Source: Rhodoferax sp.
GTDB taxonomy: Bacteria; Pseudomonadota; Gammaproteobacteria; Burkholderiales; Burkholderiaceae_C
Assembly (NCBI RefSeq): GCF_028689295.1
Contig: NZ_JAQTWL010000015.1
Span: forward strand, 1-64,000
Length of the DNA: 64,000 nucleotides
Direction of reading: 5' to 3'
Under the pieces are notes generated by a model. That model was not told the DNA's origin, did no database searches, and was given only the letters and a program-made list of their open reading frames with translations. Below, in pieces: positions 1-64,000 of the stretch (the first letter of the stretch is position 1; the number at the start of each line of letters is the position of its first letter). The translations under genes were made by a program, and so were the position numbers.

Positions 1-89
1 GTGCCCTGGTTGCGGATGTCTGCAGTGGCAGACAAGCCTTCAATACGGCTCTTGATCAGTTCAGAAATTTCTGCGGGATTGAGTTGCAT
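1..89 (-). CDS. atpA: ATP synthase F1 subunit alpha, N-terminal fragment
   Basis: Only the first 29 codons lie in the window; the gene runs off the left edge. Read on the minus strand they begin [20 protein letters not shown], the N-terminal helix typical of the F1 alpha subunit, which in the assembled enzyme contacts the delta subunit at the top of the F1 head. The start is ATG at 89-87, 48 bases downstream of the atpH stop, so it is the sixth gene of the operon atpI-B-E-F-H-A. Family assignment is strong because of both sequence and context; catalytic regions cannot be seen here. Confidence 0.93.
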
Positions 90-137
90 GACTCTTTCCT
101 TCTTTCATTAGTGGGGCCAACGGTTCAAGGCAGAGCC

Positions 138-668
138 TCAAGCCGTCAATGCCATTTTCATTTGTTCCAGACGGGCCTTGACAGAGGTGTCAAGAACTTC
201 GTCACCCACGACCACCCTGATGCCTCCGATGAGCTCAGGCTGCAACTCAACCGACACATTGAGCTGGCGTGCAAAACGCTTCTCCAACATTTGCGACACC
301 TCGGCCAGCGCCGCGCCTTCGATGGGGAAGGCGCTATAGATCACGGCATCGCTGGAGCCGCTCTGTGCATTCACCAAGGCACGGAACTGCGCGGCGACTT
401 CAGGCACGAAGGCCAGGCGGTCGTTGGCAATCACGGTGCGGATGAAGTTTTGCGCATGGTCGTCCAGCTTTGACTTCATGACGCCCGCAATGACCTCATA
501 CACCTGCGCGTGGGTGGCCTTGGGGCTGTCAGCGAACTGCTGCAACTGGGCCTCTTGTGCCACGCGGGCCAGCTCGTCAAGCCATGCCAACACGGCTTTG
601 GCGTTAGCGGCGCTGGCTTTGAACAGGGCTTCGGCGTAGGGACGGGCAATAGTGGCAAGTTCGGCCAT
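138..668 (-). CDS. atpH: ATP synthase F1 subunit delta
   Basis: A 176-residue protein, close to the usual 177 of proteobacterial delta subunits. It begins [16 protein letters not shown], the characteristic RPYAxALF opening of the family, and ends with the conserved segment containing [20 protein letters not shown]. Delta forms the peripheral stalk cap linking the b subunits to the F1 alpha subunits. It lies nine bases downstream of atpF and 48 bases upstream of atpA, in the standard operon order. Confidence 0.97.
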
Positions 669-677
669 GTCGTCCTC

Positions 678-1148
678 TTACAGCTCGGTCTTCAAACGAG
701 ACAGCAAATCAGCATGCACGCCGGCATTGACTTCCTTGCGGAGAATCTGCTCGGCGCCCTTGACGGCCAGGGCAGCGACCTGCTCGCGCAGGGACTCGCG
801 TGCCTTGACGGCTTGCTGCTCGGCTTCCACCTTGGCGGCGGCAACAATCTTGTTGCCTTCGTCAGCGGCTTTGGCCTTGGCTTCTTCAATGATGGTGAGG
901 GCACGCCGTTCGGCGTCGGCCAGGCGGCCAGCCGTTTCGGTGCGCGACCTGGACAGTTCGTCCTCGACCCGCTTGTTGGCGGATGAAAGCTCGACTTTGG
1001 CCTTGTCGGCGGCAGCCAGACCGTCTGCAATTTTTTGTGCGCGCTCGTCCAGTGCGTTTGCAATGGGTGGCCAGATGAATTTCATCGTGAAGACCACCAA
1101 CAGGAAAAACACCACGAGTTGCGCGAAGAATGTTGCGTTAATACTCAC
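678..1148 (-). CDS. atpF: ATP synthase F0 subunit b
   Basis: A 156-residue protein, the same length as the E. coli b subunit. Residues about 5-25 form one hydrophobic membrane anchor ([14 protein letters not shown]), followed by a long, charged, alanine-rich helix expected to form the dimeric peripheral stalk. The motif [20 protein letters not shown] after the membrane segment is typical of bacterial b subunits. The gene sits between atpE and atpH as expected. Confidence 0.97.
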
Positions 1149-1184
1149 AACAACCCCTTTCTAGTGAATGAAAGGCGAAGAGAA

Positions 1185-1433
<249 letters not shown>

Positions 1434-1492
1434 TTAAAAGCTCCTATGGATTCAAGTTGAAAAGAAAAAGAAAGAAACCGACTGACAAACCG

Positions 1493-2383
1493 TTAATGGT
1501 GCTCATGCGCCTGACCCACGTACACCAGGGTCAGCATCATGAAAATAAAGGCTTGCAAGGCAACAATCAAAATGTGAAAGATTGCCCAACCAAGCCCTGC
1601 CACCAAATGTCCGAACCACAGGGCGATGCCCGTGGCAGAACCAAAACCGACCGCACCCATGAGTGCAATCAACATAAAAACCAGTTCGCCCGCATACATA
1701 TTGCCAAACAGCCGCATGCCGTGCGACACGGTTTTGGCAGTGAATTCGATCATTTGCATGCTGAAGTTCAGGACACCCAGAATCAGGGCAAACAAGGGGT
1801 TCTTGCTGGTGCCAAAAGGGGCGGTGACCAATTCGTGCACCCAACCGCCGGCACCCTTGATCTTGACGTTGTAGTACAGACAAATCAGCAGCACGGATGA
1901 AGACATGGCCAGCGTGGTGGACAAGTCCGCGGTGGGCACTACACGCATGTAGGCATGGTGCGTGTCACCACCGGCAGCGCCGTAAATCATTTCCCAGACC
2001 AACGGCAGCAGATCCACCGGCAAAAAGTCCATGGAGTTCAGCAAGAACACCCAGACAAATACCGTCAAGGCCAGGGGACCGACAAATTTGCGCGACTCGG
2101 CATTGTGGATGATACCTTTGGCTTGGGTGTCCACCATTTCGAGCAGGATTTCTACCGCAGCCTGCATGCGCCCTGGCACGCCGGCCGTCACGCTTTTGGC
2201 CACACGCCACATGACAAAAAGACCCAGACAGCCCAGCAGGATGGACCAGACGATGGAGTCAAGGTTGAACACCGACATGTCGATGACACCCGATTGCTCG
2301 CCCGTTCGTAAGTGTTGCAAGTGGTGACCAATGTACTCACCAGCGGTGGGACCTTGTTGCGCAGCGTGTTCTTCAGCAGCCAT
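1493..2383 (-). CDS. atpB: ATP synthase F0 subunit a
   Basis: The frame stays open upstream to 2791, but the protein proper starts at the ATG at 2383 with MAAEEHAAQQGPTAGEYIGH, giving 296 residues; the upstream extension only shadows atpI. Several membrane helices are visible. The segment containing MRLFGNMYAGELVFM carries the invariant arginine that faces the c-ring carboxylate during proton translocation, and the last helix ends in QAFIFMMLTLVYVGQAHEHH. At 296 residues it is longer than the E. coli protein (271), as is usual for betaproteobacteria. It lies about 50 bases downstream of atpI. Confidence 0.96.
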   Translation of the reverse strand: MAAEEHAAQQGPTAGEYIGHHLQHLRTGEQSGVIDMSVFNLDSIVWSILLGCLGLFVMWRVAKSVTAGVPGRMQAAVEILLEMVDTQAKGIIHNAESRKFVGPLALTVFVWVFLLNSMDFLPVDLLPLVWEMIYGAAGGDTHHAYMRVVPTADLSTTLAMSSSVLLICLYYNVKIKGAGGWVHELVTAPFGTSKNPLFALILGVLNFSMQMIEFTAKTVSHGMRLFGNMYAGELVFMLIALMGAVGFGSATGIALWFGHLVAGLGWAIFHILIVALQAFIFMMLTLVYVGQAHEHH

Positions 2384-2433
2384 CTTTACTCTTTGATTTT
2401 TACTTTTGCCGTCAGGCAATCGTTCAACATGTT

Positions 2434-2916
2434 TTACCGCACCGGTTTGGCCTTGCGTTTGAACGCCAGCGCCAGCCAGTACACCTTGAGAGTCAGAACC
2501 AGGCCCACCAGCATGGCTGGCCAATTCAAGTCTTCCACAAGACGATGGGACGCAAAAAGCACCCCGATCGTCATCACAATCTTGACCAGCTCCCAAACAA
2601 AGAAGCTCATCACCGCCATGCCCGGATTGGCCCTGGCAAAACGGCTGGTCAGGCCGCGCGCAAACAAAGCCGCAGGCAAGACAACCGCGAACGCCCCGCA
2701 CGCCACCGACTTGGCAACACCGTCGCCAAACACCAACCAGGCCACCAGGGTAGTCAAACCACCCACCGCCACCTGACCCAGTACCACCCACCAGAGAGAA
2801 ACTGCCGGATGGGCCGCTGCCAGCGCCTGCGCTTGCGAGCGGGTCAATGGCACAACATCTGGCAGCTCGCTATCGAACCCGGAGTTCGGCGCCTTTGAAG
2901 GTGGTATTGTCACCAT
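2434..2916 (-). CDS. atpI: ATP synthase subunit I
   Basis: A 160-residue membrane protein with a soluble N-terminus and four hydrophobic segments, the usual form of AtpI. Members of this family help assemble the c ring and open the atp operon. The segment GMAVMSFFVWELVKIVMTIG matches the conserved part of the family. It is the first gene of the operon, with a perfect TATAAT box about 50 bases upstream. AtpI is poorly conserved, so identification relies partly on position. Confidence 0.9.
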   Translation of the reverse strand: MVTIPPSKAPNSGFDSELPDVVPLTRSQAQALAAAHPAVSLWWVVLGQVAVGGLTTLVAWLVFGDGVAKSVACGAFAVVLPAALFARGLTSRFARANPGMAVMSFFVWELVKIVMTIGVLFASHRLVEDLNWPAMLVGLVLTLKVYWLALAFKRKAKPVR

Positions 2917-2963
2917 TTACATTACGCTTACTTTACAGTTCGTCAGGGCCAGATCAGCCTCAC

Positions 2964-2992
2964 ATTATACGTAGAAACCCACCCTCGAAATT
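2964..2992 (-). promoter_or_regulatory. Candidate promoter of the atp operon
   Basis: On the minus strand a perfect TATAAT -10 box lies at 2969-2964, leaving a leader of roughly 40 bases before the atpI start. The -35 region at the expected distance (about 2986-2992) is weak (AATTTC/ATTTCG). The 92-bp gap is shared with the divergent DUF493 gene. No experimental start is known. Confidence 0.5.
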
Positions 2993-3008
2993 CAGCCAAA
3001 TCCGCATC

Positions 3009-3314
3009 ATGTCCGATCAGCCCCCTGCCAATTCAGTCAGCGTGCCCAGCACGAATGAGCCCTCGCTCATCACCTATCCTTGCGCATTTCCGATCAAGGT
3101 GATGGGTGCCAAAGTGGACGGCCTGGTGCACGCCGTCACCCATATTGCCCTGCAGTTCGACCCGCAGTTCGATGCTGGCACGATCGAGTTGCGCGAAAGC
3201 AAGGCAGGCAACTATCTGGGTGTCACCATCACCGTCAACGTCACCAGTCGTGTTCAGCTTGACGAGATTTACCGCACGCTGTCCACCCATCCGATGGTCA
3301 AGGTGGTGCTGTAG
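3009..3314 (+). CDS. ybeD: DUF493 (YbeD-like) family protein
   Basis: A 101-residue small cytoplasmic protein of the DUF493/YbeD family, with the alpha-beta fold recognisable from [18 protein letters not shown] near the start and the closing [11 protein letters not shown]. The start was set at the ATG at 3009 because the open frame upstream overlaps the atpI promoter and shows no family similarity. It sits directly before lipB, an arrangement common in proteobacteria (ybeD-lipB-lipA), which suggests a role linked to lipoate metabolism; the biochemical function is not established. Only two bases separate its stop from the lipB start. Confidence 0.9.
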
Positions 3315-3316
3315 CC

Positions 3317-4048
3317 ATGCCGATGGATGTGCAGTTTCTGGGCCGCGTGCCCTACGAGCCCACCTACGCCGCCATGCAGGCGTTCACCGCCATACGCTCT
3401 GACAGCACGCCGGATGTTTTATGGATGTGTGAACACGCGCCGGTGTATACGCAAGGGCTGGCGGGAAAAAAGGAGCACATCCTCAACCCAGGCGACATCC
3501 CTGTGGTGGCCACCAACCGTGGTGGCCAGGTGACTTACCATGGCCCCGGCCAGGTAGTGGCCTACCCGCTGATCAATCTGAAACGCGCGGGCTATTTCGT
3601 CAAGGAATATGTTTACCGCATTGAAGAATCTGTCATCCGCACCCTGCTGCATTTCGGCATCACCGGCCACCGCGTGGCAGGCGCGCCGGGTATTTACGTT
3701 CGGCTCGACGACCCGTCTGGCCATGCGCTGCTGCCGCAGCGGCCGGTAAAAATGGGGTCGGATCCCGTTGAATTGGGGTCGGATCCGGCCGCGCAGCGGA
3801 ACGGCTCTGACCCCAATTTCTCCGGCCTCGGCAAGATCGCCGCTTTGGGCATCAAGGTCAGTCGCAACTGCAGCTACCACGGCATGGCGCTCAACGTGGC
3901 CATGGACCTGGAGCCCTACTCGCGCATCAACCCCTGTGGTTACTCGGGACTGCAAACGGTGGACCTTTCTACAATTGGCGTCTTTGCCAGCTGGCAGGAA
4001 GTGGCTGACGTGTTCAGCCAGAAACTTGCCGTTTACCTCGCCCCCTGA
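3317..4048 (+). CDS. lipB: Octanoyltransferase LipB with in-frame repeat insertion
   Basis: LipB transfers octanoate from acyl carrier protein to lipoyl domains, the first step of lipoate synthesis. The frame holds the family landmarks: [21 protein letters not shown], the lysine of [20 protein letters not shown] and the catalytic cysteine in RINPCGYSG. It is 243 residues, roughly 25-30 longer than typical members. The excess lies just before GLGKIAALG and consists of low-complexity sequence with GSDP three times, encoded by a GGGGTC-core palindromic repeat (see the repeat entry). The reading frame survives, so the enzyme is probably functional with a surface loop, but this is unproved. Confidence 0.93.
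3750..3819 (+). repeat. GGGGTC-core palindromic repeat inside lipB
   Basis: GGGGTCGGATCC occurs at 3754-3765 and again at 3775-3786, 21 bases apart. An inverted arm GACCCCAATT at 3809-3818 pairs perfectly with AATTGGGGTC at 3771-3780. The element therefore forms a hairpin and contributes about 23 codons to lipB without a stop. Its core matches the two hairpins downstream of purT. The resemblance to REP elements mobilised by RAYT-type proteins is an inference; no such gene is in the window. Confidence 0.75.
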
Positions 4049-4050
4049 TG

Positions 4051-4125
4051 CCGTCGTTGCGAAGGCAGTGAAGCAATCCATGACGACCAAATGCATGGAC
4101 TGCCGCGCTACGCTCGCAGTGACAG
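4051..4125 (+). repeat. Intergenic inverted repeat between lipB and lipA
   Basis: The 92-bp gap holds an imperfect inverted repeat: a left arm beginning at 4051 and ending in GCAATCCATG pairs with a right arm running from CATGGACTGCCGCGC to GACAG at 4125. This resembles the dispersed repeat family with a GTCATTGCGAG-type core found in many bacterial genomes. It could form a hairpin in the lipB-lipA transcript. Family assignment is from memory. Confidence 0.65.
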
Positions 4126-4140
4126 CCTACAAAGCAGCAC

Positions 4141-5148
4141 ATGAACACAGTCAAAGAATCCAACACGAACACGGTCCGAGAACCCCAAAGCGCTGAAAGC
4201 TACGACGCCACGGCCAAGCAAAAATCGGCGGCCAAGTTGTCGCGCATCCCGGTCAAGGTGGTGCAGGGTGAAGTTTTGCGCAAACCTGAATGGATCCGCG
4301 TCAAGGCGGGCTCGCCCACCACCCGCTTTTATGAAATCAAGGACGTCCTGCGCAGCAACAAACTGGTCACCGTGTGCGAAGAAGCCAGTTGCCCCAACAT
4401 TGGCGAATGTTTTGGCAAGGGCACGGCCACCTTCATGATCATGGGTGACAAATGCACCCGGCGCTGCCCGTTTTGCGACGTCGGCCATGGCCGTCCCGAC
4501 CCACTCGATGTCAACGAGCCCGTCAACCTGGCCAACACCATCGCCCAGCTCAAACTCAAATACGTGGTGATCACCAGCGTCGACCGCGACGACCTGCGCG
4601 ACGGCGGCGCCGGGCATTTTGTGGCCTGCATCGAGCACATTCGCGCCAAATCGCCGCAAACGCAAATTGAGGTGCTGGTGCCCGACTTTCGCGGCCGGGA
4701 CGACCGGGCGCTGGAAATCCTCAAGGCAGCCCCGCCCGACGTGATGAACCACAACCTGGAAACCATTCCGCGCCTGTACCGGGAAGCGCGCCCAGGCTCG
4801 GACTACCAGTTCAGCCTGAACCTGTTGAAGAAGTTCAAGGCGCTGTTCCCCGACGTCCCGACCAAAAGCGGCCTGATGGTGGGCCTGGGCGAAACCGACG
4901 AGGAAATTCTGGAAGTCATGCGCGACATGCGCGCCCATGGCATCAACATGCTGACCATCGGCCAATACCTGGCGCCATCGACGTCCCACCTGACGGTCAA
5001 GCGCTACGTCCATCCGGACGTGTTCAAGATGTTCGAGGTCAAGGCCTACGAGATGGGCTTCAGCCACGCCGCAGTGGGCGCCATGGTGCGCTCGAGCTAC
5101 CACGCCGACCAGCAGGCCGGCCATGCGATGGGCCACACGTCAGCCTGA
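4141..5148 (+). CDS. lipA: Lipoyl synthase (radical SAM)
   Basis: LipA inserts two sulphur atoms into protein-bound octanoyl groups, completing lipoate synthesis. This 335-residue protein has both cluster motifs of the family: the auxiliary cluster cysteines at about 79, 84 and 90 ([12 protein letters not shown]) and the radical SAM cysteines at about 105, 109 and 112 (CTRRCPFC). Other landmarks are [11 protein letters not shown] and the C-terminal [11 protein letters not shown]. The length is slightly above the E. coli enzyme (321), with an extended polar N-terminus. It follows lipB and precedes the helicase with a short gap. Confidence 0.98.
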
Positions 5149-5161
5149 GGAAGCCGCGTTC

Positions 5162-8100
5162 ATGCAAACCCATTGGCACGCCTCCAGTCTCTGGCTGGAC
5201 CTGGCCTCGTTGGTGCAGCGCTGCGACACCGCCACCTACGCGCGTGGTCTGGAGTTGTACCGCAACCAGCGCGTGCTGAGCCTGTCGATCGAGCCGCAGA
5301 CAGACAACTGGCTGCTGCTGGGCAACGTGCAGGGCAGCGCCCGCCTGCCCTATGCGGTGTCCATCGAAGTCAAGCGCAGCCCCGATGGCCGTGTGCTGGA
5401 ATGGGACAGCGACTGCACCTGCCCGGTCGGCTACCAGTGCAAGCACGGCGTGGCGCTGATGGTCAAGGCGGCGTACAAGGGCCAGCAAATCCTGGGCGCC
5501 AGCGCATCGGCACCCAGCTTCAAACCGCTTACCGAACAGCAACTGGCGGCACAGCGCCAGGCTGACCTGGAGCGGCGCCAGGCTGCGGCCCAGCTCGAGG
5601 CCGAGAACCAGGTGATCCGCTGGCTCGGCGAAATCGAACGTGGTGGCGCCAAGGCACCGCTGGCAGCCGAGCGCAGCGGTCAAAACCTGCGCCACGAGCA
5701 GTTTCTGTACCTGCTCAATGTGATCGCAGCGCAAGGCCCGCAGCCGCTGCTGACCCTCGAAGCCGTGGTGTCCTACCCCAAGGTCAACGGCGGCTGGGCC
5801 AAGGCCAAGCCCATCAAGACCACGCCGGAACACGGCCAGCCGGTGTACGACCTCGCGACCGAGGCCGACCGCGACGTGCTACAACTGATGCGCACCATGC
5901 CGAGCGCCGCGAGCGCCTATTTTTACAGCTATGGCGCCAAGTCACGCGTCACGGTGGAGGGAAAATTCGGCGTGCAGGCGCTCGAACTGGCAGCCAGCAC
6001 CGGGCGTCTTTTCATCGGTGACAAAAACGGGCAACCCACCACACCCGCGCAATGGGGCCCGCCGCTGGACGTGCTCTGGCAATGGCACGAGGTCACGCAA
6101 TCCCAAACCAATGACAGCGCCTGGGTGCTGCGCGCCAGGCTCGACCATTCGCTGGCCCAACTGTGCCTGAACAATCCGCCGCTCTACCTGGAAAGCCAGC
6201 ACGGCATCTGCGGCCTGGCCCGTGTCGCGAACATGAGTCTGGGCCAGGTGGCGGTGCTGTTGCGCAGCCCGCCGCTCAAAACGACTGCTCTGAAAAAACA
6301 CCAGGCCGAGCTGGCCGAGCGACTCGGGCCGGTGCCCTTGCCGCCCGTTCTGGAGCCGTTGCCCACCTTGACCGGCATCGCGCCCGGGGCCTGCCTGCAT
6401 CTGGCTCCCGTGGCGCCCGCCGACGCGCCGGTGTCGGGCCTGATGCAGGCCACGCTGCGCTTTGACTACGCGGGTCACCGCGGCTGGTGGGTGGGCCAGG
6501 GCGCCACGGTGCTGATCGACAACGCGCAGGGCCGCCTGCTGCTGCACCGCGACCCGCAGGCCGAACTCGAAGCCATCACCAGCCTGGTGCAACTCGGCCT
6601 GAGTGCCACTGGCAACGGCGTCTTTGGCATCCAGGGCAGCCCAGCGCAGCAGCTCTGGCTGGAGTGGGCCGATACCGATTACGCCGCGCTGCGCGAGGCC
6701 GGCTTCGACGTGACGCTGGACGATACGCTTGCCGGCTGGATCCAGCACGGCGAGGCGCTGGATGTGCGCCTGGATGCCCAGAGCGACGACGAGGCCACCT
6801 CACCCTGGTTTGACCTGTCCCTGGGCATGGAAATCAACGGCGTGCGCCACAACATCCTGCCCCTGCTGCCCGAGCTTATCAAAGTGGCGGCGCGCAGCCC
6901 GCGTGACGCCGCCACCGGCCTGCCCGACATGCCGCACTTCGTGTACCTGCCCGCGCCCAGCGGCGGCTTTATCCGCCTGCCCACCGACAACCTCAAACCA
7001 TGGCTCGGCGCGCTGCTGGAACTGGTGGGCGAGCGCGCCCATGATTTTGCAGGCGACAGCCTCAAGCTCTCGCGGCTGGACGCCATGCGCACCACCGCCT
7101 CATTGGGCGAAGGAGCGGTCTGGCAGGGTGCGCAGCACCTGCGCGAGTTGGTGCAGCGCCTGCAAGGCCGCACCGAATTACCCGAAGTGTTGGCACCCGC
7201 AAGCGTCAACGCCTCACTGCGCCCCTACCAGCAGCAAGGCGTGAACTGGTTGCAGTTTTTGCGCGAATATGGTCTGGCAGGCATTCTGGCCGACGACATG
7301 GGTCTGGGCAAAACGCTGCAAACCCTGGTGCATATCCAGCTTGAAAAAGACGCCGGCCGTCTGACCCACCCGGCGTTGATCATTGCACCGGTGAGCCTGA
7401 TGGGCAACTGGCAGCGCGAGACCGAACGCTTCTGCCCCGAGCTGCGCAGCCTGGTGATTCACGGCAAGGATCGCCACGAGGTGGCAGGCAACATGATGGA
7501 CCACGACATCGTGATTGCGCCCTATTCGCTGTTGCACCGCGACCGCGAGCGCTGGCTCGAAGCGCAGTGGCACCTGGTGGTGCTCGACGAGGCGCAAAAC
7601 ATCAAGAACGCCAACACCCACGCTGCCCAGGTGGCCAGTGAGCTCAAAAGCAGGCACCGCCTGTGCCTGTCGGGCACACCGATGGAGAACAACCTGGGCG
7701 AGCTGTGGAGCCTGTTCCACTTCCTGATGCCGGGTTTTCTGGGCAGCCAGAAGCGTTTTGCCGAACTGTTTCGCGGCCCCATCGAAAAACAGGGCGACCC
7801 CGAGGCGCTGCAGCAGCTGCGTGCCCGCATCACGCCCTTCATGCTGCGTCGCACCAAGGCGCTGGTGGCCAGCGAGCTGCCACCCAAGGTGGAAACCGTG
7901 ATGCGCGTCGAGCTATCGGGCAAGCAGGCCGACCTCTACGAGACCATCCGCCTGGGAATGGAAAAAACCGTGCGCGAAGCGCTTGATGCCAAGGGCCTGG
8001 CCAAGTCGCAAATCACCATCCTGGATGCGCTCTTGAAACTGCGCCAAGTTTGCTGCGACCCGCATTTGCTCAAACTCGAAGCTGCCAAAAAGGTCAAGAC

Positions 8101-8620
8101 CTCCGCCAAGCTGGAACAGTTGATGACGATGCTGCCCGAGATGCTGGCCGAGGGTCGGCGCATCTTGCTGTTCTCGCAGTTCACCAGCATGCTGAGCCTG
8201 ATCGAGGCCGAACTCAAGCAACGCAACATCCTCTGGGTCAAGCTCACCGGCCAGAGTCAGCAGCGCGACGCGCTCATCGACCGATTCACCAGCGGCGAGG
8301 TGCCGCTGTTTTTGATCAGCCTGAAGGCGGGCGGCACCGGCCTGAACCTGCCGCAAGCCGACACCGTGATCCACTATGACCCGTGGTGGAACCCGGCAGT
8401 AGAAGCCCAGGCCACCGGCCGGGCCCACCGCATGGGTCAGAACAACAGCGTGTGGGTGGTCAAGCTGGTGGCGCAAGGCACCATCGAGGAACGCATCCTG
8501 GCGCTCCAAGACCGCAAGGCGGCGCTGGCCGAAAGCATGTACAGCGGCTCGGTCGGGCGCAAGCAGCCGCTGTTCAATGAAAGCGATCTGGCAGAGCTGC
8601 TCAAGCCGCTCTCGAACTGA
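5162..8620 (+). CDS. SWIM zinc-finger / SNF2-family helicase
   Basis: A 1152-residue protein with an N-terminal SWIM zinc finger ([11 protein letters not shown], residues about 84-96) and a C-terminal SNF2 ATPase of two RecA-like halves. Motif I is [11 protein letters not shown] near residue 710, motif II is DEAQNIKN near 808, motif III is [19 protein letters not shown], and motifs V and VI are GGTGLNL and [11 protein letters not shown]. Such proteins translocate on double-stranded DNA; the bacterial role is unclear. The ATG at 5162 was chosen over one 39 bases earlier because GAGGA at about 5147 precedes it and the earlier start overlaps lipA. The stop at 8620 abuts the stop of the next, convergent gene. 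Confidence 0.92.
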
Positions 8621-9103
8621 TCACGAGCACTCGCCCGGCCGGGCAAAGCCGCCCTCCGCCCACGCCACGGCGCTGCTGCGGTTGAGCTTGAAGGACGACG
8701 CCACGCGCACCTCAGCCAGCAGCTCGTCGCCCTCGTCCCTGGCGCTCAGCATGGCATAAGGGTTGTCCTCATCGGGCACGATGTCCAGACACACGGCAAC
8801 GCGGGTCGATCCGGCGGTCACGGTGATGCTCTGGTGCAGCGAGGCATGTAACTGCTGCTCGCTGCGGCGCACAAACTCGCTGGCGGTTTTAACCAGGGTG
8901 CTGAAAGCATTACCGTCCAGCGGTTTGGGGTTCTTCTTGTCGCGCCCCATGGTCCAGGGGCCGACCAGTGCCGCCTCAGTTTCGCCGTCCTTGAACATGG
9001 CCACGGCCCAGCCGTCGTCGTCTTCGTTTTTGATTACCCGGGCGGTCCAGCCGTCATCGCGCCACAAGCGGGGCTGCTGTATTTTTTCGGTAAATTCAGT
9101 CAT
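8621..9103 (-). CDS. Conserved hypothetical protein coupled to ABC-2 transporter
   Basis: A 160-residue soluble protein with no family I recognise. It has no signal peptide or membrane helix and is acidic, with a DEDNPY segment and a C-terminal SAVAWAEGGFARPGE. Its ATG at 9103 overlaps the stop of the ABC permease by four bases (ATGA), so the two are probably translationally coupled, and it is the third gene of the ATPase-permease unit. A role accessory to that transporter is an inference from position only. The frame continues upstream to 9256, but that part shadows the permease. Confidence 0.75.
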   Translation of the reverse strand: MTEFTEKIQQPRLWRDDGWTARVIKNEDDDGWAVAMFKDGETEAALVGPWTMGRDKKNPKPLDGNAFSTLVKTASEFVRRSEQQLHASLHQSITVTAGSTRVAVCLDIVPDEDNPYAMLSARDEGDELLAEVRVASSFKLNRSSAVAWAEGGFARPGECS

Positions 9104-9909
9104 GCCCGAAACCGCTTGCGCGTGAGCGCCAGCGCCACCCAGAAACCTAAGCCCGCGTAGGTCGTCAGCACCGCCAACGGGCGCAGCCAGTCGGCGGGCC
9201 ACTGGTCCATGAACAGCGGGCGCACCAGCGCCACCGCATTGGTCAGGGGCAGCCATTGCGAAATCTCGCGCACCACTGGTGGCAACTGCTCCAGCGGGAA
9301 AAAGATACCGCTGAGGAACATCATCGGCGTCAGGAACAACGTGAAGTAATAGGTGAAGAAGTCATAGCCCTTGGCCAGCGCATTGAAGATCAGCGCCACG
9401 CAACTGAAGGTGATGCCCACGCCCAGCAGCACCGGCCAGGCCACCAGCAGTTTGGGGCTGTAGCTGATGCCCAGCGCCAGCATCACAACCAGGATGGCCG
9501 TCACGGTAAAAACCGACTTGAACGCCGCCCACAGCATTTCGGCCATCACGATGTCGTCCAGATTGACCGGCGCGTTCATGATGCCGTCCCAGGTTTTTTG
9601 CACGTGCATGCGCGAGAAAGCCGAGTACAGCGCCTCGAAACTGGCGGCGTTCATGGCGCTCATGCAGATCGAGCCGCTGGCCAGAAACAAAATATAGGGC
9701 ACCTGCACGCCATCGACCGTGACCTTGCCCACCAGCGCGCCCATGCCGTAGCCAAAGGCCACCAGCCACATCAGGGGCTCGGCAATGTTGCCGACCAAAC
9801 TCGGAATGGCCAGCTTTTTCCAGACCAGCCAGTTGCGTCGAAACACCGGCCACCAGCGCATGGACAGTTGCGGGGCGCGCCAGTGCGATTGATTGATGGC
9901 GCCGCTCAT
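9100..9909 (-). CDS. ABC-2 type transporter permease
   Basis: A 269-residue membrane protein with about six hydrophobic segments, of the ABC-2 (NodJ-like) permease family. The segment LTPMMFLSGIFFPLEQLPPVVREISQWLPLTNAVALVRPL matches the conserved C-terminal half of the family. It overlaps its ATPase gene by four bases and the following hypothetical gene by four bases, giving a tightly coupled three-gene unit. The substrate cannot be told from the sequence; related systems export lipo-oligosaccharides or drugs. Confidence 0.9.
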   Translation of the reverse strand: MSGAINQSHWRAPQLSMRWWPVFRRNWLVWKKLAIPSLVGNIAEPLMWLVAFGYGMGALVGKVTVDGVQVPYILFLASGSICMSAMNAASFEALYSAFSRMHVQKTWDGIMNAPVNLDDIVMAEMLWAAFKSVFTVTAILVVMLALGISYSPKLLVAWPVLLGVGITFSCVALIFNALAKGYDFFTYYFTLFLTPMMFLSGIFFPLEQLPPVVREISQWLPLTNAVALVRPLFMDQWPADWLRPLAVLTTYAGLGFWVALALTRKRFRA

Positions 9910-10829
9910 GCGTCCTCCCGGATTTGGCGGCCGGTCAACTTGAGGAACAGGTCTTCAAGGTTGGCCGGTCGGTGCAGCGTGCGCAACTGCGGGTGGGCGG
10001 CCAGTGCCTGCATCAGCGGCTTGGCGTCCGCCGTGTAGAAGAATACGGTTTCACCACTCACTTCTACCCGCGCCGCCAGGGTTTTCAGGGGCGAATCCAC
10101 CAATTGCAAAGCGCCGCTGCCAAACACTTCCACCACGTCGGGCTCCAAGTACTGCCGGATCAGATCGCGCGGCGCGCCTTCGGCAATTTTCTTGCCATGG
10201 TCCACCACCAGCAGCCGGTGGCACAGGCGCTCGGCTTCGTCCATGAAGTGCGTGGTCAGCAAGATGGATTTGCCCTCGGCCAGCAGCAATTGCAGACGCT
10301 CCCACATCAGGTGGCGCGCCTGCGGATCGAGGCCGGTGGTGGGCTCGTCGAGCAGCAGCAGGCGCGGGTTGTTCACCAGCGCACGCGCCAGACTCAGGCG
10401 GCGCTTCATGCCACCCGACAACTCGCCCGGTTTGGCATTGGCCTTGCTGGTCAGGGACGCAAATTCCAGCAGCGACGGGATGCGCTCGCGAATCTGCGCG
10501 TCCTTCATGCCGAAATAACGGCCGTACACCAGCAGGTTCTCGGCACAATTGAAGTCGGGGTCGAGCGTGTCCAGTTGGCTCACCACGCCCAATTGGGCCT
10601 TGATGGCCAGCGCATCGCGCGGCATTTGCAGGCCAAAAGCCGTCACCGTGCCCTCATCGGGCACCGTCAGGCCCAGACACATGCGGATGGTGGTGGTTTT
10701 GCCGGCGCCGTTGGGGCCAATCACGCCCAGGCATTCGCCCGGCGCAATGGCAAACGACAGGTCGCTGACCACCGTGGCCCCGCCATAACGCTTGACCAGA
10801 TGTTGAACAGAGAGGATGGATTCGGGCAT
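9906..10829 (-). CDS. ABC transporter ATPase (NodI/CcmA-like)
   Basis: A 307-residue ATP-binding subunit with Walker A GPNGAGKTT, signature LSGGMKRRLSLARAL and Walker B LLLLDEPTTGLDPQ, followed by the H-loop region LLTTHFMDEAERLC. The C-terminal extension is typical of DrrA/NodI-type ABC-2 exporters. The ATG at 10829 is preferred; a GTG start 48 bases upstream would add 16 residues without family similarity. It is the first gene of the unit and lies divergent to purT. Confidence 0.93.
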   Translation of the reverse strand: MPESILSVQHLVKRYGGATVVSDLSFAIAPGECLGVIGPNGAGKTTTIRMCLGLTVPDEGTVTAFGLQMPRDALAIKAQLGVVSQLDTLDPDFNCAENLLVYGRYFGMKDAQIRERIPSLLEFASLTSKANAKPGELSGGMKRRLSLARALVNNPRLLLLDEPTTGLDPQARHLMWERLQLLLAEGKSILLTTHFMDEAERLCHRLLVVDHGKKIAEGAPRDLIRQYLEPDVVEVFGSGALQLVDSPLKTLAARVEVSGETVFFYTADAKPLMQALAAHPQLRTLHRPANLEDLFLKLTGRQIREDA

Positions 10830-10836
10830 GGGCTGA

Positions 10837-12240
<1,404 letters not shown>

Positions 12241-12253
12241 AGTCATTTAATCA

Positions 12254-12356
12254 GTTGGGGTCAGAGCACGTCGCTGCGCGAGTGGTCTGACCCGCAAGGC
12301 TTCGGTTCGTTGGGGTCAGAGCACGTTTGCTTCGCAAAGTGGTCTGACCCGCAAGG
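12254..12356 (+). repeat. Two tandem GGGGTC-core hairpin repeats
   Basis: Copy one spans 12254-12299 and copy two 12309-12356. Each has GTTGGGGTCAGAGCACG, a short variable loop and AGTGGTCTGACCCGCAAGG. The outer arms GGTCAGAGCAC and GTGGTCTGACC are near-complementary, and in copy two the inner TTTGC/GCAAA also pair. The core is shared with the element inside lipB. The second copy contains the stop codon of the methyltransferase on the opposite strand. They may also act as a transcription barrier between purT and that gene; neither copy ends in a T-run. Confidence 0.8.
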
Positions 12357-12948
12357 TATCAAATTTCGCCATCTGCGTCGAGCTGCCGCGCACCGGGTCC
12401 GGTGGCCCGAGGTCGGAAAAACTGACGCTGTAGCCATGACGTTGTGCCACCCCTCCGGCCCAATGCTGAAACTGGGCCCGGGTCCACTCGAAGTGGTGCC
12501 CCGGATGACGTTTTCGCCCGGCTGACATGCCGTGCAACACGTTGTATTCCTGGTTGGGCGTGGTCACCAGCAGCAGGCGCGGGTGCATGCCGTCGAACAC
12601 GGCACGCTCGACCCGGGGCAAGTGGCCGGGCGGGATGTGCTCGATGGTCTCCAGCATCACGGCGGCATCGAAGCCCTTCAAGTCGCGGTCAGGCTCCTCG
12701 AAGGAGCCCAGGCGCACGCTCAGCCGCGGGTCGGGTCGCAGCCAGTCAATGCCAAGGGCAAAACGCGCATCGGCCAGCACCCGTTCGTCAATGTCGATAC
12801 CCAGCAGTTGCACAAACTGCGGATGAGCACGCAATCTCAGCAGCAGCTCACCCGGCCCGCAGCCCAGATCCAGCACACTGGTTGCGCCACTGTCCCGCAG
12901 CGTGCGGACCACCGCGTCGAGCCGTCCAACATGCAAGGGGGTGGACAC
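12316..12948 (-). CDS. Stand-alone Hen1-like RNA 3'-end methyltransferase domain
   Basis: A 210-residue class I methyltransferase with the SAM loop VLDLGCGPGE (about 25-34). It has the Hen1 signature: E100, E103 and H104 in LETIEHIPP, then HHFEWTRAQF around 151-160, supplying the metal ligands Hen1 enzymes use to methylate the terminal 2'-OH of RNA. Bacterial Hen1 normally carries an extra N-terminal domain and pairs with Pnkp; neither is here. The start is GTG at 12948, preceded by an AGG-rich site and 11 bases after amn. The last 14 or so residues are encoded by the purT-side repeat, so the native C-terminus has probably been replaced. Confidence 0.75.
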   Translation of the reverse strand: MSTPLHVGRLDAVVRTLRDSGATSVLDLGCGPGELLLRLRAHPQFVQLLGIDIDERVLADARFALGIDWLRPDPRLSVRLGSFEEPDRDLKGFDAAVMLETIEHIPPGHLPRVERAVFDGMHPRLLLVTTPNQEYNVLHGMSAGRKRHPGHHFEWTRAQFQHWAGGVAQRHGYSVSFSDLGPPDPVRGSSTQMAKFDTLRVRPLCEANVL

Positions 12949-12959
12949 GGCTGACCTGC

Positions 12960-14396
12960 CTACTGAAACGCCACCTCGGCAAAGCTGCGCAATTTGCGGC
13001 TGTGGAGCTGGTCGATGCCCTGTTCGCGCAGCAATTCCAGCGCACGGATGCCGATGCGCAAGTGCTGGTCCACGCGTTCGCGGTAAAAGTGGTTGGCCAT
13101 GCCGGGCAGCTTGATCTCGCCGTGCAGCGGCTTGTCGCTGACGCACAACAGGGTGCCATAGGGCACGCGAAACCTGAAACCATTGGCGGCAATGGTTGCG
13201 CTTTCCATGTCGAGCGCCACCGCGCGGCTCTGGCTGAAGCGTCGCTGCGGGCCATTGTCGGGCAACAGCTCCCAATTGCGGTTGTCGGTGGAGGCCACGG
13301 TGCCGGTGCGCATGATGCGTTTGAGCTCCGGCCCCTTGAGCTGCGTGACCTCCGTCACGGCAGACGCCAGCGCCACCTGGATTTCGGCCAGCGCGGGTAT
13401 GGGCACCCACAGCGGCAGCTCTTCGTCGAGCACATGGTCCTCGCGCACATAGCCGTGCGCCAGCACATAGTCGCCCAGTTGCTGGCTGCTGCGCAGGCCG
13501 GCGCAGTGGCCCAGCATGATCCAGGCATGCGGGCGCAGCACGGCAATGTGGTCGGTAATGGTCTTGGCATTGGCCGGGCCGACGCCGATGTTGACCATGC
13601 TGATGCCGCTGCCGTCCGGGCGCACCAGATGGTAGGCGGGCATTTGCGGCAGGCGCACTGCATTGTCCGGCTCGACAAAGGCGATGTATTCGCTGGCCGC
13701 GTCCTGCATGGCCGCATGTCCCAGCGCAATGAATTCGTCGATGTAAAACTGATAGTTGGTGAACAGCACGAAGTTCTGGAAATGCTCGGGCGCGGTGCCG
13801 GTGTAGTGGCGCAGCCGCTGCAGCGAATAATCCACCCGCGGCGCGGTAAACAGCGACAGGGGTTGTGCCTCGCCGGGGCGCGGCTCGTGGGTGCCGTTGG
13901 CAATGCCGTCATCCATGGCGGCCAGGTCGGGCAGGTCGAACACGTCGCGCATCAACTGGCGGCGCTGCGGGCTCAGGCTGCCTTCCACATGGTCGCTCTC
14001 GGCAAAGGAGAAATGCACCGGAATCGGCTGGTTGCTGGTGCCCACTTCAAGCGCCACACCATGGTTGTCCAGCAGCAGCGTGAACTGCTCCAGGTAGTAG
14101 CGGGCAAAAAGGTCGGGCCGGGTCAGGGTGGTCTCGAAGCGGCCCGTACCGGCGACAAAGCCATAGCTCAGGCGCGCGGATTCTCTGGAGGCCTGGCGCC
14201 GCACGGTGTCGGTTTGCACCCGCACAAACGGGTAGCAGGCGCGCGCATGGCCGGGCAAGTCTTCACCCGCCACATAGCGCTGCATGGCCTGGCGCAAGTG
14301 GCCGATGCTGTTGTCATAGATCAGCCGTGCCTGCGCCAAGGCGGCGGCCGGGTCGTTAAAGCGCATGGGCGCGATGAAAGCGGGTAGGTATGGCAT
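12960..14396 (-). CDS. amn: AMP nucleosidase
   Basis: A 478-residue protein close in length to E. coli Amn (484). Amn hydrolyses AMP to adenine and ribose 5-phosphate. The C-terminal half carries the phosphorylase-fold segments ISMVNIGVGPANAKTITDHI and the active-site stretch ALDMESATIAANGFRFRVPY. The N-terminal half has the Amn-specific domain (RFNDPAAALAQARLIYDNS). The ATG at 14396 was kept; an internal methionine at MRFNDP is possible. It is cotranscribed with the Hen1-like gene and divergent from gshA. Confidence 0.95.
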   Translation of the reverse strand: MPYLPAFIAPMRFNDPAAALAQARLIYDNSIGHLRQAMQRYVAGEDLPGHARACYPFVRVQTDTVRRQASRESARLSYGFVAGTGRFETTLTRPDLFARYYLEQFTLLLDNHGVALEVGTSNQPIPVHFSFAESDHVEGSLSPQRRQLMRDVFDLPDLAAMDDGIANGTHEPRPGEAQPLSLFTAPRVDYSLQRLRHYTGTAPEHFQNFVLFTNYQFYIDEFIALGHAAMQDAASEYIAFVEPDNAVRLPQMPAYHLVRPDGSGISMVNIGVGPANAKTITDHIAVLRPHAWIMLGHCAGLRSSQQLGDYVLAHGYVREDHVLDEELPLWVPIPALAEIQVALASAVTEVTQLKGPELKRIMRTGTVASTDNRNWELLPDNGPQRRFSQSRAVALDMESATIAANGFRFRVPYGTLLCVSDKPLHGEIKLPGMANHFYRERVDQHLRIGIRALELLREQGIDQLHSRKLRSFAEVAFQ

Positions 14397-14491
14397 GCAC
14401 TGATTGTTTCACGCCTGCATGACATTGGCGCGACGCGGCGCCGGGTAAAAACTGCCATACTTCCCGACTTCGAAAAAGACCAAGCCCCGTC

Positions 14492-16054
14492 ATGCTGAAA
14501 TTCACCTGTTGCGACGAAGTGCGCCAATTTTCCGACCCGGCACAGGCCCGGCTGCTGCGCGGGATTCAGCGCGGCTATGAGCGCGAGTGCCTGCGGGTGG
14601 ACCGCGGCGGCCAACTCGCCAAAACGTCGCACCCGCCAGCTTTGGGCGCCAAGCTGACGCACCCCTGGATCACCACCGACTACGCCGAGGCGCTGCTGGA
14701 GTTCATTACGCCGCCGTCCAGCGAGCCAGGTTTTCCGCTCGAATTCTTGAAAGACATCCACCGTTTCAGCGCCCAGCAGCTTGAAGGCGAGTTCCTCTGG
14801 GCGGGCTCAATGCCCTGCAAAATTGGCGTTGACGCCGACATTGCCATTGCCGACTACGGCCCGTCCAACGCGGCGAGCTTCAAAATGGTCTATCGCGAAG
14901 GCCTGGGCCTGCGCTACGGCCGCGCCATGCAGACCATTGCCGGGGCGCACTACAACTGGTCGCTGCCGCAAGAATTCTGGCTCAGCCTGCGTGGCTGCTG
15001 CGGCGGCGCAGCCAACTTGCAGGACTTCATCGACGACCGCAGCTTTGGGCTGATCCGGAACTTCTTGCGCTACGGCTGGCTGGTGCCCTACCTGTTTGGC
15101 GCCTCGCCAGCGCTGTGCCAGTCGTTTTTGCAGGGCCACCCCAGTGACCTGACCGAACTGGTGCCCGGCACCCTGCACGGGGCTTATGCCACCAGCCTGC
15201 GCATGAGCGACCTCGGTTACCAGAACCACGCGCAAGACAAGCTCAACATCAACTTCAACTCGCTCGCTGAATACACCGACGGACTGGAGGCGGCCATCCG
15301 CACGCCTGATCCGTATTACACCGAATTGGGCGTGCGCGACGGCAACCACTGGAAGCAACTCAGCGACAGCCTGCTGCAGTTGGAGGCTGAGTTTTATGCC
15401 CCCATGCGCCCCAAGCGCATCGCCCCGGAAGGCATGCGCCCGGCCAAGGCGCTGCGCACAATGGGCGTGCAGTATCTGGAAATGCGGCTGTTCGACCTGA
15501 ACCCGTTCATCGACATCGGCATTGCGCCCGAACAAAGCCTGTTTGCCGACGTGCTGCTGCTGATGTGCCTGTTTCGCGCCAGCCCGCCCATCACCAGCCG
15601 CGAGCAAAGTGAAAACGACGAAAACAAACACCGCGTGGTCACGCGTGGCCGCCAACCCGGCCTGCAACTGCTGGTGCACAACCACGAGCAGCCGCTGCGC
15701 GCGCTGGCGCATGAGCTGTTCGACGACATGGCGCCGTTTGCCGCCATGCTCGACACCGCCTACGGTGGTCAGCGCTACCAGCAGGCACTGCAAGACCTGC
15801 GCCTGCGCATCGACCAACCCGAGCGCACACCGTCGGCCCAGGTGATTGAAGCCGTCAGAAAGCACGGCGGCTACTTCAATTTTGCGTTCGAGATGTCAAA
15901 AACCCACACCCGGGACCTGCAAGCCACCGCCCTGCCCGCCAACACGCTGACCAAATTCAAAACCAGCGTGCAGCAATCGCTGCTGGCGCAGCAGCAGCTC
16001 GATGCCGCACCGCAAGTCCCGTTCGAGGATTTTGTGGCGGCTTACTTTGCGTAA
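14492..16054 (+). CDS. gshA: Glutamate-cysteine ligase
   Basis: GshA joins glutamate and cysteine in the first step of glutathione synthesis. The 520-residue length matches the gamma/betaproteobacterial type (E. coli 518). Visible landmarks are GYERECLRVDRGG at the N-terminus, the ITTDYAEALLEFITPP segment, IAGAHYNWSLP and the YLEMRLFDLNPF region. It is divergent from amn with a 95-bp gap, and its 3' end overlaps the 3' end of the M48 protease gene by 13 bases. Confidence 0.96.
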   Translation: MLKFTCCDEVRQFSDPAQARLLRGIQRGYERECLRVDRGGQLAKTSHPPALGAKLTHPWITTDYAEALLEFITPPSSEPGFPLEFLKDIHRFSAQQLEGEFLWAGSMPCKIGVDADIAIADYGPSNAASFKMVYREGLGLRYGRAMQTIAGAHYNWSLPQEFWLSLRGCCGGAANLQDFIDDRSFGLIRNFLRYGWLVPYLFGASPALCQSFLQGHPSDLTELVPGTLHGAYATSLRMSDLGYQNHAQDKLNINFNSLAEYTDGLEAAIRTPDPYYTELGVRDGNHWKQLSDSLLQLEAEFYAPMRPKRIAPEGMRPAKALRTMGVQYLEMRLFDLNPFIDIGIAPEQSLFADVLLLMCLFRASPPITSREQSENDENKHRVVTRGRQPGLQLLVHNHEQPLRALAHELFDDMAPFAAMLDTAYGGQRYQQALQDLRLRIDQPERTPSAQVIEAVRKHGGYFNFAFEMSKTHTRDLQATALPANTLTKFKTSVQQSLLAQQQLDAAPQVPFEDFVAAYFA

Positions 16055-17556
16055 GCCTGCGCTTGTTCCACCACCTTGACCGATTGGCCGACGCGCGGCT
16101 CGCCACCGCCGTAATAACCGTTGATGAGCCGCAACTGGGCTTCGGCCTGCGGCAGGGGTGAGCGCTGGGCCAACTGGGCAAAGCCGCCGGCGGGGTAAGC
16201 TGTGGTGCGTAGCGTCCAGGGCCTGGCAGCGGCGCGGTCTTGCGCCGCCATGGCGCGAAAGCTGCCCTGGGCCTGCGCCAAACCGGCTCTGGCCTGCTGC
16301 AGCGCGGCGGCATTTTTGCCGGCGGGCAACATCACGAACACCGTGCCCCCAGGTCCGGTCACCAGCGTGGCATCAATCGCCTGCTGGCCCTGGTTGGAAG
16401 CGCGGCTGCCGACAAAACGGGTCGCTTGCAAGCCGTTGATGCTCAGGCGCTCGCTGCGGCCCTGGCTGGGCTTGAGCAGGTTGCGAATAATGTCCTCATG
16501 CGTGGACCCCGCCTTGGGCGGCGCCACCTGGATCATTAACGCGGCGTCCCTGGCGGCATTGATCAGCGCCAACTGGCTGGACTCGTTGTGAATCTGCCAA
16601 CCCGCAGGGGCTGTGATGGCGATGCCCAGGTCGGTATGGTAAAAATTCTGGCCGCGCGTCAAACCCTGGTCAGCACTCTCGCCATAAGCCATACCGGCAA
16701 TGGCCTGCAGGTAGCGGCTGCGGCCATCATCAGCGAAATTGCCTTTGAACCGGGTGGCCTGTTGGCTGATTTGCTGCAGGCGCTGGTCGTTGCTCGGGTG
16801 GGAGGACAACCAACTGCCCGAAGTCGGGGCGGAGCGGCCCGCGGCACGGGCCTGGTCGGCGGCAAAACGCTCCAGGTTTTTCAGCGAGTTGATCACGTTG
16901 ACCATATGACGCGGGTCATATGCGGTGCGCGCCAGGTATTCGGCGCCCAGACTGTCGGCCTGCAACTCCTGGTCGCGGCTGTACGAGGCGATGTAGCCTG
17001 AGGCCACGGTTTGCGACAGATCGCTGGCCAGCCGCCCGGCGCCGCTCACGCCCTGGCTCTCCAGCACTGCGCCCAGCACGCTCGCCGCCAGCACACCCAG
17101 GCCGGCGTCCTGCTGGCGGGTGGCGCGCTGGGCGCCGTGGCGTGCCGTCACATGGCCGATTTCATGGCCGATGACGCCGGCCAGCTCGGCCTCATCCTGC
17201 AGATGGGCCATGATGCCGCGCGTCACATAGACATAACCGCCGGGTAACGCAAAGGCGTTGACCTCGGGGCTGTCGAGCACGGTGAAATGCCACGTCAACT
17301 GGTCACGGTGCGACTGTTTGGCCAGGCGCTGGCCCAGGCTGTTCACATAGGCTTGCAGCCGCGCGTCACTGACCACGCCGTATTCCTGCAGCACCTGCTG
17401 GTGCGACTTGGCGCCCTCGGTCAATTCCATCTGCTCGCTCATCACCGAGCGCTCGGCCTGGCCGGTCACCGGGTTCACGATGTCGCTGCCACAGGCTGTG
17501 AGCAGCGTGGCCAGCAGCAGCGGCCAGCCGATGCGGCGGGTCAGTGTTTGCACCAT
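16042..17556 (-). CDS. M48 family metalloprotease, predicted lipoprotein
   Basis: A 504-residue secreted peptidase. Residues 1-22 form a lipoprotein signal ending in LLTACG with Cys22 as the lipidation site. The zinc motif HEIGH lies at 131-135, within the M48 context ELAGVIGHEIGHVTARHGAQ. The C-terminal third resembles the extensions of periplasmic quality-control proteases of the BepA/YfgC type, suggesting a role in outer-membrane maintenance; that function is inferred. An AGGAG site precedes the ATG. It is divergent from dbpA. Confidence 0.92.
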   Translation of the reverse strand: MVQTLTRRIGWPLLLATLLTACGSDIVNPVTGQAERSVMSEQMELTEGAKSHQQVLQEYGVVSDARLQAYVNSLGQRLAKQSHRDQLTWHFTVLDSPEVNAFALPGGYVYVTRGIMAHLQDEAELAGVIGHEIGHVTARHGAQRATRQQDAGLGVLAASVLGAVLESQGVSGAGRLASDLSQTVASGYIASYSRDQELQADSLGAEYLARTAYDPRHMVNVINSLKNLERFAADQARAAGRSAPTSGSWLSSHPSNDQRLQQISQQATRFKGNFADDGRSRYLQAIAGMAYGESADQGLTRGQNFYHTDLGIAITAPAGWQIHNESSQLALINAARDAALMIQVAPPKAGSTHEDIIRNLLKPSQGRSERLSINGLQATRFVGSRASNQGQQAIDATLVTGPGGTVFVMLPAGKNAAALQQARAGLAQAQGSFRAMAAQDRAAARPWTLRTTAYPAGGFAQLAQRSPLPQAEAQLRLINGYYGGGEPRVGQSVKVVEQAQAYAK

Positions 17557-17638
17557 GGGGGTTCTCCTTTCAGATCGACAACAACGCCTATTGTGCCCAG
17601 CTCATTTTGCCCACATGGGCATTCACGATAATCCTGCC

Positions 17639-19029
<1,391 letters not shown>

Positions 19030-19033
<4 letters not shown>

Positions 19034-19743
19034 ACAGCGCGAGCCTGCAGCACCCGGTAAACCGCCATGACCTTTAGCACATAGGCCTGGGTCTCTTTGT
19101 AATTGGGAATGCGGTTGCCGGCGCGCGCTACCGCGCCTTCACCCGCGTTGTAGGCGGCCAGTGCCAGCTCGGTTTGGCCGCCAAACAGGCGCAGCAAGTC
19201 GGCCAGGTGGCGGGTTCCGGTGTGAATGTTCAAATCCGGGTCTTTGAGTTTGCTGACCACAGTGGCACCAGGTTCAGCCAGCACGCCATAACGCCTGGCG
19301 GTGGCGGGCATCAGTTGCATCAGACCCACTGCGCCCTTGTTTGACACGGCACCCGGGTTAAACGCAGACTCGGTTGCCACCACGGCCTTGATCAGATCCA
19401 GGTCAACCCCATAAGCTTGTGAAGCCGAACTGATGCTGCCCTGTGCCGCCTTGTACGCGGGCAACCCATCGATGACGGCGACTGTGGTATGCGCTGATGT
19501 GTGCGGCATTGATGCCGCATTGGCGCGTGCCGTTCCAGACGATTCATGATTCGATTGAATCACCAACTCTGCCTTCCTGGGTGGCATCTCATTGGTAAAT
19601 TGAGTCACACCGTTTGCATCGACGTATTTCCAGACATCAGCCGAAGCTGCGCAGTGAAGGCCGGCAAACAGCAGGGCAAACAGACTGACCCCGGCGGTGT
19701 GTCGCAATAAATATGAAAAAACCACTACAAAAGCCCTTTTCAA
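19030..19743 (-). CDS. Lytic transglycosylase with N-terminal DUF4124
   Basis: A 237-residue exported protein. A hydrophobic signal (about 10-35, ending AASA) precedes a DUF4124-like segment (DVWKYVDANGVTQFTNEMPP) and a C-terminal goose-lysozyme-type SLT domain. The catalytic glutamate lies in VVATESAFNPGAVS, followed by GAVGLMQLMPATARRYG and the conserved LALAAYNAGEGAVARAG. Such enzymes cleave peptidoglycan to leave anhydro-muropeptides. It is divergent from the TMTC-like gene. Confidence 0.93.
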
Positions 19744-19795
19744 TCGACCCTCTACAATTAAAAATGAGTCAAATTAACCCATCACATCATTTGGC

Positions 19796-21787
19796 ATGAC
19801 GCCCAAATCTACCCACGCGCTGTACGCGGTCGCCCTGGCAGCCGGTATTTTAATGTTGTATGCCTTCGGTTTGAACAACCAACTGGTATTTGACGATGGC
19901 CGTCTGACCGACGGCACCATTTTTGCGCAATACGGCAGCCTGCTGCACCTCAAAACCCGGCTGGTGTCATACGGCAGTTTTGTCTGGGTCCAAAATATTT
20001 TAGGTGAAAACTGGCCAGGGCAACGCCTTTTCAACACAGGCTTGCACATTGCCACGGCGCTGGCACTGTATGCGCTGGTGCTCGCGTTGCTTGAGCGCGC
20101 CAGCTGGGGTGACGGGCAAAAAAGTCAGCCAAATTTTGCATCATCGTTGCCTGGTGCAGCGCGCGCGGGGGTGGCGTTATGGGCTTTTAACCCCGTTGCC
20201 GTTTACGCAGTGGCTTACCTGATTCAGCGCTCCATTTTGATGGCGACCTTGTTTGTAGTTCTGGCCTGCCTGGGGTTCGTGCGCGGGCTTGTCAGTGGAC
20301 GACCCGGCTGGTTTGTGGCTGCTTTCGTGTGCTACCTGCTCGGGGTGGCAGCCAAAGAGCATGCCGTGACAGCCATCCTGCTGACCGTGCCACTTTTTGT
20401 CTTCATCAAACGTCCTTCCATCCTGCGGGTTATGGCTGCGATCAGCCTGGCTGCTACTCTGCTTGTGGCCGTGGGCGCGGTGCTCTACAGCCAGTACGGT
20501 GCCGTCGTCGGTGCCGTGTTCGATGAAACCAGCCGCGCCTTTGCCCTGCAACTTGAACAACAGCAGCCCGGCATCCGCCAGCATCTTTATCTGTTGAGCA
20601 TCGTCCACCAGGCAGGGCTGTTTTTCAAGTATGGCCTGATGTGGCTGGTGCCTTATGTGGGCTGGATGTCGATCGACATCCGCCCGGCGTTTCCGCTGAC
20701 CCTGATCAGCGCAAGCCTGATTGGCGGCGTGGCCTGGCTCTGCTTGCTGCTGGGTTCTGCCTGGCTTGTATTGCGGCGCGGCGATGTGTGGGGATTGGTG
20801 GGGCTTGGCCTGCTGATGCCCTGCCTTTTGTTTGTCACCGAATTTGCGACGGTCTGGTTGCAAGACCCGTTCGTGCTTTACCGCAGTTACCTTTGGTCTA
20901 TGGCGCTGCCCTTGCTGCTGGCGTTGCCACTGGTGGGCATTTCAAATCGCAAAGTTGATGCTTTGGTGCTGATCCTGGTGGGCGTGTTGGCTGCATTCAG
21001 TTTTGAGCGCATACACAGTTTGCGCAGCCCCGCCGTGGCCTGGCTTGACGCCGCTGACAAGATCGACTTGCAGGCTCCGGCCAGTGCCGTGGGCCGTTGG
21101 CGACCCTTTCTTAATTTGGGCGCTGAGAAACTGGAGGCCAGCCTGTTCCAGGATGCGTTGCACCTGTTTACCCAGGCCGAAACGCTGGGTGAGCCACTGG
21201 GGTCTGCGCGCTTTAACATGGGCGTGAGTTTGCAACAACTCAACCAGCACCCACTGGCGCTCGACAACTTTGCCAAGGCCGAGGCCAAAGGTTTTACTGA
21301 GGCCGCGCTTTATTTCCAACGCGGCGAATCGCAATATGCGCTGGGGCAATTTGCACCGGCCTACGCCAGTTTTACACAGGCTTTGGCGCGCCCGCAGACC
21401 GAAGAAGCCACCGAATTCACACGCATGCGCCAAGCCGAGTCAGCGCAAGCCAGCACGAACTACGATGCAGCCATTTCTGCCTACCGCATCCTTATTCAAA
21501 TAAACCCGGGCAAGCAGCGTTACAAAGTTGGCCTGAGCATGGCCTACCTGAGAAAAAATGACTTTGGTGCTGCACTTGATATCCTGAACCCTGAACTTGC
21601 CGAGCGGCCCACGGGCCCCGCATATTACGCACGTGCCCTGACCCACTACGCCATGGGCAAGCACCTGGCCAGCGCGCAAGACCTGGCCATGGCACTGCAG
21701 ACTGATGACAATAATCCGGCCTATCTTCAACTTCAGCAACTGCTGGCCCAGCCATCCGCCGCAACCCAACCCGCGACAAAACCCTGA
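19796..21787 (+). CDS. TMTC-like membrane glycosyltransferase with C-terminal TPRs
   Basis: A 663-residue protein with about ten or more membrane helices in residues 1-420 and tetratricopeptide repeats from about 440 to the end. The N-terminal loop FDDGRL and the segment WPGQRLFNTGLHIATALALYAL resemble GT-C glycosyltransferases of the TMTC/PMT type, which move sugars from polyprenyl phosphate to proteins. This suggests a protein O-glycosyltransferase with a periplasmic TPR domain. Donor and targets are unknown; the neighbouring secreted proteins are candidates. The next gene starts within its stop codon (TGATG), so they are coupled. Confidence 0.7.
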   Translation: MTPKSTHALYAVALAAGILMLYAFGLNNQLVFDDGRLTDGTIFAQYGSLLHLKTRLVSYGSFVWVQNILGENWPGQRLFNTGLHIATALALYALVLALLERASWGDGQKSQPNFASSLPGAARAGVALWAFNPVAVYAVAYLIQRSILMATLFVVLACLGFVRGLVSGRPGWFVAAFVCYLLGVAAKEHAVTAILLTVPLFVFIKRPSILRVMAAISLAATLLVAVGAVLYSQYGAVVGAVFDETSRAFALQLEQQQPGIRQHLYLLSIVHQAGLFFKYGLMWLVPYVGWMSIDIRPAFPLTLISASLIGGVAWLCLLLGSAWLVLRRGDVWGLVGLGLLMPCLLFVTEFATVWLQDPFVLYRSYLWSMALPLLLALPLVGISNRKVDALVLILVGVLAAFSFERIHSLRSPAVAWLDAADKIDLQAPASAVGRWRPFLNLGAEKLEASLFQDALHLFTQAETLGEPLGSARFNMGVSLQQLNQHPLALDNFAKAEAKGFTEAALYFQRGESQYALGQFAPAYASFTQALARPQTEEATEFTRMRQAESAQASTNYDAAISAYRILIQINPGKQRYKVGLSMAYLRKNDFGAALDILNPELAERPTGPAYYARALTHYAMGKHLASAQDLAMALQTDDNNPAYLQLQQLLAQPSAATQPATKP

Positions 21788-22140
21788 TGGTCAATTTGCA
21801 AGTCACCACCAGTCTGCTTGGCTTGGGCCTGGCCGTCGTCATCATTTATTTGCTGCGCCGCGACCACATCTACATTCTGCATGGTCTGTTCTGGATTGTG
21901 ATTGCCGCACTGGGCGCGCTGTTGGGGCTGTGGCCGGGGCTGATTGACCGCATTGCCGGCTGGGTAGGCATCAGCTATCCGCCGGCGGCGCTGTTGCTGG
22001 GGGCCGTGCTGGTGCTACTGGTCAAATCTCTTTACTCGGACATCACGCAAACCCGGCTTGAGCGCCAGTTGCGCCGGCTCAATCAACGCATTGCCTTGCT
22101 CGACGTGCAGGCGCCCGATGACCCGCCGCGCGGGCATTGA
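21787..22140 (+). CDS. DUF2304 family membrane protein
   Basis: A 117-residue protein with three predicted membrane segments and a C-terminal amphipathic helix (TRLERQLRRLNQRIALLDVQ), the layout of the DUF2304 family. Members commonly sit beside polyprenyl-phosphate glycosyltransferases and are thought to support them. Here it is coupled to the TMTC-like gene by a one-base overlap, which supports a shared glycosylation role. No dedicated polyprenyl-phosphate sugar synthase is adjacent. Confidence 0.75.
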   Translation: MVNLQVTTSLLGLGLAVVIIYLLRRDHIYILHGLFWIVIAALGALLGLWPGLIDRIAGWVGISYPPAALLLGAVLVLLVKSLYSDITQTRLERQLRRLNQRIALLDVQAPDDPPRGH

Positions 22141-22337
22141 GTGCAATGTCGGCTCAAGCCCACAGAAATTTACTCCTGGTTACACATTGCAACCCGGACA
22201 ATCCCGTACCCGAGCAATGCCAGTCATGTGTATGCTATATTTTTGACCGGTCAAGACTCTGCCTGCGCGTCACGCCAATTGCATGCGGGCTCTCCCGCCT
22301 GTGACGCCGTTATCTCAAATTTTCAACCGGACTCGTT

Positions 22338-25307
22338 ATGCAAGCTGTCGCTGTCGTGTGGATTGCCCGTCTGGTGTTGTTTTTTGCCGCCCTGATGGCT
22401 GCCATGCAACCGGCACATGCGGGGCCGGCCAACCCTGTGCCGCAGCAGATCATGCAGCCTGACGGCACGACGTTTCAGGCCATCATGCAGGGCGACGAGT
22501 TTCAGGGCTGGATGGAAACCGACGACGGTTACACGGTCGTCAGGAACCCGGCCACCGGGTTTTTCGAATACGCCCAACAAAATCCTGCTGGCGAATTGAT
22601 TCCTTCGGGCAACATCGTCGCGTCCAGCGTCCAGAGACAAATGAAAGCCCAGGGCCTGATGCCACCGCAAGGGCTTCGCCCGCCAGCCAATACCGGCCTG
22701 CAAGAGTACCAGGCAGAATTTCTGAACAACGTCCGCGCTTCAAAAACGCCAGGCATCCAACAGTCTGACCCGCAATATACCCCGGCGCTGACCGGCACCT
22801 GGGCGCCGACACTGGTCACCGGGACCAAAAAAATACTGGTGATTCTGGTTAATTTTAAGGGCGTCAGCCTGAGTTCCGGCGCCGCCAGCTACTGGAACAA
22901 TGTCGTGCATAACCCGGTGGACCCCTCCGTGGCCACTTACTACGAAGACAATTCTTTTGACGCCCTCGCGATATCGCCGGTGCCTCACACCCAGGTCGCC
23001 AGCCCCGCCGGGGTCGTCACCGTCACGCTGGCGCAGAACCATCCCAATTGCGGCATCAATTGCAGTTATGCCACCGAGTCAGGCTGGATCAACAACGCGC
23101 TGGCCGCCGCCGCACCCTATGTTGACTTTGCAGCGCTCGACACCAATCTCAACGGCACAATTTCCGTTGACGAAACGCTCATCTATTTCGTCCTGGCGGG
23201 TTACGAAACCTCTGCTGGCTCAGGACTGTCGCCATCCATTTGGGCGCACGCCTGGGGCGGCAGCGGTGTCAGTGCCGGCGGCAAATGGGTTGACCACTGG
23301 GCCTTGAACGGAGAGATGTACGACGCCACCACCCGAATGACGATGGGCGTGATTGCGCACGAGATGGGCCACGCCATGGGCGGCCTGCCTGATCTGTACG
23401 ACATCTCAGGCACGAATCAGGGTTTGGGGGTTTTCAGCCTCATGGCTAGCGGCTCCTGGGGCTATACAGCGGGCGATGTAGCCGCCGGCGCAACGCCGGT
23501 CGGCCTCGACGCCTGGAGCCGGCAATACCTCGGCTGGTCCAATCCGCAGTATCCCGCCAGTGGCAGCGGTTTTACATTCGTCAGCGGGCTGGCCAGCCCC
23601 AACGCTTCAGTCATGCTGATGAACAATGTCCTGAGTAGCAGTGAATACTGGCTCATCGAGAACCGTCCACCAGTGAGCTGGGACGCCGGGATGTACTACA
23701 TGCCCGAGATGCGCGGCTGGACCGGCGGGTTGCTGATCCAGCATATCGACCTGAACATCGGCACCAAATGGGCCAACAGCTTTAACCGCTACACCTACAA
23801 CCCGCATCAGGGGAATATGGCCGAAGAGCCATCGACTGCGCTTTGCTCCCTGAAAGCGACCAGCGGTTCATCACGAGGTTGCAAGACCATTCTTTATTAT
23901 TCCGGCAACAGCGCGGTGTTCAATGGCACCTCCACGCCCAACTCCAACTACTACAGCGGCGCTGCCAGCAACCTTGGCATCAGCGCCATTTCAGCGCCCG
24001 GGAGCACCATGACCGGGACGCTGCAAACGGCATCCAGCACCCCCAGCTACACGTTATCGATGGCCAAAACAGGCACCGGCGCGGGCACCATCATCAGCAG
24101 CCCGGCCGGCATCGATTGCGGCGCCACCTGCAGCGCATATTACACCGATGCCCCCACGGTTACCCTCACGGCCACGCCATCCGCCTACAGCACCTTCACA
24201 GGCTGGAGTGGCAGTGGCTGCTCGGGCACCGGTACTTGCGTGGTCAGCATGAGCGCGGCGCGCAGCGTTACAGCCACTTTTAGCATTCTTGAAATCCTGA
24301 CCGTCAGCAAAACAGGCACTGGCGCGGGCACCATCACCAGCAGCCCGGCCGGTATCAGTTGCGGCGCCACCTGTAGCGCAGGCTATAGCGATGGCGCCTC
24401 GATCACGCTCACGGCCACGCCAGACGCCTACAGCACCTTTACCGGATGGAGTGGCAGTGGCTGCTCGGGCACCGGCACTTGCGTGGTCGGCATGAGCGCG
24501 GACCAGAGCGTAGCGGCCAGCTTCGATCTCAACCCGGTGGATTCAAGCCTCTCCAACATCTCCACCCGTGGCCGCGTGCAAACCGGTGACAGCGTGATGA
24601 TCGGCGGCTTCATCATCGATGGGGCAACGGCCAAAACAGTCTTGATCCGCGCCCGCGGCCCGTCGCTGTCGGCCTATGGCGTGCCCGGGGTGCTGGCCAA
24701 TCCGAAAGTTGACCTGTATTCGGGCCCGACCGTGATCGCCAGCAATGACAACTGGGGCAGCGCGACCAATGCGGCTGACATCACGGCCACCGGGCTGGCA
24801 CCGACCAATTCACTCGAGTCGGCCATCCTGACCACCCTGAGCCCGGGCGCCTACACGGCTATTGTCAGCGGTGTCGGCAACACCTCGGGCGTTGGCATTG
24901 TGGAAGTGCTGGAGATGGACAACCCGGCGGCGCCGCTGATCAACATCTCCACCCGGGGCCAGGTGCAAACCGGCGACAACGTGATGATTGGCGGCTTCAT
25001 CATTGATGGCACCGGCCCCAGGACGGTGCTTATCCGGGCGCGTGGGCCATCCCTGTCGGCCTATAACGTGCCGGGTGTGCTGGCCGACCCGATGATGGGG
25101 GTGTATTCGGGCCCGACGGTGATTGCCAGCAATGACGACTGGGGCACTGCGACCAATGCGGCTGACATCACCGCCACCGGCCTGGCGCCCACCAATGCAA
25201 TGGAATCGGCCATCCTGACCACGCTGGACCCAGGGGCCTACACGGTGATTGTGCGCGGCTTCAACAACACCACCGGGGTCGGCATTGTGGAAGTGCTGGC
25301 GCAGTAG
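22338..25307 (+). CDS. Secreted M6-family metalloprotease with C-terminal repeats
   Basis: A 989-residue exported protease. The signal peptide ends near AHA|GP (about 29). The catalytic region has HEMGHAMGGLPDLYD, with HEMGH at 341-345, the M6 (immune inhibitor A-like) pattern. From about residue 575 come two 81-residue bacterial repeat domains with GWSGSGCSGTGTC, then two copies of an approximately 125-residue module beginning ISTRG (residues about 738-988). The final 760 bp are almost identical to the ends of two other proteases in the window. The M4 protease gene follows after nine bases. The 197-bp upstream gap should contain the promoter, but I see no convincing -35/-10 pair. Confidence 0.9.
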   Translation: MQAVAVVWIARLVLFFAALMAAMQPAHAGPANPVPQQIMQPDGTTFQAIMQGDEFQGWMETDDGYTVVRNPATGFFEYAQQNPAGELIPSGNIVASSVQRQMKAQGLMPPQGLRPPANTGLQEYQAEFLNNVRASKTPGIQQSDPQYTPALTGTWAPTLVTGTKKILVILVNFKGVSLSSGAASYWNNVVHNPVDPSVATYYEDNSFDALAISPVPHTQVASPAGVVTVTLAQNHPNCGINCSYATESGWINNALAAAAPYVDFAALDTNLNGTISVDETLIYFVLAGYETSAGSGLSPSIWAHAWGGSGVSAGGKWVDHWALNGEMYDATTRMTMGVIAHEMGHAMGGLPDLYDISGTNQGLGVFSLMASGSWGYTAGDVAAGATPVGLDAWSRQYLGWSNPQYPASGSGFTFVSGLASPNASVMLMNNVLSSSEYWLIENRPPVSWDAGMYYMPEMRGWTGGLLIQHIDLNIGTKWANSFNRYTYNPHQGNMAEEPSTALCSLKATSGSSRGCKTILYYSGNSAVFNGTSTPNSNYYSGAASNLGISAISAPGSTMTGTLQTASSTPSYTLSMAKTGTGAGTIISSPAGIDCGATCSAYYTDAPTVTLTATPSAYSTFTGWSGSGCSGTGTCVVSMSAARSVTATFSILEILTVSKTGTGAGTITSSPAGISCGATCSAGYSDGASITLTATPDAYSTFTGWSGSGCSGTGTCVVGMSADQSVAASFDLNPVDSSLSNISTRGRVQTGDSVMIGGFIIDGATAKTVLIRARGPSLSAYGVPGVLANPKVDLYSGPTVIASNDNWGSATNAADITATGLAPTNSLESAILTTLSPGAYTAIVSGVGNTSGVGIVEVLEMDNPAAPLINISTRGQVQTGDNVMIGGFIIDGTGPRTVLIRARGPSLSAYNVPGVLADPMMGVYSGPTVIASNDDWGTATNAADITATGLAPTNAMESAILTTLDPGAYTVIVRGFNNTTGVGIVEVLAQ
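24066..24530 (+). repeat. Two tandem 243-bp coding repeats in the M6 protease
   Basis: Unit one begins at 24066 and unit two at 24309, an offset of 243 bp or 81 codons. Both encode KTGTGAGTI, SPAGI, CGATCSA and FTGWSGSGCSGTGTCVV with few differences. The cysteine-paired pattern resembles surface bacterial repeat domains of the InlB-repeat type. Confidence 0.85.
24548..25307 (+). repeat. 760-bp C-terminal module, copy A
   Basis: Encodes two ISTRG modules and ends exactly at the stop codon. It aligns without length change to 27506-28265 (direct, offset 2958) and to 35555-36314 (inverted). Copy A is the most divergent: its second module has GTGPRT in place of GANPQT and SAYNV in place of SDYGV. 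Confidence 0.9.
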
Positions 25308-25316
25308 GAAATGACA

Positions 25317-28265
25317 ATGAAATTATCTTTTTGGACCAAAATTGCGCTGTCGGGCGCCCTCTTTTTTCAGCTTGGGGCAGCGCTGGCGGCTGTTTCAGAA
25401 GCGCAACTTCGTGACTCTGGCGCACGCGTTGTTGCCAACAGTCAGACCGGTGTTGTCCGCTTTGTCGGTTTTGATGCCCCTCTGGCAGTCCGTCAACAAA
25501 TTGACGCTGCGCGCCTGCAGATGCCAGCACAGATGGCGGCTACACAGCACTTGTCTGATTACGCTGAACTCTTTGGTCTGCGCGATGTTTCCAGCGAAAC
25601 AACCGTCATCAAACACCGTGATGCCAAAGACGGCAGGTCAGTGACACGCTACCAGCAAAATTTCCAGGGCATCCCGGTCATTGGCGGTGAGCTGATCGTC
25701 AACCAGACAGCGCAGCGCCAGTTAAGCTCCATCAACGGCAGAGTATCACCACAACTTCAGATCGCCACCACGCCGGTCATTACATCGCAGCAGGCGATGG
25801 CCATTGCCCGCGAGGCCATGGTCAAGTGGTACTCGATTGCCGCCGATGAGTTTCTGGTGCCGGTGCCAACTTTGTCGATTTATGACTCCAGGCTGATATC
25901 CCCACTGGCTGCGCCGGTGGCGCTGGTTTGGCGGCTTGATGTCACGACCAAAGGCGATTTGCCGATTCGGGAGTTCGTGGCCGTCAACGCCGTCAACGGC
26001 GCGATCACCCTTCACTTCAACCAGGTGCCGCACGCCAAGAACCGGCTGACCTATGACGCCAACAACACCGCCGCCGACCCGGGCACGCTGGTCTGCAACG
26101 AATCAAATCCGACCTGTTCCGGCGGTGTCGCCGATGCCGTCTATGCCCATCGTTTTGCTGGCGCCACCTACGATTTTTATTCGGCAACGCTCGGTCGCGA
26201 CAGCATTGACGGTCTGGGCATGACCTTGGTCTCTTTGGTGCGCATTTGCCCGGTGGGAGAGTCATGTCCTTACCAGAATGCCTACTGGAATGGCGTCAAG
26301 ATGTCGTACGGGGCAGGATTCGCAACCGGGGAAGATGTGGTGGCGCACGAATTGACCCACGGCGTGACCGAAAAGGAATCCAATCTTTTTTACTACTACC
26401 AGGCCGGCGCCATCAATGAATCACTGTCTGACGTTTTTGGCGAACTGGTGCAACAAAACGACCCGACCGGGACGGTCGTCCCGGCCACAAAATGGCTGAT
26501 GGGCGAAGACTTGAGCATTGGCGCCTTGCGCAGCATGTCCAACCCAACGCTTTATGGCGACCCCGACCGCATGACCAGCGCCAACTACTACACAGGCTCT
26601 TTGGACCAAGGGGGCGTCCACACCAACAGCGGCGTCAACAACAAGGCAGCCTACCTGATGGTGGACGGCGGCACTTTCAATGGCCAAACCGTCAGTGCGA
26701 TTGGCTTGGTGAAGACGGCACAAATTTACTACCGGGCGCAGACTTCGCTGCTGACGTCCGGATCGGATTATCTTGACCTTCATCACGCACTCTATCAAGC
26801 CTGCCAGGACTTGATTGGCAGCGCAGGCATTGGCGCGGCTGATTGTCTGGCAGTGCAGCGCGCCACCCTTGCTGTTGAAATGAACGCATCACCAAGCGCC
26901 GGCTTCATGCCTGCCGCCGTGCTGTGTCCGGCTGGCCAAAGTGTCAGCAGCACCCTATTTGCCGACGGGTTTGAAGGCGGAACCAGCAATTGGTTATTTA
27001 CCCACGCCGCGGGAACAGACGACTGGAGCAGAACGACCGGGTATGCCTCCACCGGTATTTACTCGCTCTACGGATTTGATCCGACGACCAGTTCTGACCT
27101 TAGAGCCGCCATGGCCAGCAGCGTGACGCTGCCTGCCAACGCCCACCTGTGGTTCAACCACGCGTTCGGTTTTGAAAAGGGCACTACAAAATTCTATGAC
27201 GGTGGCGTGCTGGAATACAGCAGCAACGGTGGCGCCAGTTGGATCGATGCGGGCAGTTTATACACCGAAGGCCAGAATTATGGCGGCGTGCTTGCTGTCG
27301 GCAACCCGTTACAAGGTCGTTCCGCGTTTGTTGGCGCAAGCCATGGCTATGTGTCAAGCCGCTACAACCTTGCCACCCTCGCAGGGCAAAACGTGCGCTT
27401 TCGCTGGCGAGTCGGCACCGATTCAGGCGCCAATTTATTGGGATGGATCGTTGACGACGTCAAAATCCACGTGTGTGCCGCGGATGTCAACCCGGACACT
27501 CCCCGCCTCTCCAACATCTCCACCCGCGGCCAGGTGCAAACCGGCGACAGCGTGATGATCGGCGGCTTCATCATCGACGGGGCAACAGCCAAAAAAGTTC
27601 TGATCCGCGCCCGCGGTCCGTCCCTGTCGGCCTATGGCGTGCCCGGCGTGCTGGCCAATCCGAAAGTTGACCTGTATTCGGGCCCAACCGTGATTGCCAG
27701 CAACGACAACTGGGGCAGCGCGACCAATGCGGCTGACATCACGGCCACCGGGCTGGCGCCGACCAATTCACTCGAGTCGGCCATCCTGACCACCCTGAGC
27801 CCGGGCGCCTACACGGCCATCGTCAGCGGTGTCGGCAACACCTCGGGCGTTGGCATTGTGGAAGTGCTGGAGATGGACAACCCGGCGGCGCCGCTGATCA
27901 ACATCTCCACCCGGGGCCAGGTGCAGACCGGCGACAACGTGATGATCGGCGGCTTCATCATCGATGGGGCCAACCCCCAAACGGTGCTGATCCGGGCGCG
28001 TGGCCCGTCGCTGTCGGACTACGGCGTGCCGGGCGTGCTGGCCGACCCGACGATGGAGGTGTATTCGGGCCAGAGCGTGATTGCCAGCAATGACAACTGG
28101 GGCACTGCGACCAATGCGGCTGACATCACCGCCACCGGCCTGGCGCCCACCAATGCAATGGAATCGGCCATCCTGACCACCCTGGACCCAGGGGCCTACA
28201 CGGTGATTGTGCGGGGCTTCAACAACACCACCGGGGTCGGCATTGTGGAGGTGCTGGCGCAGTAG
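25317..28265 (+). CDS. Secreted M4 (thermolysin-like) metalloprotease
   Basis: A 982-residue exported protease. A signal peptide ends around ALAA (about 24), followed by an FTP/PepSY propeptide (QNFQGIPVIGGELIV). The M4 catalytic domain has HELTH at 344-348 and the third zinc ligand Glu368 in GAINESLSDVFGEL. A jelly-roll-like domain spans about 545-725, then two ISTRG modules to the end. The ATG at 25317 was chosen over one six bases earlier because AGGAA at 25306-25310 is properly spaced only for it. The gene lies nine bases after the M6 protease and shares its 3' end sequence. Confidence 0.92.
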   Translation: MKLSFWTKIALSGALFFQLGAALAAVSEAQLRDSGARVVANSQTGVVRFVGFDAPLAVRQQIDAARLQMPAQMAATQHLSDYAELFGLRDVSSETTVIKHRDAKDGRSVTRYQQNFQGIPVIGGELIVNQTAQRQLSSINGRVSPQLQIATTPVITSQQAMAIAREAMVKWYSIAADEFLVPVPTLSIYDSRLISPLAAPVALVWRLDVTTKGDLPIREFVAVNAVNGAITLHFNQVPHAKNRLTYDANNTAADPGTLVCNESNPTCSGGVADAVYAHRFAGATYDFYSATLGRDSIDGLGMTLVSLVRICPVGESCPYQNAYWNGVKMSYGAGFATGEDVVAHELTHGVTEKESNLFYYYQAGAINESLSDVFGELVQQNDPTGTVVPATKWLMGEDLSIGALRSMSNPTLYGDPDRMTSANYYTGSLDQGGVHTNSGVNNKAAYLMVDGGTFNGQTVSAIGLVKTAQIYYRAQTSLLTSGSDYLDLHHALYQACQDLIGSAGIGAADCLAVQRATLAVEMNASPSAGFMPAAVLCPAGQSVSSTLFADGFEGGTSNWLFTHAAGTDDWSRTTGYASTGIYSLYGFDPTTSSDLRAAMASSVTLPANAHLWFNHAFGFEKGTTKFYDGGVLEYSSNGGASWIDAGSLYTEGQNYGGVLAVGNPLQGRSAFVGASHGYVSSRYNLATLAGQNVRFRWRVGTDSGANLLGWIVDDVKIHVCAADVNPDTPRLSNISTRGQVQTGDSVMIGGFIIDGATAKKVLIRARGPSLSAYGVPGVLANPKVDLYSGPTVIASNDNWGSATNAADITATGLAPTNSLESAILTTLSPGAYTAIVSGVGNTSGVGIVEVLEMDNPAAPLINISTRGQVQTGDNVMIGGFIIDGANPQTVLIRARGPSLSDYGVPGVLADPTMEVYSGQSVIASNDNWGTATNAADITATGLAPTNAMESAILTTLDPGAYTVIVRGFNNTTGVGIVEVLAQ
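27506..28265 (+). repeat. 760-bp C-terminal module, copy B
   Basis: Identical in length and nearly identical in sequence to copy C (35555-36314), which is inverted. Over about 250 residues the two encoded sequences differ at one position (STRGQ versus STRGR). Similarity stops at the stop codon; the flanks differ. Confidence 0.92.
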
Positions 28266-28296
28266 CTTGGTGATTTCGGCGCGAAACAAGTCACAT

Positions 28297-28926
28297 TCAT
28301 CGGCGCTGGCGGCGCAACCCCAGCGCCGTGCCAAAGGCCAGCAAACCGGCCAGCAAGATCATTCCCCACTCACTCAGGGTAGGAATGGCTTGCGGAGTTG
28401 ATGCGCCTCCTGCCGGTGACGAAAGGGTGATCGTGTAGGGGCCTGTTGCTCCTTCACTGTCAGAACCGAAGTGATCCAGCACACTGATCGGGTCATCAGT
28501 GCAATCACCGTCATCATTCGCGCAAAAAACGATGTTTGATGAATCTCTTGCATCGATATTGTTGTCGCCAAATGCCAGGTAGTACGTGCCCGGAGTCACG
28601 TTAAAGACAATCTGGCTGTCAAGACCGCCACCGCCGTCGTCATCACCCCAAAGTCCATGGCCTGCAGCATCGAACAGGATCAGGTTGCTGTCTATGTTTG
28701 TCGCTGGCGCATAAAAGGTCACTGTAGCATTGGCGGCAAATACCAGTTTGTATAAATCAACATCTCCTGCTACTCCAAGTGTGCCGTTGATTTGTGTCGT
28801 GTTCGCTGCAACCGACTGGGCGGTGCCAAGCGTTTGCCCTGCATCTCCTGTTTCAGCATAAATTGCAGCATGGCTGCTGGAAACGAGCATATAAAACAGG
28901 GCTGATGCCAAAAGTTTTAATTTCAT
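28297..28926 (-). CDS. IPTL-CTERM protein with PPC-like domain
   Basis: A 209-residue exported protein. The signal peptide is MKLKLLASALFYMLVSSSHA. The middle looks like a bacterial pre-peptidase C-terminal-type beta domain (DVDLYKLVF, GTYYLAFGDNN). The C-terminus has IPTLSEWGMILLAGLLAFG followed by LRRQRR: the IPTLxxWG motif, a membrane helix and a basic tail, the signal thought to be processed by exosortase H. The frame extends upstream to 29139, but the signal peptide fixes the start at 28926. It is divergent from the next gene. Confidence 0.85.
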   Translation of the reverse strand: MKLKLLASALFYMLVSSSHAAIYAETGDAGQTLGTAQSVAANTTQINGTLGVAGDVDLYKLVFAANATVTFYAPATNIDSNLILFDAAGHGLWGDDDGGGGLDSQIVFNVTPGTYYLAFGDNNIDARDSSNIVFCANDDGDCTDDPISVLDHFGSDSEGATGPYTITLSSPAGGASTPQAIPTLSEWGMILLAGLLAFGTALGLRRQRR

Positions 28927-29163
28927 AGTTTGCCTTCTTGAACTTGACAGGTTACGACAGTGACCGTTGGAGCGATAAAAGTATACGCTCTGGCAGGTAA
29001 TTTGTAACAGTTTGCGACTACAAAACCATGATTGCGGCGAATGCGCAACAGTCGAGCAGAGTATTCTGGAATTAGCGGAAATGATATTGCGATAGCGCCA
29101 ATTTTTGTGGGCAAAATGCTGGCTGATATTGAATATCACCCAAATATCATCCCCAATGTCCTC

Positions 29164-29964
29164 ATGAAGAAAGAAAAAATGTACGCCCTATCCCGAACTC
29201 TTGTCATGCGCTTGAGCGCCGCCATGGCTGCTGCCGTGCTGATGCTGATGTCTGCTCCCGCCAGCGCCCAGCTCACTGAAATCATGTTTTGCGGTAACAC
29301 GAGCCGAACCGGTGCCAACCTGTATGGCGCTGCCGGCCCTTACACCGAAGTGACTGGATGCGCACCGACTGGGAGCACCAGGGCGATGCTGGTTTCCCGC
29401 TCCGGCACTATCGGCGGCAATGGCGCCGCCTGGCTTGCCTATCTCAATGGTGGCGGCAAGATCATCACGGAATTCTCAATATCTCATACCGTTTACAACG
29501 AAATTTATGGCACCGCCTACCCACAAGGTGCCTGGTATGGAAACTGCCAGGACAATGCGATGCCGCAGGTCAAACTCAACCCGGCGCATCCTTTCTGGGT
29601 GGCCAACAATATTGCGGAAACACCCATCAATGAAGCAAGTTGCGGGTATAGGCTGGATACCCTGGTTGCCGGAGAATCCGCCGTGACCGCATTGGGTGGC
29701 GCACTGGACGGTGCCGTGATGTTTGCCATCCGACCCCAGGGGACTGCTGGCATGCTGTATCTGCTCGAAGCAGACTGGCAAGATAACGAGGCATCCTATA
29801 CAGACGACTCCAGAGCGTTCATGGCCGCACTGATTGGCAGCCAATGGGTCAACGCCGGACCGGTGGCGGCCAAGCCAATTCCGACCTTGTCCCAATGGGG
29901 AACCATGCTGCTGGCTGGCCTGCTCGGGCTGTTTGCGCTGATGCGACTGCGCCGCCAGATGTGA
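29164..29964 (+). CDS. IPTL-CTERM surface protein
   Basis: A 266-residue exported protein with a signal peptide ending APASA and a C-terminal IPTLSQWGTMLLAGLLGLF plus RLRRQM sorting tail. The central domain is not recognised; it has four or so cysteines and LYLLEADWQDNEASYTDDSRAF. The ATG at 29164 was chosen; ATG at 29179 is a reasonable alternative with a slightly better purine-rich site. A strong terminator follows. It is convergent with the next gene. Confidence 0.8.
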   Translation: MKKEKMYALSRTLVMRLSAAMAAAVLMLMSAPASAQLTEIMFCGNTSRTGANLYGAAGPYTEVTGCAPTGSTRAMLVSRSGTIGGNGAAWLAYLNGGGKIITEFSISHTVYNEIYGTAYPQGAWYGNCQDNAMPQVKLNPAHPFWVANNIAETPINEASCGYRLDTLVAGESAVTALGGALDGAVMFAIRPQGTAGMLYLLEADWQDNEASYTDDSRAFMAALIGSQWVNAGPVAAKPIPTLSQWGTMLLAGLLGLFALMRLRRQM

Positions 29965-29978
29965 TTTCGAGCCATATG

Positions 29979-30012
29979 AGCTAAGGGTGCAACAGCACCC
30001 TTAGCTGTTTTT
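29979..30012 (+). terminator. Rho-independent terminator
   Basis: A perfect 12-bp stem (AGCTAAGGGTGC, 29979-29990; GCACCCTTAGCT, 29995-30006) with an AACA loop and then GTTTTT. It ends the plus-strand IPTL gene. The stop codon of the minus-strand gene (30001-30003) lies within the stem; there is no T-run in that direction. Confidence 0.92.
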
Positions 30013-30624
30013 GCGGCCCAAGGCGACCAGTGCGCTCAAGCCCATCAAGCCAACGAGAGCCATCTGGCCCCATTGTGACAGCGTGGGAATGGCCTGAGTG
30101 GTCGCAACAGGCGGGGTGAAATCAAGGGTGATGTCGGAGACATACATCTCTTGAGAACCGTATTGGGCATCATAGTGCGGTTCGAAGACGATGGCGTCAT
30201 GAGCAAAATTCCTGGTGAATTGACGCTCATTACACCGACCCGAGTACTGCACAAAATTGTCGTTGGTTTCAATCAGGTCCGGGCCAAGATACCACTTGAC
30301 AATGTCACCTGGCAAGGGCGTTTGGCATGACCCATAACCATAGGTAACAAACGTACTCGAGGTCATGGCACCGGATGTTCTGATGGTGACTCTGCCTTGC
30401 GTGTTGTTGCCAAGCATGAAAAATCCGTTTCCACTTCCGATACTGTGGTTGACCTGCGCTGTAGTTCCTGGCGAAACTTCAAAAGTCACTCCGGGAATCG
30501 ACAGGCTGGCGATGGGCGTGCCAGACGGGTAAGCGCTGAAATCCAGTGTGACGGGAACAGCATGGGATAAGGTGGACGCGCACCAGAACGAGGTTATCGA
30601 AACCAGGCGGTACAGAGTTTTCAT
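30001..30624 (-). CDS. IPTL-CTERM surface protein
   Basis: A 207-residue exported protein with a short signal peptide (ending SHA) and a beta-rich body beginning VPVTLDFSAYPSGTP. The tail is IPTLSQWGQMALVGLMGLS then ALGRKNS, an IPTLxxWG sorting signal with a weak basic end. It follows the next IPTL gene by 19 bases and is probably cotranscribed with it. The body is not recognised. Confidence 0.82.
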   Translation of the reverse strand: MKTLYRLVSITSFWCASTLSHAVPVTLDFSAYPSGTPIASLSIPGVTFEVSPGTTAQVNHSIGSGNGFFMLGNNTQGRVTIRTSGAMTSSTFVTYGYGSCQTPLPGDIVKWYLGPDLIETNDNFVQYSGRCNERQFTRNFAHDAIVFEPHYDAQYGSQEMYVSDITLDFTPPVATTQAIPTLSQWGQMALVGLMGLSALVALGRKNS

Positions 30625-30643
30625 TTTTTTGAGACGAACTGGG

Positions 30644-31384
30644 TTAAAGCCGTTGCCGACGCAAAGTGATGATTGCGCCTGCGGCCAGCAGACTGGACAA
30701 AATGATCATGCCCCATTCGGACAAGGTGGGAATGGGTGTGGCCACTGCAGCCGTCCCGGTGGCTTCCACCTGAAAGCCGCCTATGGCGTCTGTGCCTGAG
30801 GAGTCGTAAGGGGTGAATCCGTCTGCATCATTGTAAAAACGCTTGACAAAATAGCCGCTGGTATCCGAGGAATCTGCACTCACCAACACCTGGGAGCAGG
30901 AGTTGTCGAGCTGATACGCTGCCGATGGGTTAGAGAAGCGAATGATCAAGCCACCACCGGGAAAATTGAAGTTTGCCTGCGAAGTAAAGCGGAGCTCAAA
31001 ATTACCAATGATCGTGTCACCCGTCGGATTGGCCGGGGTTTGCGTATTGGTCACAAGGGTGGTAAACGTTCCGGAAGGAATGTCACCCCCATTGACGGTC
31101 GTCGGCGCCATGTCAATTTGCAATTGAATGTTTTCGACAGTTTGTGCGCCCAGGTCAAACGCGAGCGTATCCCCTGTTTTGAGAATGAAAGCGGGAATGT
31201 TTTGGTATATAAACCCGGCAAATGGCGGCCATCCCGGAGCACCCCCTCCAAACGGGTAACAGTTATGGACCGAAGTGGACGAAGTAGGGGCGATCGTAAT
31301 GGTCGCGGCCCACACCGGCGTGTATGTCATGAGCAAAAACGCACTGGCCCGTAGAACCACTTTAAGGCACCTTAAAGCACTCAT
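30644..31384 (-). CDS. IPTL-CTERM surface protein
   Basis: A 246-residue exported protein with a signal peptide ending PVWA and a tail of IPTLSEWGMIILSSLLAAG then TLRRQRL. The body is beta-rich and unrecognised, with two cysteines. The ATG at 31384 begins MSALRCLKV; an 11-residue upstream extension is not signal-like. It is the first gene of a two-gene unit, and a palindrome lies about 40-60 bp upstream. Confidence 0.82.
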   Translation of the reverse strand: MSALRCLKVVLRASAFLLMTYTPVWAATITIAPTSSTSVHNCYPFGGGAPGWPPFAGFIYQNIPAFILKTGDTLAFDLGAQTVENIQLQIDMAPTTVNGGDIPSGTFTTLVTNTQTPANPTGDTIIGNFELRFTSQANFNFPGGGLIIRFSNPSAAYQLDNSCSQVLVSADSSDTSGYFVKRFYNDADGFTPYDSSGTDAIGGFQVEATGTAAVATPIPTLSEWGMIILSSLLAAGAIITLRRQRL

Positions 31385-31422
31385 TTCAATTCCTTGTGTT
31401 AGATGGGAGGGAGTCAATGTAT

Positions 31423-31443
31423 AACCACAACATTATTGTGGTT
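31423..31443. promoter_or_regulatory. Perfect palindrome, possible operator
   Basis: AACCACAA (31423-31430) and TTGTGGTT (31436-31443) are perfect inverted arms around a five-base spacer. The site lies 39-59 bp upstream of the minus-strand IPTL gene at 31384. No T-run follows in either direction, so a terminator is less likely than a binding site for a dimeric regulator. A possible -35 TTGACC lies further upstream (about 31483-31488). Confidence 0.4.
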
Positions 31444-31492
31444 TCAGTTTAAATGTGAGAGCAATAAAAAGCAATTTCTTTTTTGGTCAAGG

Positions 31493-32422
31493 CTATTCCG
31501 CCATATCCTGTCCGAACTCACCGGTCCGGTAGATCGGAAAGTAGCTGGAAGCCGCCTGCTCGCCACGCGCAAGGCTGGTATAGGCTTCACGGTCGAGGAT
31601 CGCGCCGAGGAAGTGCGCAGTGTGCCGATCTGTCGTCCAGCCTTGTTTGTATTGCGCCAGCCCGCTCGTGTCGGCTTCGGCAAGGCCCGATCCCCCGCCC
31701 CAGTTGATGAAGCGAACCTTGCCACGGAAGGTATCCAGGGCAACGCGATCAAGCAGGTAAGAGGCGCCCAGCCGATAGCCCGTTTCGGTGAATGCCGCAA
31801 GGTGAGCATGCGCCACATTTCCCTGAATCAGCATCATCTGCGCGCCGACAATGACACCATCGTGCAGCGCGCGCATCAGAACCGTCCCCGGCAGTGCGAG
31901 CATCCCCCGAAATGCTTCGACCGAAAACCGCCTCATGCCAGTGATGTTGTACCGTCTGACCAGCTGCGCGTATAGCCCGACCCATTCATCCAGATGGTCA
32001 AGCGGACGAGGGGGCATATCGCATTCCAGTTTTCTGGATGCCCTGCGTGCGCAGGCTCGATGGTGCCTTGAGAACGCCTCGTCGAGCGGCACGGTCAAGT
32101 CAGCCACATAGTGCGTCTTGAACGGGCGAACAATGTCGAAACCGGCAAATGGCTTGCCATCGATCGGACCTGACAACGGGTCCGTGACCAGCGCCACGCT
32201 GACCAGTCCCGAGCCACGGAGGTCATCGATATCGGCGGCAAGTCCCCGCCAGTCGTTACAGCAGAAGAGTGGGTAGGGGCCCATCGCATCGTGGCGGTCG
32301 GAACCCGGAATGCGTCGCTCAATGATCCATCCTCCGCTGTTGCGAAGGCGTCTCGGCGTGCCCTGGCTGGCAAACGTGGCGAGGTAATCCGGGTGTAGGT
32401 AGGCGTGCGAATCAATTTGCAT
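31493..32422 (-). CDS. GNAT-fold (FemAB-like) N-acyltransferase
   Basis: A 309-residue cytoplasmic protein resembling the acetyltransferase-6/FemAB-like GNAT group often found in polysaccharide clusters. Supporting segments are VGLYAQLVRRYNITGMRRFSVEAF, GVIVGAQMMLIQGNVAHAHL and a C-terminal LDRVALDTFRGKVRFINWGGG. It is the last gene of a three-gene minus-strand unit, eleven bases after the formyltransferase. A role in adding an acyl group to a sugar or amino sugar is inferred. Confidence 0.7.
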   Translation of the reverse strand: MQIDSHAYLHPDYLATFASQGTPRRLRNSGGWIIERRIPGSDRHDAMGPYPLFCCNDWRGLAADIDDLRGSGLVSVALVTDPLSGPIDGKPFAGFDIVRPFKTHYVADLTVPLDEAFSRHHRACARRASRKLECDMPPRPLDHLDEWVGLYAQLVRRYNITGMRRFSVEAFRGMLALPGTVLMRALHDGVIVGAQMMLIQGNVAHAHLAAFTETGYRLGASYLLDRVALDTFRGKVRFINWGGGSGLAEADTSGLAQYKQGWTTDRHTAHFLGAILDREAYTSLARGEQAASSYFPIYRTGEFGQDMAE

Positions 32423-32432
32423 TCTGGGGGCG

Positions 32433-33422
32433 TCAAGCGCGATTGTGGCGGGGGTTGATACGATGAATCCAACTCGCCGGCCAGAAATCCAGGCCTGTGA
32501 CCGATAGCCGCTGATGGTCGGCGCTTGTAAAAGACAGGGGTGCGCCGTTTTCGCCATCGCCAATAGCCGTGACAGGCCACCACCGCCCGTCAATTTGCGT
32601 CTGGATGCGCAGGAATGCGCGCAACCGGCGCTCCCACTCCTCGCGACAAAGCGCCGAAGGGTCGGTAACGCGCGTAGCCAGTTCGTACGCGCTGCGGTTG
32701 TACTCGCAAGCGATGCCATGCTGGGCACGACCGTCGTCGCAAGCTACGATCGAATCCAGTAGCGCGGGAAGCAGTGCGCGTGCGGCGAGCGCCTTGCGCA
32801 ATTCGAGTTCTGCCGCGGTATCGTGGGTGCGCACAGGCACTTGGGTGGTCGCAAGAATATGGCCTGCGTCCACCGCTTCGGTCATCAGGTGAAAAGACAG
32901 GCCGCTGCTGGGGGCTCCCATGTAAAGCGCCCAATTGCTGACGCGCCATCCCCTGAATCCGGGCAGGCTGCCATTGTGGTAGTTCACAACACGGTCGAAC
33001 CGCTCCAAAAGCGGTTGGCGGAAACGCCGGGTGCAGTACAGATTGATGGCTACCGGTGTGCCGGGCAACTGATCGATGCACCTGAGGATCGACGCATGAT
33101 TGGGGTCCCCGGTGGGCATGACCATGATCGCCGTGCCAGAAGGCTGTGCCAATCGATACAGGTTCAAAGTGCGAAGGTCCAGGCTTTGCTCCCACCGCCC
33201 GGAGGCAAGCATCACCTGGAGGCGTCGCTTGCCGCGCGCAAGATGCCAGTCCCATTGTTGTCGCCAGGTCGAGACGTGGTCAGGAATGCAGATGCAGGCG
33301 CAGTAAATGTCTTCTCGTGGTCGCAGCGCAGCGAGCAGTGCCGGCAAAAGAACCCGCGAAGCGATATGCAGCGGATCGGTGAACACCACCAAGGCTCTCG
33401 GCGAGTCACATGGTGACGTCAC
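32433..33422 (-). CDS. Formyltransferase-fold protein, probable sugar N-formyltransferase
   Basis: A 329-residue protein with the formyltransferase core: VVNYHNGSLPGFRG corresponds to the NxHxSLLPxxRG motif and DAGHILATTQVPV supplies the conserved aspartate. Members use formyl-tetrahydrofolate to formylate amino sugars or Met-tRNA. The surrounding acyltransferase genes favour an amino-sugar substrate, an inference. It overlaps the upstream acetyltransferase gene by 17 bases. The last 100 or so residues are not recognised. Confidence 0.72.
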   Translation of the reverse strand: MTSPCDSPRALVVFTDPLHIASRVLLPALLAALRPREDIYCACICIPDHVSTWRQQWDWHLARGKRRLQVMLASGRWEQSLDLRTLNLYRLAQPSGTAIMVMPTGDPNHASILRCIDQLPGTPVAINLYCTRRFRQPLLERFDRVVNYHNGSLPGFRGWRVSNWALYMGAPSSGLSFHLMTEAVDAGHILATTQVPVRTHDTAAELELRKALAARALLPALLDSIVACDDGRAQHGIACEYNRSAYELATRVTDPSALCREEWERRLRAFLRIQTQIDGRWWPVTAIGDGENGAPLSFTSADHQRLSVTGLDFWPASWIHRINPRHNRA

Positions 33423-34044
33423 GAGAGATCTTGCCTACCATTCGTTTTGCCGGGTTGCCCACATAAACGCCGTCGGGTTCGGTGTCCGACACCACCACTG
33501 CCCCCGCACCGATAAAGCACCGGTCTGCGATCCTGACACCGTCACGAATCACTGCGCCGAGTCCGATGCAGCAACGCGCGCCAATGGTCACTTTCCCGCC
33601 CGTGACCGCGCCCGAAGCAATAAAACAGTGATCTCCGACCACGCTATGGTGACCGATATTTACCCCTGCGCGCACGGTCACATCGGGCCCAAGCGTGACG
33701 AAGGGTTGCAGGTTTGCTTGCTCGTAGATGAGCACGTTTTCGCCGATCGCGGTTTCGGGCCAGACAATCGCCCGGCTGGACACATAACTTGCCAGCGTGT
33801 AGCCCATCGCTTTGGCCTGGGCACATTTCGCGATGCGCAGTCCATTCATTTGCCGAAAACCCAGGGGAATCAGGACGTCATGGCCAGCCGGCGGAAAGCG
33901 CGTTGGAAGCAAGTCGAAGGCCACCAGCGGCAATCCCTCGTGGGCGTCCGTCGATACATAAGACGCATCCACTGTAAACGCCGCGACCGTTCGGCCGGCA
34001 TCGCGCTCCAGGCACGAGCGCGCCAGCGTCGCAAAGGTCTTCAA
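33406..34044 (-). CDS. Left-handed beta-helix sugar O/N-acetyltransferase (PglD-like)
   Basis: At least 212 residues. The C-terminal two-thirds is a hexapeptide-repeat helix with GENVLIYEQANLQPFVTLG, GHHSVVGDHCFIASGAVTGG and GAGAVVVSD..YVGNPAK, typical of the NeuD/PglD acetyltransferases. The first canonical start codon is TTG at 34044, yet the frame continues upstream with AKPVVLFGLKTF, which looks like the family's nucleotide-binding strand. No ATG, GTG or TTG begins that part, so a non-standard start or start-site damage is possible. First gene of the acyl-transfer trio. Confidence 0.72.
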   Translation of the reverse strand: MKTFATLARSCLERDAGRTVAAFTVDASYVSTDAHEGLPLVAFDLLPTRFPPAGHDVLIPLGFRQMNGLRIAKCAQAKAMGYTLASYVSSRAIVWPETAIGENVLIYEQANLQPFVTLGPDVTVRAGVNIGHHSVVGDHCFIASGAVTGGKVTIGARCCIGLGAVIRDGVRIADRCFIGAGAVVVSDTEPDGVYVGNPAKRMVGKISRDVTM

Positions 34045-34082
34045 ACCGAACAGAACGACGGGCTTAGCGATGATTGCGCCTG

Positions 34083-35438
34083 CTACTGGCGGCGCCGATT
34101 CAGCGCGAGCGCGGTGGCGCCCAAACTCAACGCCAACAGGATCAAGCCGAACGACGAAAGTGTCGGCACCTGCGTGATCGACGCTGTCGCGTTCTCGTAG
34201 GCACCCATGTCCACTGCGGGTCCCTTGATACGGGCCAGTCCGTCCAGATCGCCGGTGATATCGACGGGAACTTGCGCACTGTTGCCGGTGTCTTTTGCCG
34301 GTGAAATCACCTGCAGGTGAAAGTCGTTCGGACCGATGAACTGCGGGTTGGTGTACAGCGTGCCCGGCCCGGCGCTGAAGTACTCGCTCCCGTTGTCGAA
34401 TACCAGATTGTGGTCATTGGTGAAAGTGGCCTCGAAGTCGGGGTCAATCGAGATACCGGTGCCGGAGTGGCCACTGACAATGTTGTTCGCCAGGATACCG
34501 GTGATCGTGGCGCCAAGGTCGCTGCGGCCATTCACCATGATGCCGCGGGCGCCGTTGGTGATGGTGTTGTTGACGACGGTAAAGGCTCCGCTGCCCTGGC
34601 TGACGTTAAGCCCGATGCCACCCGGCTGTCCGGCAACATCGATCTGCCCACCGCGCAAGAGGTTGTTGATGACCCGCGCCGTCAGTGATCCGCCAGGCGC
34701 AAACTGATAAATCGAGATGCCATTATTGAAGCCCTGGCCGCTAATGTCGTTGTCAAGGACATCGACACTCAGCGCGTGAACGCCGTTGGCGGCCTGGATC
34801 ACCGCATTCTGGGTCGAAACTCCCGTCTGGACGATCACGTTGCCGACCACGCGTCCGGTGGCATCGCTCTCGAAACCGCCCACCGAGATCGCACCCACCT
34901 GGTCACCGACATCGAAACCGTTCACGGTGATCTGGTTGCCGGACACGTCGAAGTGGACCGGGCCGTAGGGTGGCTGGGCATTGCCGCTGTAAATTTCAAT
35001 GGCCGTGCCGTAACTGAAAGTGTCGAGGATGACGTTGCTGCGAAAGGTGACATCGAACGTCCCGGAGCCGCCCTGAATCCCCATGAGACGGCCATTGGCA
35101 ATGGTCATGCCCTCGACCACGTTGGTTGCCGACACGTCACCACCGACGACGATGATACTGTTCGGCGAAGCGAAGACCGGGACGAATCCGGGAGCAGCGC
35201 GCAGCGTCAAGCTCTTGTCGTTGATTTGTGGGCTCTCGTTGATCGGGCCGTCGGTGGCAACTTCGACCACCTCGCCGACGGCGGCGGCGTCGATGCAGGC
35301 TTGCAGCGTGCCAGCGCACCCGAGCGACGGCCATGTGGCCGCATAAAGCGAAAGAGGACTAGCCACCATGACGGCACACGCAAGCACAAGCCTGGCGGAC
35401 ATTGAAGTGACCGGTCGCGCAAATGATAATAATTTCAT
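34083..35438 (-). CDS. Secreted beta-helix protein with variant IPTL-like tail
   Basis: A 451-residue exported protein. A signal peptide (ending LYAA) precedes a right-handed parallel beta-helix of the polygalacturonase/choice-of-anchor type, seen as repeated NNxI and GNxI strands (NNTITNGARGIMV, NNIVSGHSGTGI) and ending VDMGAYENA. The tail VPTLSSFGLILLALSLG then NRRRQ resembles an IPTL-CTERM signal but lacks the WG. An AGGGG site precedes the ATG at 35438. It lies 38 bases upstream of the acetyltransferase TTG. Confidence 0.85.
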   Translation of the reverse strand: MKLLSFARPVTSMSARLVLACAVMVASPLSLYAATWPSLGCAGTLQACIDAAAVGEVVEVATDGPINESPQINDKSLTLRAAPGFVPVFASPNSIIVVGGDVSATNVVEGMTIANGRLMGIQGGSGTFDVTFRSNVILDTFSYGTAIEIYSGNAQPPYGPVHFDVSGNQITVNGFDVGDQVGAISVGGFESDATGRVVGNVIVQTGVSTQNAVIQAANGVHALSVDVLDNDISGQGFNNGISIYQFAPGGSLTARVINNLLRGGQIDVAGQPGGIGLNVSQGSGAFTVVNNTITNGARGIMVNGRSDLGATITGILANNIVSGHSGTGISIDPDFEATFTNDHNLVFDNGSEYFSAGPGTLYTNPQFIGPNDFHLQVISPAKDTGNSAQVPVDITGDLDGLARIKGPAVDMGAYENATASITQVPTLSSFGLILLALSLGATALALNRRRQ

Positions 35439-35554
35439 GAATTCCCCTGGTGTTTTTCGTTGCCACATGGCGCGGGAAATCCTATTCGATTTCAACGAGT
35501 TACACAAGACCAGGTTTGATCCTGTGTCAGGATACTGACGCCATCCATGCAGCC

Positions 35555-36314
35555 CTACTGCGCCAGCACCTCCACAATGCCGACCCCGGTGGTGTTGTTG
35601 AAGCCCCGCACAATCACCGTGTAGGCCCCTGGGTCCAGCGTGGTCAGAATGGCCGATTCCATTGCATTGGTGGGCGCCAGGCCGGTGGCCGTGATGTCAG
35701 CCGCATTGGTCGCAGTGCCCCAGTTGTCATTGCTGGCAATCACGCTCTGGCCCGAATACACCTCCATCGTCGGGTCGGCCAGCACGCCCGGCACGCCGTA
35801 GTCCGACAGCGACGGGCCACGCGCCCGGATCAGCACCGTTTGGGGGTTGGCCCCATCGATGATGAAGCCGCCGATCATCACGTTGTCGCCGGTCTGCACC
35901 TGGCCCCGGGTGGAGATGTTGATCAGCGGCGCCGCCGGGTTGTCCATCTCCAGCACTTCCACAATGCCAACGCCCGAGGTGTTGCCGACACCGCTGACGA
36001 TGGCCGTGTAGGCGCCCGGGCTCAGGGTGGTCAGGATGGCCGACTCGAGTGAATTGGTCGGCGCCAGCCCGGTGGCCGTGATGTCAGCCGCATTGGTCGC
36101 GCTGCCCCAGTTGTCGTTGCTGGCGATCACGGTTGGGCCCGAATACAGGTCAACTTTCGGATTGGCCAGCACGCCGGGCACGCCATAGGCCGACAGCGAC
36201 GGCCCGCGGGCGCGGATCAGAACTTTTTTGGCTGTTGCCCCGTCGATGATGAAGCCGCCGATCATCACGCTGTCGCCGGTTTGCACGCGGCCACGGGTGG
36301 AGATGTTGGAGAGG
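35555..36314 (-). repeat. 760-bp C-terminal module, copy C (inverted)
   Basis: The inverted partner of copy B at 27506-28265. By eye there are only a handful of base differences over the compared stretches, and one residue change overall. It ends at the stop codon of the protease; the sequence beyond is unrelated. Confidence 0.92.
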
Positions 36315-37924
36315 CGGGTATCCACCGTGGTGCCGACAAGAGCCACCTCAAACGTCGATCCGGCGCGGCTGAGCACTGAAACGCTGAATCCGTAACTGCT
36401 GTTGGTGTAGGTCTGGCCCGGACTCCACTGGGCGTTATAGAGGGCGAAGTCGGGATAGTTGCGGCCGCCCTGGTTGCAATTGACCGAGTCGTAATCGTTC
36501 GGAGTTGAATCAATGGGCACGGCCCAACCGGACTGGGAATTGAAAAAACAGGTGCCGCTGATGGCAGGCCGGTCGCCCTTGAATTCGTGGATGATGATGC
36601 CTTCATTGGGAAGACCATTGTCATATTGGGAAGGTATTCCTAAACCTTTCACTCGCGCTTCGACAGTAAAGTAATGCGCACTTGCGCCGCTGCACGGCGA
36701 CCCGGTGATGCAAATCTTCATGATCTTGGGCAGGGTGCTGAGCGGCAACGCCCCGGCCTCCAGAGTCACGGTCGTGCTGTCGCTGGTAGTGGTGACGATT
36801 TGATTGTCAACCGGGATCCAGCCCAAATAGTCCTTGTGCGCAGTGATGTAACCGTCGCCCGGCTCGCTGCAATACAGGTCATTTGAAGAGCCCGAATTTT
36901 TGGACACATACGAGCCACACAGGGCGTACTGGGCGGCCACCCGGTTGCTCATCATGTCCCACGGGCTGTCATAGGCGTGATAGACCCAGCCAGAGTGCGG
37001 CAAGCCCAGGCTATGGCCCATTTCGTGGGCATAGGTTCCGGTTTCCTGACCCCACGGGGGTTCCCAGGTGGCACCATAAACCTTGGCATCGACCGAACTG
37101 TAGTAGCCCCCGCCCCAGGCGCAGCAATCAAGGTCATTGCTCAACACAAAATTGATGTTGTCGTAATTTTTGAAGTCAATGCCCTGCGCCCGTCCAAGCG
37201 CTGTGCCATCATCGCTTATGGCTTGCAGATTTGCACAGGCGCTGCTCCAGCCACAGGGCGCGTAGTAGCTTTTGGGATGCGGCAGTGTCAGCCAGCCGCC
37301 CGCTGCGCCTACGCCACCCAGCCCACCAACATCACCAATCCATGAGAACTGGTCCCAGGAAGTTTTTTTGAAAAACCCGTTGATGGTCGCGGGACTCGCC
37401 TCGCCCACAGGTGGTGTGTCAGGATTGTTGAGGTTGGTGAAAAAAAGCGGTGGGTGCGGCACGGCCACATCGTCAGAAAATTTAAGCAACAGGTAAATGA
37501 CCTTCTTCGTTCCGAACACGCCGGGTGCCAGACCTGGGCCTTGCTGCATCCGGACCGGGGCGATGGTGTCAACAACCAAAGTCACTGAACTCTGACTCTG
37601 CGCTAATCCCATCTGCTTTGCCACCACCTGCCCGGAGACAAGCACACGCTTGCCAAAGTAAAACACGGCCAGGTTGTCTTGCCCATTCATGTCCAGCGCT
37701 ACCGACTTGCCATCTGGCAATACCAGCGTATGCAGCATTGCACCGGCTGCACCGAGTTCTGGGTGCGGGTCGCCCCATACGGTGTTCAAAATTCCCTCGA
37801 TGCTTGTGCCAGGTTGTTGCGCGTGCAATCCTGTGGCTGCCGTCAGCAGGGTGGCACCGGCAAGAAGCAATGCGCCAAGCCGGCTCAGGCTCATGCCGAT
37901 AAAAGTTGACCAGTTTTTAAACAT
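35555..37924 (-). CDS. Secreted M6-like (metzincin) metalloprotease
   Basis: A 789-residue exported protease with a signal peptide ending GLHA. The catalytic motif HEMGHSLGLPH (about 300-310) supplies three zinc ligands and WDMMSN supplies the Met-turn, the metzincin pattern. The N-terminal 200 residues are not recognised. It ends with two ISTRG modules nearly identical to those of the M4 protease. The ATG at 37924 was chosen over one six bases earlier because AGGGAA at 37931-37936 is correctly spaced only for it. It is transcribed opposite to the other two proteases. Confidence 0.9.
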   Translation of the reverse strand: MFKNWSTFIGMSLSRLGALLLAGATLLTAATGLHAQQPGTSIEGILNTVWGDPHPELGAAGAMLHTLVLPDGKSVALDMNGQDNLAVFYFGKRVLVSGQVVAKQMGLAQSQSSVTLVVDTIAPVRMQQGPGLAPGVFGTKKVIYLLLKFSDDVAVPHPPLFFTNLNNPDTPPVGEASPATINGFFKKTSWDQFSWIGDVGGLGGVGAAGGWLTLPHPKSYYAPCGWSSACANLQAISDDGTALGRAQGIDFKNYDNINFVLSNDLDCCAWGGGYYSSVDAKVYGATWEPPWGQETGTYAHEMGHSLGLPHSGWVYHAYDSPWDMMSNRVAAQYALCGSYVSKNSGSSNDLYCSEPGDGYITAHKDYLGWIPVDNQIVTTTSDSTTVTLEAGALPLSTLPKIMKICITGSPCSGASAHYFTVEARVKGLGIPSQYDNGLPNEGIIIHEFKGDRPAISGTCFFNSQSGWAVPIDSTPNDYDSVNCNQGGRNYPDFALYNAQWSPGQTYTNSSYGFSVSVLSRAGSTFEVALVGTTVDTRLSNISTRGRVQTGDSVMIGGFIIDGATAKKVLIRARGPSLSAYGVPGVLANPKVDLYSGPTVIASNDNWGSATNAADITATGLAPTNSLESAILTTLSPGAYTAIVSGVGNTSGVGIVEVLEMDNPAAPLINISTRGQVQTGDNVMIGGFIIDGANPQTVLIRARGPSLSDYGVPGVLADPTMEVYSGQSVIASNDNWGTATNAADITATGLAPTNAMESAILTTLDPGAYTVIVRGFNNTTGVGIVEVLAQ

Positions 37925-38094
37925 ACCCATTTCCCTGGAACTAAAAACAAATTGTCTAGCCGGAAAAGCGACACCACTTTCCCCAACTAACTCAGGTTTG
38001 CAATGTATCTGATTACAACCATGCCTGTGTGTATTCAGCCCTTTTTTACTGAACTACTTGGCTTTTGCGCCCTTGCCTGCTGTGCGGCGCAGGG

Positions 38095-39243
38095 CTAGCC
38101 AAAGCGTTGCCGCAGGTCATTTCGGGCCGGGTTCTCAAACCAGAGGTAGGCCCCGATGGAGGCAAGGATCGTGACCATAATGACCGCCACCACCGCCAGC
38201 GGGTGAGGCGCCATGCCGACGGATTTCAGGGCCGTCAGCGCCGTCCACGGTATCCAGTGAAATATGTACAGGGCGTAGCTTGCATTGCCCAGCAGCACGC
38301 ACACGGGCCGCCGCAACAGCGCCGACAAACAGCTTGGGCCCGCTGCCAAGGCAACAATGACCCCGGCAAATGGCAGCATATAGCCAATGTCCAGGCGAAA
38401 TTGCCGCATGAACACAAACGCACGCGGGTCGGCCGGCCAGGGCAGCAGGTTCAGGAGCCAAACCGTGGCCAGGCTCGCCAGCAGCAGCGCATTGCGGTTG
38501 CGGCTGCGGTTCAGCCAGCCAAGATGGTGGCCAAACAGGAGCCGTGCGGCAATGACACCCGTCAGGAACTCCGGCAGGCGCCAGACGATGTGGCGTGAGG
38601 CAAGCGTGTCAACCCAGTAGGCCTGGTCCCAGCCGAACCCGAGCGCCAGGATCAGCATGAGGGCTTGCGCCAGGGCGCCAAAGGTGATGGCAAGCAACAG
38701 CAGCAGCACCAGGCCCGTGCCGTCGCGGATGTATCTGGCAATGCCGGCAAGCACCAGCGGCAGCAGCAGGTAAAAGGCAAATTCGGTCGAAATGCTCCAG
38801 CCGGGTGCGTTCCAGAATTGCTGGGTGGCCAGCGTGGGCGCAAAGGTCTGAACAGCCAGCAGGTTGGCCAGCCATGAAACGAGCGGATCGGCTGGGAAAG
38901 TGACAAGCTCCGCGCGCCAGGCCGCCAGGGCCAGATACAGGCCGGTGATCAAGAGCAAAGCCAGCACATAAAGCGGATAAATGCGGGCAATGCGCGCCAC
39001 ACAGTAGCGGCGAAATGTTGCGGCGCCGAGGCCGCCACTGAAGGTGTCCCAATAGCTGTAGCACAGGATGAAGCCCGACAGGACAAAAAAGAAGCTGACG
39101 CCAATGCCACCGCTGATGAATTGCGATAGCAGCGGCGGCAGGGCCAGCAGGTCGGCAAAATGCCCCAGCAAGACCGCCATGGCGGCAATGAACCGCGCAC
39201 TGGTCAGCTCGGTCAACTGGGGTTTGTTCAGGGCAGTGGCCAT
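38095..39243 (-). CDS. Acyltransferase 3 family membrane protein
   Basis: A 382-residue protein with about ten membrane helices of the OafA/YrhL-type acyltransferase 3 family. It begins LTSARFIAAMAVLLGHFADL, with the conserved histidine, and has GGIGVSFFFVLSGFILCYS. Such proteins acetylate or succinylate O-antigen or exopolysaccharide sugars. It is the last gene of a seven-gene minus-strand unit (49775 to 38095). The 164-bp gap before the protease contains no other gene. Confidence 0.9.
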   Translation of the reverse strand: MATALNKPQLTELTSARFIAAMAVLLGHFADLLALPPLLSQFISGGIGVSFFFVLSGFILCYSYWDTFSGGLGAATFRRYCVARIARIYPLYVLALLLITGLYLALAAWRAELVTFPADPLVSWLANLLAVQTFAPTLATQQFWNAPGWSISTEFAFYLLLPLVLAGIARYIRDGTGLVLLLLLAITFGALAQALMLILALGFGWDQAYWVDTLASRHIVWRLPEFLTGVIAARLLFGHHLGWLNRSRNRNALLLASLATVWLLNLLPWPADPRAFVFMRQFRLDIGYMLPFAGVIVALAAGPSCLSALLRRPVCVLLGNASYALYIFHWIPWTALTALKSVGMAPHPLAVVAVIMVTILASIGAYLWFENPARNDLRQRFG

Positions 39244-39246
39244 GAC

Positions 39247-41178
39247 TCAGGCCAGCGAGGCGACTCTGGGCGGCCAGGCCAGACTGAAGTCTGTGCCGAT
39301 CAGGGTCAGGTTGGGGTTGTAGGCCGGATCCGTCAACAGCAACTCGCCCCAGCGTTGTTTCATGTACTGCACTTCGCTGTTGAAGCGCGCCTGCTTTTCA
39401 GGAGTGTCTTCATGACCCCGGCTGGCAGACTCATGGTGGTACAGCTCGGCAAAGGGTGTCCAGACATTGCGATACCCCGCCTCGCGCACGCGCAGGCAGA
39501 AATCAACGTCGTTGAAGGCGACAGCAAGGTCCGTCTCGTTCAGGCCACCCACCTCCTGGTAGATGGCCTTGCGGATCACCAGGCAGGCCGCCGTGACGGC
39601 AGAAAACCCCTGGGCCAGGCAGGCGCGCGAGAAATAGCCGTAAGCGCTTCGCCCGAGCCTTTTTTGCGCGTGCCCGGCCACGCCGTCCAGGCCCAGCACC
39701 ACCCCGGCATGCTGGAGCGTGTTGTCAGGGTACCAAAGCCTGGCGCCCACGGCGCCAACGCCGGCTTGCAGGGCCAGGCCGACCATCTCGGACAGCCAGT
39801 CGGGCGAGATCACTTCGAGGTCGTTGTTGAGCAAAGCCACCAGTTCGCCCCGGGCAAGCGACACGGCGGCGTTGTTCAACGCCGAATAGTTGAAAGGACA
39901 GTTGTCGCGCAGCACGCGCACCCGCGGCTCGGCCTTGAGCGCATCGAGGTAGTCAAGCGTTGCCGGGTCGTCGGATCCGTTGTCAACGATCAACAGTTCG
40001 TAATTGGCATAACTGGTCTTGCTGATGAGGCTGGCCACACAGGGCTGGAGCAGTGCCAGCGCGTTTTTGGTTGGCATGATCAGGCTCACCAGCGGCAAAG
40101 CTGCAGGCAGTGCGTAGCGCACCCGGTAGCCGCAACCGGCAAACTCGGCCCTGGCGCTGGTGTGCTGCCGCTCGAAGTGCTCGTTCAGCGCCCTTTCACC
40201 GGCCAGCACCGCATAGGGTTTGGCGCTGCCCGACAACGCCGTGCTGTCGGCATGCGCACGCCAGTGGTACAGCACCCTGGGGATGTGATGAATTTGCCGG
40301 GGTGTCATGCGCTCGATGCAGCGCAGGGCAAGATCGTAGTCCTGCGAGCCTTCCAGCCCCGGCCTGAAGCCGCCGACCGCGCGCACGGTCGGGGCGTCAT
40401 AGACACCCAGATGCGAGATCATGTTTTGCGAATGGAACAGATCGACGTTCCAGTCGCACTTGAAGTACGGGTCAGACCGCTGGCCCGATGGGTCGATTTT
40501 GTCCTCATCGGAATAGATCAGCCGTGCCTCGGGGTGCCGGTTGATGGCATCGGCAACCCAGAACAGGGCGTGCTCGCGCAGCAGGTCGTCGTGGTCCAGC
40601 AGCGCGATCCACGCCCCTGTGGCAAGCTGCAAGGCGCTGTTGGAGGCGGCGCAAATGTGCCCGTTTTGCGCGCGAACAATGAGCTTGATGCGCGCATCTT
40701 CGCGGGTGTAGCGCTGCAGCAGGGTGCGGACACGCGGGTCGGTGGAGGCGTCGTCGGCGATGCACAGCTCCCAGTGCGGGTAGATCTGCTGGCGCACCGA
40801 TTCAATCGCCTCGGTCAACCACTTGGGCTTGGGGTTGTACACCGGCATGATCACTGAAATCAGCGGCTGGCTGGCCAGGCTGCTGGCGCGTGCGCGCAAG
40901 TTGGCGCGCACATCATCGGTCAGGGTGTCGTAACGCAGGGTCCACTCGGCGTAGTCATTTCTGTCAAACTCTCCCGAGCCGGGCGCAGGCACCGCGGGCG
41001 GCGGTGTGGTGTTGATCCGGATGCGGTGCCAGGCACCTGCCAAACCCTCTTGCCGAAGGATTTGCAGTGTGGCAGCCACTGTATTGGACAGCCCACCGAG
41101 GCGCGCCATGGCCAGCCGCATGCGCCTGAAGACGCGTAATGGCGCTGTCAACGCCTGCATCAACTTATGCCTTGACAC
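39247..41178 (-). CDS. Tandem two-domain family 2 glycosyltransferase
   Basis: A 643-residue cytoplasmic protein with two GT2 domains. The first begins LISVIMPVYNPKPKWL and has the LLDHDDLL and IYSDEDKID acid motifs. The second begins PLVSLIMPTKNALALL and has LLNNDLEVISPDWL and DVDFCLRVREAGY. Tandem GT2 proteins of this type add rhamnose or similar sugars in O-antigen and capsule pathways; the sugars here are unknown. It overlaps the upstream gene by 14 bases. Confidence 0.9.
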   Translation of the reverse strand: MSRHKLMQALTAPLRVFRRMRLAMARLGGLSNTVAATLQILRQEGLAGAWHRIRINTTPPPAVPAPGSGEFDRNDYAEWTLRYDTLTDDVRANLRARASSLASQPLISVIMPVYNPKPKWLTEAIESVRQQIYPHWELCIADDASTDPRVRTLLQRYTREDARIKLIVRAQNGHICAASNSALQLATGAWIALLDHDDLLREHALFWVADAINRHPEARLIYSDEDKIDPSGQRSDPYFKCDWNVDLFHSQNMISHLGVYDAPTVRAVGGFRPGLEGSQDYDLALRCIERMTPRQIHHIPRVLYHWRAHADSTALSGSAKPYAVLAGERALNEHFERQHTSARAEFAGCGYRVRYALPAALPLVSLIMPTKNALALLQPCVASLISKTSYANYELLIVDNGSDDPATLDYLDALKAEPRVRVLRDNCPFNYSALNNAAVSLARGELVALLNNDLEVISPDWLSEMVGLALQAGVGAVGARLWYPDNTLQHAGVVLGLDGVAGHAQKRLGRSAYGYFSRACLAQGFSAVTAACLVIRKAIYQEVGGLNETDLAVAFNDVDFCLRVREAGYRNVWTPFAELYHHESASRGHEDTPEKQARFNSEVQYMKQRWGELLLTDPAYNPNLTLIGTDFSLAWPPRVASLA

Positions 41179-44100
41179 GTTTGAGGATGGCGGCCAGTTC
41201 TGCCGCCTGGTCTTCGAACAGGGTGATGGCCGTGGCCCCCAGCGCCACGGGTTCGCCAGGGCGAATGGCCTCGTAATGGGTTAGCGTGTCGAGCACCGCC
41301 TGCCTGAGGCCTTCGCCCGTGTCCAGGAACGGCACAAGGTAGCCGTTGCGCCCGGGCACGATGTCTTCGGCCACGCCGCCGGCATCGGTGGCGATCACCC
41401 AGACGTTGCGGGCCAGCGCCTCGCGCACGGTCAAACCGAAACTCTCCTTCCCTTGTGTAGGAAACAGCAACACATCGATGCCGGCAAAAAACGCGTCGAT
41501 CGTGCGCTGCGTATAGGCAGGCACCACCTCCACGTTCGCCAAGCCAGCCAATTCCTGCGGGCCAAAGGATGAAAAGCCCAGGTTCAGGGTATTGTCCACC
41601 AGCACCAGGCTGGCTTTGGCACCAGCCAGTTCAGAGAACACTTGCCTGACCAGATGGAAACCCTTGATGGGCGTGTTGCCTCCGACATAGCCAAACCTGA
41701 GATGCCCGGTGTGGCGCAAACGCATGGCCGTGCCCGGCTTGACGATGCCGTTCTTGTTGACCTGCACCTTGGCAAAGCCGTTGGCCCGGTAAAAATCTGC
41801 AAAATAACGGCTCGGCGCCAGCAGCGCAGCAGCCTTGTGCAACGCGTCGTGCAGGCGCTTGCTCCGGTACAAATTCAAGTGGTGGCTGTCAACACAGGTG
41901 GCGCAGACACCGAGGTCGATGGTTTCCTGGCCGCAAGACCGGCCCTGCCTGTTGATCATGAATTGCCGGCCGCACAACCACCAGGCATCGTGCAAGGTGA
42001 CAACGTACTCGATGCCCTTTTGCGCGCAAACATCGAGCAGGCCGACACCAAGACCCTGAATGCTGTGAAAGTGAACCACGTCGGGCTGCAGCACAGCCAG
42101 CACACTGGCAAAGGCGCTGAGGCAATGGGGATTTTCAAACTGCTCTCTGGCATCGAGCGGCTCCGGCAAAACCACCCCGAAGACGTTGATTCCGTCCGCT
42201 TCGTAGCGACGGCAGGAGTAGGCAGCCCCCGTGGCAGGCGGCAAGGCGGTAAAGACATGCACCTCATAACCATCATAGGCATTGATGCGCTTGTTCAGCT
42301 CCTCGGCCACGACGGTTGCGCCGCCAAAGGAGCGCGGTTGGTACAGGCAATTGACGCTGAGCACCCGAAGCGTGCCGGGCTTGCGCTGGTGCTGCGCCAG
42401 CAGGGGCAGAACCTGTTGCCGGGCGACACTTTGCGGCGCATAGAGACGCATGGCATCCAGATAGGCAGCCTCACCAACCTGGGCCCGTTTGGCGCTGTCG
42501 GTCACGAGCAGGGCCAGTGCAGCCTCCCATTCAGCATCGGTCTCGCACAGGAAACCATTGACGCCATGCACCATGACTTGGACAAAAGCGGCGCGTGGCG
42601 AACACACCGAGGGCAGCTTGAGGATGGCGGCCTCAAGAAACTTGATGTTGCTCTTGGCATCATTGAAAAGGGCATTTTCAAGCGGTGCGATGCTGATGTC
42701 GCACTCCGCCAGGTTGGCCAGGTAAGTTTCATAGTCACACAGCGGCAAGCGTTCGATCCGGCTTTCAAAAGGCGTGAAGCTGGCGGGCAAATTCAGCGTG
42801 CCAGCGAGGCGGAATCGCACCTGCGGAAAAGCGGCCAAAATTTTGACGATGGCTGGCGCTGCTTCCTCAAAATCAAGGTCGTGCGTGTTGGTGCCGGAGC
42901 CATAGACGATGCGGACAATGCCCCCGGCCGGACCGGCATGTTCGGACCGAACTATTGCCGCAAGAGCCAGCGTCTGCTGATCCAGCGCGTTTTCAATCAC
43001 CCGCACCTGGGCCATACCGGCGGTCTTCATGGCCTGCGCCAGCACGCGCGTGGAGGCAATGCCCGCGCCGCACCGCAGCATGGCCTTGCGGTACCGCTCT
43101 GCGCCGTCCAGCAACTCGTCGAAGGTATGCCTGTCAAGCCGGGCCAGGGTCTTGCTCTTGGCCAGCTCCGCGCGGTCAAAAATGAAATCATCGACCTCCC
43201 ACAGGGTCGTGATACGCAGTCGCCGCGCCTCATCGATCAGACTCTCCACGCCGGGGAAGGAGGGCACCCGGTAGAAAATGGCCAGGGAATGTGTTTGCAA
43301 TGCATCCAGACACGCCTGCGTGTCATGCCAGTTGCAGACCGTGCAATCGACCCCAAGCAACTTGAACATGTCGCACTTTTGCTGGACACGGTATTTCTTG
43401 CACTGGGGCAAGGACAACTCGGCAATGATGAGGACGCGTGGCACCAAAAGTTCTTCTGCCTGGTGGCTGACCGGCTTCAGATAAACCGGGTTGACCCCTT
43501 GCGTGCCTCGGGCCTGGTAGAGGGTCCAGCCCATGCGAAAGGCGTTGCTGAAGCTGCCGCCACGCAGCATGAGTGGCACAAGCCATTGCACTGCGCGCAG
43601 CAAAAATGTCATTCGCTCCAGGACATGGCGCAACGGGCTCGTGATGCGCCAGCTCAACGAGTTGCGCAGCGCCGATGCCTGTGCCGCATATTCGGCCAGA
43701 GATTGCTTGAGACGGGCGATCTCGAGCTGGGCATCAGCAAGCGCCAGTCGGGTATCGGCGTTGTCCTCGTCTGGGGGCAAGGTCCGTGCGGTCCAGGGGT
43801 TGCCGGTCTGGTTAATGACGGGATGCTCGGCATAGGGACTGTCATGGTAGTGTCTGTGCCCCGAAACCACCAGTTCCTGCGAACCGGTGACGACTCGGTG
43901 GCCAAGCCCATTGGCGGCGGGACTCGCCTTTCGGACCACACATATGGAATTGATGAACTCGACCGAGTGCACCTGCGACAGCACCTGCGCCTCCATGGCA
44001 CAGCCGTATTTGGCAAAAATGCCCTGCAGGACAGAGCTGGCGGCGCGGTCCACACCCCAATGCTCATGGTTGATGACGTCCGCCAGCCGCTTGAAGAAGG

Positions 44101-44590
44101 TGATGGAGGAATAGGGATCGAACAAACCGCCCTCGAACTCGCCCCAGTAGCTGCAGTGCAGGTCTTCGGCGATGAACACGCCACCCTCCACCAGCGCGGG
44201 GAAGTAGCGCGCGAATGATTTGACGATGTCGCTCGACCGATGGGAACCGTCGTCGATCACGATGTCGAATTCTGGCGCGTGCTGCAACACCCGCGCATGG
44301 ACGTCATGCGCATTGGCGTCGCCAATGACAACATGGATGCGCGGATCGTCGTAGCTCAGGCGCGCGCAATCGGGGTTGATGTCGCACCCGATCAGGGTGA
44401 CCGCGTGGCTGAAGTATTTGGACCATATCTCCAGCGAGCCACCGTTCTGGATGCCGATCTCGAGCAGTCGCACTGGTTGGTCGCGGTAAGCATCAAGCAA
44501 ACGGTCGTATTCGCTCAGGTACAGAGACCACTTGTCGGAGACCTTGCCCGTGTGCCCGGCATAAAGCTCGGTCAGTGACTGGTTACGCAT
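41165..44590 (-). CDS. Methyltransferase-glycosyltransferase-glycosyltransferase fusion
   Basis: A 1141-residue protein with three enzymatic parts. Residues about 1-200 are a class I methyltransferase (LLEIGIQNGGSLEIW, IVIDDGSHRSSD, GGVFIAEDLH). A short coiled coil (about 275-310) follows. Residues about 370-720 form a GT4-like domain (DDFIFDRAEL) and about 735-1130 a second GT4 domain (FGGATVVAEELNKRI, GYVGGNTPIKGF, GKESFGLTVREALAR). This suggests methylation and glycosylation of one growing glycan. It follows wzt with eight bases of overlap. Confidence 0.85.
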   Translation of the reverse strand: MRNQSLTELYAGHTGKVSDKWSLYLSEYDRLLDAYRDQPVRLLEIGIQNGGSLEIWSKYFSHAVTLIGCDINPDCARLSYDDPRIHVVIGDANAHDVHARVLQHAPEFDIVIDDGSHRSSDIVKSFARYFPALVEGGVFIAEDLHCSYWGEFEGGLFDPYSSITFFKRLADVINHEHWGVDRAASSVLQGIFAKYGCAMEAQVLSQVHSVEFINSICVVRKASPAANGLGHRVVTGSQELVVSGHRHYHDSPYAEHPVINQTGNPWTARTLPPDEDNADTRLALADAQLEIARLKQSLAEYAAQASALRNSLSWRITSPLRHVLERMTFLLRAVQWLVPLMLRGGSFSNAFRMGWTLYQARGTQGVNPVYLKPVSHQAEELLVPRVLIIAELSLPQCKKYRVQQKCDMFKLLGVDCTVCNWHDTQACLDALQTHSLAIFYRVPSFPGVESLIDEARRLRITTLWEVDDFIFDRAELAKSKTLARLDRHTFDELLDGAERYRKAMLRCGAGIASTRVLAQAMKTAGMAQVRVIENALDQQTLALAAIVRSEHAGPAGGIVRIVYGSGTNTHDLDFEEAAPAIVKILAAFPQVRFRLAGTLNLPASFTPFESRIERLPLCDYETYLANLAECDISIAPLENALFNDAKSNIKFLEAAILKLPSVCSPRAAFVQVMVHGVNGFLCETDAEWEAALALLVTDSAKRAQVGEAAYLDAMRLYAPQSVARQQVLPLLAQHQRKPGTLRVLSVNCLYQPRSFGGATVVAEELNKRINAYDGYEVHVFTALPPATGAAYSCRRYEADGINVFGVVLPEPLDAREQFENPHCLSAFASVLAVLQPDVVHFHSIQGLGVGLLDVCAQKGIEYVVTLHDAWWLCGRQFMINRQGRSCGQETIDLGVCATCVDSHHLNLYRSKRLHDALHKAAALLAPSRYFADFYRANGFAKVQVNKNGIVKPGTAMRLRHTGHLRFGYVGGNTPIKGFHLVRQVFSELAGAKASLVLVDNTLNLGFSSFGPQELAGLANVEVVPAYTQRTIDAFFAGIDVLLFPTQGKESFGLTVREALARNVWVIATDAGGVAEDIVPGRNGYLVPFLDTGEGLRQAVLDTLTHYEAIRPGEPVALGATAITLFEDQAAELAAILKRVKA

Positions 44591-45950
44591 GGACGACCTT
44601 CAACTCGACACGCTCAAACGGTATGCCGACGAGTCCCCAGCGGATCTTTTCGGATGAAACATGGATGATCAAGGCATCGTGCATGTAGTGGTGCTGCACA
44701 TTGTTGTAAAGGTCGCCATCCGCAACCGAGACCATCACCGCATAGTCGCCATTGGGCAGCATGGGCAAGCGGAATTCAAAAATGGCCTCGAATTGCTCGC
44801 CCGCGCCGATCGGCGTGGGTTGCTGACTGGAAAATGGAAGCGTGTTTTCGCCGAACAAATCCTGCCCCAGGCGATCACGAACGAGAAAACCGAGAATCGG
44901 GTTTTGCAGCGCCTCGTTGGCCTTGGCGCGAACCGTCACGCGAACACGCTCACCGCCTGAAAAAACATTGTCAGACCCGGGTGAAACCGGCTTGAAGCTC
45001 ACAAAAACAATGTCGGCCTGGCCAGATTTCCAGCCTTTGGCCGCGCCGCTGTTGTCGCGTACCGTGGCCACCGAGCCATAGTCGAGTAGCGGTGCCGCTT
45101 CGGCATCAGGGGCACTTGACCCGTCGCCTGCTTCGTCACCCAGGGTCTTCGGTGTCAACGGGCTCAGGCTTGACTCGTCGCCGTAGATTTCCTGCAGTGT
45201 GTACTGCAAATACGCTTGCGAGACGCCCTTGGCGCTGCCAGTTTGCGCCACCCGGCCATGCTTGAGCCAGAGACCTGACTGGCAGAGGTTTTGCACCGCC
45301 GCAGTGTCATGGCTGACAAAAATCAGCGAGCCATTTTCCTGAAAGCGCCGGATGAAGCGCATGCATTTTTGGGTAAACACGGCGTCTCCCACCGACAGCG
45401 CTTCATCGACGACCAGGATGTCGGCGTCCACATGCGCGATCACGGCAAAGGCCAGGCGAACGTACATGCCGCTGGAGTAAGTTTTGACGGGCTGCTCAAT
45501 GAACTGGCCAATGTCGGCAAAAGCCGCAATGTCGGCAAAGCGGGCATTGATTTCGTCGCTGCTCAAACCCAGCACCGACGCATTCATATAGACGTTTTCG
45601 CGGCCGGTGAACTCGGGGTTGAACCCCGATCCCAGCTCCAGCAGCGCGGCCACGCGGCCTGTGGTTTGTATGCTGCCACTGGTCGGTGTCAGGGTGCCGC
45701 AAATCATTTGCAGCAAGGTTGATTTGCCGCTGCCATTGCGCCCGATGATGCCGATCGCCTCACCTTTTTTAACTTCAAAAGACACGTCCTGTAATGCCCA
45801 GAACTCGCTGAAATAGTGTCCCGCTCGGCGACCGGCGAGGCGTTGCAGCGGCGGCAACACAAATTGCTTGAGCCGGTCGCGTGGTGCACCGTAAATCTCG
45901 AAACGCTTGCTCAAGTTGTGGACGCGGATGGCAATATCGCTAGAGGACAT
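44583..45950 (-). CDS. wzt: Polysaccharide ABC exporter ATPase with carbohydrate-binding domain
   Basis: A 455-residue Wzt-type subunit. The N-terminal ATPase has Walker A GRNGSGKST, signature YSSGM and Walker B ILVVDEALSVGD. The C-terminal part (about 300-455) is a beta-rich domain like the one that recognises the finished O-antigen end in Wzt proteins. It overlaps wzm by 11 bases. The ATG at 45950 was chosen; the TTG six bases earlier is less likely. The export target is a surface polysaccharide. Confidence 0.9.
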   Translation of the reverse strand: MSSSDIAIRVHNLSKRFEIYGAPRDRLKQFVLPPLQRLAGRRAGHYFSEFWALQDVSFEVKKGEAIGIIGRNGSGKSTLLQMICGTLTPTSGSIQTTGRVAALLELGSGFNPEFTGRENVYMNASVLGLSSDEINARFADIAAFADIGQFIEQPVKTYSSGMYVRLAFAVIAHVDADILVVDEALSVGDAVFTQKCMRFIRRFQENGSLIFVSHDTAAVQNLCQSGLWLKHGRVAQTGSAKGVSQAYLQYTLQEIYGDESSLSPLTPKTLGDEAGDGSSAPDAEAAPLLDYGSVATVRDNSGAAKGWKSGQADIVFVSFKPVSPGSDNVFSGGERVRVTVRAKANEALQNPILGFLVRDRLGQDLFGENTLPFSSQQPTPIGAGEQFEAIFEFRLPMLPNGDYAVMVSVADGDLYNNVQHHYMHDALIIHVSSEKIRWGLVGIPFERVELKVVHA

Positions 45951-46794
45951 CTGCAAACCCTTTTCTGGTCTTTTGAAACCAGGCGTAACCAGCCCAGGCG
46001 ATGGCCGTCGCGACCAGGGTGTAAACGCCCAAACCCAGCCAGTTTGGCAAATGCCCCCAGATCAACACCTCACGCGCCTGTTCGATGATGAAGGTCAGCG
46101 GATTGGCCATGATGAAGGGCCGGAACCGCTCGGGCACGGCGGTCATGGGGTAAAACACCGGGGACAGAAACATCAGCACGGTGGTCACAATGACAACCAC
46201 CTGCCCCACATCGCGCAGAAACACCCCCAGCGATGCCAGCATCCAGGCCAGGCCGGTGGTGAGGATGAACAGTGGCAGCAGCACCAAAGGCGTCAACACC
46301 AGGGTCCAGTGCAGGAAGCCGTTAAAAAGCAAAAAAGCGGCCAGCAGCACGCCCAGGCTGATCAGGCTGTGAAACAGCGCCGCGGCGGCGGCAACGACGG
46401 GCAATATTTCCAATGGAAAAACGACTTTTTTGACGTAGTTGACGTTGGACAGAATCAGGCCGGGGGCGCGGTTGAGCACGTCGCTGAACAGGCTCATGAC
46501 GATCATGCCGACAAACAGCAGCACGGCAAACTGGGTCTTGCTGTCGTCAGCGCCAGCGCCGCTCCAGCGCGATTTGAAGATCACCGAGAAAACGAAGGTG
46601 TAAACCACCAGCATGAACACCGGGTTAAAGAACGACCAGGCCAGCCCCATGGCCGAGCCCTTATAGCGCCCGACCACATCGCGCCTGGTCATTTGCACGA
46701 TGAGCTGGCGGCTGCGCCAAAGGCTCTTGCCCAGCGCCACCAGCGATGTGGGTTGGGCGGCGTGGGGGTTGATCGTGGTGGGGGAATGGGTCAT
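45940..46794 (-). CDS. wzm: Polysaccharide ABC exporter permease
   Basis: A 284-residue ABC-2 permease of the Wzm type with six hydrophobic segments. The N-terminal RDVVGRYKGSAMGLAWSFFNPVFMLVVY and the C-terminal FLSPVFYPMTAVPERFR are characteristic. It pairs with the adjacent wzt gene to move undecaprenyl-linked polysaccharide across the inner membrane. It lies 33 bases downstream of the GT2 gene. Confidence 0.92.
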   Translation of the reverse strand: MTHSPTTINPHAAQPTSLVALGKSLWRSRQLIVQMTRRDVVGRYKGSAMGLAWSFFNPVFMLVVYTFVFSVIFKSRWSGAGADDSKTQFAVLLFVGMIVMSLFSDVLNRAPGLILSNVNYVKKVVFPLEILPVVAAAAALFHSLISLGVLLAAFLLFNGFLHWTLVLTPLVLLPLFILTTGLAWMLASLGVFLRDVGQVVVIVTTVLMFLSPVFYPMTAVPERFRPFIMANPLTFIIEQAREVLIWGHLPNWLGLGVYTLVATAIAWAGYAWFQKTRKGFADVL

Positions 46795-46827
46795 GCCAAA
46801 AGTTCAGCGCCGGGAGCACTCGTTGGA

Positions 46828-47913
46828 TTATCGGATATCACGCCAGCGTTTTCTCCATTCAGCAAGCACAACCCGGGCATAGCCTTTACGGTAAAACCGC
46901 TTGCTGATGGCACGGCCAAGAATGACTGGCGGCACCCGCGCTGCCAGCTGAAACCGGGCACGCTCCTGGCGCATGGCAGGCAGTTGTTTGAAGGCGTCCC
47001 GGTACAGCGCCAACACGACGCCTGGCCGCCCGGACAGGCTGTGTCTTGCGACGGTCAACAGGTGCGACAACAGCAACCAGAAGGCGTGGCCGATCAGGAG
47101 CGAGGTGGGCATATATTTCCAGTGCATCCATATGGCGTTGCGCAGACCGTGGTAAGCGATGAAGGTGTTGTGCCTTGCGCGGCTGCTGGCCTGGCCTTCG
47201 TGCAGCGCCACCAGTTGGTCAACGTAAGCAGGTTGGTAGCCCAGCAGATTGGCGCGAATCACCAGGTCGGTGTCTTCGCAATAGCAGAAAAACCGTTCGT
47301 CAAAATAGTAGCCGGTGGTGGCCCTGATGTCTTGCAAAAAGGCGCGCGTCATCAGGCAGCAGCCGCCGGTGGGTCCGAGGTAGGGGTCTTGCGTGTCTTT
47401 GCGGTCGGCCGGCATCAGGCTGGCATAAAGGGAAATGCCCAGGGTGTCCACTTCGTCCGGCTTGTCGAGCTGGTGCATGCGGCCGCCTGACATGCCGATC
47501 TGGTTCCCGGTGGACGCCAGGGCATCCCGCAGCAGATGGACCAATTCGGGTTGCGCCACGGCATCGTTGTTCAGCAGGCCGATGTAATGGCAGCCGGGGG
47601 TGGCAAGCAAGCGGTCGATCAGAAAATTGCTGCCCGCGGCAAAACCCAGATTGCGGCTGCTGCGAAAAAGTTGGATGTGGCTGTGATCGGCTTGCTGCAG
47701 CCCATGCGCCAGGATTTCAAAGTCGGTTGCCGAGGAGGCGTTGTCGAGCACCAAAATCCATGCCGGGGGCTCGGCGCACCGGGTCAACGACGCGACGCAT
47801 CTCAGCGTTTGGCTGGCCGTGTTGTAGTTGATGACGGTATAGCCCACATCGTGGGACCCTGTTGCCGGCCGGGCTGCCGACAGATCGCAAGCAAGTTCCG
47901 GCGGGCTGGTCAT
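46828..47913 (-). CDS. Family 2 glycosyltransferase
   Basis: A 361-residue protein of the rhamnosyltransferase-like GT2 type. Landmarks are VGYTVINYNTASQTLRCVASL, ILVLDNASSATDFE, YIGLLNNDAVAQPELV and FFCYCEDTDLVIRANLLGY. A C-terminal hydrophobic patch (SLLIGHAFWLLLSHLL) may associate with the membrane. Its ATG overlaps the upstream GT4-GT2 gene by four bases. Confidence 0.9.
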   Translation of the reverse strand: MTSPPELACDLSAARPATGSHDVGYTVINYNTASQTLRCVASLTRCAEPPAWILVLDNASSATDFEILAHGLQQADHSHIQLFRSSRNLGFAAGSNFLIDRLLATPGCHYIGLLNNDAVAQPELVHLLRDALASTGNQIGMSGGRMHQLDKPDEVDTLGISLYASLMPADRKDTQDPYLGPTGGCCLMTRAFLQDIRATTGYYFDERFFCYCEDTDLVIRANLLGYQPAYVDQLVALHEGQASSRARHNTFIAYHGLRNAIWMHWKYMPTSLLIGHAFWLLLSHLLTVARHSLSGRPGVVLALYRDAFKQLPAMRQERARFQLAARVPPVILGRAISKRFYRKGYARVVLAEWRKRWRDIR

Positions 47914-49775
47914 GCAGGTTTTTCACCTGGACTGCAAGGTGGGCAAGCCGGTTTGGGTGCCATTGGCCAGTGCGCCAGGCAGATCAGGGTAGTGGTGAGC
48001 ATGTAGCGCGCCACGCTGAACCAGGAGTCAAAAATGCGGGAGCGGCCCACCTGACGCAAGCTCATGTTGACTGGCACTTCGGTGATGCGCAAGCCGGCTT
48101 TTTGCAGGATGATGATGACGCCGATGTCCTGATAGTCGAGCAAGGTGGCTTCGCTGGCTGCCAGTGTGGCAATGGCCCTGCGGTTGTAGTAGCGAAAACC
48201 CGAGGTGAGGTCGTGCAGGTGAATGCCACCCAGCAGCCGAAACCAGCGCCAGGCCAGGCGTCGCAGCCGGCTGGCGCGCTCGGTGTGTGCACCGATGACC
48301 ACATCGGCCTGCTCTGCCCCCGCCACCAGGACCGGTATTTCGGCCACCTCGTGTTGTCCGTCGGCGTCCATCGTGATGACCGCCCGGTAGCCATGGGCGT
48401 GGGCGTAGCGTATGCCCATCTGCATGCCGCCCCAGGCGCCCAGGGGCAATAAAGGGCGCGTCACGCTGGCGCCAGCCTGTCTGGCCAGGGCGCCCGTGCC
48501 GTCGCCGCTGTGGTCGTCAACCACCAGCACGTGCTTCCAGCCGGTTTGCAGCAAACTGCTGACCACCGCGCCAATGGTGGCGGCCTCGTCGCGCGCGGGT
48601 ATGACGACCAAAATGGCGTCCTGGCTGGTTTCCGGGCGGGATTCGTTTTGCGACACAAAGTATTCAGTGGCCAGTGCGTTTGAGCAGCCCGTCATGGAAA
48701 ACCGCTCGTGCAAGGCGCGCTGGCCGTCGGCGCCCCAGCGGGCCAATTGCCCGGGCTGGTCAGCCAGCGCTTGCAAAGCCTGCCGCCATGCCTTGACGTC
48801 ACCCACCGGCAGGTGGCACAACCCGGCGCCGCTGGAGGACACCAGCCAGGACATGCCGGAGCCAGGCAGGTCGCTCACAATGCAGGGCTTGGCATGCGCC
48901 ATGGCTTCGAGCAGCACCACGCCAAAGGCCTCGGTGCGCTCGCAGGAGGCCAGGCAGAACGCGTCGCAACTGGCCAGCAGCTGGTGTTTGCGGGCCTCGC
49001 TGACCTCGCCGATGAGTTGCACATTGGGTTGGCCACCCGACGGCGTGCCCGCCTGGACCATGTCCTGCAAACTCGCCATGTTTTCACCTTGCCCGGCAAT
49101 CACCAACTGCAGGCCGGGAACGCCGCTGACGGCCCGGATGAGGGTGTCGAACCCCTTGTAATGGGCCAGTCGTCCCAGAGACAGCAGCCTGAGCCGGCCA
49201 GACTGCCAGGGCAATGCAGCATCGTCAGGCGCAGGCAATTCAGGCCGGATACCCAGTGGCACCACCACGCATTTGTGTTGCCAGTGCTGCAAGGGCTCGC
49301 TGGCATACAGGTAGGGTAGCGACGTGACAATGATGCGCTCAGCACGCTCCAACACGGCTTGCTCGAATGGCCGGTAGAGCGTGTAGGCCAATCGCAAAGC
49401 CAGGTGTTCGCTGGAGACCACCACGTCTGAGTGCCAGTGCACCACCCACGGTATTTTGTGCGCGCCCATCAGGGTCAAGGCCCAAAAGGCCGACACATTG
49501 GGCATGTGCAAGTGCAGCACCTGGGGCTTGAGGCGGCGTATGGCGTGCTTGAGCGCCGCCCGAAAACCGAGCGCGATGGGCGTGTAGATCAGATTGAGTT
49601 GCACCGGCACGCGGCATAACCAGGTCGGATCTTGCGGCAAGGGGTCGCCGTGCACCAAGGCATGGCTGTCGATACCCTGCTCTCGCTGGGTAAGTACCAA
49701 ATCTGCCAGAAACGACTCCATGCCACCCCGGTAGGGAGGAAAGAATTTGCCGATATGGAGGATGCGCAGCGCCAT
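47910..49775 (-). CDS. GT4-GT2 fusion glycosyltransferase
   Basis: A 621-residue fusion. Residues about 1-370 are a GT4 glycosyltransferase (GKFFPPYRGGMESFLADL, LSLGRLAHYKGFDTLI, ASCERTEAFGVVLLEAM). Residues about 385-560 are a GT2 domain of the polyprenyl-phosphate mannose synthase type (ILVVIPARDEAATIGAVV, VVDDHSGDGTGALA, ITMDADGQHEV). A terminal hydrophobic segment follows. It is the first gene of the unit and divergent from the 1265-residue gene, with a 55-bp gap. Confidence 0.9.
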   Translation of the reverse strand: MALRILHIGKFFPPYRGGMESFLADLVLTQREQGIDSHALVHGDPLPQDPTWLCRVPVQLNLIYTPIALGFRAALKHAIRRLKPQVLHLHMPNVSAFWALTLMGAHKIPWVVHWHSDVVVSSEHLALRLAYTLYRPFEQAVLERAERIIVTSLPYLYASEPLQHWQHKCVVVPLGIRPELPAPDDAALPWQSGRLRLLSLGRLAHYKGFDTLIRAVSGVPGLQLVIAGQGENMASLQDMVQAGTPSGGQPNVQLIGEVSEARKHQLLASCDAFCLASCERTEAFGVVLLEAMAHAKPCIVSDLPGSGMSWLVSSSGAGLCHLPVGDVKAWRQALQALADQPGQLARWGADGQRALHERFSMTGCSNALATEYFVSQNESRPETSQDAILVVIPARDEAATIGAVVSSLLQTGWKHVLVVDDHSGDGTGALARQAGASVTRPLLPLGAWGGMQMGIRYAHAHGYRAVITMDADGQHEVAEIPVLVAGAEQADVVIGAHTERASRLRRLAWRWFRLLGGIHLHDLTSGFRYYNRRAIATLAASEATLLDYQDIGVIIILQKAGLRITEVPVNMSLRQVGRSRIFDSWFSVARYMLTTTLICLAHWPMAPKPACPPCSPGEKPA

Positions 49776-49830
49776 CGTTCAATGCTAACTGAGTTTCCGG
49801 CCTGCCCGGCACAGGGGATAATCCGGCACC

Positions 49831-52800
49831 ATGCCGCAACTCGATTCTTCGCCTCACATTTACCAACGCGCCGTCAGCGGTGACAGCCAGGATTCCTTGT
49901 CCATCATCGCCAGTCTGATTGAGCCGGGTCAGACCCTGCTCGATCTGGGTATGGGAACCGGCGGTTTGGGGCAATACCTGAGTCAACGCCATGCAATCGT
50001 GGCCGATGGTGTCACCCTGAACCCGGCTGAGGCGGAAATCGCCAGCACCTGGTATCGCAAAGCCCTGGTGGCCGACCTGGACCACGATAATTTGACCGCC
50101 CTTTTTGGCGATCAGCGATACGACTGCATTGTCTGTGCCGATGTGCTGGAGCACCTCAAGGCGCCTGCCAATGTACTGGCGCAATGTCAGGCGCTGCTCA
50201 AGCCCGGTGGGCGGCTGATCACGTCAGTGCCCAACGCGGGTTATTGCGGGCTGATCGCAGAACTCATCCTGGGCGATTTTCGTTACCGGCCGGAGGGGCT
50301 GCTCGACAATACCCATCTGCGCTTTTTCACCCGCAGGTCCCTGCAACGGTTCTTTGACGAGAATGGCTGGGGCACGCTGTCCGTCAACATCACTCAGCGC
50401 AGCCTTCTGGCATCGGAGTTCAAGGTGGCTTTTGACAGCCTGCCGCCCGCTGTGGCGCGTCACTTGCTGGCCACACCTGACGCGCTGACCTACCAATTTA
50501 TTTCTGTTTTACAGCCCGCCGACCTGGCCATGCCAACCCTGGTCGGGTCATCAGCAGGCGGGCACGCCGAAAGCGCGGCCTCAGAGCCTGCCAGCGCCCT
50601 TTATTCCGCTGAAATCTATTTGGCAACCCAGGGGCATTTCAACGAGTGCACCAAACTCGTTGCGCCCGGGCGCATTGGTGACCCTCGGCAAACTTTGCTC
50701 TATGAGATACCAGCCGCTCCCGAGCCCTATACCCATGTCCGTTTTGACCCGGCAGACCGTCCCGGCTTTTTCCGGCTGCACCATCTAAAGCTCAGTTTGC
50801 CCGACGGCCAGAGCTTGTGGCAATGGCAAGCCGGGCAAGACGCCCTGGCAGTGCTGGCCAATGCGCATCAGCAACAAATTTTGATCTCATCACCATGGGA
50901 AACGTCGGCTGGGGCACTGTTATTGCTGCACGGAGACGACCCCTGGCTGGAGCTTCCTCTTGACGACGCGGTGCTCCAGCAAATTGGCCAAAACGGTGCC
51001 CAGTTGGAGGTCTGCGCCGGCTGGCCCATGTCGGCCGATTATTTGCAGGCCAGCGCAACCATCAACACCTTGCAAACCAGTCAGCAACAGTTTATGGCCT
51101 ACCTGCAGAAAGACCTTGATGAGCTCAGGCATCAAAAATCCCGGATTGACAGCCTCGGACTGGTCCTTCAAGAAGTGAGAAACGAAAAGCAGCAGCTGAT
51201 CGGCGAGCTGCGATCGAGCCAAAGTGAGCGCAGCTTCCTCCAGGAACAGTTGACACAGCTTAGCGTGCACTTGCATGGCATTGAACAATCCACCCTGTTT
51301 CGCGCCACGCGACCTCTGGTCCAAATCAAAATGCGACTCGATGGCCTGATGGGGCGAACTTTGCACCAAAATTTAATGCGACAAACCCACGTTATTACGC
51401 AGCCGCAACCCCGACCAGAGCACCCGGTTGACATCATCGTGCCGATTTACCGCGGACTGGAAGACACCCGCTGCTGCCTGGAATCGGTGCTTGCTGCGCC
51501 ATGCCACACCAGCTGGCGATTGATCGTCATCAATGACTGCAGCCCTGAACCCGAAGTGGCCGAATGGCTGCGCGTGTTTGCCCGGCGCGACTTGCGAATT
51601 GTGCTGCTGGAAAATCCTGAAAATCTTGGCTTTGTCGCCAGCGTCAACCGCGGCATGGCACTGAGCGATGACAACGACGTGATGCTGCTCAACAGCGACA
51701 CCGAAGTCGCCAACGACTGGCTGGACCGCATTCAGCGCGCCGCTTACAGCCGCCAGCGCGTGGCCAGTGTTTCCCCGTTTTCCAACAACGCCACCATCTG
51801 CAGCTACCCCCGCTTTTGCCAGGCCAGCGAAATGCCCGGCGGTCAGGACACCGCCAGCCTGGACCGTTTGTTTGCCCAATACCTTGCCGGCCAGACTGTC
51901 GAAGTGCCCACCACCGTGGGGTTTTGCATGTACATCCGGCGTCAGTGCTTGCGTGAAACCGGTCTTTTCGATGTGGAAAATTTTGGCAAGGGTTACGGCG
52001 AAGAAAACGACTTTTGCGTGCGCGCGCACAAAACCGGCTGGGTCCATTTGCATACCCTCGACACGTTTGTGCGCCATGCCGGGGGTATCAGTTTTGGTCA
52101 ATCCAAGAGTACCCGTGAACTTCAGGCCATGGAGACCTTGGGCCGACTGCATCCCCGCTACGAGAGCGACGTGCACACCTACGTGCAAAGCGACCCGACG
52201 CGCCCGGCAAGACTGCTGATTGACATTGCCCGCATCATTGCCTGTGAGCGTCCGGTCATACTTAACGTCATCCACAACCGTGAAGGCGGCACGCTGCGTC
52301 ACATCCAGGAACTGGCGCAACATTTCGGCGCCCAAGCCACGTTCCTGAGCCTCACACCTGCCCCTGAAGGGGTAAAACTGCGGATCGAAGGCCCGCAAGA
52401 GGGTTTTGCCTTGCATTTTGCTTTGCCTCGCCAAGGGGGCGATTTGCGACAGACCCTGCGCCAGCTCCAGGTGGGCCACATCCACTACCATCATCTGTTG
52501 GGTTATGCGCCCGACATCACTGAATTGCCAATCCAACTCGGCATCACCCACGACTTCACCGCGCACGACTACTACAGCTACTGCCCGCAGATTTCCCTGA
52601 CCGACCATACCGACCGCTACTGCGGAGAGCTTGGCCTTCAACAATGCCGACCGTGCCTCAAGCGCAACCCCGCCCCCGATGGGGAAAGTATCGAGAGCTG
52701 GCGTGCTCGCCACGCGCAGCTGCTCAGCCAGGCACGCTACGTCATTGCCCCAAGCGCCGATGCTGCACAGCGGCTGCAATGCTTTGTGCCAACTGCCCGC

Positions 52801-53628
52801 ATTCAGGTGGTACCCCATGCCACGCTCGCGGAAAAACCAGTGGTGTACCCGCTACCCAAGCCGCGTCAACTGAACAGCAATGAGCCTTTGAAAATTGTTG
52901 TTCTCGGCGCACTCAGCAAGATCAAGGGGGCGGACATATTGGAAGAGGTGGCTTTGCTGGCCGCGCGGGAAAACGCCTTGGTCGAATTTCACCTGCTCGG
53001 CTTCGCCTACCGCAGCCTGCACACCCAGTCCAAAGCCAGACTCACCGTGCACGGCGGCTACGAAGAAAAAGACTTGCCCCTGTTGTTGCAATGGTTGCGA
53101 CCCGACGTCGTGTGGTTTCCCGCCGTATGGCCAGAGACTTACAGCTACACACTCAGCGCCAGCCTGGAGAGCGGTCTGCCTGTCGTCGCCCCCAACATCG
53201 GCGCATTTGCAGAACGCCTGCAAAACCGCGACTGGACCTGGCTGTGCGACTGGCAACTGAGCGCCAACCAGTGGCTCGAATTCTTTAGCCAGATCAGGCA
53301 ACAGCACTTTTGCCGGGCGGTCGGACCAGGACCTATTCCTGAGTTGGGCCACGATGCCATCGAGGGGACATCGTTTACTTATCGCAGCAGTTACCTGCAA
53401 TCCTTACCAAGGCCCCTGACACCCGATGCGCAGGAAATGGGCCGAATCCAACGGAATATCTTCAATTACCTGCAGTACCCAAGTAACGGTAGCGGCCCCT
53501 CCACGGTACTCAAGACGTCCTCCTTGCGCGCGCTGATGCGTTTGCGCATTCATCCAGCGCTCTCGTTTCTGGCAAGACTCATTCCAATGCATCAGCAAAG
53601 GCGGATCAAAACCTGGCTTGGCAAATAA
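49831..53628 (+). CDS. Methyltransferase-GT2-GT4 fusion protein
   Basis: A 1265-residue protein. Residues about 1-230 are a class I methyltransferase (LLDLGMGTGGLG, IVCADVLEHLKAP, GGRLITSVPN). A poorly characterised stretch and a coiled coil (about 405-470) follow. GT2 motifs lie from about 530 (VDIIVPIYRGLEDTRCCLE, LLNSDTEVANDWL, GYGEENDFCVRAHK), and a GT4-like end from about 880 (HYHHLLGYAPDI, VVPHATL, YSYTLSASLESGLPVVA). It mirrors the 1141-residue fusion in combining methyl and glycosyl transfer. First of three plus-strand genes. Confidence 0.85.
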   Translation: MPQLDSSPHIYQRAVSGDSQDSLSIIASLIEPGQTLLDLGMGTGGLGQYLSQRHAIVADGVTLNPAEAEIASTWYRKALVADLDHDNLTALFGDQRYDCIVCADVLEHLKAPANVLAQCQALLKPGGRLITSVPNAGYCGLIAELILGDFRYRPEGLLDNTHLRFFTRRSLQRFFDENGWGTLSVNITQRSLLASEFKVAFDSLPPAVARHLLATPDALTYQFISVLQPADLAMPTLVGSSAGGHAESAASEPASALYSAEIYLATQGHFNECTKLVAPGRIGDPRQTLLYEIPAAPEPYTHVRFDPADRPGFFRLHHLKLSLPDGQSLWQWQAGQDALAVLANAHQQQILISSPWETSAGALLLLHGDDPWLELPLDDAVLQQIGQNGAQLEVCAGWPMSADYLQASATINTLQTSQQQFMAYLQKDLDELRHQKSRIDSLGLVLQEVRNEKQQLIGELRSSQSERSFLQEQLTQLSVHLHGIEQSTLFRATRPLVQIKMRLDGLMGRTLHQNLMRQTHVITQPQPRPEHPVDIIVPIYRGLEDTRCCLESVLAAPCHTSWRLIVINDCSPEPEVAEWLRVFARRDLRIVLLENPENLGFVASVNRGMALSDDNDVMLLNSDTEVANDWLDRIQRAAYSRQRVASVSPFSNNATICSYPRFCQASEMPGGQDTASLDRLFAQYLAGQTVEVPTTVGFCMYIRRQCLRETGLFDVENFGKGYGEENDFCVRAHKTGWVHLHTLDTFVRHAGGISFGQSKSTRELQAMETLGRLHPRYESDVHTYVQSDPTRPARLLIDIARIIACERPVILNVIHNREGGTLRHIQELAQHFGAQATFLSLTPAPEGVKLRIEGPQEGFALHFALPRQGGDLRQTLRQLQVGHIHYHHLLGYAPDITELPIQLGITHDFTAHDYYSYCPQISLTDHTDRYCGELGLQQCRPCLKRNPAPDGESIESWRARHAQLLSQARYVIAPSADAAQRLQCFVPTARIQVVPHATLAEKPVVYPLPKPRQLNSNEPLKIVVLGALSKIKGADILEEVALLAARENALVEFHLLGFAYRSLHTQSKARLTVHGGYEEKDLPLLLQWLRPDVVWFPAVWPETYSYTLSASLESGLPVVAPNIGAFAERLQNRDWTWLCDWQLSANQWLEFFSQIRQQHFCRAVGPGPIPELGHDAIEGTSFTYRSSYLQSLPRPLTPDAQEMGRIQRNIFNYLQYPSNGSGPSTVLKTSSLRALMRLRIHPALSFLARLIPMHQQRRIKTWLGK

Positions 53629-53649
53629 AGACCTCCTCGACTCGGACCC

Positions 53650-54837
53650 ATGCAAATGAAACACACTCATCAAAGCCCTCTTCAGGCACGTGCCAATAAC
53701 TTGTGTAATAGCCCAGCCTTTCGTGACGTGATTGCGCGGCACATGGGCGTGCCCTTACAAAATTCCATGGCGACACCACTGAACCTGACGATTCACCCGA
53801 ATGATCAAATGTTGGACCATTCACTCAGGCACTTTGGTCAAGCCGGTCCAGCCGTGAGTCAATATTTTGGTGTGGCGCTTGAGCAATATCGGGCTGCGGA
53901 TCAGATATTGAAGACTTTCTTTCCCGATCTGACTCACGTCGCCATTCTTGATTTCGCATGCGGGTATGGACGGATGCTCAGGTTCCTCGCTCACGCCATT
54001 CCTCCCACTCAGATATGGGCGTCTGATATTCAGCGAGATGCTGTCGATTTTGTTTCAACGCAGTTTGCTGTGCATGGAGTGTATTCAGAGGCTGATCCTT
54101 CAAAATTTGCTCCCGAAAGAAAATTCGACTTTATCTGGGTTGCTTCGCTGTTCTCGCATTTACCCGCCTCGCTATTTGATGACTGGCTTGCAAGACTATC
54201 TGCATTATTGACCAATGACGGTGTACTGTGCTTCAGCGTGCATGATGAATGCCTGTTGCCAAACGAACGGGCAATGCCAAAGAACGGCATCTTATTTGTT
54301 CCAGAAAGTGAAAACTCCGAGCTTGACCGTCACGCCTATGGCACCACGCACGTCAGTGAATTTTTTGTTCGTCAAGCCATTGAACGTGCTTTCGGAAAAT
54401 CACATCCCTACTTCCGGATCAAGCGTGGACTGGCTTATCAACAAGATATCTACGTTGTTGCAAAAAATCCATTGCGAAGCATGTCGGCGCTCGACATTTT
54501 CCGCTGGGGACCTTGGGGCTGGGTCGATGTGCGTCGAATTCTCGAAGGCGGGGCACTGCAACTCTCTGGTTGGGCGACGTCGTTCGATGAGGGCGGGATT
54601 GATCGCGTATTTATCTCGTTCGATGGGCAAGCACATGAATGCCAAACCGTTGTCGAACGCAGGGATGTAGAAGCTGTCTTTCAGGACACACGGCTGAGGT
54701 GGAGCGGGTGGGAGTTGACACAGGCCAGGAAAGTTGGTGGCAACATCCCCTTTGTTGAAGTAAGTGCGCAGGCACACAATGGCGAAAGGGCATTGCTCTA
54801 TGCTGGCCCAATGATCGAAACCAACGACCGTACATGA
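53650..54837 (+). CDS. Class I methyltransferase with C-terminal beta domain
   Basis: A 395-residue cytoplasmic protein. The SAM-binding region is VAILDFACGYGRMLRFLA with DFIWVASLFSHLP. Residues from about 280 form a separate beta-rich domain (LSGWATSFDEGGIDRVFISFDG) seen in some glycan-related methyltransferases. ATG at 53650 and 53656 are both possible starts. It overlaps the acyltransferase by four bases. Base composition is more AT-rich than its neighbours, suggesting recent acquisition. Confidence 0.85.
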   Translation: MQMKHTHQSPLQARANNLCNSPAFRDVIARHMGVPLQNSMATPLNLTIHPNDQMLDHSLRHFGQAGPAVSQYFGVALEQYRAADQILKTFFPDLTHVAILDFACGYGRMLRFLAHAIPPTQIWASDIQRDAVDFVSTQFAVHGVYSEADPSKFAPERKFDFIWVASLFSHLPASLFDDWLARLSALLTNDGVLCFSVHDECLLPNERAMPKNGILFVPESENSELDRHAYGTTHVSEFFVRQAIERAFGKSHPYFRIKRGLAYQQDIYVVAKNPLRSMSALDIFRWGPWGWVDVRRILEGGALQLSGWATSFDEGGIDRVFISFDGQAHECQTVVERRDVEAVFQDTRLRWSGWELTQARKVGGNIPFVEVSAQAHNGERALLYAGPMIETNDRT

Positions 54838-55925
54838 ATTTGAAGAACTTCAATTCAGCTCAGTCAAAACGATCCCTTTCGCTGGATGCAGTTCGTGGCT
54901 TTGCCATTTTGATGGTTATTGTTTTCCATTTTTCTGAATTCGGTTTACTTCCCGCCTTATCTTCTCCTTTCTCAGCAGTGCCGTTTTTCGGCATGTTCGG
55001 CGTCGATCTATTTTATGTCTTAAGTGGCTTCTTCATCACCAAGGCCATATTAAGTCCGCTAACATGGAAGCCAAGTGCATTTTTAATGTCCAGATTTACG
55101 AGAATATATCCTGCTTATTTATTCTCAATAATGTTCTTTGTTATTTTCAATATATCTGGTGGAAATAGTCTTGATCCACAGTATATTGCTAACATTTTGC
55201 TTCATTTTTTCATGTTGCATAATTTATTTCCAGGTGTCGGTGGTTCAATCAATGGAACCTATTGGACCCTGGGGGTTGAATTTCCCTATTATTTTCTTAT
55301 GCTGGCAATCGGTTATTTTATTAGAGAGCAAAAATATTTCTGGATTATCTCTATTGCCATGCTTTTGGTCTGCCTGGTATGGCGCGCTGCGGTGTTTCAA
55401 ATCGTGCCGACCGACATGGGACGCTTTTTTGCGGCAACCCAGTTGCCGGGCGCATTGGATGCCTTTGCTTTGGGCGGTGCTGCGGCGGCCATCACACGGC
55501 ACGGGAAATTTGACGAAATCTCCCAACAATGGCGCTGGCCAATATTTACGCTTGGGTTGGCTTTAACCCTGTTGAATTTTTATTACGTGGTACATCATGC
55601 AGGCCATTACTGGTCTCACGCATGGACGGCCATCTTGTGGCGAACAAGCCTGGAAGCTGGATTTGCGGTCTTGATCGTCGCCTGTGCAGGAATGAAGTAC
55701 AGCCCGATGCTTCATTATTCCGGCTTGCCATGGCTCGGAAAGATCAGCTTCAGTCTCTATATTTATCACCTGTTCCCCGCCGTTTTAATCAAGAAGTTTA
55801 TTCCGGAACTTGATTGGCAATGGAAGCTTTCGCTTGGTGCTGCGGTGGCTTTGTCGCTGAGCTGGGCGAGTTGGCGCTTCATCGAGGCCCGTTTTCACCC
55901 AACAGGGGGCTTGACCTCCAAATAA
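54834..55925 (+). CDS. Acyltransferase 3 family membrane protein
   Basis: A 363-residue membrane protein of the acyltransferase 3 family. It begins SLDAVRGFAILMVIVFHFSEF with the conserved arginine and histidine, then FGVDLFYVLSGFFITK. About ten hydrophobic segments are visible. Its first half is strikingly AT-rich compared with the surrounding genes. It probably modifies the exported glycan. Its 3' end overlaps the convergent TPR glycosyltransferase gene by 31 bases. Confidence 0.9.
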   Translation: MNLKNFNSAQSKRSLSLDAVRGFAILMVIVFHFSEFGLLPALSSPFSAVPFFGMFGVDLFYVLSGFFITKAILSPLTWKPSAFLMSRFTRIYPAYLFSIMFFVIFNISGGNSLDPQYIANILLHFFMLHNLFPGVGGSINGTYWTLGVEFPYYFLMLAIGYFIREQKYFWIISIAMLLVCLVWRAAVFQIVPTDMGRFFAATQLPGALDAFALGGAAAAITRHGKFDEISQQWRWPIFTLGLALTLLNFYYVVHHAGHYWSHAWTAILWRTSLEAGFAVLIVACAGMKYSPMLHYSGLPWLGKISFSLYIYHLFPAVLIKKFIPELDWQWKLSLGAAVALSLSWASWRFIEARFHPTGGLTSK

Positions 55926-57928
55926 TCAGGTGCCAGGTCATTCTGATAACGCTCCACCATCTGCATATAAGCGGCTTCCAGGTGCCGGGTGAACAGCCGG
56001 GTGTCAAACAGTGAGGTGGTCAGGAGATTGCGTTGCAGCTTTTCCTTGATGGCTTTGAACCGCATCGGTTGGGTCGCCAGTGCGATGGCAAGTGCTTCAT
56101 AAGCCTCCTGGGTTGATGTGATGAGTTCGGGCAAACCCATGGCGGTGAGCAAACTCGCAGCCACCCGGCTGGCAAAGGTTTCCCCAACGCAAGTTAACAC
56201 GGGCAAGCCCGCGCACAGCGCATCACTGGCCGTGGTGTGAGCGTTGTAGGGGAGCGTGTCGATAAACAAGTCGGCTGCGCGCAGGCGGGACAGGTGTTCT
56301 GGCAGCAGCCGCATGTGTTTGGCAAACACCAGCCGCTCGGCAGCCACGCCTCTGAGCCGCGCCTGCTGGCGCAAGTTGTCAAGCGCGCCGGGAGTGCCGT
56401 CAAAAAGCCAGAGCACGCTGCCGTCCACCCGTTGCAGGATACGCATCCAGCCATCGAAGGTGGCGGGCGTGATTTTGAAGCTGTTGTTGAAGCAGCAAAA
56501 CACAAAGCCCGTCGCTGGCAGCCCCAACTCCTGGCGGCTGAATACCCGGTCAGCAAGCTTGCGCTTGTCATCGTTGACCTGGTAGCTGTGGGGCAGATAG
56601 GCAATTTTTTCTGAGTAGCCGGCCTGGCTGGCCTCGGGTATCAGCGTTGGGTCCGCAATCAGGTAGTCCATGTAGTCTGCGCCCAGAGTGCCAGGATAAC
56701 CCAGGTAGCTGACTTGCAGGGGTGCCGCGCGGTAAGAAAAAATACCAAGCCTGTGCCCCTGCGTGAAGCCCGAGAGATCAACCGCTATATCGATCTGAAG
56801 ACGCCTCGCCAGCTGGGCGACCTCTTGGTCCGTGTGAGCGCGGACATCGATGAACTGGTCGAATGCTGCGGCAATGCGTTGGCGCATTTCATCGTTTGAT
56901 TCTGGCCCGAAAGAAAAGGCAAACAGCTCAAACCGGTCTTTGTCGTGCTTCTCAAACAAACCGGCTGTCAAGTAGCCCATGGCATGGATGCGAAAGTCAG
57001 CCGAAAAATAACCAAGGCGAATTTTCTTTTGTCTGGGGCGTTTCGGGATCACGCCCAGTTCTTGATGGGCTGGATGATTCTCTTTCACATACAGCTCTGC
57101 CACTTTGCGCTGCAAGGTCAACGATGACGATACCGCCAGAACCTGAAATGGCGCTGTCACCGGTTCGTTGCGTTGCGCCCGCGCTGCCAACTCCGACACA
57201 TCGTCGGAGGCATTGCGCCAATCGCAAATTCTGATCTTTGAATACAGTTTCTCGCCACTGACGTACGCGTAATCGGGTTCGATGGCGATAGCTCTGTCAA
57301 AGCTGTCAATCGCCTCCTGATAGCGTTGCAAGGCATTCAGGGCCAGGCCCCGGTTGTAATGAAAGGCGGCATGATCAAAGCTGATGGCGATCGCTTTATC
57401 GTAGCTGTCAATGGCGGCCTGGTGCATTTTGCAGGCGTTCAAGGCCAATCCCCGGTTGTTGTATGTCCCGGCGATGTCAGGCCTTAAAGCAATCGCCTTG
57501 TCAAAGCTGTCAATGGCGGCCTGATGCTGCAATAGCTGGTACAACGCGATGCCATGGTTAAAGTGCAGCTCCGCCGAACCCGGACTGATGGCAATGGCCT
57601 TGCGAAAACTGTCAACGGCCTCCTGGTGCAGTTTCAATTGACAGAAAGCGTGACCGCGTCCGGCGTGAGTTGCCGCGAAGTCTGGCTTGACCTCAATGGC
57701 TTTGCCGAACCATTCAACCGCCCGGGCAGGATCATTTTTTTGTCCAGCCAGCACACCCAACAAGTGCAAGGCCTCGAAGTGCCCGGGCATCAGTTGGAGC
57801 ACCTGTTGGTAAATTGCGTGTGCCTGCGCCAATTGTCCCTTGCGATGCAGCAGCAAACCCTCGTTGAATTTTTCATCCAGGTGGGTGAGCTCGGAAATAT
57901 CGCGTGGCATCGGAGGGCTGGGTTGCAT
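55895..57928 (-). CDS. TPR O-GlcNAc-transferase-like (SPINDLY/GT41) protein
   Basis: A 677-residue protein. Six or so tetratricopeptide repeats (about 15-230, with repeated YNNRGLALNAxxxxQAAIDSYDKAIAI) precede a GT41 catalytic region. Key segments are RLGYFSADFRIHAMGYLTAGL, QVSYLGYPGTLGADYMDYLI, FCCFNNSFKITP and DTLPYNAHTTASDALCAGLPVLT. In plants and animals the family modifies proteins with GlcNAc or fucose; bacterial members often act on surface proteins or glycans. Substrate unknown. It is divergent from the TPR methyltransferase. Confidence 0.92.
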   Translation of the reverse strand: MQPSPPMPRDISELTHLDEKFNEGLLLHRKGQLAQAHAIYQQVLQLMPGHFEALHLLGVLAGQKNDPARAVEWFGKAIEVKPDFAATHAGRGHAFCQLKLHQEAVDSFRKAIAISPGSAELHFNHGIALYQLLQHQAAIDSFDKAIALRPDIAGTYNNRGLALNACKMHQAAIDSYDKAIAISFDHAAFHYNRGLALNALQRYQEAIDSFDRAIAIEPDYAYVSGEKLYSKIRICDWRNASDDVSELAARAQRNEPVTAPFQVLAVSSSLTLQRKVAELYVKENHPAHQELGVIPKRPRQKKIRLGYFSADFRIHAMGYLTAGLFEKHDKDRFELFAFSFGPESNDEMRQRIAAAFDQFIDVRAHTDQEVAQLARRLQIDIAVDLSGFTQGHRLGIFSYRAAPLQVSYLGYPGTLGADYMDYLIADPTLIPEASQAGYSEKIAYLPHSYQVNDDKRKLADRVFSRQELGLPATGFVFCCFNNSFKITPATFDGWMRILQRVDGSVLWLFDGTPGALDNLRQQARLRGVAAERLVFAKHMRLLPEHLSRLRAADLFIDTLPYNAHTTASDALCAGLPVLTCVGETFASRVAASLLTAMGLPELITSTQEAYEALAIALATQPMRFKAIKEKLQRNLLTTSLFDTRLFTRHLEAAYMQMVERYQNDLAPDYLEVKPPVG

Positions 57929-58025
57929 GGCAGGATTTTATTGTCAACAGGTTTGCAGGCGATGCCGGAGTTGGCGCGGGTTTGCCTTTAGACTTGACGC
58001 ATCCATAGCCAAGCATGCCCACTGA

Positions 58026-59417
58026 ATGATGAGCCCCTTTTCAAACGCCGAAACCTATGTTGCCCAGCTCAAGAACATAGAGCAGCAAATCAACCAAAAC
58101 CAATTGCAGGAAGCCGCCCGGCAGCTGAATTTTCTGGCCGGGACCAACCCGGGCGATCCGCGCCTTTTTTTGCTGGGTTCGCGTCTGGCCGAAGCCGCGC
58201 ATAACCCGGCGGGCATGCTTGAGGCCGCGCGCCAGGCGCATCAGCTCGCGCCGGGGTGGCCCATTGCCACCATCCACCTCGCCGAGGTGCTGTCCGGCCG
58301 GGGTGATGCCGATGAGGCCATGTCAATGGCCTCGCTGGCCGTTGAACAAGGCTCTGCGCAAGCCCCCATCGACCCGGAACTGTTGATCAAGGCCGCCGCC
58401 ATCGCGCGCCGCGCCAGTCAGCCCCAAACCGCATTGCAGTGGCTGCAGCAGGCCCAGGAATTCAGGCCCACTGACACCCGCATTCGCTTCCAGATCGGAC
58501 TCAACCTGGCCAGCAGCGGTGCGCCCGGGCGTGCCATTGAAATTTTTACAGCGTTGCTGGAACAGCAGCCCGGCAATCAGGTCCTGCTGCGCGAACGCCT
58601 GCGCGCCTGCCTCAGCGCGCGTCAAACCGACCAGGCGATTCATGATGGCGAGGCCCTGGTCGCGATGGAACCCAGCAACGAGGTTTACCAGTTCTTGCTG
58701 GACATTGCTCTTGGCAAGACCCCAAAAACCCAACCAGGCGCCATCATCACCGGCCTGTTTGACGGCTACGCAGCGCATTTTGACCACAGTCTGGTGGTTC
58801 AGTTGCAATATAAATTGCCCCGCGACGTCGCCCAGAAAATCATCGAGTGGTACCCGGACCGCAAGGTTGACGTGCTCGACCTGGGCTGTGGCACGGGTCT
58901 GCTGGGCGCCTGCCTTGGTCCGGTCAATGGTGCCCTGATTGGCGTTGATCTGTCACAGCAAATGATAGATCAGGCGGCGGTGCACCAGGTTTACCACCGC
59001 TTCCACCGTGTCAATATTCTGGACGCGCTTGCAGCCACACCGGCAGATCATTACGACGTCATCACCGCCCTCGACGTTTTTATCTACGTCGGTGAACTCG
59101 ATACGGCCATCCCCAATGCCTGTCGCATCCTGACCGATGGCGGGCGTTTTGTCTTCTCATGCGAGGCCGGGGCTGGCGATCAGGCTGACTACACCCTGCA
59201 AAGCACCCTTCGTTACACGCATCAGCGCAGCTACGTGCAGCGCCTGCTGCAAGAAGCCGGTTTCGCCGACATTGACATGAATGACCTGGTGTTGCGCCAC
59301 GAGGCAGGCGAGCCGGTGCCCGGGTTTTTGGTGACCGCGCGCAAGCCGCTCAAAGCGGCCGAAAAAAGCGCTCGGAAATCCCCCAAAAATGCCAAGCCGG
59401 TGCGTCCTGCGCAATAA
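58026..59417 (+). CDS. TPR-containing class I methyltransferase
   Basis: A 463-residue protein of the predicted TPR-methyltransferase type (COG4976-like). Residues about 10-230 are helical repeats, and the methyltransferase follows with VDVLDLGCGTGLLGACLG, IGVDLSQQMIDQA and YDVITALDVFIYVGEL. A lysine-rich tail (KPLKAAEKSARKSPKNAK) closes it. Its 3' end overlaps the convergent acyltransferase gene by 68 bases. Placement beside the GT41 gene suggests glycan or glycoprotein modification. Confidence 0.87.
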   Translation: MMSPFSNAETYVAQLKNIEQQINQNQLQEAARQLNFLAGTNPGDPRLFLLGSRLAEAAHNPAGMLEAARQAHQLAPGWPIATIHLAEVLSGRGDADEAMSMASLAVEQGSAQAPIDPELLIKAAAIARRASQPQTALQWLQQAQEFRPTDTRIRFQIGLNLASSGAPGRAIEIFTALLEQQPGNQVLLRERLRACLSARQTDQAIHDGEALVAMEPSNEVYQFLLDIALGKTPKTQPGAIITGLFDGYAAHFDHSLVVQLQYKLPRDVAQKIIEWYPDRKVDVLDLGCGTGLLGACLGPVNGALIGVDLSQQMIDQAAVHQVYHRFHRVNILDALAATPADHYDVITALDVFIYVGELDTAIPNACRILTDGGRFVFSCEAGAGDQADYTLQSTLRYTHQRSYVQRLLQEAGFADIDMNDLVLRHEAGEPVPGFLVTARKPLKAAEKSARKSPKNAKPVRPAQ

Positions 59418-60258
59418 GCTGCTCCAGTTCACCAAAAACCCTGGCGGCCAATGCATCGATCGTGGTCGGAACGCCAATCGGCTTGATGTGCAAAAAACGT
59501 TGGCCATTGGCGGTATTCAGGCCGGTCACATAGATCACTACCGGCACTTGGCTGTCAACTGCCAGGCGCAACAAGCCGCGCGGCACGCGGGCCTGCATCC
59601 CCAGCAGCGCAATGGGCAGACTGGCCTTGACCTCATCGGCCGGCACATCGACCACCCCCAGCAATGAATGTCCGTCGCGCAAAGCCCGGATGACCTGCTT
59701 CAGATGCAGCGCCACATCGATGGTGGGGGAACCCAGGGTGCGGGCCACATGCGCATTGCGCGAACGGGCATACCAGGACATGACGCTTCGACCCTGATAT
59801 GTATGGGTGTCCAATGATGCAACCAGCGCGTGCGGCCGCAAGCCCTGGGCAGCGGCATGGCGCAAGCCCCAATAACCGGCACCCCAGTGAAACGTCAGCA
59901 ACATGACTCCTTGCCGAGGCGCAGGCCAGGCGCCCTGCACCTGCAAGTGCCGGCGCATCCAGGCGTCGCCGCGCCAAAGACCCAGATAGTGGTCGGCGTG
60001 GTCCACCAGGGTCACCAGCCGTCGGCCCCAAAGCCAGTGCGCCTCATCGACGCCGGCCCAACCCCGGCTACGCGCTTGTGCCAACGCTGCTTCACACGGC
60101 TCCCGATACAGCCAGCGCCAACGGGCGAGCCGCTTAAAAACATAAAAACACCAACGCCAGGGCAAGACCGCAGCCAGACCGGGGAGCAAAACGAGCTCCA
60201 GCAAATCGCGCCATTCGGCACGCCAACGCGACAGCCCTGGGGCAGGATTCAGCGCCAT
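59350..60258 (-). CDS. LpxL-like lysophospholipid acyltransferase family protein
   Basis: A 302-residue protein of the lipid A acyltransferase-like group. The likely catalytic histidine is His124 in LLTFHWGAGYW. Classical LpxL enzymes use H-x4-D/E; the residue five after this histidine is Tyr, so the usual acid is not in place. The C-terminal ending AWHFWGISERFFRPL resembles the family. The ATG at 60258 was chosen; an earlier methionine would give 82 bases of overlap with the ABC ATPase. It is the last gene of the second exporter unit. Confidence 0.7.
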   Translation of the reverse strand: MALNPAPGLSRWRAEWRDLLELVLLPGLAAVLPWRWCFYVFKRLARWRWLYREPCEAALAQARSRGWAGVDEAHWLWGRRLVTLVDHADHYLGLWRGDAWMRRHLQVQGAWPAPRQGVMLLTFHWGAGYWGLRHAAAQGLRPHALVASLDTHTYQGRSVMSWYARSRNAHVARTLGSPTIDVALHLKQVIRALRDGHSLLGVVDVPADEVKASLPIALLGMQARVPRGLLRLAVDSQVPVVIYVTGLNTANGQRFLHIKPIGVPTTIDALAARVFGELEQLIAQDAPAWHFWGISERFFRPL

Positions 60259-61496
60259 CGGTGCGGCAAATGAACCAGCCCCGGGGTCAGGCTGGGGCTG
60301 ACCCACTGGAACTGGATAAAGTTTTTCCATTCATCGTAAACCACCAACCCCTGCGCGTCGAAGAGGTAAAAGCTCAGGCAATACTGCCCGGAATGGAGTG
60401 GCAATTGCGGAAAAGTCAAGTACACCTGCCACGTCGTCCATCCCTCCTCGCTCGCAATCGCCGTCAGCGTTACGCCATCCGCGTGCGTGGCAACCGAGCA
60501 AATTCCAACCCCTTGATACTGTTCCAGCATCACGCCGACACTGGGCACTTCGGTGCTCAACGAAACCGCCTGCACGCTGATGACCAGATCGGGCTCGGTT
60601 AATCTGGCTGCCGAATCAAGGCTTGCGCCATCGTGCAAGCCACTCACTGCGGCTGCCAACAAACCGGCACGCCTGCCCGTTGCCATGCAATTTTGCACCG
60701 CCTGGGTCGCAGACAGTGCAGACGTCGCACGAGGGTTTTCAGCGCGGGCGGGCACATCAGGCTGGTCCTGCAGGCGCACATGCAACTCGTAGTCGGCCAG
60801 CACGGCGTCCGCGTCACCCAGTCCCATTGCCTGCCCATGATCCAGCCACAACACCTTGTCACACAACTGCCGCACGTGGTACAGACTGTGCGAGCAAAAC
60901 AAAATGGTGCAGCCGTTCGCCCGAAACGCTTCAATGCGCTGCACGCACTTCTTTTGGAAGTGCTGATCGCCCACGGACAAGGCCTCGTCGATGATCAGCA
61001 GCTCGGGCTGCACTGCCGTGACCAAGGCAAAGGCCAGACGCACCACCATGCCCGAAGAATAGGTTTTGACCGGTCGGTCAATCGCCTCCCCCAACTCCGA
61101 GAAAGCGATGATGTCATCGGTGAGGCGTTGCATTTCCTCGCGCGCGATGCCGATGAAGCTGCCGCCAAAGAGCAAATTGTCGCGCCCGGTAAAGTCCGGG
61201 TGAAAACCCGCCCCGAGCTCAAGAATGGCGGTCACGCGCCCGATCCGCTGCACTTGCCCATGCGAGGGTTGCAGCGTGCCCGCCAGCAACTTGAGCAAGG
61301 TACTTTTGCCAGCGCCGTTGTCGCCCACCACGCCCAGGCACTGGCCACGCTGCAGCTCAAAACTTACGTCCCTCAAGGCCCAATGGGGCTGCGACCGGTC
61401 GGCCCAGCCCAGCAAGGCCAGCAAACGTTGATGCGGCGAGGCATACAAACGGTAACGCTTGCCCAGCCCCTGCACTTGCAATACCGCCTGGCTCAT
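60249..61496 (-). CDS. Second polysaccharide ABC exporter ATPase (Wzt-like)
   Basis: A 415-residue protein. The ATPase half has Walker A GDNGAGKST, signature YSSGM and Walker B LLIIDEALSVGD. The C-terminal region (about 275-415) is beta-rich and is a candidate glycan-binding domain. It shares the overall plan with the other wzt but the C-terminal parts look unrelated, so the exported glycan is probably different. It overlaps its permease gene by four bases. Confidence 0.88.
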   Translation of the reverse strand: MSQAVLQVQGLGKRYRLYASPHQRLLALLGWADRSQPHWALRDVSFELQRGQCLGVVGDNGAGKSTLLKLLAGTLQPSHGQVQRIGRVTAILELGAGFHPDFTGRDNLLFGGSFIGIAREEMQRLTDDIIAFSELGEAIDRPVKTYSSGMVVRLAFALVTAVQPELLIIDEALSVGDQHFQKKCVQRIEAFRANGCTILFCSHSLYHVRQLCDKVLWLDHGQAMGLGDADAVLADYELHVRLQDQPDVPARAENPRATSALSATQAVQNCMATGRRAGLLAAAVSGLHDGASLDSAARLTEPDLVISVQAVSLSTEVPSVGVMLEQYQGVGICSVATHADGVTLTAIASEEGWTTWQVYLTFPQLPLHSGQYCLSFYLFDAQGLVVYDEWKNFIQFQWVSPSLTPGLVHLPHRWR

Positions 61497-62290
61497 AACC
61501 AGTCCACCAATTCATCGCGGCTGCGCCGAATCAAAACATTGAGCAGCAAGGCCAGCGCCAGCAGCCAGCCGGCAAGCACCAGCCATAATTCCCAGGGTGG
61601 CCAGGCACCCGATAACAACACCGATTGATAACCCAGCACCAGCGCCGTCATGGGGTTGGCAAATAACACCCATCGCCACGCCTGCGGAAACAGACTCAGG
61701 GGAAACAACACCGGCGACAGAAAGATGCCTACCGACAGCGCAAACCCCAGCACCTGCTGTGTGTCCCGCACGGCGGCAGTCAAAATAGCCAGCCCATACG
61801 CCAGCAACAAGACCAGCAAGCCCTGCAGCAGCAGCAAAAGGGGAATGGCCAGCAGGGCCCAGCCAAGACCGGCCACAGACAAATAGCCCAGGGTGAGCAA
61901 CACCATCAGCGGCACAAAGACCACCCAGCCGGCAAGCACGCTGCGTGCCACAAACAGCACGGGTGGCAGGGCATTCTTTTGCAACAAACTGCCCGCTTCC
62001 ACCAGACTGTTGGCACCACGTGAAAGCGATTCCGCAAACGACAGCCAGGGCAGCGAACCCACCACCAGGTAAGTGCCTACCCGACTGGTGGGCGCGTTGT
62101 CACCCATGCGCATGGCAAACACCACGTCGAATACCAGAAAATACGCCGCCACCATCAACAGGGGTTGCAGGTAAGCCCACAGAACCCCGGCTGCCGAGCC
62201 GGCAAAGCGGGACGAAAGCTCGCGCCGCGTCAACACCAGCAACAGCTCTCTGTTGCGCCACAAGGTGAGTGCGTCGTGCCCCAAGCTCAT
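61493..62290 (-). CDS. Second polysaccharide ABC exporter permease (Wzm-like)
   Basis: A 265-residue ABC-2 permease with six hydrophobic segments. Landmarks are TRRELSSRFAGSAAGVLWAYLQPLLMVAAY and IFLSPVLFPLSLFPQAWR. It pairs with the adjacent ATPase through a four-base overlap. It lies 47 bases downstream of the foldase gene and is likely cotranscribed with it. Confidence 0.9.
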   Translation of the reverse strand: MSLGHDALTLWRNRELLLVLTRRELSSRFAGSAAGVLWAYLQPLLMVAAYFLVFDVVFAMRMGDNAPTSRVGTYLVVGSLPWLSFAESLSRGANSLVEAGSLLQKNALPPVLFVARSVLAGWVVFVPLMVLLTLGYLSVAGLGWALLAIPLLLLLQGLLVLLLAYGLAILTAAVRDTQQVLGFALSVGIFLSPVLFPLSLFPQAWRWVLFANPMTALVLGYQSVLLSGAWPPWELWLVLAGWLLALALLLNVLIRRSRDELVDWL

Positions 62291-62337
62291 GCGCGTTTCT
62301 GCCCGCTTGCTGGCATCACAAGGCTAACGCCCGGTCA

Positions 62338-63231
62338 TCACAAAGCTGGCTTGACCGCAAATGACTCGATAGCCTTTCGGTCATACTCGATGCCCTGGGT
62401 CAGACTTTGCGCTTTTTTCAGCCGGGCCTCGTTCAGCAAGGCCTGGCGTGCTTCGCGCATCAACTCGGCTCGCACCTCGGCAAAGGGGCGCTTTCCGGCG
62501 GCGCGCCGCTCTTCCAGACGAATGATGTGATAGCCAAACTGGCTGACAACGGGCTCGCTCAGGTCGCCGGGTTTTTGCAGCGCATCGAGCGCATCCTCAA
62601 ACGGCCTGACCATCTGGCCAGGACCGAAGAAGCCGAGATCGCCGCCGCGCGCTGCGCTGCCCGGGTCGGTGGAATGCTGTTTGGCCAGCTCGGCAAAGGA
62701 AGCGCCGGCACGCAAATCGGCCAGAATCTTCTTGGCCTTGTCAAGTGAAGCCGGTCCCTCGTTGCCGATCAGGATGTGGCTGGCCCGGGTTTGTGCCGGC
62801 GCCTCGAAGCGCTGGGGCTTGGCGTTGGCCTTGTAGGTTGACTGCGCATAGGCATCCAGCGCGGCCTCTGAAGGCTGATTCTGGACATCCAGGCGGGCCA
62901 GTCGCGCCTCGGACAACACACGGTCGCGCGCCACTTGCAAAGTTGCCGCCGTTTGCGGGTCGTCCTGCAGGCCATCTCGCTGGGCCTCTTGGGCCAAAGC
63001 ACGGCGCACCAGCAAATTGGTGGCAATCTGCTGCACATTGTCCGGACTGGACAACACGGTCAGTCGCTTGTCGGGTGGAATGCGCTGGCTATCGGCCAGC
63101 ACGTCGTCTGCAGAAACGGCGACGGCATGCCCACGCGCCATGATCAGCGGCTGGGCTTGGGCTGACAGCCCCGCTGCCATAAAAAGCGCGGCCATACCGG
63201 CGCGCGACACCTTGGTAATCAAAACGTTCAA
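62338..63231 (-). CDS. Exported parvulin-type peptidyl-prolyl isomerase (EpsD/PrsA-like)
   Basis: A 297-residue secreted protein. A signal peptide ends near AQA (about 26). The N-terminal helices resemble the SurA/EpsD chaperone domain, and a PpiC rotamase domain follows (RASHILIGNEGPASLDKAKKIL, GGDLGFFGPGQMVRPFEDAL, VSQFGYHIIRLEER). In exopolysaccharide clusters such foldases (EpsD) help fold secretion components; here it leads the second exporter unit. That link is from context. An 85-bp gap with a terminator separates it from the surface-protein gene. Confidence 0.9.
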   Translation of the reverse strand: MNVLITKVSRAGMAALFMAAGLSAQAQPLIMARGHAVAVSADDVLADSQRIPPDKRLTVLSSPDNVQQIATNLLVRRALAQEAQRDGLQDDPQTAATLQVARDRVLSEARLARLDVQNQPSEAALDAYAQSTYKANAKPQRFEAPAQTRASHILIGNEGPASLDKAKKILADLRAGASFAELAKQHSTDPGSAARGGDLGFFGPGQMVRPFEDALDALQKPGDLSEPVVSQFGYHIIRLEERRAAGKRPFAEVRAELMREARQALLNEARLKKAQSLTQGIEYDRKAIESFAVKPAL

Positions 63232-63270
63232 AATGATCCTGCCCTTGAAATTCGATGAATCCGTACACGA

Positions 63271-63299
63271 AAAAAAGGCGGGGAAACCCCGCCTTTTTT
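63271..63299. terminator. Bidirectional rho-independent terminator
   Basis: AAAAAAGGCGGGG (63271-63283), an AAA loop and CCCCGCCTTTTTT (63287-63299) form a strong GC-rich hairpin with A/T tails on both sides. It terminates the surface-protein gene read on the minus strand and separates it from the foldase gene. It would also act on plus-strand transcription. Confidence 0.95.
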
Positions 63300-63316
63300 A
63301 TTGAAAGCCAAAAAAC

Positions 63317-64000
63317 TTATTTGGCTGGGGCATTGACAGGACCAGAAGCCCTGACAGCACTGTTGTAGCGGTGATCCCAATTGGCACCGAAGGTGCTGGC
63401 ACCAGCGGTAGCACGCACAAAGGCGCCACCGAGGACCGGCAGACCCCAACCCACTTGTGCACCTGGCGTTGTCAAATTGATCCAGCCATCGGTATAAGTC
63501 GATGTCTGGATGTCCTTGACGGTCAGCGCAGCGTTCAGCACGCCAGACTGCGCAGCACCCGGGTTGTTGATGGTCAAGATACTGGCTTCACCGCAGAACA
63601 GCACCGGATCAGGCAGGGTGTTCGGGGAAATCACCACGTCGATCGTGCTGGCGGGAGAATTTTCGCTTTGATCCCACACAGAGTACGTCACGTTCTTGAC
63701 GCAAATCTGATCACCGTCAACGGCAGTGTTGCCTGCGGTGAACCAGCGTTGCAGCAGGTCGTTGTACACAGGCTCCGAAGTAGCCGGAGCATAGTCCATG
63801 GCAACGCTGTAACGACGGGTAGGCATCGAGAACACCCAGTCAGTCGAAGCATTGATGTCAGGATTGGTCAGGTACTCGTTGATCACGTTGTCAACCGAAA
63901 TGGTCCGGGTCAACTGACCAGCTTGTTCAGAAGGCTGAATATCAGCGGGCAGACCAAACAAACCGGCGTCAGTCAGATAAGGCGTGGACATGTCAGGCAG
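63317..64000 (-). CDS. Probable surface protein, C-terminal part
   Basis: At least 228 codons; the gene runs off the right edge. The frame is open to 64000, so the internal methionine at 63969-63967 is not taken as the start. The visible part is beta-rich, polar, with two cysteines (ICVKN, LFCGE), lacks membrane helices and ends VNAPAK. It has the look of an abundant exported or cell-surface protein, and its very strong terminator fits high expression, but I do not recognise the family. No sorting tail is present. Confidence 0.6.
   Translation of the reverse strand: MPDMSTPYLTDAGLFGLPADIQPSEQAGQLTRTISVDNVINEYLTNPDINASTDWVFSMPTRRYSVAMDYAPATSEPVYNDLLQRWFTAGNTAVDGDQICVKNVTYSVWDQSENSPASTIDVVISPNTLPDPVLFCGEASILTINNPGAAQSGVLNAALTVKDIQTSTYTDGWINLTTPGAQVGWGLPVLGGAFVRATAGASTFGANWDHRYNSAVRASGPVNAPAK

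Follow-up and report, generated by a model that had tools for sequence, protein, structure and literature searches.

Near-identical C-terminal modules on three otherwise unrelated metalloprotease genes of a Rhodoferax genome are probably homogenised by gene conversion

Why should three protease genes that differ everywhere else end in almost the same DNA, and does that likeness serve to rearrange the locus? The question arises in a 64,000-nt stretch of a Rhodoferax sp. assembly (GCF_028689295.1, contig NZ_JAQTWL010000015.1, positions 1 to 64,000; hereafter the window). There, an M6 protease, an M4 protease and an M6/metzincin-like protease have a homologous 3' tail of 769 nt in common, with zero length change among the copies (tails A, B and C; Table 1). 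The initial annotation had proposed that these modules could drive deletion, inversion or phase variation. The span it gave, 24548..36314, ends about 9 nt before the start of tail C (36323). On our best reading, the near-identity is instead a product of homogenisation and not a designed switch.

Table 1. Coordinates of the features in the window
Feature	Position	Strand	Evidence or remark
Left border of variable island: TPR membrane protein and 117-aa gene	19796..22140	+	conserved in G002, G025, G082, G088
M6 family metalloprotease with two Flg_new_2 (InlB-like) repeats and tail A	22338..25307	+	TIGR03296 (138.5 bits, over cut-off), PF05547, PF18998
Tail A: two tandem PPC-like units (predicted; about 24539-24925 and 24926-25307), up to the stop codon	24539..25307	+	
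Mosaic stretch of tail A	24968..25137	+	25/48 differences vs B and 25/44 vs C inside this 170 nt
M4 (thermolysin) family metalloprotease with MAM-like domain and tail B	25311..28265	+	PF01447, PF02868, PF07504, PF20773
Tail B: inverted vs C, direct vs A	27497..28265	+	
Interval B-C, 7,289 nt: IPTL-CTERM genes and GNAT-, formyl- and NeuD-type transferase genes	28266..35554		
Tail C: 9 mismatches vs B in 764 nt; 434-nt exact run	35555..36323	-	
M6/metzincin-like metalloprotease with tail C	35555..37930	-	TIGR03296 (40.1 bits of 110.8), PF13688 (22.8 of 27)
Right border of variable island: polysaccharide-export/glycosyltransferase genes	44583..49775	-	orthologues in same order in G025

The common 3' ends of equal length that had been noted earlier are borne out by ungapped comparison over the last 769 nt, in which 717 positions are identical between A and B (93%), 724 between A and C (94%) and 756 between B and C (98-99%). 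The similarity is far beyond chance, because B and C have an exact run of 434 nt in common and no 40-mer is repeated in the window outside the three tails; the exact run between A and B is 104 nt. At the protein level B and C differ at one residue in 251, as had been claimed. Within each 760-bp module, two units follow one another in tandem at a spacing of 387 nt (76-83% unit-to-unit identity), and the homology is bounded by the domain start and the stop codon, with unrelated DNA past both limits. The geometry was also described correctly: A and B are direct, both on the plus strand, with stops 2,958 nt apart (28265-25307), while B and C, as assembled, form inverted arms (27502-28265 and 35555-36318; 764 nt, 99%) around the interval between them. 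A and C form a second inverted pair (24530-25308 and 35554-36332; 779 nt, 94%). The interval does hold the IPTL-CTERM and acyl-transfer genes said to lie there, with five IPTL-CTERM matches (28300, 29875, 30022, 30656 and 34092) beside genes of GNAT, formyltransferase and NeuD-type acetyltransferase kind, and seven of the eight ORFs taken as genes are on the minus strand, the same as C. A scan of 28150-38200 returned 9 promoter-like sites against 4.4 expected and 11 terminator-like sites against 9.8 expected, numbers that carry no weight in the readings below.

Outside the tail, sequence comparison indicates that the three metalloproteases are unrelated. Their N-termini have no BLAST match to each other, and whole-gene duplication was rejected on this ground. 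The family matches of the C protease fall under the curated cut-offs. All three are apparently secreted, to judge from the families they belong to and from hydrophobicity, for which a crude test was positive in 101 of 130 proteins. The tailed protease genes sit in a variable island, with borders as in Table 1.

The tail consists of two tandem domains of about 129 aa belonging to NF038127 (DVUA0089 family), with the isolated tails scoring 42.8 (A), 36.4 (B) and 36.6 bits (C), all above the curated cut-off of 29 bits. The units are predicted to be PPC/collagen-binding-domain-like jelly rolls. The modelled fold (mean pLDDT 95.0 and 93.3) is a beta jelly roll of PPC type, its best Foldseek matches are the PPC domain 5sv5 and ColG domain 3B, and the best Z, 10.1, belongs to the Tk-SP C-terminal domain. 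At the sequence level, PF04151 (PPC domain) matched none of tails A, B and C up to an E of 10 under HMMER filters that drop most weak matches, its sole match in the whole genome (28576-28764) lies outside the tails, and it matched one of a set of 75 tails (E 0.0059). In a Pfam scan of 75 tails the commonest family appeared in 7, and a PDB sequence search with the tail profile returned two matches, at E 0.21 and 0.9. The tail may act as tandem PPC or collagen-binding domains do in secreted proteases, with binding to a substrate or surface, or a part in secretion and maturation, as candidate roles.

Within the genus (89 genomes searched, own included), the three-tail arrangement occurs in no congener among the 88 other genomes. 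The C protease part was found in none of them, the M6 part in G025 only and tails in G002 only. The M6 orthologue in G025 (62%) has no tail, its similarity ending at the tail boundary, so tails are gained or lost. In G002, three contigs terminate inside a tail; these ends are 90-94% alike mutually (150/166, 114/122 and 115/122 nt), have upstream DNA unlike each other, and match the window tails at 55-73% aa over the part present. Concerted evolution of the tails may account for some draft assemblies breaking in them.

Related tails were found well beyond the genus, in Verrucomicrobiota, gammaproteobacterial MAGs and another family of the order. The compared loci are the best 80 of 441 relatives ranked by likeness to the window tail, a non-random sample from a contig search that may omit the window's own species. 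From 155 tail ORFs we kept the 137 that had exactly two units near the C-terminus and did not overlap, and four 100% pairs arising from overlapping ORFs were dropped (L051, two of L063, L098). Tails on neighbouring genes are often far more alike than tails of different genomes, frequently with N-termini that are unrelated or have diverged further. Alignments of at least 200 aa were obtained for 9,231 of 9,316 pairs; among these, amino acid identity reached at least 80% in 15 of 94 pairs from the same locus, 9 of 509 pairs elsewhere in the same genome and 8 of 8,628 pairs from different genomes, 7 of these 8 being between the Spartobacteria loci L059 and L070. Same-locus pairs differ from pairs elsewhere in the genome with a Fisher p of 1e-7 (7e-6 without the window), on pairs that are not independent. 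The remaining 79 of the 94 same-locus pairs fall under 80%; the count of 15/94 is BLAST-based, and global alignment gives 18/96. In 17 of these 18 alike pairs, identity over the 60 nt past the stop is 0.20-0.48. Some pairs are similar beyond the tail, the 60 nt that precede it being 83-100% alike in 5 of the 18 and 63-68% in 3 more. One pair (L070 3590/14172) also shares its 3' flank, at 97%, and from its sequence looks like a segmental duplication.

Individual loci repeat the contrast between tail and body. Three neighbouring genes in a Thiohalocapsa MAG (L044) have tails 90-97% alike in amino acids, with N-termini at 39% over 673 residues, 49% over 110 and 81% over 101. Conversely, the N-termini of L059_10810 and L070_17939 are 68% alike over 336 residues and their tails 49%, which on sequence evidence is a tail swap. 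For pairs with N-termini at least 50% alike, the tail exceeded the N-terminus in 10 of 12 within-genome pairs versus 8 of 17 between-genome pairs (p 0.006; collapsed by genome, p 0.009), a contrast that varies with the N-terminal threshold (p 0.025, 0.016, 0.006 and 0.062 at 40, 45, 50 and 55%) and is reversed in 1 of 7 genomes (PLCM). Between genomes as such, the tail was better conserved than the N-terminus in 114 of 123 pairs.

A tree of the units, drawn from 8 of 29 genomes, places the six window units in one clade (100/87) and needs 2 changes for the 34 units of G057. Units of PLCM do not cluster by genome (22 changes, a number reached or undercut in 70 of 500 shuffles), whereas those of PLCN do so weakly (21). 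Units also sort by position: unit position takes 17 changes and genome 32, where shuffling gives means of 44 and 77, respectively. Tails are more alike within than between genomes in G000, G057 and JAIPFF, and not in PLCM.

In the window the likeness extends to silent sites: dS of the tails is 0.17 for A/B and 0.037 for B/C, so the homogenisation is at the DNA level. Ordinary protein-level conservation as the sole cause was rejected on these synonymous sites and on the between-genome tail identity (median about 47.5%). The differences in A are clustered in the mosaic stretch (permutation 0.001 for A/B and 0/2000 for A/C, at a width of 170 nt picked post hoc), where dS is 0.31 inside and 0.12-0.14 outside; uneven constraint could be partly behind this clustering. 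The exact run between B and C has p 0.006. Conversion of unit 2 by unit 1 is a candidate source of the A mosaic: of 28 differing sites, the second unit of B (B2) equals unit 1 at 17 and that of A (A2) at 9. Among the window tails, to which this comparison applies, homogenised synonymous sites and mosaic tracts occur together, as in concerted evolution by gene conversion. Tail GC3 is 0.81-0.85 against 0.66-0.74 in the tails' own N-termini; GC-biased conversion is a weak explanation, since the mean excess over 117 genes is just 0.02 (positive in 80).

What has to be explained, then, is a common tail with exact limits, clustered differences, a tail-less M6 orthologue and alike neighbouring tails elsewhere, all of them seen directly. 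We consider it probable, from these sequence comparisons, that a strictly C-terminal module carried by different proteins has been homogenised by ectopic gene conversion; this is inferred from one assembly, as one genome per species was compared. Conversion of RecA type between linked copies would keep the tails alike, and now and then the module would be acquired, lost or exchanged at the domain boundary. The alternative of a recent one-off duplication, in which the M4 and C proteases received their tails by 3'-end capture and no conversion has followed, is unlikely. It would suit the tail-less M6 orthologue, the almost identical B and C, and the high tail GC3, as if of separate origin. However, a recent copy by illegitimate recombination would match the exact stop-codon and domain-start limits only by luck, the 3' ends are also sharp in 17 of 18 comparable pairs, and the patchwork differences in A and the neighbouring paralogues with diverged N-termini and alike tails also speak against it.

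Could the modules nonetheless act as the initial annotation supposed? Its reasoning on the crossovers was sound. The stop-to-stop distance of A and B equals the 2,955-nt M4 ORF plus the 3 nt between the M6 stop and the M4 start, so a crossover would remove M4 and leave M6 whole; one between B and C would lie within the common 3' ends and keep both protease reading frames. Homologous recombination generally needs only short identity, and the 104-nt and 434-nt runs exceed the usual requirement. M4 deletion or B-C inversion is mechanically plausible, and under gene conversion either would be a possible rare by-product of tail homology. The geometry and the frame-preserving crossovers hold, but their occurrence is unsupported by any evidence.

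That B and C are maintained as a device to flip the IPTL-CTERM/transferase interval between protease units, with A and B mediating M4 loss, is improbable. The arms do flank a segment as in an invertible phase-variation locus and hold the long exact run. The M4 stop and the first interval ORF are 31 nt apart, and the ORF behind C is 47 nt from the C stop, so that after an inversion the gene set, most of it on the minus strand, would follow M4 instead of C and point the same way as M4. Yet a scan of 30 window ORFs, 10 of them against both Pfam and NCBIfam, 10 against Pfam alone and 10 against NCBIfam alone, showed no recombinase family among the matches listed, though RecA would suffice. Inverted orientation accounts for 12 of 96 same-locus pairs among the 137 tails. 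The 18 pairs with tails at least 80% alike comprise 16 direct ones and 2 inverted ones, the latter both from this window. Phase variation of the proteases is not predicted, as both are unchanged after inversion; at most, interior genes would get another upstream neighbour. Phase variation was accordingly set aside as the main reading, for want of a recombinase match in those 30 ORFs and of recurrence. The least probable account is an assembly artefact, with truly less alike copies or an interval misoriented through repeat confusion: the genome is a draft of 72 contigs and three G002 contigs end within such a tail, but, as to the copies, nine B/C and 44-48 A differences were kept separate, each tail is joined to a different intact ORF, alike neighbouring tails occur in several other assemblies, and the complete genome G057 has 17 tails, though at most 83% alike.

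If homogenisation by conversion is right, the locus offers a clear case of concerted evolution limited to one 3' domain module of otherwise unrelated genes, with parallels in distant phyla. It suggests pressure on linked genes to keep their tails matched, perhaps via a common binding or sorting partner, and cautions against taking near-identical gene ends for switches. A broader version, in which a genome-specific C-terminal cassette is swapped and homogenised among otherwise unrelated secreted proteins in many bacteria and the IPTL-CTERM/transferase interval flips here from one upstream protease unit to the other, is rather doubtful; if true, the whole secreted set would change its binding or sorting tail in concert. 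By title and abstract start, we found no paper on homogenisation of this kind of tail among the open-licence PMC papers searched.

The collagen-binding domains s3a/s3b of ColG collagenase form the C-terminus of a secreted metalloprotease. In the fold search (PDB 5iku, 1nqj) they resemble the window units in fold and in being a tandem of two domains, but at 10-18% identity. E495 of Pseudoalteromonas is a secreted M4 protease whose two C-terminal PPC domains bind protein substrate and whose mature forms retain one PPC domain or none (PMC3327674). The window units have a PPC-like predicted fold in the same place, but they are longer and under the PF04151 model threshold, and the term 'gene conversion' is absent from the main text of that report. 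Prokaryotic paralogues in concerted evolution are likewise more alike within than between genomes (PMC6053082); those are paralogous genes of important pathways, whereas here just a 3' module is involved and the N-termini are unrelated. At meningococcal tpsA, a secreted-protein gene receives a new 3' end through recombination with tpsC cassettes (PMC3848433), much as proposed here, except that the donors there are shorter cassettes and the copies here are the 3' ends of full ORFs.

Repeat search and direct comparison bore out the initial annotation's claim of three homologous protease ends. These tails, each of two tandem units with a PPC-like predicted fold, align without gaps over 769 positions, of which 717 are identical in A/B, 724 in A/C and 756 in B/C. 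In all three, homology begins at the tail domain start and ends at the stop codon; mismatches take up 27 (A/B), 22 (A/C) and 20 (B/C) of the 30 nt beyond. The whole 64-kb window holds no 40-mer repeats outside the three tails. A and B are spaced 2,958 nt apart, stop to stop, and 7,289 nt separate the B and C arms. Tail GC3 is 0.81-0.85 (24537-25307, 27495-28265, 35555-36325), against 0.66-0.74 in the N-terminal parts of these genes; two core genes, at 0.81-0.83, are similar to the tails.

Positions of the three tails in the window
Tail	Position	Strand	Basis
A	24539-25307	+	repeat search and direct comparison
B	27497-28265	+	repeat search and direct comparison
C	35555-36323	-	repeat search and direct comparison

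By family profile matches, the gene with tail A encodes an M6 protease carrying InlB-like repeats and the gene with tail B a thermolysin-like M4 protease that includes a MAM-like domain; the tail C gene encodes an M6/metzincin-like protease, with family matches under the cut-off. The M6 protease gene contains two 212-nt direct repeats (85%), placed at its InlB-like repeats (24065-24519). The B-C interval contains five IPTL-CTERM matches and GNAT, formyltransferase and NeuD-type acetyltransferase genes, and seven of its eight ORFs taken as genes lie, like C, on the minus strand. A 12-pair terminator-like hairpin (29979-30006) sits between convergent genes 29032-29964 and 30001-30624. Two further IPTL-CTERM matches occur past the window on the same contig, C55 (82554-82634 and 86811-86894); the genome has ten.

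Copy counts indicate that the module is sporadic in the order and, in three of its genomes, multi-copy: this one (three copies), the congener G002 and G057, a complete genome of the same order with 17 tail-bearing ORFs. Tails match only this genome and G002 among 89 genus genomes searched, and only this genome and G057 among 150 sampled from the order. Twelve of G057's 17 ORFs lie in C1 3,435,000-3,480,100, all on one strand. GTDB contigs gave 470 matching stretches, 441 encoding relatives; the best 80 of these, taken further (77 loci), are mainly from Verrucomicrobiota, with Competibacteraceae, Thiohalocapsa and Pseudomonadales MAGs. Carriers are of many protein kinds, and 130 N-termini of tail-bearing proteins form 41 single-linkage clusters.

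The left border of the site (a TPR protein and a 117-aa gene) is kept in four congeners, G002, G025, G082 and G088, and the right border (polysaccharide-export genes) in G025, with other genes in between. G025 encodes an orthologue of the M6 protease (62% identity) whose similarity does not extend past the last InlB-like repeat; it lacks the tail, and none was found elsewhere in this 86% complete genome. Next to the left border in G002 lies a different gene that carries a tail, and the contig ends inside that tail. We therefore infer that tails are gained or lost at the domain boundary within an island. A separate stretch between G025's two InlB-like repeats looks PPC-like by eye. Three G002 contigs (C3, C55 and C166; loci L034, L035 and L036) stop inside tails like those of the window, which would fit an assembly broken by similar tails; the three tails are 90-94% alike, with unlike upstream DNA.

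Within the window, B and C share an uninterrupted identical run of 434 nt (p 0.006), synonymous sites are homogenised among the tails, and A's differences are patchy, with 25 of 48 from B and 25 of 44 from C inside 170 nt, a width set post hoc with the data already seen. The pattern recurs in part in other genomes. With the best 80 of 441 relatives included, tails reach at least 80% amino acid identity in 15 of 94 same-locus pairs (79 fall below), in 9 of 509 same-genome pairs elsewhere and in 8 of 8,628 pairs of different genomes. In 17 of the 18 same-locus pairs whose tails reach 80% by global alignment, the 60 nt past the stop are only 20-48% identical; DNA before the tail is 37-55% identical in 10 of the 18, 63-68% in 3 and 83-100% in 5. 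Three adjacent Thiohalocapsa genes have tails 90-97% alike and N-termini alike at 39% over 673 residues, 49% over 110 and 81% over 101; in two Spartobacteria, genes with N-termini 68% alike have tails 49% alike.

A unit tree (130 units, eight genomes) places the window's six units in one clade and G057's nearly so, with Thiohalocapsa MAG units likewise grouped; units of two other genomes are unclustered (PLCM) or weakly clustered (PLCN). Unit position needs 17 changes on this tree and genome 32. Tails are better conserved than N-termini in 114 of 123 between-genome pairs, and the within- versus between-genome contrast is modest and varies with threshold.

The most likely reading, which we favour with reasonable confidence, is RecA-type ectopic gene conversion between linked tails, which would keep them alike. 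One-off capture of the 3' module ranks second and seems unlikely. The same homology could also yield inversion or deletion. From the inverted B/C and direct A/B copies, the initial annotation had proposed such rearrangement or phase variation; the geometry is plausible, but a switch is unsupported, with no recombinase among the matches listed for the 30 window ORFs scanned and inverted orientation in 12 of 96 same-locus tail pairs (best 80 of 441 relatives included). An inversion between B and C, should it occur, is predicted to bring the mostly minus-strand gene set, now 47 nt past the C stop, into a co-directional position behind M4. A better finding than the switch is a C-terminal module with apparent concerted evolution among unrelated proteins.
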